DNA from: an uncultured Ruminococcus sp. | Lineage (GTDB): Bacteria; Bacillota; Clostridia; Oscillospirales; CAG-272 | DNA length: 22,832 bases | Reading direction: 5' to 3' | Assembly (NCBI GenBank): GCA_902778985.1 | Contig: CACYZS010000012.1 | Coordinates: forward strand, 1 to 22,832 | Part shown: positions 1 through 22,832 of the stretch, in pieces | Numbering within the stretch: the stretch's first letter is position 1 | Layout of the letters: every line of letters starts with the position of its first letter | Notes under the pieces: generated by a model | What the model saw: the letters and a program-made list of their open reading frames with translations, nothing else | The model's database searches: none | What the model was told of the DNA's origin: nothing | Position numbers and translations under genes: made by a program

Positions 1-152
1 ATGCAAATGACATCACCGCGGAACTCCTGTACACGCTCTTTGTTACCTTCTTTAATACGGTAGCCTACCGTAATCTGATCACCTGCCTTGAATGCAGGAA
101 ACTCTTTCTTCTCGCCGGCAAATGCTTGCTCAGCTACTTTCAATAAATCCAT
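1..152 (-). CDS. rplS: 50S ribosomal protein L19 (N-terminal part, cut by window edge)
   Basis: Read on the minus strand from ATG at 152, the first 50 codons give MDLLKVAEQAFAGEKKEFPA, then a stretch with FKAGDQITVGYRIKEGNKER and VQEFRGDVIC. The pattern pxFkaGDxixVxyrikEGnkeRvQxFxGxVI is the N-terminal half of bacterial L19, a structural protein of the large ribosomal subunit at the 30S/50S interface. The gene runs off the left edge, so about 60 residues are missing. It lies downstream of a Bacteroidetes-type promoter (286-317) with a leader of roughly 125 nt. Low GC and A/T-rich codons match the TamB gene next to it and differ from the GC-rich sequence after 2530. Confidence 0.9.
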   Translation of the reverse strand, partial: MDLLKVAEQAFAGEKKEFPAFKAGDQITVGYRIKEGNKERVQEFRGDVIC

Positions 153-221
153 TTTCGTTTCCTTTTTATATGGATCCTTACTAACGTTTGGAGCATTTAC
201 TACTATTCGATGAAATACTGT

Positions 222-249
222 CTGTACTCTGTATTCTGTACTCTGTATT
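222..249. repeat. 14-bp tandem repeat, two copies
   Basis: CTGTACTCTGTATT occurs twice in perfect tandem (222-235 and 236-249). It lies inside the predicted rplS leader, between its promoter and its start codon. Function unknown; it may be simple slippage. Confidence 0.8.
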
Positions 250-285
250 CCTCTATTTCAATCGCCAGAGGCTCAAAACGGACTG

Positions 286-317
286 CAAAATTACTGCTTT
301 TTTTTGAATTGACCAAA
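286..317 (-). promoter_or_regulatory. Bacteroidetes-type promoter for rplS
   Basis: On the minus strand the sequence reads TTTG (314-317), 20 nt, then TAATTTTG (286-293). The known Bacteroides sigma-ABfr consensus is TTTG, 19-21 nt, TAnnTTTG, so both elements and the spacing match. It points towards the rplS start at 152. Transcription should begin near 280. Confidence 0.75.
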
Positions 318-516
318 TTTTTTCTCCAGAAAAATCAAAAAAATGCATTTTTATAATGCTTCTTGGACAAATATGGCCAATTATGCTTGTATAAATTGGT
401 CTATTTTGGACAAGGAACAAGGAGTTTACTCCGAAGGGTATATACGCTATCCGCATGGTTATAGGCTGTGAATAATCGCGGAATTTTATTCCGTATCGTA
501 AAAAAATGCAAAAATA

Positions 517-548
517 TTTGCATATGTGTGATTTTTGTTGTACCTTTG
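517..548 (+). promoter_or_regulatory. Bacteroidetes-type promoter for tamB
   Basis: TTTG at 517-520 is followed by 20 nt and TACCTTTG at 541-548, a full match to the Bacteroides consensus TTTG-(19-21)-TAnnTTTG. Expected transcription start is about 553-556, leaving a leader of only 12-15 nt before the chosen GTG at 568. This rules out upstream start codons in the same frame (for example TTG 535), which would lie inside the promoter. Confidence 0.75.
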
Positions 549-567
549 CACGCTAAAATGTGCGCTT

Positions 568-2133
568 GTGAAACGATTTCTGGCTATAGCGGGTGCCTTC
601 CTCGTCAGCTTGCTGATGGTGAGTGCGATGTTAGTCGCCGTCTTGACGAGTGATAAGGTCGAGACAGCTGCCGTCCAATTTGTGACGGAAGAGTTGTCGC
701 GCGCCTTGGGTACGGAGGCACATGTGGGAGCGGTGGAATATCGCTTCCCGGCACGCGTGGCCATCAAGGATGTCTTTATCGAGGATCGCTTGAAAGCTGC
801 GCAGCACGATACCCTCGCTTATATCGGCGAGGTGTATGTCCATTTTAGTCCTTTGGCTTTACGCAAAGGCGAGATTCGTTTCTCGCACGCGCACATCCAC
901 GACGTAGTGGCCAAACTCTACCGCACCAATGATGTGTGGAATTTCCAATACCTCGTAGAGGCTTTCCGCTCCGATGAAGAGCGTGTATCCGATCGCACAA
1001 TGGAAAGCATCATCTCTGTCAGAGATGTGGAATTGGAGAATATACGCGTTGAAGTGGAGCAATATACGGTTCAGTTGCCGAAGGCGACGATGGACCTGAA
1101 TAATTTCAGCGAAGAATCGCTGGATGCGCAGATTCGTCATCTCGAGGCTTCCGTTGTACATGCCGATAAAACGCAGCAACCCTTCGAAGTCGAAGATCTG
1201 CAGGCGCATGTCCTCCTTACCGACTCCACCTTGCTGGCTCCCACGCTCAAGGCGCAACTCCCGCGTTCGCGCGTGGACCTGAGTGGAGTGGAGTTGTGCT
1301 TCCCTGCTGCCGATACCATCTATCTCTCGCAGTCTGCGCATGATATCACCTTCGCTCTCCGTTTCCATGAAGCGGAACTGGTGCCGGCCGATATCGCCCT
1401 CTTCATCCCCCGTTTAAGCGGACTCAAGCACCCGATTAACCTCAGCGGTGCATTGGTCGGAACGCTGGATTCAGTGATGATGGAGGATATAGCTGTGCAT
1501 TACAATGGTCACCTCGTGCTGCAGGGAGATGTGACGGCGATTGGTCTTCCCGACCTCTCCGACCCCTATCTGCGGGCGAACCTGCGCGAACTGCAGACGA
1601 ACGCTCCGTACCTCCAGGATTTCCTGGCACAACTATACGGACGTCCCTTCCGCTTGCCCAAACCGCTCCATCGGCTGGGAGATATCCATTATCGCGGCTT
1701 GATGGAGGGCCACCTGCATGACTTGACGCTCCATGGAGGATTCCGTACTGCCCTCGGAGCCATCACTACCGATGGAACGGTAGTCAGCGACTCAACGTTC
1801 GAGCATATGAACTTCGATGCGCGCATCGTGGGTAATAAGTTCCGTTTGGGCCGACTGCTGGATCAGTCTAAACTTGGCTCCGTCACCCTCGATTTCTATT
1901 CGAAGGGATACGTCGATGAAGGCAAAGTGCATGGCGATATCAAGGCCCATATACGTGACCTCACTTACAACCGATACAAGTTTAGTGACATCAAGATAGA
2001 TGGTCGCTACGATCCTCTTCGCTACGAAGGAAACCTTGCGATTCATGATCCGCATGTGGACTTCGAGTTTGACGGCGTGCTCAATAGGCAGGACGAGAAT
2101 CCGGAGTATAACTTCAATCTCCTCTGCCGGCAT
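568..2133 (+). CDS. tamB: TamB/AsmA-type translocation and assembly module protein, N-terminal third, 3' end lost at a contig join
   Basis: TamB proteins are inner-membrane-anchored periplasmic beta-rich proteins linked to outer-membrane protein assembly and lipid transport. The start is GTG 568, giving VKRFLAIAGAFLVSLLMVSA, a short basic end and one membrane segment; upstream codons overlap the promoter. The next part (TEELSRALGTEAHVGAVEYR, IKDVFIEDR, DTLAYIGEVYVHFSPLAL) is typical of Bacteroidetes TamB N-termini. About 520 residues are present; full-length family members have about 1,450-1,550. The match ends at about 2113-2133 (FNLLCRH), where the sequence switches to antisense recJ. The open frame continues by chance into a DUF1538 gene, giving a 1,074-aa artefact that should not be taken as a fusion. 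Confidence 0.8.
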
Positions 2134-2532
2134 TTTTCTTGTCTTCGCATTAATGATCTCATCCATGGTCACTCCGAACAGGAATGCCATGGTCGCACCG
2201 CATGCACCGAACGAACCGTCTATGTCGACCAGATGGGGGTTGGCGTAGCAGATCCTGTCGGAATCCGCCTGGACGGTGTGGTGGTCCAGCACTATTACAT
2301 CTATGGATTTATCTGTGGCATAGGCAATCTCATCCTTGTTGGAGATTCCGCAGTCCACAGTTATTATCAGGGTAATATCGTTTTCGGCGGCATAATCCAC
2401 AGCTTCGGGAGTAAGGCCATAGGGCTCATCCCCCTCCGGCACTTTCCAGAACGGGTCTGCAATGCCAAGCTCTGTCAGCATATCAGTCATAAGGACAGTG
2501 GATGTTATTCCGTCTGCATCACGGTCGCCGAA
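2113..2532 (-). CDS. recJ: RecJ-type single-stranded-DNA exonuclease, internal fragment (both ends lost)
   Basis: RecJ is a 5'-3' single-strand DNA exonuclease of the DHH phosphoesterase family used in recombination and repair. On the minus strand the 140 codons carry DHH motifs in order: GDRDADGITSTVLM (motif I, metal-binding acidic residues), LIITVDCGISN (motif II) and DVIVLDHHTVQ (motif III, the DHH itself), followed by CYANPH and GACGAT, which fit the YxxNPk and agCGvx segments. There is no start or stop, and the fragment lies antisense inside an open frame. Its source is neither obviously the Bacteroidetes nor the Firmicute; GDRDADG and GDEPYGL look somewhat spirochaete-like, but that is a guess. 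I read it as an assembly insert. Confidence 0.8.
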
Positions 2533-3759
2533 CCCGATCTGTCGGTGCTCGCTTCGCAGGTGCGCGAAGTGGTCTCGGACAAACTCCTGATCTTCTCGGT
2601 CGGGTGCGGCGTCGGGATCTTCCTTCTGCTCTCGGTTTTGCGTATGATCTTCCGCGTCAACCTGTCGAATCTGCTGTTCTACTCGTATCTGGCGCTCTTC
2701 ATGCTGACCACCCTCGTTTTGGTCTACGGGGACGCCGACTATCTCGCGCTCGCCTTCGACGCGGGCGGCGTCACGACGGGGCCCGTCACCGTTCCGTTTC
2801 TGATGGCGCTCGGGGTCGGGATCGCCGGAACGCTCGGCGGCAAGCACGCGAGCGAGAACAGTTTCGGTATGATCGCCCTCAGTTCGGTCGGTCCGATGAT
2901 CGTGGTCGCCGCGCTCGGGATCGGGGCGAAGGGCGGGTTTACCTACACGCTCCCCGACTACTCGATGGAAAGCAAACTCGGCGCGGGGATCCTGCGCGTC
3001 CTGCTCTCGACCGGACGCGACGTCGGGATCGCCGTAGTGCTGATCGTCCTGTTCTTTACCATCCTTGACCGCGTGTTTCTGCGCCTGCCGAAAAAGACGC
3101 TGATCCGCATCGCGGTCGGGATCGCCTACACCTTCGCCGGACTGGTGCTCTTCCTCTCCGCCGCGACCGTCGGGTTCATGCCGATCGGGTTCGCGCTCGG
3201 ACGGGGGATGGCGGACACCCCCGCGCTGCTGCTCGGATTCTCGTTTTTGCTCGGCGCCGTGGTCGTGCTTGCCGAGCCGGCGGTGCTGGTCCTGAACCGG
3301 CAGGTCGAGGGGGTCACGGGCGGCACGGTCGACAAACGGTCGGTCATGATCGCGCTCTCCTGCGGCGTCGGGCTCTCGATCGGGCTCTCGATGCTCCGGA
3401 TCTGGCTCGGGTTCAGCATCCTGTGCTACCTGATCCCGGGATATCTGCTCTCGCTCGGACTTTCGTTTTTCGTCCCGAAACTCTATACCGCGATCGCCTT
3501 TGACTCGGGCGGCGTCGCGTCGGGGCCCCTGACCTCGACCTTCATTCTGCCGTTCGCGATCGGGGCTTGCACCGTTTTGCAGGGAGAGGGAAAGATCCTC
3601 TCCGACGCCTTCGGGATCGTCGCGATGGTCGCGATGACGCCTCTGATCACCATCCAGTTGCTCGGTTTCCGCGCCATCATGGCGGGCAAGATCCGCGACC
3701 GGAGTTCGATGCGGCGGATCCTCGGCGCCGACGACGAAGAGATCATCCGGTTCATGTAA
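2512..3759 (+). CDS. DUF1538 family membrane protein (two DUF1538 repeats), 5' end missing
   Basis: The 415 visible residues form a very hydrophobic integral membrane protein with an internal duplication. AEPDLSVLASQV (fragment residue 6) and AEPAVLVLNRQVEGVTGG (254) match each other, as do AFDAGGVTTGPVTVPF (81) and AFDSGGVASGPLTSTF (329). The AEP-to-AFD distance is 75 residues in both halves. This is the two-domain DUF1538 architecture. As I recall, a two-gene DUF1538 pair (UmpAB) from Halomonas was reported as a Na+/H+ antiporter, so ion transport is plausible but not shown here. The first residues before AEPD are lost at the join at 2512-2532. The stop is 11 nt before a PII-like gene, so the protein is probably controlled by the two PII proteins downstream. 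Confidence 0.85.
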   Translation, partial: VCITVAEPDLSVLASQVREVVSDKLLIFSVGCGVGIFLLLSVLRMIFRVNLSNLLFYSYLALFMLTTLVLVYGDADYLALAFDAGGVTTGPVTVPFLMALGVGIAGTLGGKHASENSFGMIALSSVGPMIVVAALGIGAKGGFTYTLPDYSMESKLGAGILRVLLSTGRDVGIAVVLIVLFFTILDRVFLRLPKKTLIRIAVGIAYTFAGLVLFLSAATVGFMPIGFALGRGMADTPALLLGFSFLLGAVVVLAEPAVLVLNRQVEGVTGGTVDKRSVMIALSCGVGLSIGLSMLRIWLGFSILCYLIPGYLLSLGLSFFVPKLYTAIAFDSGGVASGPLTSTFILPFAIGACTVLQGEGKILSDAFGIVAMVAMTPLITIQLLGFRAIMAGKIRDRSSMRRILGADDEEIIRFM

Positions 3760-3769
3760 GGGGGTTGCC

Positions 3770-4231
3770 GTGGAACAGAACGAAACCAAGCGGCGGCGTT
3801 CCGACCGCCCGGAAAAAAAGAGCGCCCCGAAAAAGAAGAACGCGGCGCTGACCGCACCGAAAAAACTCAAATTGCTTTTTACGGTCGTCGACCGTAAGAA
3901 GGCGGAACTGTTTTCCGACCTGATCGGCGGGTACGGCGTCAATCTGCAGATCCTTCTGCCCGGCGAGGGGACGGCGAAGACCGAGACCCTGCGCCTCCTC
4001 GGTCTTGACGATACGGCGCGCGCCGTCATCGTCAGCGTGATCCGCGACGACAAAGCGCCGGCGATCTTCGAGATGCTCGAAGAGAAGTTCGAGAGCGTCC
4101 GGGGCGGCAAGGGGATCGCGTGGTCGGTCCCGATGACGAGCGCCGTCGGGGTGGCGATCTATCAGTTTCTGTCCGATTACCGCGAGGGGCAGGATCCCGC
4201 GCGGGCAAACGAAAGGGGGAAAAGGTCATGA
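3770..4231 (+). CDS. PII-like regulator 1 (GlnB superfamily) with basic N-terminal extension
   Basis: Start is GTG 3770 behind AAGGGGG; 153 aa. After a Lys/Arg-rich extension of about 32 residues comes a PII-type ferredoxin-like core: KLKLLFTVVDRKKAELFSDL, YGVNLQILLPGEGTA, ETLRLLGL, VIVSVIRDDKAPAIFEML, then GGKGIAWSVPM. PII proteins are small trimeric sensors that bind nucleotides and 2-oxoglutarate and block transporters or enzymes with their T-loop. Here the T-loop region is short and lacks the uridylylated Tyr of GlnB; TAKTETLRLLGL takes its place. That suggests a PII-like subclass not controlled by GlnD. It overlaps the next gene by ATGA (4228-4231), so translation is coupled. The basic tail could bind membrane or nucleic acid; this is inference. 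Confidence 0.8.
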   Translation: MEQNETKRRRSDRPEKKSAPKKKNAALTAPKKLKLLFTVVDRKKAELFSDLIGGYGVNLQILLPGEGTAKTETLRLLGLDDTARAVIVSVIRDDKAPAIFEMLEEKFESVRGGKGIAWSVPMTSAVGVAIYQFLSDYREGQDPARANERGKRS

Positions 4232-4596
4232 CCTTCTCGCACGAGTGCATCGTCTGCATCGTCAACACCGGGTTCTCCGACGCCGTGATGGACGCGGCGC
4301 GCGAGTTCGGCGCACGGGGCGGGACGGTGATCCACGGGCGCGGCACGGCGAGCCGGGAAGCCGAACGCTTCTTCGGCATCAGCATCCAGCCCGGTAAGGA
4401 AGTGGTCCTGATCCTGGTTCCGCACGACCTGACCGACAAGCTCCTGCACGCCCTTTACCGCGCCGTCGGTCTGAAAACCCCGGGGCAGGGGATCGCGTTT
4501 TCCCTACCCGTGGATCAGGTCGTCGGACTGTCCACCCTCTCGCTCGAGAAGAGCGGGGAAGCGCCCGCCGGGGACGGCGACGCCGACAAATCGTAA
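4228..4596 (+). CDS. PII-like regulator 2 (GlnB superfamily)
   Basis: I start at ATG 4228 (MTFSHECIVCIVNTGFSDAV), because it overlaps the upstream stop as ATGA and follows GGGGGAAAAGG; an upstream in-frame start at 4120 would overlap PII-like 1 by 112 nt. The protein has 122 aa, close to the usual PII length of about 112. Segments are CIVNTGFSDAVMDAAREFGA, GTVIHGRGTASREAERFFGI, VVLILVPHDLTDKLLHAL and GQGIAFSLPVDQVVGLSTL. GRGTASREAERFFGI aligns with GEGTAKTETLRLLGL of its neighbour, so the two are paralogues that might form hetero-oligomers. It has the same missing T-loop tyrosine. It probably acts with PII-like 1 on the DUF1538 protein. Confidence 0.8.
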   Translation: MTFSHECIVCIVNTGFSDAVMDAAREFGARGGTVIHGRGTASREAERFFGISIQPGKEVVLILVPHDLTDKLLHALYRAVGLKTPGQGIAFSLPVDQVVGLSTLSLEKSGEAPAGDGDADKS

Positions 4597-4639
4597 ATTA
4601 TCCGATCGCAAGATCGTGACGTAAAAGGAGAAAAACGCT

Positions 4640-5191
4640 ATGTACTACCGCTTGAAAGTGGCGGGCGTCGAACGCGACCTGCCCATCTGCCCCCTGAACG
4701 ACAAACTCTCGATCGGCGCGTTCGTGATGTTCGGCGACGTCGAACTGACCGAGAAGTGCGCCGCCGCGCTCGTGAAGATCGCACCCGAACACGACGCGAT
4801 CATCACCGCCGAGTCGAAAGGGATCCCGTTGGTCTACGAAATGACGCGTCTGCTCGGGCGCAACCGCTACATCCTCGCCCGCAAGATGCCGAAACTCTAT
4901 ATGCGCGATATCAAGAAGTTCGAGGTGAAATCCATCACCACCGCGGCGCAGCAGACCCTTTACCTCGACGGGTACGACGTCGAGTGGATGAAGGGGAAGA
5001 AGATCCTGATCGTCGACGACGTCATCAGCACCGGCGCGTCTCTTGCCGCGCTCGAACACCTGGTCGTCGAGTCGGGCGGCATCGTCGCCGGACGGATGGC
5101 GGTGCTCGCGGAGGGCGACGCCATCGAGCGCAAGGACATCAAGGTCCTCGGCAAACTCCCGCTTTTCACCCCCGACGGCAAAGAGATCTGA
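4640..5191 (+). CDS. Phosphoribosyltransferase (adenine/xanthine PRT-like)
   Basis: Start ATG 4640 follows AAAGGAG with 9 nt spacing; 183 aa, normal for type I PRTases. ILIVDDVISTGASL (residues 122-135) is the PRPP-binding signature, with paired Asp residues and the TGxS phosphate loop. DAIITAESKGIPLVYEM and YILARKMPKLY fit the substrate loops of apt/xpt-like enzymes common in Clostridia. Expected reaction: purine base plus PRPP gives nucleotide plus pyrophosphate in the cytoplasm. The exact base cannot be read from the sequence. It ends as TGATG, overlapping the Nudix start by one base, so the two are translated together. Confidence 0.85.
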   Translation: MYYRLKVAGVERDLPICPLNDKLSIGAFVMFGDVELTEKCAAALVKIAPEHDAIITAESKGIPLVYEMTRLLGRNRYILARKMPKLYMRDIKKFEVKSITTAAQQTLYLDGYDVEWMKGKKILIVDDVISTGASLAALEHLVVESGGIVAGRMAVLAEGDAIERKDIKVLGKLPLFTPDGKEI

Positions 5192-5670
5192 TGAACGACG
5201 CGATCCTGTCGTCCCTTGTCTACATCGAGCGGGACGGGAAGTACCTGATGCTCCACCGCACGAAGAAGGAGAACGATATCAACGCGGGCAAGTGGATCGG
5301 CGTCGGAGGCAAGTTCGAGCGGGGCGAGAGCCCCGAGGAATGCGCGATCCGCGAGGCGGGGGAGGAGACCGGGCTGACCCTTCATTCCCCCGTTTTCCGC
5401 GGGATCGTCACCTTCCTTTGCGACCGCTGCCCGCCCGAGTATATGCACCTCTTCACCTGCACCGATTTTTCGGGGACGCTCCGCGACTGCGACGAGGGGG
5501 AACTCGCGTGGGTCGAGAAGAGCCGCGTGCCGTGTCTTCCGCTCTGGGAAGGCGACCGGATCTTTTTGTCCTTGCTCGCTCACGACGCGCCCTTCTTCTC
5601 CTTGAAACTGGTCTACCTGGGCGATACCCTGACGCGCGCGACGCTCGACGGGCGGGAACTCCCGCTCTGA
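5191..5670 (+). CDS. Nudix hydrolase (MutT/8-oxo-dGTP diphosphatase-like)
   Basis: Start ATG 5191 overlaps the upstream stop; 159 aa, usual for the family. The Nudix box Gx5Ex7REUxEExGU is complete at residues 40-62: G40, E46, R54-E55, E58-E59 and G61-L62. It binds Mg2+ and cleaves nucleoside diphosphates linked to another group. N-terminal SSLVYIERDGKYLMLHR and GKWIGVGG are typical of MutT/NUDT1-like 8-oxo-dGTP hydrolases of Firmicutes. Pairing with a purine phosphoribosyltransferase fits nucleotide salvage and cleaning. A strong terminator follows 20 nt after the stop. Confidence 0.88.
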   Translation: MNDAILSSLVYIERDGKYLMLHRTKKENDINAGKWIGVGGKFERGESPEECAIREAGEETGLTLHSPVFRGIVTFLCDRCPPEYMHLFTCTDFSGTLRDCDEGELAWVEKSRVPCLPLWEGDRIFLSLLAHDAPFFSLKLVYLGDTLTRATLDGRELPL

Positions 5671-5690
5671 CCGTTTTGCGCCCGGATCCC

Positions 5691-5721
5691 GTTCCCGCCG
5701 TCGCCGGCGGGAACTTTTTTT
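5691..5721 (+). terminator. Rho-independent terminator after the Nudix gene
   Basis: A perfect 10-bp stem, GTTCCCGCCG (5691-5700) with CGGCGGGAAC (5705-5714), has a TCGC loop and is followed by seven T (5715-5721). It isolates the upstream genes from the riboswitch operon. Confidence 0.95.
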
Positions 5722-5774
5722 GCGCGTGATTTCGGTCAAAATCGCACGAAAAATAAAAAACTTGAAAAAAATAC

Positions 5775-5803
5775 TTGACAGATTATAAAAAAGAGGATAC
5801 AAT
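5775..5803 (+). promoter_or_regulatory. Sigma-A promoter of the c-di-GMP-controlled operon
   Basis: A perfect -35 TTGACA (5775-5780), a 17-nt spacer and a -10 TACAAT (5798-5803) form a near-consensus vegetative promoter in an A/T-rich stretch. Transcription should start near 5810. A hairpin, ATTCGG (5806-5811) with CCGAAT (5824-5829), follows just downstream. Confidence 0.9.
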
Positions 5804-5854
5804 ATATTCGGAGTTTTAAGTGACCGAATGGAATATATCTCAACAATATCATAT

Positions 5855-5930
5855 AGTCTATAAAGGCAAAGCCACTGCGAAGTGGTGACGCAAAACTAGA
5901 GGGACTCATTGAGTCAGCCAGTTGCAGAGG
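5855..5930 (+). ncRNA. Cyclic di-GMP class I riboswitch aptamer (GEMM)
   Basis: Conserved pieces appear in order: AAGGCAAA (5863-5870), a CCACT/AGTGG hairpin with a GCGA (GNRA) tetraloop (about 5872-5885), GACGCAAA (5887-5894), CTAGAGGG, a GACTC-ATT-GAGTC hairpin (about 5903-5915), and AGCCAGTTGC (5916-5925). These are the hallmarks of the GEMM/c-di-GMP-I family: GGCAAA and GACGCAAA around the tetraloop helix, and AGCCxGTTGC at the 3' side. The RNA binds the second messenger c-di-GMP and usually controls motility, adhesion or matrix genes. It sits between a strong promoter and a terminator, ahead of four surface-protein genes. Boundaries are approximate. Confidence 0.93.
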
Positions 5931-5953
5931 TGCAACGCGGCTGACTTTTGTTT
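5913..5953 (+). terminator. Riboswitch expression-platform terminator
   Basis: GTCAGCC (5913-5919) pairs with GGCTGAC (5939-5945), and the inner TTGCA (5922-5926) pairs with TGCAA (5931-5935); TTTTGTTT follows. The 5' arm uses the last conserved bases of the aptamer (AGCCAGTTGC). Aptamer folding and termination are therefore mutually exclusive, and ligand binding should allow read-through (an ON switch). Confidence 0.88.
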
Positions 5954-5957
5954 AATT

Positions 5958-5985
5958 TCGGGTAGCCCGAGGAAAGGAGGGAAAA
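5958..5985 (+). promoter_or_regulatory. Ribosome-binding region of the first operon gene, with small hairpin
   Basis: A short hairpin, TCGGG-TAG-CCCGA (5958-5970), stands directly before the ribosome site AAAGGAGG (5973-5980), which is 5 nt from ATG 5986. The site itself stays free in this fold. Confidence 0.6.
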
Positions 5986-6963
5986 ATGATGAAGAAGATC
6001 GACCGATCGACCTTAACGGTCATTCGTTGCGCGATCCCTCTTTGCTTATCCTTCCTGATCGTGGTCGGCGTTATTTTCACCGCCGTATTCCGTCCCTCGC
6101 TCGGGTGGTTCGCGATCTCGCCCGGAGTGACGACGAGCGGTATGGTCGTGGTTACCTCTTCCGACGACTGCGACGTTCTGATCGAGCGGGGAAACGAATT
6201 CGACAAGACCAAGACGAACGGCGTGAACTCCCCGATCGAGCGGTATCCCGGCGTCGGCGCCCTGAAAGAGTACATTGAGGACGACGGCTATGACGCCGAC
6301 ACCGAAACTTCGAGCGCCAACGCGTCGAAACTGGCGTTCGAGATGGTGAACGAACTGGTTCGCTCGGAGTACGACGATTACGCGGAAGCCATGATCGACA
6401 CGCGATTCCTGATGCCCGGCGCGTACGGGACGGTGACTTTCTATTTAAAACCCTTCGCAGGCGTCACCCGGGTGCAGAAAACCATTTCGGTTTCGGTCAA
6501 CGGTCTGTACGCCCTTGAGACGCAGAGCGGATACGTGATCAGCCAGGTCTCCTCGCCAAGTACGCTCGACCTGCTCAAAGGGCACATCCTCTTCTTCACC
6601 GAGCGGACCGGCGCCACCCACGAACAGTTTCGCTACGACGGTCTGGTGGACGGAAGTTTCGTTTTCGATTCCGACGAACACGAACTCTGCAACGAGGTGG
6701 GAAAGACCGACTGCTACAAGATCGTTCTTTACTGGGAGTGGCCCGAGACCTACCTCGATATTTCCCGCAATATGTCCGACAATGAGAACACGAGGAAATA
6801 TCCCGCGGAACTGAACGACTACATTTCAGCCAACCCCGAGTTCTTCTTCGCCATCAACCAGGCAAGTGAAGACGAGACCGATCGAAGCGAAGGGTACGAC
6901 GACGGGGACCAGAAGATCGGTAACCAGGTCCATTACCTTTCCACGATCATTACGATCGGCTGA
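5986..6963 (+). CDS. Exported single-TM protein, SipW-dependent/TasA-like, operon gene 1
   Basis: Start ATG 5986 (a second ATG at 5989 is equally close) follows AAAGGAGG; 325 aa. A basic end (MMKKIDR) leads to one membrane segment at residues 13-35, then GWFAISPGVTTSGMVVV. The pattern of a hydrophobic stretch ending in [LA]-x-WF followed by an xSGMxV strand is shared by many Firmicute surface proteins carrying SipW-type signal peptides, the class that includes the biofilm protein TasA and camelysin. The remainder is acidic, beta-rich and without a known catalytic motif. It is the first gene after the c-di-GMP switch. Role as a pilin-like or matrix subunit is inference; homology to TasA itself is not shown. 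Confidence 0.8.
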   Translation: MMKKIDRSTLTVIRCAIPLCLSFLIVVGVIFTAVFRPSLGWFAISPGVTTSGMVVVTSSDDCDVLIERGNEFDKTKTNGVNSPIERYPGVGALKEYIEDDGYDADTETSSANASKLAFEMVNELVRSEYDDYAEAMIDTRFLMPGAYGTVTFYLKPFAGVTRVQKTISVSVNGLYALETQSGYVISQVSSPSTLDLLKGHILFFTERTGATHEQFRYDGLVDGSFVFDSDEHELCNEVGKTDCYKIVLYWEWPETYLDISRNMSDNENTRKYPAELNDYISANPEFFFAINQASEDETDRSEGYDDGDQKIGNQVHYLSTIITIG

Positions 6964-7004
6964 TCAAAACGATTCCGAAAGAAACGATAGAAAGGAGGCA
7001 AGCC

Positions 7005-7760
7005 GTGAAAGAAGATCAAACCGCAAAAGAAGGCGGATCGGCAACGAAGAAGATCGTACAGATCGCCGTTACCCTGGCGGCGTTGGTTCTGGCGTTGGCT
7101 TTGCCCGTCCTTTCGTGGTTCATTTCGGGAGAACAACTGCTTGCCTACGCCCCCGTCACCTCGCCCGAGGCGCTCTATATCGGGGCGGGACACCGGGACA
7201 TCGTGAAAGGCACCTTTGAGGATATCCGCTACCTGTACTTCAACGGGATCAGCGCGAACGAGGCGTATTCCGACTACGTTTTCTGCGTGTACGGAACGGC
7301 GATCTCGGGGTTCAATCTCCAGTTGGCGTTCACCACCAACAACCAATTCGAGTACGAGATCTACCAGGCGGTCGAGAGTACCGAGCCGTCCCCCGGCGCG
7401 GTGCGCTACGTGACGCACGAGGAAACGCCCGCGGTTTACTACTATTCGATCGATTCAGAAACAAACGGCGGCAATCCCCTGAACGGTGATTTTCTGAACG
7501 ACATCGAGGTTGACGGAAAGGTCCTGGGGGATCCCACGTCCCGCCTTCACGGCGCCGCCTACGGTGAATACACCTACGTCAACCCCTTCGCAGAGGCGCT
7601 CTACTGGCAGAGCGATGTCGAGGATCCCATTCCCGGGGATTCGACCACCGATTTCGTCGTTTACTTCATTCTGCGCGTCAAGACCAACGGAAAAAAGTCG
7701 AACGACCGCGAGACCGATATCCTTTGTATTTCTGCAAAATCCGTCACCATCGTCGAATGA
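7005..7760 (+). CDS. Exported single-TM protein, SipW-type N-terminus, operon gene 2
   Basis: Start GTG 7005 follows AAAGGAGG (6991-6998); 251 aa. Residues 17-39 are a membrane segment ending in LSWF, followed by ISGEQLLAYAPVTSPEALYI. The WF motif at 38-39 lines up with W41-F42 of gene 1, and SPEALYI is a phrase often seen in clostridial surface proteins of this type. The rest is acidic, rich in Tyr, Asn and Asp, and predicted as beta strands. No enzyme motif is seen. It is 41 nt after gene 1 with no terminator between them. Specific function unknown. Confidence 0.78.
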   Translation: MKEDQTAKEGGSATKKIVQIAVTLAALVLALALPVLSWFISGEQLLAYAPVTSPEALYIGAGHRDIVKGTFEDIRYLYFNGISANEAYSDYVFCVYGTAISGFNLQLAFTTNNQFEYEIYQAVESTEPSPGAVRYVTHEETPAVYYYSIDSETNGGNPLNGDFLNDIEVDGKVLGDPTSRLHGAAYGEYTYVNPFAEALYWQSDVEDPIPGDSTTDFVVYFILRVKTNGKKSNDRETDILCISAKSVTIVE

Positions 7761-7805
7761 CGGGCGGACGGTAACGAAAGATAACGAAAGGAAAGGAGAG
7801 CGAAC

Positions 7806-8825
7806 GTGGAACGCAAAAAGACGAGCGTCGCAAGCAAAGAAAAACCGAATACGGCGCCCCGGCGTGACGGGACGAAAAAGACCGGAAGATCCGTGCCCGT
7901 ACGTGCGGCGATCCTGCTTCTGATCTTTTCGCTTCTCGTTTGTTCCGGGATCTTTACCTACGCCAAGTTCACGAACAGTTTGCAGACGCAGCGCACCGTC
8001 GCGGCGTACGATACGCTCGGCGAACGGTTCTCTTCCAACTATCTGCAGGCGGGCGAGGGCGTAAACGTTCGTACCGTGACCGTTGCGACGACGCTTGAAA
8101 TGCCGATGGCGATCGTGACGGTCTGCAACTACGAACAGGGACGGCAGATGTATTTCAACACGATCGACATCCCCTACTCGCTTTCGCTGCGTCTGGTCAA
8201 GTACAATACCGCCACTGGCAAATATGAAGCGGCGACCGCCGACGACTTCGACGAACATGACTACACGGTCACGGTCAGCAAGAACGGGACGACCGTGGAA
8301 CTCGACAGCGATACTCTTTTGGATGAAACGTCTTTCAGCGAAGAGAGTCTGTCCCGCGACGAGGCGTCGTCCGACGCGTACACCGTCGTCTTCAATCGCT
8401 ACCAGAGCGAGATCTACCTTGAGATGGTAGTGACGCCGGCAGAGGGAACCCTCCTTTCCACTCTGCACGGGATCCTGAAACCCGAGATCCGTATGGCGGG
8501 CGCCTCGAGTTCGTGGGCAGGCTCGTTCCAGGATTCGACGGCGAACGCCCCCGCGACCTACGACGGGTTCAACTACCGCGTGAGCGGCGTCGGGAGCGGC
8601 AACTTCACTCTGCGCTGGGATTCCTCGAAGGTCGGGATCAGCGCCGTGTCGCTGATGACGCTGCTCGATATCGAGGGCGCGACGATGGTCGGCAGTTCGA
8701 TCACCTTCCCTGTCGACGACGCGGTAGAGAGCCTATACGACCTTCAGTTCTATAAGATCAATATTACGAGCGAGACCTGGAGCAACATGACGAGCAGCGT
8801 CGTCACGTTCGACTTCAGCGAATGA
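7806..8825 (+). CDS. Exported single-TM protein, TasA/camelysin-like N-terminus, operon gene 3
   Basis: Start GTG 7806 follows AAAGGAGAG; 339 aa. A long basic cytoplasmic end of about 33 residues precedes a membrane segment (34-52) that ends in GIFTYAKFTNS. This resembles the SipW-dependent signature GxxTYAxFTxS. Next come two beta-rich regions, one around the GEGVNVRTVTVATTLEMPMA strand and a C-terminal part (YRVSGVGSGNFTLRWD onward) resembling an immunoglobulin- or filament-like fold. No catalytic residues are apparent. Its stop overlaps an ATG (8822) in the next frame as ATGA. It may be a second matrix or anchoring subunit; this is inference. Confidence 0.78.
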   Translation: MERKKTSVASKEKPNTAPRRDGTKKTGRSVPVRAAILLLIFSLLVCSGIFTYAKFTNSLQTQRTVAAYDTLGERFSSNYLQAGEGVNVRTVTVATTLEMPMAIVTVCNYEQGRQMYFNTIDIPYSLSLRLVKYNTATGKYEAATADDFDEHDYTVTVSKNGTTVELDSDTLLDETSFSEESLSRDEASSDAYTVVFNRYQSEIYLEMVVTPAEGTLLSTLHGILKPEIRMAGASSSWAGSFQDSTANAPATYDGFNYRVSGVGSGNFTLRWDSSKVGISAVSLMTLLDIEGATMVGSSITFPVDDAVESLYDLQFYKINITSETWSNMTSSVVTFDFSE

Positions 8826-8854
8826 AACCGCACGAACGTAAAGAGGAAAAGGGT

Positions 8855-11800
8855 ATGCAAACGAGAAAAGAAAAACGGAAGAGCGTGTTGCGCGTCGTGC
8901 TTCGGGCATGGGGCGTGATCCTCGCGTGCCTGCTCATGGTCCTTTTCGTCCGTAACAATCGCGTCGTCGCGGAACAGGAACCGGTGCAGACCATCGAGAT
9001 CGGCTCCGCAGAAGACTTTTACACCTACAGCAAGGCGTACGCCAGCGGGAACCGCAACCCGAAAGACGTGCTGAACATCTCGATCCAGTCGGGTCTTACC
9101 ATCACCGATCAGACCTTCTTCAGTCTCGGCACCGCGGATCGTCCCTTCGCCGGGACGCTGAATATTCCCGCCAGCGGCATCGACGTTTTCCACCTGTTCG
9201 AATGTCCGCTCTTCGACTACGTGTCGACCGATATGACTATCACCGCCGGCCGTACCGTCAAGATCATGCGCGAGGCGATCTCCGAGACGCCCGAGAGCGG
9301 GATCCTTACCAGCGGCGCGCTCTTTGCCAACCACGTCGTCGCCGGTTCGGGCGCGGCGACCTGGTCGGTCTCGTTGCTCCCCCTGTCCGAGGGGACGGAA
9401 GCCGCCTCGTTCGAGGGGCTGATCGGGGAAATCGAAGACGGCGCCACCGTGAACATCACCTTTACGAATACCGCCGATCTGGCGATCAGCGGTCCGGGTA
9501 ATATCGGCACGATCTGCGGTCAACTCGGCGACGGCGCGACGCTCAACGTCACGACGGCGGGTTCGGGTTCCGCTCTCGCGGTCTCGTCGAGCGGCGGACA
9601 CGCCGGCGGCGTCGTCGGGATCATGGGCGAAGGCGCGATCCTGACGCTGAAATCCACGAACAATACCCGCGTCAACAGCGTGACGACCACCTCGGGGTAC
9701 GCCGGGGGGATCGTCGGCTTCGTTTCCGGGGTGACTACCGGCAACGGGATCCAACTCGGCGCCGGGATCACCGACTATCCCGTGACGGGCAGCGTGACCG
9801 GCACGTCCGGCGCGGGCGCCCTTTTCGGATACTACCTCTCCGACGTGGACAACTGCACCTTTACCCTTCTGAATACCTACTCTATCGCCAGCGGCATGAC
9901 CGTTTCCTCGACGGGCAACACCGGCGGCGTGTTCGGACACCTCGTCAACAACGGCACTTCGTTCACCTTTGACGGCAACGCGTCGGGCGGCGAGACCTTC
10001 AACGTCCGGCTTTCCGGCGGTTCCGCCCGCGGCGGCGTGATGGGGAAATACGATACGAACGCGTTGACCAACGTTCTTTCGTTCGGCAACACGGCGATCA
10101 CGCTGTCCTACACCAACAGTTCCTCTAAAACCGGCGGTCTGATCGGTCTGATCTCGGACAATCCCGCTTACGTTTCGATCGCGGGCGTCAGCGTAACGTC
10201 GGCGGGTACCTCAAACGGAAACGCGCCGGGCGCCGGTCTTGTCGGCAACGCAGGATCTGGCGGCAGTTTCATTGACGTATCCGGCAATATCACGGTCACG
10301 GGACGGTTCTGGGCGGGACTTGTCGAGACGCTCTCGGACGGCGTGCTCCGCATTACCGGAACGACCGATCTTTCTGCGTTCAACCAGCACAGCACCTCCA
10401 ATCTGACGGCGGGCACCATTGTGCGGACGCGCGGCAGATCGCTGATCTATTCGAAAGGCTCCGGCGAGGACGCCAACTGGAAACTGAAACGCAATACGTC
10501 CACTCCGAACCAGATCGACGACGTCATGACGTGGGGCGAAGTTCTTCGCCTTGACGGTTCGACGCTTTCCGAATCCGATCTCTTCACCGTGAATATGACG
10601 GCGCACACCGTCACGCTCAAGAGCGGCGTCACCACGTTGAGCGACGAGATCGATTTTGCGAAAACCGCGCTGAATATTCAACTCAACACCGCCGCTACGA
10701 AGGGGGCCCTGCGTTTCCAGACTTCGCAGCAGTCGTCGACGTTGCTCGGCTCGACCCTGACGCTTTCGGGCGATATCGACCTGAGCGGGACCGGTCTGCT
10801 CGGCTTTATGCGGGACGACGACAAGACGGTAAAAGATCCCCTGACGCAAGCAAACGTGCAAGTGCCGGTTACCGGACCCTTTACCGGCACCCTGGACGGA
10901 AAAGGACACACCCTGACCATGTCGGTCGGCGAAGTGTGGGGGGTGACGTCCTCGGGCGCGGCGCTTCCCGGCGGATCCATCGACGGCTATATCCGGCGTC
11001 ACAAATACTACGGGTTGTTTGCCTACACCGACGGCGCGACCGTCACCGATCTGACGCTCGACGGGACCGTCCGCTTCCTGCAGGACGTCGACGGGATCTG
11101 CGTCGGCGGGATCTCCGCATACGCGAAAGGCGGACTGACGCTGACCGACGTGACCGTGACCGGATTGACCTATGAATATCTGCTCGGGACGAATTATACG
11201 ACCTATCTCGGCGGAGCCGTTGGATACGTTACCGGAGACAACGTCGATCTGTCGGTATCGGGCGGTACCTACCGTCCGATCGTGAATGACCTGACTGCAG
11301 CGGGCAAGGGTACCGGCAAACGGACCTACGTCGGCGGCGTGATCGGCTACGTCGATAACGGTTTGGATCAGGAGATCGCGTTCAATTCGACAACGATCGG
11401 TCTTACCTATACCAAGACCGTCAACACGACCCGTGAATCCTGCTTCGGCTCTGCGATCGCGGGAATGTCCGATCAGGAATACGCGAAAGACAACCGCACG
11501 GTCGACCTTACCGGCGTGACCGTGAAGATGAGCGCGACCGGCATCGCAAACTCTAACGTCTTCGGCGGCATTCTCGGTACCGAGTGGCTCGCAGCCGACG
11601 TGACGATCAACGGCGTGGAGATCAATTCGGCGTCGATCACCGAGCAGAACAGTGCGTCGGCGGACTTCGGCGGGCTCGTCTACCGTGCGACGGGGCACTG
11701 GGACGTCCAGAATCTTACCGTAACGTCCGCGAACTTCTCCCTGCACGCCTCGGGATCGACCTTCGGCTTCATTGCCAACAAGTCCTCGACCACCCTCTCG

Positions 11801-14800
11801 GCGCTCTACCTCGAAGTCGACAATACCGCGTCCCACTACAATATCGGCGCCGTGACCATCACCGGCGGCACGTTTTCCGTTTTTGACGAGATCGTGGCGG
11901 ACACCCGTTTCAACGCGCGGAATATTATCCGGAACGGAAACTCGGTCGTCTCGATCAAGACGACCGACAACGAGATCGACACGTCCGGTTCTTACAACAC
12001 CTATCTGAATAAGACCGCGTACGGGCAGACGGCGAACGGCGCGGTCAACCCCAACGCGCGCTATTACTACAACGTCGGCTACGCCGTTTCCAATCTCGCG
12101 ACGGCAAAATACAATCTCTACGCCTGGAGCGTCAAACAGTACGCCCACCCGACGCTTGCGGCGTGGTTCGGCAATCCCTCGTCCGCCTTCGCGGGGACGA
12201 TCGATCTGACGGGCATTTCCTATTACCCCGTCGATCTTTCGAGCAACGTGACCTTCTCTGCGGCGACCGTCAAACTCGACAATATCACGATGGAAGCGAA
12301 CGTCAAGTACGCCTATACGGGTGAATCGGGGACGCGCGTGACGCGTTCGGCGAGCCAGCACTACCTGATGCACGCCGCCCTGTTTTTGAACGCGACCGGG
12401 AATATCACCGCGACGGGCAGTCCCGCGGGACTGACGCTGCAGGGCAACGTGCCGAAGATCTCGAACGATATCTGCGGCTTCCTCGTTGCGGGTACGCTCG
12501 GCGGGACCGACAACCTGCTCCCGACCGAACTGGATCTGACCGATCTGGTCCTGAACGGCGTCTATATCTCGAACGGCGGCGCGCATTTCACCGATACGAC
12601 CTACGCTCCGCTTCTGGTCAATCAGATCGCGAGAAACTCGACCGTGACGCTCGACGGCGTGACGCAGACCGGGTACTCGACGGATCTTGCCGGATCCAGT
12701 CTGATCGGCGACGTCGGAAACACGACGGCGCACGGTATCCACCTGACCTTTACCCGAATCGTGCTCGACGGACGGAACAACGTCTCGACCGACCTTCTCG
12801 CGGCGTCCACCACGTCGCTGAACGGCGTCTACGGGACGTCGAAATCGGTCTTCAGCCGCGCCACCCTGCTCAACAGTTTCCGGTATGCGGGCGAGAGCGC
12901 CGGCACCTATATCTTCACGATCGACGAGGACTGGAACACGTCCGCGCACACGCCGATCCACCACGTCACCTACGGCTACGAGATCACGACCTCGGTCGAA
13001 AACGCAGGAAGGCAGAATAAGTACAGCGGCTCGACCACGATCTTCACCGATCCGAACCAAGACGACGAGGCATCCGATCCGTACAACTTCACGACCTACT
13101 TCCTGCCTTACGTCTACGTGACCGCGGATCTGGGTGAATACAAGCACGAACTGGCGGTCAACATCACGTACAGCAGCGAGATCACCGGCTTCGGGAAATA
13201 CGACCAACCCTACCTGATCGACAGCGGCGAGAAACTGAAGATCATCGCCATGATCATCAAGGGCGACGACGTGACGAGCGAAGTGAAGATCAACCTGCCG
13301 GGCGATATGACCTCCTATAACTATACCGCGACGGGTTACGGGGAATACCAGTATTCCTTCGGTCTGACCAACTATTCGTCTTCCGACGTCGGGCAGACCA
13401 CGTCGAATAACCCCGAATACGCCTTCCACGGCGTGATCCTCGGGTACGGCGGGATCTGGAAGATCACCAACCAGTCGAGACAGCCGCTGGTCTACTCCTC
13501 GAGTGGCAGCGTGTTCAAGAAACTGGTCGTTCACGTGGCGACCGACGTCGGCAATTCGCACGCGCACGACATCACGCTTTCTTCCGAGAGCACCGAATAT
13601 CTGTATACCAGCGGACAGGTCTCCTACGGCGCGCTGGTGCGGCAGATCCTCGGCGGCGACAACATCGTCGACAACGTGAAGGTGACTTTTGAAAACAACG
13701 TGACCTTCGCGTTCTCTGCCAGCGGATCGAACAAAGACCGGCTGATCGCGGTCGGCGGCTACGTCGGCACGCTGGTCAACGGGGGACTGATCTTCCGCAA
13801 CATCTCGGACGAATACGTCGGACTGACGGCGGCGACCACCGCCTGCGTCAGCGACGCCGGCTATCTCTACGTCAACCCGATCATCGGACGCGTGCTTGCC
13901 GGCTACGCGTTCCGCGAGACCGACACGTACGCCGTATCGTCCGCGTTCTCGAACGGAACCAAAAACTACGCGATGTCGGATCTGAACCCGGCTCTTGCAA
14001 AACTGTCGATCACGAATTCAAACAGCCAGTATACCATCACGATCCCGAACGGGCAGGCGTTCTACGTGCTCGGCGCGATCGTCAACTGCGGCGCTGCCTC
14101 GGCGTCTTACAACTCTTCGACGGAGCAGGCGTACGCCACGCTTTCCGATTTCTGGCAGGCGTACCGCGCCTGGACGGCGACGCGCGCCGGCGCGACCTAC
14201 GACGGGGTCGGATCGACCTCGGGCGCCGACTATACGGCGGCGCAAGCCGACGCATACGATTCGGCGGGGACCTTGAAAGGGATCCCGTACGTCATTCGTA
14301 CCTATACCGTAAAGAACGGGAACGTCTACTACGCCCGCGCTCTGACCAGGCGGAACAACAACGTCATCTCGGTCACAGCCAACTGCAACGTCGCGGCGGG
14401 ATTCCGCGGGATCGGCAGCATCTATACCGAGGCGAACAAATACTCTGACGACCGGGTACACCTCGGGATCGAGTCCATGTCCGGAACGGGGAACCCGACC
14501 ATCACCCTGCATATGACCTATTCCGAATACGACGCGTCGGTCACGGCTTACCGGGTCAGGAACGGGAATTCGTTCGCCGCCTACGAGAAAGAAGTCAAGT
14601 TCGGCTCCAACAGCGGGTTCGGGCTCTTCAACCGTCTGTATATGACCGGATCGAGCGGCTGGATCGAAGGGTTCACCCTTTCGGGAAGCGTCTATTACGG
14701 GTTGCGGCAGGTATCGGACGGCGCCGCTTCGAATTGCAGTTTCGCAAACGTCAAAGATTATTCGGTTTTGAGCACCGGCGCGCTTGCAGGAATGGCCTAT

Positions 14801-17800
14801 TCCAACAGCGATTCCAACTTCTATACCTCTTTGCGGATCCGGAACGTGGCGCTCTCGACGCTTTCGGTCGAGGGGGCGAAATACGCCGGCGGGCTCGTCG
14901 GTTGTTTCGTGAATCCGTTGAACAGCAACGACGAGAGATACACCAATTACGTTACGACCTGCCCCGTTTCGGGAATTACGGTTCGGGCGGGCGTTGCTGC
15001 GGGCAGTTACTTCGGCTGCGCCAACGTCGGCGGCAACAACAACAACAACAACGCCGCGCGACTGTTCATCACGGGCGATCCGGAAACCAAGACGACGGTC
15101 GCTCCGACGGCGATCACGGTGTTCGGCGCGATCGACGAGATCTGGGAGCGCGTCAGCCCCGCTGCCGGCGGTCTGATCGGCTGCGCAGACACGGCGTACA
15201 CGGCGGGCGGAGCGTATTCTTATTTTCTCCAGATCCGGTATATCAAGGTCGTCGGCGGCACGATAACCGCGCCCCGGACGACTGCGGCGGCTTATACCAA
15301 CGCTATGTACCAGAGAGGTATGCCCGCTGCGTCGGCTATCGTTGCGAAGGTCCGCGGCGCTAAGTTGTCGGTGACCGACTGTGAGATCCTGCACGTCGAC
15401 CTTAACGCGGACGCGGTCGGAGGCGCACTGGGATATATCGTGATCCCGAGAGTCTCGGAACTTGATTTCGAGCGAATCGTGGTCGACGGAGACAATGGCG
15501 ATTCGACGACGGCGACCATGTCCTCGCGTCTGCACGCGGGGGGGATTCTCGGGCGTATGTACTGCAAAAAACTCTCGACGCACACCTTCGCCGATCTGAT
15601 TGTCAGAAATTATTCGTTCTCCTCCGATTTCACCGGAAGCGAAGGAACGGCGGCGGGTATTATCGGTAATACCTATATTGAGTCGGAAAACGCCTCCGAC
15701 TATCCCAAGCAGTTCATCTTCCGCAATATCGAGGTGACCGACTGCACGATGACCGTGGATACCACGTCGTCGGGTTCGGGCAACCGCAAGGGCGTCGGCG
15801 CTTTCTTCGGCGCGCTGTCGGGCCATAGCAATCAGACCACCTACACCGGGTACAACCTTCGCGCCGTCGTTACCTTCGCGGGAAGCGGGACCAACAACGC
15901 GGGCGCCATCGTCGGTAACAACGTGAACAATTCTGCGATCATCAAACTCGTCGGCGTCAGCGCCAACGTCACGCGTGGCACCAAGACGCTCGGCTATACC
16001 GAGAACAACAACGGCGGGTACGCGGTCTACTCCGACTTCTCGATGGGGCAGACCAACACGGCGTTCTCCGGCATCAACGACACCGGGACCAACGCCGACG
16101 ATTATACCGACGTGACCGCCGCGAGTCCGTATACGACCACCAACCCCGCCTACGTCCTCGGCTCTTCGACGATGGTCGGAGAGGGATTTGCCGACTCGGT
16201 GGCAAACCTGACGATCCAGTCGATCTTGGCAGACGGCGTTGCCGGGCGTTACGCCTACGCCGCGTCGGGATACTATACGGGCAATTCGGGCGACACCAAC
16301 TACGCGGCGTTCAATTCCGCGAAGACGACCGCGCTCACCATGTTCTCGTCGGAAACGATCGGATACGCGGGCACCGATTTCCCGATCATCCTGATCGAGA
16401 CCACCGATGAGAACGCCTCGCACAAGATCATCAACAGTTACATCCGCCTGCTCACCAACACCCGCTTCGATTACGGGACGACGGCGGCAGATAAGTACGA
16501 GGTCGTCATCTACAACATGGCGTACGAGAACGGGGGATTCACCTTCACGGCGGGCGACGCCAGTCTTCGCCTGAGAAGCAACAAGTTCCGGATGATCAAT
16601 ACGGCGTACGACAGCGGTAAACTTCAGTGCTCGCTGATCGACGTGCGGTTCCTCGATCCTACGGGCAGCGGGAAGGTGGCGTATCACCTCTACGTGCCGG
16701 TCTTCGTCAAGAAGGTTCTGACCTTCGATTTCGACGTCGCGGCGCTCGGCGGTACGACCTATCACGAGAGTCAGTATACCTCGCGTTTCGGTTACCGTCT
16801 GATCTCCAACGTCGGGACGCCGATCACGCTCTACTTCCGGTACACGTATTCGCGTACCGCAGCCGAGTGGGAGAACGCGATCAACGCGGGCGAGAACCCG
16901 CACCGTCACTACGGCAAGAAACTGGTTTTGCAGAGGGCGAACAACAACGCGATCCTCGCGGACTTTGATGAGGACACGATCCTCGTCCTGGTCGACAAGA
17001 ACGACGGCGGGAAACCCTACTACGCACGGCTCGGCGACGCGCTCTCGGGCACGGCGCTCGATCTGACCGCGTTCCGGACCGGTATGACGCGCGACGGTGA
17101 AAACCTGGTCTTCTCGGGCGATTATTTCGCTCCGAAGGACTTCGCCGATATGCTGACCATGACCGTCACCGATACGGGAGACGGCAGAACGATGGTCGAA
17201 TGCGACGCGCTCTCGGCGACCGTAACGGTCGACGGGCAGGGCTACCGTCCCGCGACCGACGAGGAATTGGAAGACAACGAGATCGACAAATTCAGGATCA
17301 ACGTCGGCGCGATCGTGGGCGATACGCTCAAAGAATCGTATTACCTCTCGGTCTTCACCGAAGGCGGCGCCGATTACGAACTGTTCCATTACTTTATCGT
17401 CACGTCTCCGTCGGCACTGTTCGACGGCGTGACCTACCCCGCGCGGATCCTGGACACCAACGCGCACACCATGGTCCACCTGGTCATGGGAAAGATCTTC
17501 GACCATACCAACCTGGCGGTCTCCTCGCGTTCTACGACGGGGCAAACCATGATGAAGAGCGGCTCCAACAACGCGATCATCACCACGCTTTCGGTCCGGA
17601 TCGGCATTTCGAGCGCTCTCGGCGAACAACTGCGCAACGAGGTGAAGGGTTACGTCAGCGCGACCGGTTTCTATCAGAGTTTCCTGATTTATCTGACCCG
17701 TCACGAGGGCAACACGCAGACCAAGGCGATCATCGGTAACCCGACGGCGACCGGCTCGTATGAGACCGACTATACGCTGAACTATTCCGCCGACAACGCG

Positions 17801-18673
17801 TCCACGGCGTACACCAACGACCATATCCACGTGACGCAGAGTTTCGCGGAGTTCGTGACCGGAAACCTCGGCAGCGCTTTCGCCGGGGAGAATTACACGG
17901 TCGAGGTCAACGCGTCGGTCACCCTGACCTATGAACTCGACGGCGCGGTCACGGCTCAGTTTCCGGGACGGAACGGCGAGAGCAAGAACGGCGTCACCGT
18001 GTCGGCTGCCTCGAACATCGCGTTCTCCGATACGGCGACGTCCTACAGTAAGAACTCGATCAGTGGCAACGATTCGAATGAGTATTCGTACTATTCCGAG
18101 GCTGCCATCGAAAACGCGACGCTCTTCTGCGAACCTTTCGGGGACAACAGAGGCGACTTCACGCCGTTCGGGATCAACGCCCTGAACGACCCGCCCGAGA
18201 CGCTCGAGATCCTGCCCACCCTGAACTTCACTCCGGTCATCAACCAGGTGAGAGGGCAGTACGCCGACGCCGTCGTGACGGTCACGTTGCGCCAGAAACA
18301 GGCGAGCGGCTCGTACAGTAACACCGACCTTGCGAATATCTCCCAGTACATCACTTCGCTCTCGGTCGGGGGAGACGCCGCGACCACAACCGATCATCCG
18401 TCGTACTATTCGGCGGTGGTTGACGCCGAAGACCTGATCGAAGGCGACGTCACAATCGAATTCCCGCGCATCTCCTTCTCGGTGAAGACGGGCGCCCCGT
18501 TTGAAGACGCCGGACTCTCGAGCAACGTCTACTCCAACTACCGTCTGACCGTTGCGATCGTTTTGCGCGACGGATCCGGCAACGAGATCGCGGTGTCCAA
18601 GTGTTCCGACTACGTGATCTACACCAACGCGAAGGTCATACCGAGTTTCATACCCCCCAGCGCCCAGCCGTGA
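8855..18673 (+). CDS. Giant beta-helix surface protein (about 3,272 aa), operon gene 4
   Basis: I choose ATG 8855 because GAGGAAAAGGG lies just upstream; ATG 8822, overlapping gene 3, has no ribosome site and would add 11 residues. Residues 1-39 look like a Sec signal (basic start, hydrophobic 18-32, cleavage possibly after VVA). The body has many GLUG-like GG turns typical of right-handed beta-helices: HAGGVVG, YAGGIVG, TGGVFG, TGGLIG, VGGVIGY, AGGLVG, AGGILG. Helix-entry phrases recur: IEIGSAEDFYTYSKAYASG (about 47), GPFTGTLDGKGHTLTM (about 673) and GFGKYDQPYLIDSGEKLKII (about 1445). From about 2600 onward the style changes to beta-sandwich-like sequence. There is no LPXTG motif, C-terminal TM, S-layer homology domain or dockerin, so attachment may rely on its operon partners. 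Likely adhesin or matrix scaffold; no ligand or enzyme site is visible. Confidence 0.85.
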   Translation: MQTRKEKRKSVLRVVLRAWGVILACLLMVLFVRNNRVVAEQEPVQTIEIGSAEDFYTYSKAYASGNRNPKDVLNISIQSGLTITDQTFFSLGTADRPFAGTLNIPASGIDVFHLFECPLFDYVSTDMTITAGRTVKIMREAISETPESGILTSGALFANHVVAGSGAATWSVSLLPLSEGTEAASFEGLIGEIEDGATVNITFTNTADLAISGPGNIGTICGQLGDGATLNVTTAGSGSALAVSSSGGHAGGVVGIMGEGAILTLKSTNNTRVNSVTTTSGYAGGIVGFVSGVTTGNGIQLGAGITDYPVTGSVTGTSGAGALFGYYLSDVDNCTFTLLNTYSIASGMTVSSTGNTGGVFGHLVNNGTSFTFDGNASGGETFNVRLSGGSARGGVMGKYDTNALTNVLSFGNTAITLSYTNSSSKTGGLIGLISDNPAYVSIAGVSVTSAGTSNGNAPGAGLVGNAGSGGSFIDVSGNITVTGRFWAGLVETLSDGVLRITGTTDLSAFNQHSTSNLTAGTIVRTRGRSLIYSKGSGEDANWKLKRNTSTPNQIDDVMTWGEVLRLDGSTLSESDLFTVNMTAHTVTLKSGVTTLSDEIDFAKTALNIQLNTAATKGALRFQTSQQSSTLLGSTLTLSGDIDLSGTGLLGFMRDDDKTVKDPLTQANVQVPVTGPFTGTLDGKGHTLTMSVGEVWGVTSSGAALPGGSIDGYIRRHKYYGLFAYTDGATVTDLTLDGTVRFLQDVDGICVGGISAYAKGGLTLTDVTVTGLTYEYLLGTNYTTYLGGAVGYVTGDNVDLSVSGGTYRPIVNDLTAAGKGTGKRTYVGGVIGYVDNGLDQEIAFNSTTIGLTYTKTVNTTRESCFGSAIAGMSDQEYAKDNRTVDLTGVTVKMSATGIANSNVFGGILGTEWLAADVTINGVEINSASITEQNSASADFGGLVYRATGHWDVQNLTVTSANFSLHASGSTFGFIANKSSTTLSALYLEVDNTASHYNIGAVTITGGTFSVFDEIVADTRFNARNIIRNGNSVVSIKTTDNEIDTSGSYNTYLNKTAYGQTANGAVNPNARYYYNVGYAVSNLATAKYNLYAWSVKQYAHPTLAAWFGNPSSAFAGTIDLTGISYYPVDLSSNVTFSAATVKLDNITMEANVKYAYTGESGTRVTRSASQHYLMHAALFLNATGNITATGSPAGLTLQGNVPKISNDICGFLVAGTLGGTDNLLPTELDLTDLVLNGVYISNGGAHFTDTTYAPLLVNQIARNSTVTLDGVTQTGYSTDLAGSSLIGDVGNTTAHGIHLTFTRIVLDGRNNVSTDLLAASTTSLNGVYGTSKSVFSRATLLNSFRYAGESAGTYIFTIDEDWNTSAHTPIHHVTYGYEITTSVENAGRQNKYSGSTTIFTDPNQDDEASDPYNFTTYFLPYVYVTADLGEYKHELAVNITYSSEITGFGKYDQPYLIDSGEKLKIIAMIIKGDDVTSEVKINLPGDMTSYNYTATGYGEYQYSFGLTNYSSSDVGQTTSNNPEYAFHGVILGYGGIWKITNQSRQPLVYSSSGSVFKKLVVHVATDVGNSHAHDITLSSESTEYLYTSGQVSYGALVRQILGGDNIVDNVKVTFENNVTFAFSASGSNKDRLIAVGGYVGTLVNGGLIFRNISDEYVGLTAATTACVSDAGYLYVNPIIGRVLAGYAFRETDTYAVSSAFSNGTKNYAMSDLNPALAKLSITNSNSQYTITIPNGQAFYVLGAIVNCGAASASYNSSTEQAYATLSDFWQAYRAWTATRAGATYDGVGSTSGADYTAAQADAYDSAGTLKGIPYVIRTYTVKNGNVYYARALTRRNNNVISVTANCNVAAGFRGIGSIYTEANKYSDDRVHLGIESMSGTGNPTITLHMTYSEYDASVTAYRVRNGNSFAAYEKEVKFGSNSGFGLFNRLYMTGSSGWIEGFTLSGSVYYGLRQVSDGAASNCSFANVKDYSVLSTGALAGMAYSNSDSNFYTSLRIRNVALSTLSVEGAKYAGGLVGCFVNPLNSNDERYTNYVTTCPVSGITVRAGVAAGSYFGCANVGGNNNNNNAARLFITGDPETKTTVAPTAITVFGAIDEIWERVSPAAGGLIGCADTAYTAGGAYSYFLQIRYIKVVGGTITAPRTTAAAYTNAMYQRGMPAASAIVAKVRGAKLSVTDCEILHVDLNADAVGGALGYIVIPRVSELDFERIVVDGDNGDSTTATMSSRLHAGGILGRMYCKKLSTHTFADLIVRNYSFSSDFTGSEGTAAGIIGNTYIESENASDYPKQFIFRNIEVTDCTMTVDTTSSGSGNRKGVGAFFGALSGHSNQTTYTGYNLRAVVTFAGSGTNNAGAIVGNNVNNSAIIKLVGVSANVTRGTKTLGYTENNNGGYAVYSDFSMGQTNTAFSGINDTGTNADDYTDVTAASPYTTTNPAYVLGSSTMVGEGFADSVANLTIQSILADGVAGRYAYAASGYYTGNSGDTNYAAFNSAKTTALTMFSSETIGYAGTDFPIILIETTDENASHKIINSYIRLLTNTRFDYGTTAADKYEVVIYNMAYENGGFTFTAGDASLRLRSNKFRMINTAYDSGKLQCSLIDVRFLDPTGSGKVAYHLYVPVFVKKVLTFDFDVAALGGTTYHESQYTSRFGYRLISNVGTPITLYFRYTYSRTAAEWENAINAGENPHRHYGKKLVLQRANNNAILADFDEDTILVLVDKNDGGKPYYARLGDALSGTALDLTAFRTGMTRDGENLVFSGDYFAPKDFADMLTMTVTDTGDGRTMVECDALSATVTVDGQGYRPATDEELEDNEIDKFRINVGAIVGDTLKESYYLSVFTEGGADYELFHYFIVTSPSALFDGVTYPARILDTNAHTMVHLVMGKIFDHTNLAVSSRSTTGQTMMKSGSNNAIITTLSVRIGISSALGEQLRNEVKGYVSATGFYQSFLIYLTRHEGNTQTKAIIGNPTATGSYETDYTLNYSADNASTAYTNDHIHVTQSFAEFVTGNLGSAFAGENYTVEVNASVTLTYELDGAVTAQFPGRNGESKNGVTVSAASNIAFSDTATSYSKNSISGNDSNEYSYYSEAAIENATLFCEPFGDNRGDFTPFGINALNDPPETLEILPTLNFTPVINQVRGQYADAVVTVTLRQKQASGSYSNTDLANISQYITSLSVGGDAATTTDHPSYYSAVVDAEDLIEGDVTIEFPRISFSVKTGAPFEDAGLSSNVYSNYRLTVAIVLRDGSGNEIAVSKCSDYVIYTNAKVIPSFIPPSAQP
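15035..15052 (+). repeat. AAC trinucleotide repeat (6 copies) in the giant gene
   Basis: Six AAC codons in a row encode a six-Asn run (residues about 2061-2066) between VGG and AARLF. The length is a multiple of three, so slippage by whole units would keep the frame. It probably marks a loop in the beta-helix. Confidence 0.9.
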
Positions 18674-18868
18674 TCTTCGCATACTCCGTTTTCCGCGGGC
18701 GGGAAACCGCCTTAAAATACCGGAAAAACCGCAGCGACCCCAAAACCGCAACCCCCGCACGGCGACCGCCCGGAGACATCCGGGCGGTCGTTGTATATAA
18801 AAAGGAAAAGCCCCGGAGCGATCCGGGGCTTTTTTTGCGTGCGGGACGTTTGACCCGCCGATAGGGAA
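18674..18868. other. Convergent intergenic region with hairpins
   Basis: Three hairpins lie between the giant gene and the minus-strand operon. The first is a small one (GGCGG-GAAA-CCGCC, 18698-18711, followed by TTAAAA). The second is an 11-bp stem, CGACCGCCCGG (18763-18773) with CCGGGCGGTCG (18780-18790), with no T-tract behind it. The third is the bidirectional terminator listed separately. I see no gene here. Confidence 0.7.
18806..18836. terminator. Bidirectional rho-independent terminator
   Basis: A 12-bp stem, AAAAGCCCCGGA (18806-18817) with TCCGGGGCTTTT (18822-18833), has a GCGA loop. T-runs follow in both directions: TTTTTTT on the plus strand (18830-18836) and TTTTCCTTTTT on the minus strand. 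It ends both the giant-protein operon and the pduL operon. Confidence 0.93.
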
Positions 18869-19691
18869 TTACTTGTTCTTCTGGGACTCTTCGACCGCGA
18901 CGGCGACCGCAACGGTGGCGCCGACCATCGGGTTGTTGCCCATACCGATCAGACCCATCATTTCGACGTGCGCCGGGACGGAAGAAGAACCCGCGAACTG
19001 CGCATCGCTGTGCATTCTGCCCATCGTGATCGAAACGCCGACGTGCTCGAGTTTCATGATCGCGACGCCTTCCGGCACGTTGTCCGCACCGTAGCAGCGG
19101 ACGTTGGCGCGGGGACCGTTCGAGTAGGCGGTCTTCGAGACGACCTTCACCTCTTCGGTGTAGGGATCGAACTCGGTCTTGCAGTAGGTGAAGCCGTTGA
19201 TGCGGGAGATGATGAACGCGGCGTCCTTGCCGAGGCCGTTCAGAATGACCTGCAGGGGGTTCTTGCGCACCTTGTTGGCGTTGAGCGCGATCTTGATCGC
19301 GCCCTCGGCGGCGGCAAAGGACTCGTGCCCCGCGAGGAAGCAGAAGCAACTGGTCTCCTCGGAGAGGAGCATCGCGCCGAGGTTGCCGTGTCCGAGACCG
19401 ACCTTGCGGTTCTCGGCGACGGAGCCCGGGATGCAGAACGCCTGCAGACCGATGCCGATCGCGGCGGCGGCGTCAGACGCCTTCTTGCAGCCCGTTTTCA
19501 GAGCGATCGCGGCGCCGACGGTGTACGCCCAGACGGCGTTCTCAAAGCTGCGTTTCGCGCACGATCTTGTCGCAGTCGATGCCGGCGGCGAGGGTGATGT
19601 CGCGGCACTCCTCGATCGAGTTGATGCCGTATTCTTTCAGAGCCGCGTTGATCTTGTCGACTCTTCTTTCGTATCCTTCAAACAATGCCAT
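18869..19691 (-). pseudogene. GGGtGRT family protein gene, frameshifted and with internal deletion
   Basis: Translation from ATG 19691 (ribosome site AAGGAGG, overlapping the upstream stop) gives MALFEGYERRVDKINAALKE and on to KIVRETQL, then TGA at 19542-19544. The matching continuation, FENAVWAYTVGAAIALKTGC, runs in another frame from 19546 to the stop at 18869. About 8 nt (a PIA-like tripeptide) seem to be lost at about 19545-19550. A second defect is in frame: VSIT joins directly to MGRMHSDAQFAGSSSVPAHV at about 19024, where family members, as I recall them, carry about 57 more residues containing the GGGTGRT motif. Adding both losses back restores the usual length of about 333 aa. The molecular role of the family is unknown; it regularly sits beside the Fe-S scaffold gene found here. 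It is either decayed or mis-assembled. Confidence 0.85.
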
Positions 19692-19705
19692 TTCGCTCGT
19701 CCTCC

Positions 19706-20413
19706 TTATTTCTTCCGGGGATCGATGTAGGTGACCGCCTCGGCAAATCTGCCGTAGGTGCCGATCGCCTTGTTGTACGCGGTGGTCGGATCGTCGCCGC
19801 GCTTGATGAAGTCGGTCATTTTGCCGAGCGAAACGAACTCGTAACCGATCACCTGGTTGTCGGCGTCAAGCGCCATGCGGGTAACGTAACCTTCCGCCAT
19901 TTCGAGGTAGCGAACGCCCTTCGCCTTGGTGCCGTACATGGTACCGACCTGCGAACGGGTGCCCTTGCCCAGGTCCTCAAGCCCCGCGCCGATGACGAGA
20001 CCGCCCTCGGAGAACGCGGACTGGGTGCGGCCGTAGACGATCTGCAGGAAGAGTTCGCGCATCGCGGTATTGATCGCGTCGCAGACGAGGTCGGTGTTCA
20101 GCGCCTCGAGAATGGTCTTACCGGGAAGGATCTCGGCAGCCATCGCGGCGGAGTGGGTCATACCGGAGCAGCCGATGGTCTCGACCAGCGCCTCTTCGAT
20201 CACGCCCTTTTTGACGTTCAGGGTCAGTTTGCAGGCGCCCTGCTGGGGAGCGCACCAACCGATACCGTGGGTCAGACCCGAGATATCGGACACCTCTCTT
20301 GCCTGTACCCATTTGCCCTCTTCGGGAAGCGGGGCGGGACCGTGGTTCGGACCCTGGGCAACGGTGCACATCGCGGCGACGTCGGTCGACATCGCGTATT
20401 CACATTTGCTCAT
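19706..20413 (-). CDS. NifU/IscU-like iron-sulfur cluster assembly scaffold protein
   Basis: Start ATG 20413 follows AAAAGGAG; 235 aa. The sequence CTVAQGPNHGPAPLPEEGKW, GIGWCAPQQGACKLTLNV, EALVETIGCSGMTHSAAMA and EILPGKTILEALNTDLVCDA belongs to the Firmicute family annotated as Fe-S assembly scaffold. The LVETIGCSGMTHSAA and NTDLVCDAI cysteines correspond to the NifU_N/IscU pattern GC..a..SAS...L and C.l. IscU proteins build and hand over Fe-S clusters in the cytoplasm, but this longer type has not, to my knowledge, been tested. It lies between pduL and the GGGtGRT gene, its usual partner, with 14 nt to the latter. No damage is seen here. Confidence 0.85.
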   Translation of the reverse strand: MSKCEYAMSTDVAAMCTVAQGPNHGPAPLPEEGKWVQAREVSDISGLTHGIGWCAPQQGACKLTLNVKKGVIEEALVETIGCSGMTHSAAMAAEILPGKTILEALNTDLVCDAINTAMRELFLQIVYGRTQSAFSEGGLVIGAGLEDLGKGTRSQVGTMYGTKAKGVRYLEMAEGYVTRMALDADNQVIGYEFVSLGKMTDFIKRGDDPTTAYNKAIGTYGRFAEAVTYIDPRKK

Positions 20414-20446
20414 GTTCTTTCTCCTTTTCGTTTGATGATCCCGGCG

Positions 20447-21010
20447 TCAGTCGGCGATGATCTCGCCCTCGGTCGCGCCGAACGCGGCGTTCGACTCGTC
20501 GGTGTCAATGTGCATAGCGGGGGCAAACTTCGGGCTGACGCGGACGACCACGTCGTCGAAGATCAGGGGACGGAGCCCGTTGACCTTCACCTTGACGATC
20601 TGCTTGTCCGCAAGGCCGTATTCCGCGGCGGTCTCGGGGGTGAGGTGGATGTGGCGCTTCGCCGCGATCACGCCCTCGGTAAGTTCGATCGTGCCGCAGG
20701 GACCTTCGATCTTGCACGCGCCGCTGCCGGCGATATCGCCGCTCTCACGGATGGGCGCCTTCACGCCGATCGTCCGCGCGTCGGTCAGGGACAGTTCGAC
20801 CTGATCCGCGCTGCGTTCGGGACCGAGGATGCTCGCCGTCAGAGCACCGCGCTCGCCGATGACCTTGACCTTCTCTTCGCAGGCGAACTGCCCGGGCTGG
20901 GAGAGATCCTTCTTCTTAGTCAGTTGGTGTCCGGCGCCGAAGAGGATATCGACGTCCCGACGGGTGAGATGAACGTGACGCGCAGAGGTTTCCACAATAA
21001 CTTTTGCCAT
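20447..21010 (-). CDS. pduL: Phosphate propanoyl/acyltransferase, PduL type
   Basis: Start ATG 21010 follows AAGGAG; 187 aa. PduL interconverts acyl-CoA and acyl-phosphate (acetyl- or propanoyl-) and is unrelated in fold to Pta. Both beta-barrel halves are visible. SARHVHLT (metal-binding His12 and His14), KDLSQPGQFA, LGPERSADQVELSLTDAR and PIRESGD are in the first; AAKRHIHLT, DDVVVRV and AMHIDTDESNAA are in the second. No N-terminal encapsulation peptide extends before AKVIVETSARH, and no microcompartment genes are near, so a cytosolic, energy-conserving role (acetyl-phosphate formation) is more likely than a microcompartment one. It is the first gene of the minus-strand operon. Confidence 0.92.
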   Translation of the reverse strand: MAKVIVETSARHVHLTRRDVDILFGAGHQLTKKKDLSQPGQFACEEKVKVIGERGALTASILGPERSADQVELSLTDARTIGVKAPIRESGDIAGSGACKIEGPCGTIELTEGVIAAKRHIHLTPETAAEYGLADKQIVKVKVNGLRPLIFDDVVVRVSPKFAPAMHIDTDESNAAFGATEGEIIAD

Positions 21011-21053
21011 CTTATCGTCTCCTTATTTGATTCGATTTTTTCTTCCGCGGAAT

Positions 21054-21082
21054 ATTATATCATACGTAAAGAAAAAAGTAAA
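21054..21082 (-). promoter_or_regulatory. Sigma-A extended -10 promoter of the pduL operon
   Basis: On the minus strand a perfect -10 TATAAT (21054-21059) is preceded by TGA, giving the extended TGnTATAAT form. TTTACT (21077-21082) stands 17 nt upstream and matches 4 of 6 bases of the -35 consensus. Transcription should start near 21047, about 37 nt before pduL. Confidence 0.8.
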
Positions 21083-21177
21083 TGCGCAGAAAAGATAATC
21101 TCACAAAAGAATAAAAACAAATCTTCGGCAAAAACTATCAAAAACCAATTCGTCCGGGCAGGGAAGGGGCGCGTCGT

Positions 21178-21889
21178 ATGGAAAAGAAAAGCGAAAACGA
21201 AAACCAGTATATTGACAACTGATGCCGGCCGGATTTCGAGATGCTTCTACTGCCTGAACGTGATCGGGCAGATCGAGGGGCACTACGTGCAGGAGAGCAA
21301 CCAGAAGACCACCAAGTACGAACACCTGATCCCGCTGCTCTTCGCGCTCGAGGAGGACGAGCGGATCGACGGGATCCTGATCCTTTTGAACACGATGGGC
21401 GGGGACGTCGAGGCGGGGCTCGCCATCTCCGAGGTGATCGCGTCGCTCGACAAGCCCACCGTTTCGGTGGTGCTCGGGGGCGGACACTCGATCGGCGTTC
21501 CGCTCGCCGTCTCGGCGAAAAAGTCCTTCATCGTCCCGTCGGCGACCATGACCGTCCACCCCGTCCGTACCACCGGGACGGTCATCTCGGCGCCGCAGAG
21601 TTTCGAGTATCTGCGCGAGATGCAGGATCGGATCGTCCGCTTCGTCGTCGAACACTCCCGCGTCGAGAGGGAAGAGTTCGAGCGGGTGATGATGCGGACC
21701 GACGTGATGGCGAACGACATCGGTTCGGTCCTCGACGGAGAGGCGGCGGTCAAGTGCGGGCTGATCGACGGGATCGGCGGGATCCGGGAAGCCCTTGCCG
21801 CCCTGCGCGAGATGGCGGGGATCGCGCCGCCCCCGCCGCGCCGCAATTCCGGAAACGCTTCCGCACCCTCGTCCGAAAAAGTCACTTGA
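21178..21889 (+). CDS. tepA: TepA-like serine protease (ClpP/SppA fold), apparent frameshift near the N-terminus
   Basis: The conserved part runs from CFYCLNVIGQIEGHYV to VLDGEAAVKCGLIDGIGGIR. It contains TTKYEHLIPLL, LNTMGGDVEAGLAISEVIAS, LGGGHSIGVPLAVSA with the expected nucleophile Ser, and ATMTVHPVR with the expected His, as in the Firmicute TepA/YmfB family (ClpP-type fold, linked to protein export and spore functions). The only good start, ATG 21178 behind GGGAAGGGG, gives MEKKSENENQYIDN and then TGA at 21220, one frame away from the conserved part. Adding two bases near GACAAC|CTGAT would join them as IDN-TDAGRISRC. Without a frameshift the only start is a TTG at 21212 with no ribosome site. 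Error and real mutation are both possible. Confidence 0.8.
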
Positions 21890-21951
21890 CGCGTGACAGT
21901 TGCGTTTTGAATCAAAATGAATAAAAGTGATAGACAAATTCGAGCAAAATC

Positions 21952-21989
21952 GGTCTGCGATTTGGAAACGCGCAGACCCTTTTTCTTTT
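21952..21989 (+). terminator. Rho-independent terminator after tepA
   Basis: GGTCTGCG (21952-21959) pairs perfectly with CGCAGACC (21971-21978) around an 11-nt loop, followed by CTTTTTCTTTT. It lies 62 nt after the tepA stop. The palindrome TTTTGA-A-TCAAAA (21905-21917) lies just before it. Confidence 0.88.
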
Positions 21990-22145
21990 CGTCCCGTGCT
22001 ATAATAGTCACGCAACAGGTGAAAAGCGTGACGCCTGACGCAACCGATCGCCGCCGCAGGACACGGCAGGTTCAGACCGCTTGGGTCTTATTTGGAGCCG
22101 GGTAGTCGGCAGGGCGATCCGAAGGCAACGGGGAAGGGGGAGAGC
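21990..22145 (+). promoter_or_regulatory. Intergenic promoter and structured leader before the sigG region
   Basis: A perfect TATAAT stands at 22000-22005, but no good -35 is seen 17 nt upstream. Directly behind it is a perfect 7-bp inverted repeat, GTCACGC (22007-22013) with GCGTGAC (22026-22032). Depending on the true start site this could be an operator or an RNA hairpin. Further on, GATCGCC (about 22047-22053) can pair with GGCGATC (about 22113-22119), enclosing an AGACC-GGTCT hairpin and AGCCGGGTAGTCGG. The whole looks like a folded RNA leader, but I cannot assign it to a known class with confidence. A ribosome site, AAGGGGGAG, ends the region. Confidence 0.45.
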
Positions 22146-22256
22146 ATGAAGGAAGAGGGAACGAGCGGGCAGGTCGAAAAGACCGTCGGCTGTCCCGCCG
22201 ACGCGCCCGGACGGCTGATCCGCTATTTCCGGGAGCGCGGCGACCGTGCGGAATGA
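22146..22256 (+). CDS. Possible 36-aa small protein upstream of sigG
   Basis: ATG 22146 follows AAGGGGGAGAGC, a good ribosome site, and the frame runs 36 codons to TGA 22254-22256. The peptide starts MKEEGTSGQVEKTVGCPADA and ends in LIRYFRERGDRAE. It is charged, has one Cys and no membrane segment, and I do not recognise it. It could be a real short protein, or a leader peptide affecting sigG, which starts 91 nt later. Confidence 0.35.
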   Translation: MKEEGTSGQVEKTVGCPADAPGRLIRYFRERGDRAE

Positions 22257-22293
22257 TTTTCCAGGGGGCGATTTTGTCCCCGAGGGATTAAAA

Positions 22294-22347
22294 ACCGCCC
22301 CGCCCGGCGATACTTTCGGTATCTCGGGTGGAAGGGAAGAGGGCGGT
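22294..22347 (+). promoter_or_regulatory. Inverted repeat enclosing the sigG ribosome site
   Basis: ACCGCCC (22294-22300) is a perfect match for GGGCGGT (22341-22347), which ends at the base before the sigG ATG. Inside lies a second hairpin, CCCG..GATAC-TTTCG-GTATC.CGGG (22303-22328), and the purine-rich GAAGGGAAGAGG ribosome site. If the outer stem forms, the site and the start codon are held at its base, which would damp translation. Confidence 0.55.
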
Positions 22348-22832
22348 ATGAAGAACGGCGGCAAGGTCGAGATCAGCGGACTGAACACTTCGGACCTCAC
22401 CACGCTTTCAGATTCCGAGAAGCGCGATCTGCTCGCTTTGGCGCAGGCGGGCGACAAGACGGCGCGCGACCGGCTGATCCTCGGGAATCTGCGGCTCGTG
22501 CTGTCCGTGATCCGGCGGTTCTCGTCGCGCAACGAGAACGCCGACGATCTGTTTCAGGTCGGGGTGATCGGGCTGATCAAGGCGATCGACCATTTCAAAC
22601 TTGATCTCGACGTCAAGTTCTCGACCTACGCCGTCCCCATGATCATCGGGGAGATCCGGCGCTACCTGCGCGACAACAACAGCATCCGGGTCAGCCGCTC
22701 GACTCGCGACCTCGCCTATCGCGCGCTCTCGGTGCGCGAGGAACTCACCGCCAAGACAGAGCGCGAGCCCACCGTCGAGGAGATCGCCCGCACGCTCGGA
22801 GAGGATCCGGCGGCGGTCGGACACGCGATGGA
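22348..22832 (+). CDS. sigG: RNA polymerase sporulation sigma factor SigG (N-terminal part, cut by window edge)
   Basis: SigG directs late forespore transcription during endospore formation. ATG 22348 opens MKNGGKVEISGLNTSDLTTL, matching the SigG N-terminus KVEICGVxTSKLPVL. Next come GNLRLVLSVIRRFSSR, DDLFQVGVIGLIKAID, VKFSTYAVPMIIGEIRRYLR and DNNSIRVSRSTRDLAYRAL (sigma regions 2.1-2.4 into 3), then REPTVEEIARTLGEDP. RRYLRDNN-IRVSRS-RDLAY with the KVEI start separates SigG from SigF, which has QRFIRDDG-VKVSRSLKEL. 161 codons are present of about 255. The usual neighbours spoIIGA and sigE are not upstream; a terminator and a structured leader are. Its presence shows that the host genome encodes sporulation functions. 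Confidence 0.92.
   Translation, partial: MKNGGKVEISGLNTSDLTTLSDSEKRDLLALAQAGDKTARDRLILGNLRLVLSVIRRFSSRNENADDLFQVGVIGLIKAIDHFKLDLDVKFSTYAVPMIIGEIRRYLRDNNSIRVSRSTRDLAYRALSVREELTAKTEREPTVEEIARTLGEDPAAVGHAM

Follow-up and report, generated by a model that had tools for sequence, protein, structure and literature searches.

The window, a stretch of 22,832 nucleotides from an uncultured Ruminococcus sp. that probably inhabits a gut or rumen, carries a leader RNA with a c-di-GMP-I aptamer which, by its structure, is well supported as an ON switch of the kind described for Bc2 and pilM. It precedes four genes, S1, S2, S3 and BIG, that appear to encode a genuine cell-surface system, perhaps one not yet described. 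Sequence analysis shows the promoter, the aptamer and the terminator, the incompatibility of the last two, the conserved order of the genes and the presence of SipW-like peptidases and GGDEF proteins in the genome, whereas ligand binding by the window RNA, kinetic control, co-transcription of the genes, SipW dependence and a function in matrix formation or adhesion are features that we infer. A single explanation, in which the promoter and c-di-GMP ON switch govern co-transcription of S1-S2-S3-BIG and the products leave the cell by SipW and Sec export, building up a matrix or adhesin in the sessile state, is in our judgement probable, and the likeliest function of the operon is to export, on induction by c-di-GMP, a complex that forms a matrix or acts as an adhesin.

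Promoter and aptamer of the leader

The leader is preceded by a sigma-A type promoter, TTGACA-17-TACAAT (positions 5775–5803, + strand), that carries 11 of the 12 consensus bases, and the aptamer match starts 51 nt past it. The aptamer (5855–5929, + strand) scores 56.1 bits against the Rfam model RF01051 for c-di-GMP-I (GEMM-I) RNAs, above the gathering score of 35. Its score against the subfamily RF03167 (c-di-GMP-I-GGC) is 52.1, under that model's own cut-off of 59, and RF03167, not RF01051, is the match retained for it in the short-stretch search. The preliminary description was accurate in claiming a near-perfect promoter and a c-di-GMP-I aptamer, although the term textbook slightly overstated the latter, as P3 is short. 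In the RF01051 alignment 12 model positions of P3 are deleted and the arm is not of full length; it is likewise shortened in all five other complete operon aptamers whose alignments were inspected. The full-length P3 arm of c-di-GMP-I RNAs carries the usual tetraloop receptor, and the shorter form may confer a lower affinity on the window aptamer.

At RF01051 model position 11, which we equate with the ligand-selecting position of pilM, the window has a G, as do seven of the nine complete operon copies counted overall, while an A occurs in genomes G001 and G682 and in 10 of 58 other riboswitches of the family. In pilM the like position, by our own assignment of equivalence, is reported to guide selectivity between cyclic dinucleotides (PMC9262584), and the A would be compatible with another cyclic dinucleotide, for example 3',3'-cGAMP, being sensed at some operon copies. 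This we hold to be very unlikely, given the G in the window and in most complete copies and the report that changing the like G in Cd1 had no large effect (PMC9262584).

Promoters resembling that of the window are present in 8 of the 10 riboswitch-bearing operon leaders. In the leader of G001 only 4 nt separate the end of the -10 box from the aptamer match.

Terminator overlap and switching

The aptamer runs into an intrinsic terminator (5911–5953, + strand), consisting of a hairpin at 5911–5947 of -23.5 kcal/mol and a U tract at 5946–5953. As had been described earlier, the two elements share bases, the 5' arm of the hairpin being the 3' strand of the aptamer. When the 14 nt after the aptamer were shuffled, energies of -20 kcal/mol or lower were reached in 5 of 1000 trials, of -15 or lower in 51 and of -10 or lower in 295. 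In all ten riboswitch-bearing operon copies the aptamer contains the 5' arm of such a hairpin, with energies ranging from -16.0 to -23.5 kcal/mol. Since the terminator consumes the aptamer's 3' strand, a bound aptamer and the terminator cannot coexist, and the earlier proposal that ligand binding prevents termination gains support, as a prediction from folding, from this exclusion and from its recurrence in every copy. In G454, the best hairpin overruns the U tract and the hairpin ending at the U tract has an energy of -17.9 kcal/mol.

The window aptamer fold lies 1.7 kcal/mol above the MFE when the RNA ends at the aptamer and 12–16 kcal/mol above it once the terminator has been transcribed. 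These energies fit a co-transcriptional decision and, because equilibrium favours the terminator by the larger amount, the switch must act kinetically. A simple terminator label assigns an overlapping terminator to 34 of the 58 other riboswitches of the family, a separate one to 11, a weak one to 7 and none to 6. One of the overlapping cases precedes an flgB-like gene, and the overlap label alone is therefore no proof of ON logic.

An OFF-switch reading of the leader was rejected on the ground that aptamer and terminator use a common strand. The wider alternative, in which the window RNA is either an OFF switch, with c-di-GMP promoting termination, or a non-binding relic, and the operon is controlled elsewhere, appears unlikely to us. 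It draws on the report that all seven of the functional class I switches of C. difficile are OFF switches (PMC6366702), on the short P3 in the window and on the 8 of 18 operon copies without a riboswitch; against it stand the uptake of the aptamer's 3' strand by the terminator in 10/10 copies and the RF01051 scores of the operon aptamers, 42.4–59.1 bits for the nine complete ones and 38.5 for a truncated one, relative to a cut-off of 35.

Two characterised RNAs come closest to the ON switch that we favour. Bc2 of Bacillus thuringiensis is reported to be a c-di-GMP-I ON switch of cap, which encodes a collagen adhesion protein (PMC4933901), and it shares with the window a class I aptamer, prevention of termination by the ligand (predicted in the window) and control of a surface protein, whereas the window leader precedes a four-gene operon and not the cap adhesin. 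The pilM RNA of Geobacter metallireducens is described as a cGAMP ON riboswitch under kinetic control, in which aptamer and terminator are likewise mutually exclusive and the aptamer's 3' strand enters the terminator (PMC9262584), but its ligand is cGAMP, where the window has a c-di-GMP-type G, and the genes differ.

Recurrence of the operon and its riboswitch

A protein search detected the gene order S1-S2-S3-BIG at 18 loci in 17 genomes, the window included, with one locus showing S1-S2 only; S1 homologues are present at all 17 other loci. Excluded from these counts were G227 (E 1.7e-4, with no operon gene match in its locus L102) and, for S2, matches in G035 and G715 and a second one in G469 (E 3.7e-4 to 9.8e-4), as well as the locus of RUG12450 (L075), whose contig starts inside BIG.

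The expectation that other genomes would carry this gene order behind RF01051 was upheld in part. The riboswitch lies directly upstream of the operon at 10 of the 18 loci (9 of 17 without the window), one of them cut by a contig end, and generally some 50–220 nt ahead of the first gene, but it is lacking at the remaining eight, where no match to RF01051 was found near S1 up to E = 5. In G066, an RF01051 site on the contig of the first operon copy precedes that copy by about 4 kb, with other ORFs between, and was not counted. The 17 operon genomes hold 40 RF01051 sites and, by arithmetic assuming 3 sites per 2-Mb genome, the chance of one lying upstream is about 2e-4 per locus.

Presence of the riboswitch is scattered on the S1+S2 tree, requiring seven changes, five of which are forced by well-supported branches, and it shows no clustering there, with 456 of 500 shuffles giving equally low values. 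Riboswitch control of the operon is common but labile. The pairing spans five families of one order, and genes upstream of the window operon are common to G238, with 95% and 75% identity. The G468 leader contains a second promoter-like sequence, TTGACT-17-TATAAT, read by eye between the terminator and S1, which could permit bypass of the switch.

The four genes and their products

All four products carry N-terminal hydrophobic segments. S1 (5986–6963, 325 aa), S2 (7005–7760, 251 aa) and S3 (7806–8825, 339 aa), encoded on the + strand, are predicted exported proteins in which this segment is followed by SLGWF, SWF and YAKFTNS, respectively. A W-F or Y-A-x-F motif after a hydrophobic segment is a hallmark of SipW-type signals and, together with the SipW-like peptidases encoded elsewhere in the genome, it leads us to apply the SipW-type label provisionally to S1–S3, which have no family match. 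BIG (8822–18673, + strand) is a giant, putatively exported protein of about 3,280 aa with glycine-hydrophobic repeats, including seven motifs spaced 33–37 aa apart; conservation of its N-terminus suggests a start at 8855 rather than 8822. The beta-helix label is taken from these repeats and is equally provisional.

The absence of a further terminator among the four genes, noted previously, was confirmed: no + strand terminator-like site within the operon exceeds 8 pairs, and the one of that size is inside the S2 coding sequence. Promoter-like + strand sites occur at 12087 and 13218, each with 9/12 consensus bases. Between 5000 and 20000, both strands together contain 24 terminator-like sites against 14.3 in shuffles and 8 promoter-like sites against 4.7. 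The operon is closed by a terminator-like stem and T run (18806–18836, + strand) that would function on either strand, the stem 18806–18833 being listed on the - strand and the + strand T run identified by eye.

No credible match to Pfam, NCBIfam or PDB was obtained for any of the four proteins, and none pointing to a matrix function. The TasA, camelysin and SipW-cognate families of Pfam and NCBIfam gave no credible match either, and a reading as TasA homologues was rejected on that account. Neither the window BIG nor five BIG copies matched Pfam GLUG or other repeat families, while searches of S1 against phage records and S2 against plasmid records produced no match. Single-sequence structure models of S2 without its N-terminus (mean pLDDT 41.3) and of a BIG segment (43.6) were too poor for use. 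Of the 23 matches that Foldseek returned for the latter at E <= 10, none reached E <= 0.001 (best E 0.27); many were beta-helix proteins, some polysaccharide-processing, and we give these non-significant matches no evidential weight. We recognised no description of the operon in a search of open-access literature covering titles and abstract openings. The lack of a credible family or PDB match supports the earlier suggestion of a distinct surface system.

Relation to known surface systems

The gene order in B. subtilis is tapA-sipW-tasA, and SipW matrix operons are regulated by SinR or by the BsaRS two-component system, unlike the window operon with its c-di-GMP riboswitch. The SipW-dependent systems, including sipW-bsaABCRSD of C. 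perfringens, produce biofilm fibres in the known cases that have been reported (PMC7395162). They resemble the window operon in encoding several small exported proteins, with SipW-type peptidases in the same genome, but there is no SipW gene among its four ORFs, a giant protein is added, and TasA, camelysin or other family members are lacking. In C. difficile, type IV pili and surface proteins that depend on sortase are reported to be under the control of c-di-GMP-II riboswitches (PMC6366702); there too surface proteins are turned on by c-di-GMP, as predicted in the window, but through a class II riboswitch and with sortase signals or pilins. The only sortase-like sequence in BIG is IPPSA at the extreme C-terminus, with no hydrophobic segment after it, and a sortase-anchored adhesin, which would have an LPxTG-like signal and a membrane tail, was rejected. 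The mismatch with tapA-sipW-tasA and sortase-anchored adhesins claimed in the preliminary description is borne out.

S1-BIG may instead form another secreted assembly, such as a complex of enzymes at the cell surface or some contact-dependent structure, an alternative that we regard as possible but doubtful. It would accord with the lack of any detectable homologue of known function for the four proteins and with the polysaccharide-processing beta-helices among the non-significant Foldseek matches; the combination of three small exported proteins and a giant repeat protein under c-di-GMP control, and the export of matrix fibres by known SipW-type peptidases (PMC7395162), favour a matrix or adhesin.

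SipW-like peptidases and a CoCoPALM-like cluster

The window genome has eight GGDEF matches and three SipW-family matches (TIGR02228), two of them above cut-off. Such proteins are widespread: of 14 control genomes, 8 have GGDEF proteins and 8 the SipW family, above cut-off in 4. A cluster encoding a DUF2357 protein, an McrB-like NTPase and SipW-like peptidases is present in all 10 genomes with strong S2 matches, among 394, and also in 44 other genomes of the 394, many weakly. In the window genome, SipW-like peptidases, a DUF2357 profile match and a Walker A NTPase occur together on a contig outside the window (C135), at a locus separate from the operon. The partner protein was tested against Pfam DUF2357 in the G123 copy. 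The NTPase has no Pfam match, its McrB type being assigned from context and sequence appearance; an N-N-D-D sequence and an N-terminal hydrophobic stretch were observed in the window genome's copy, as mere candidates for the NxD motif and the fused FtsB-like domain of the CoCoPALM GTPase.

The cluster resembles CoCoPALM, which is described as an McrB-like GTPase, an McrC-like DUF2357 protein and signal peptidases for which its authors envisage a role in pilus assembly (PMC11090510); operon-bearing genomes carry such a cluster as judged by domain content alone. We tentatively raise the possibility that S1-S2-S3-BIG are the cargo of a CoCoPALM machine, a McrBC-derived membrane-attached NTPase with a DUF2357 partner and two SipW-type peptidases, that would export or assemble a fibre and the giant repeat protein on c-di-GMP.

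Proposed mechanism and significance

In the mechanism that we favour, the sigma-A promoter would produce a leader RNA bearing the aptamer. With no ligand present, pairing between the 3' strand of the aptamer and bases farther on would yield the strong terminator and transcription would halt before S1, whereas c-di-GMP bound to the nascent aptamer would retain the 3' strand in P3, preclude the terminator and allow RNA polymerase to read through S1-S2-S3-BIG as a single unit. The SipW-like peptidases of the genome would serve in the export of S1–S3 through their putative SipW-type signals, while BIG would leave through an ordinary Sec signal. In the sessile state, when c-di-GMP is high, the four proteins would together form a matrix or adhesin structure outside the cell.

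S1-S2-S3-BIG widens the range of c-di-GMP outputs in clostridia by a conserved four-gene surface system with a clear predicted ON riboswitch that lends itself to testing, and the presence of the riboswitch before some copies and its absence from others make it a good case for the study of riboswitch gain and loss. As candidate cargo, the operon renders the function of CoCoPALM clusters directly testable and, if the proposal is true, an AAA+ module of the defence type would have become a motor for assembly at the surface.

The operon and its distribution

The four genes of the operon lie on the plus strand, with open reading frames at 5986–6963 (S1), 7005–7760 (S2), 7806–8825 (S3) and 8822–18673 (BIG), and a terminator-like stem at 18806–18833 marks the operon end. 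Because its N-terminus is conserved with relatives in genomes G238 and G215, the aligned sequences indicate that BIG begins at 8855 rather than at 8822. The genome assembly, G000, comprises 1.65 Mb in 250 contigs and is 86% complete, the window lying on contig C12. A relative, RUG12450, a metagenome-assembled "uncultured Ruminococcus sp.", is presumably of rumen origin, going by its name.

Relatives of the operon were gathered via protein searches, with no use of the riboswitch as bait. The first 593 residues of BIG matched four of 50 same-genus genomes, three of them strongly, S1 matched eight of 395 family genomes, and an S2 profile matched 12 of 394 genomes of the order, ten strongly. Pooled, and with the window counted once, these searches yielded 18 loci in 17 genomes, nine from family f1 (one of which, G066, carries two copies) and eight from other families. 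The order S1-S2-S3-BIG occurs at 17 of the 18 loci; one contig (G682) carries only S1-S2 before it ends, and several BIG genes are truncated by contig ends.

Elsewhere in the window, one long open reading frame (535–3759) has an AsmA/DUF748-type region at its N-terminal end and a DUF1538 region at its C-terminal end, and the G+C content varies from 0.35 to 0.59 across the first 2.7 kb and is about 0.65 thereafter. The contig is probably chimeric at this reading frame, with the junction perhaps near 2200–2570.

Properties of the encoded proteins

All four proteins carry an N-terminal hydrophobic stretch. Directly after it stands W-F or, in S3, Y-A-x-F, a pattern typical of SipW-type substrates. 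Neither Pfam nor NCBIfam gave a credible match to S1 to S3 (window protein and ten aligned copies each) or to BIG (window protein and five). Weak family matches hit single members only, except for heterocyst_PatX, which matched three of ten S3 members (best E 0.012), in the window S3 over the N-terminal hydrophobic part. Profile searches of PDB sequences, run to E = 10, yielded no match to S1, S2 or BIG; S3 gave four weak, unrelated matches (best E 0.024). The ten aligned copies of each small protein share invariant residues: W41 and Y-W-x-W-P (S1), W38 and Q-L-x-x-T-T-N (S2), and F-S-S-N (S3).

BIG is conserved along its full length (31–48% identity with four other long copies) and contains 18 [GA][GA]-hydrophobic-hydrophobic-G motifs, against a shuffle average of 1.3, seven of which, at residues 262–471, are spaced 33–37 residues apart. 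These repeats suggest a putative beta-solenoid, structure models being too poor to show the fold. A search of the BIG sequence for a sortase signal found none. SipW-family peptidases above cut-off occur in all nine genomes tested (two in G000), yet also in four of 14 control genomes, and GGDEF proteins in all nine (eight matches in G000) and also in eight of the 14 controls. Any function of S1-S2-S3-BIG beyond their regulation is something that we infer.

Promoter, aptamer and terminator

Nearly all details of the preliminary description proved right. The promoter, described there as a near-perfect sigma-A promoter, is TTGACA-17-TACAAT (5775–5803, plus strand), with 11 of 12 consensus bases. 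The c-di-GMP-I aptamer (5855–5929, plus strand), whose scoring against RF01051 had been proposed, reaches 56.1 bits (cut-off 35), and is the sole RF01051 site found in G000; "textbook" slightly overstates it, since P3 is shortened by the loss of 12 model positions. The subfamily model RF03167 scores 52.1 bits, below its own cut-off of 59, and is retained when short stretches are scanned. In several other genomes two or three RF01051 aptamers stand in tandem before one gene (G103:C16, G127:C76, G145:C152, G063:C56 and G047:C17).

The window aptamer carries G at model position 11, which we take as the equivalent of the position in the pilM riboswitch that guides cyclic dinucleotide choice. In pilM one nucleotide position guides this choice, and changing it in Cd1 had no large effect (PMC9262584). 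Ten of 58 family riboswitches (excluding that of the window) carry A instead, the G001 operon leader among them, and for these cGAMP or mixed specificity is possible.

The terminator hairpin (5911–5947, plus strand; -23.5 kcal/mol) overlaps the last 19 nt of the aptamer match and therefore consumes the 3' strand of P3, bearing out the claim that the two share bases. For an RNA ending at the aptamer, the aptamer fold lies 1.7 kcal/mol above the minimum free energy, whereas with the terminator included it lies 12–16 kcal/mol above, so that the ligand must bind before the 3' arm of the terminator emerges. Kinetic control is thus predicted from fold energies, and resembles that modelled for pilM (PMC9262584). 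Since bound aptamer and terminator are mutually exclusive, ligand binding should give read-through: c-di-GMP captured ahead of synthesis of the 3' arm would block the terminator.

When the 14 nt after the aptamer were shuffled 1000 times, leaving the U tract intact, hairpins of -20 kcal/mol or below arose in five trials, of -15 or below in 51 and of -10 or below in 295. Comparison between genomes is the stronger test: an overlapping hairpin (-16.0 to -23.5 kcal/mol) is present in all ten riboswitch-bearing operon copies, its 5' arm beginning 9–19 nt inside the aptamer match. In G454 the best hairpin extends past the U tract, and that ending at the U tract has -17.9 kcal/mol. A TTGA(C/T)N-17-TANNNT promoter lies within 120 nt upstream in eight of the ten leaders; the G020 leader has no match to this pattern and the G215 leader is truncated where its contig ends. 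By eye, a second promoter-like sequence, TTGACT-17-TATAAT, was seen between terminator and S1 in G468 (L135, contig C20, between 1163 and 1387), and could bypass the riboswitch.

Placement of the riboswitch

The main prediction of the preliminary description, that the same gene order would be found behind RF01051 in other genomes, was borne out: RF01051 lies directly upstream at ten of 18 loci, window included (G000, G238, G215, G020, G001, G468, G454, G682, G469 and G430). By our arithmetic (three sites per 2-Mb genome), chance would place a correctly oriented RF01051 site no more than 250 nt upstream of about 2e-4 of loci. In G215 the end of the contig interrupts the RF01051 element, and a permissive scan keeps RF03168 (c-di-GMP-I-UAU), below that model's cut-off; in G001 RF01051 precedes an extra SipW-type gene, itself 5' of S1. 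At the other eight loci (G123, G419, G066 twice, G319, G768, G684 and G771) there is no RF01051 near S1 even at E = 5. RF01051 is present somewhere in 14 of the 17 operon genomes, and nowhere in G768, G684 and G771.

On an S1+S2 tree the riboswitch label needs seven changes, five forced by well-supported branches, and is unclustered (456 of 500 shuffles as low). This scatter means that the association was repeatedly gained or lost, and the riboswitch is not a fixed operon component.

Association with a CoCoPALM-like cluster

A further cluster of G000 (L113, contig C135, 1680–10120) encodes two SipW-like peptidases, a Walker-A NTPase, a DUF2357-type protein and a GGDEF-bearing protein. The NTPase is split across two overlapping frames (2687–3283 and about 3250–4200), a split that may be genuine or reflect a sequencing error. 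In the G123 copy, the only one searched against Pfam, DUF2357, Peptidase_S26 (one of two peptidases) and EAL plus GGDEF were matched, with no match for the NTPase; the cluster NTPase matches the PADLOC candidate-defence model PDC-M26A. The cluster lies directly 3' of BIG on the same strand in G319, and cluster-type genes lie directly 5' of S1 in G771.

All ten genomes with a strong S2 match, among 394 of the order, also match the DUF2357 profile strongly, the same genomes appearing in both surveys among those listed; 54 of the 394 match the profile at all, 27 at E < 1e-50. The hypergeometric probability, 1e-9 to 4e-13, ignores kinship, and the profile, derived from five operon-bearing genomes, favours these. 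The cluster is not exclusive to genomes with S1-S2-S3-BIG, since 44 of these 54 lack a strong S2 match.

The cluster agrees with the description in PMC11090510 of CoCoPALMs as McrBC relatives with associated signal peptidases that its authors consider active in pilus assembly; they left CoCoPALMs for a later paper. Among the eight of ten literature matches listed for the name CoCoPALM, nothing relevant was found beyond that work and its preprint.

In G020 (L056, G020:C12; L052, G020:C121) two further RF01051 sites lie directly before SipW-type peptidases. Additional sites stand ahead of small SipW-type proteins, behind which come other giant open reading frames of 2394 and 1859 aa; these are probably related systems.

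Concluding remarks

The riboswitch is of an established kind, Bc2 and pilM provide precedents for the ON logic, and matrix operons of the SipW type have been described before. Within the reach of our searches, the novelty lies in the conservation of the four protein families as a unit, in the frequent yet labile siting of this unit behind a predicted c-di-GMP ON switch, and in the co-occurrence of the operon with a CoCoPALM-like cluster.
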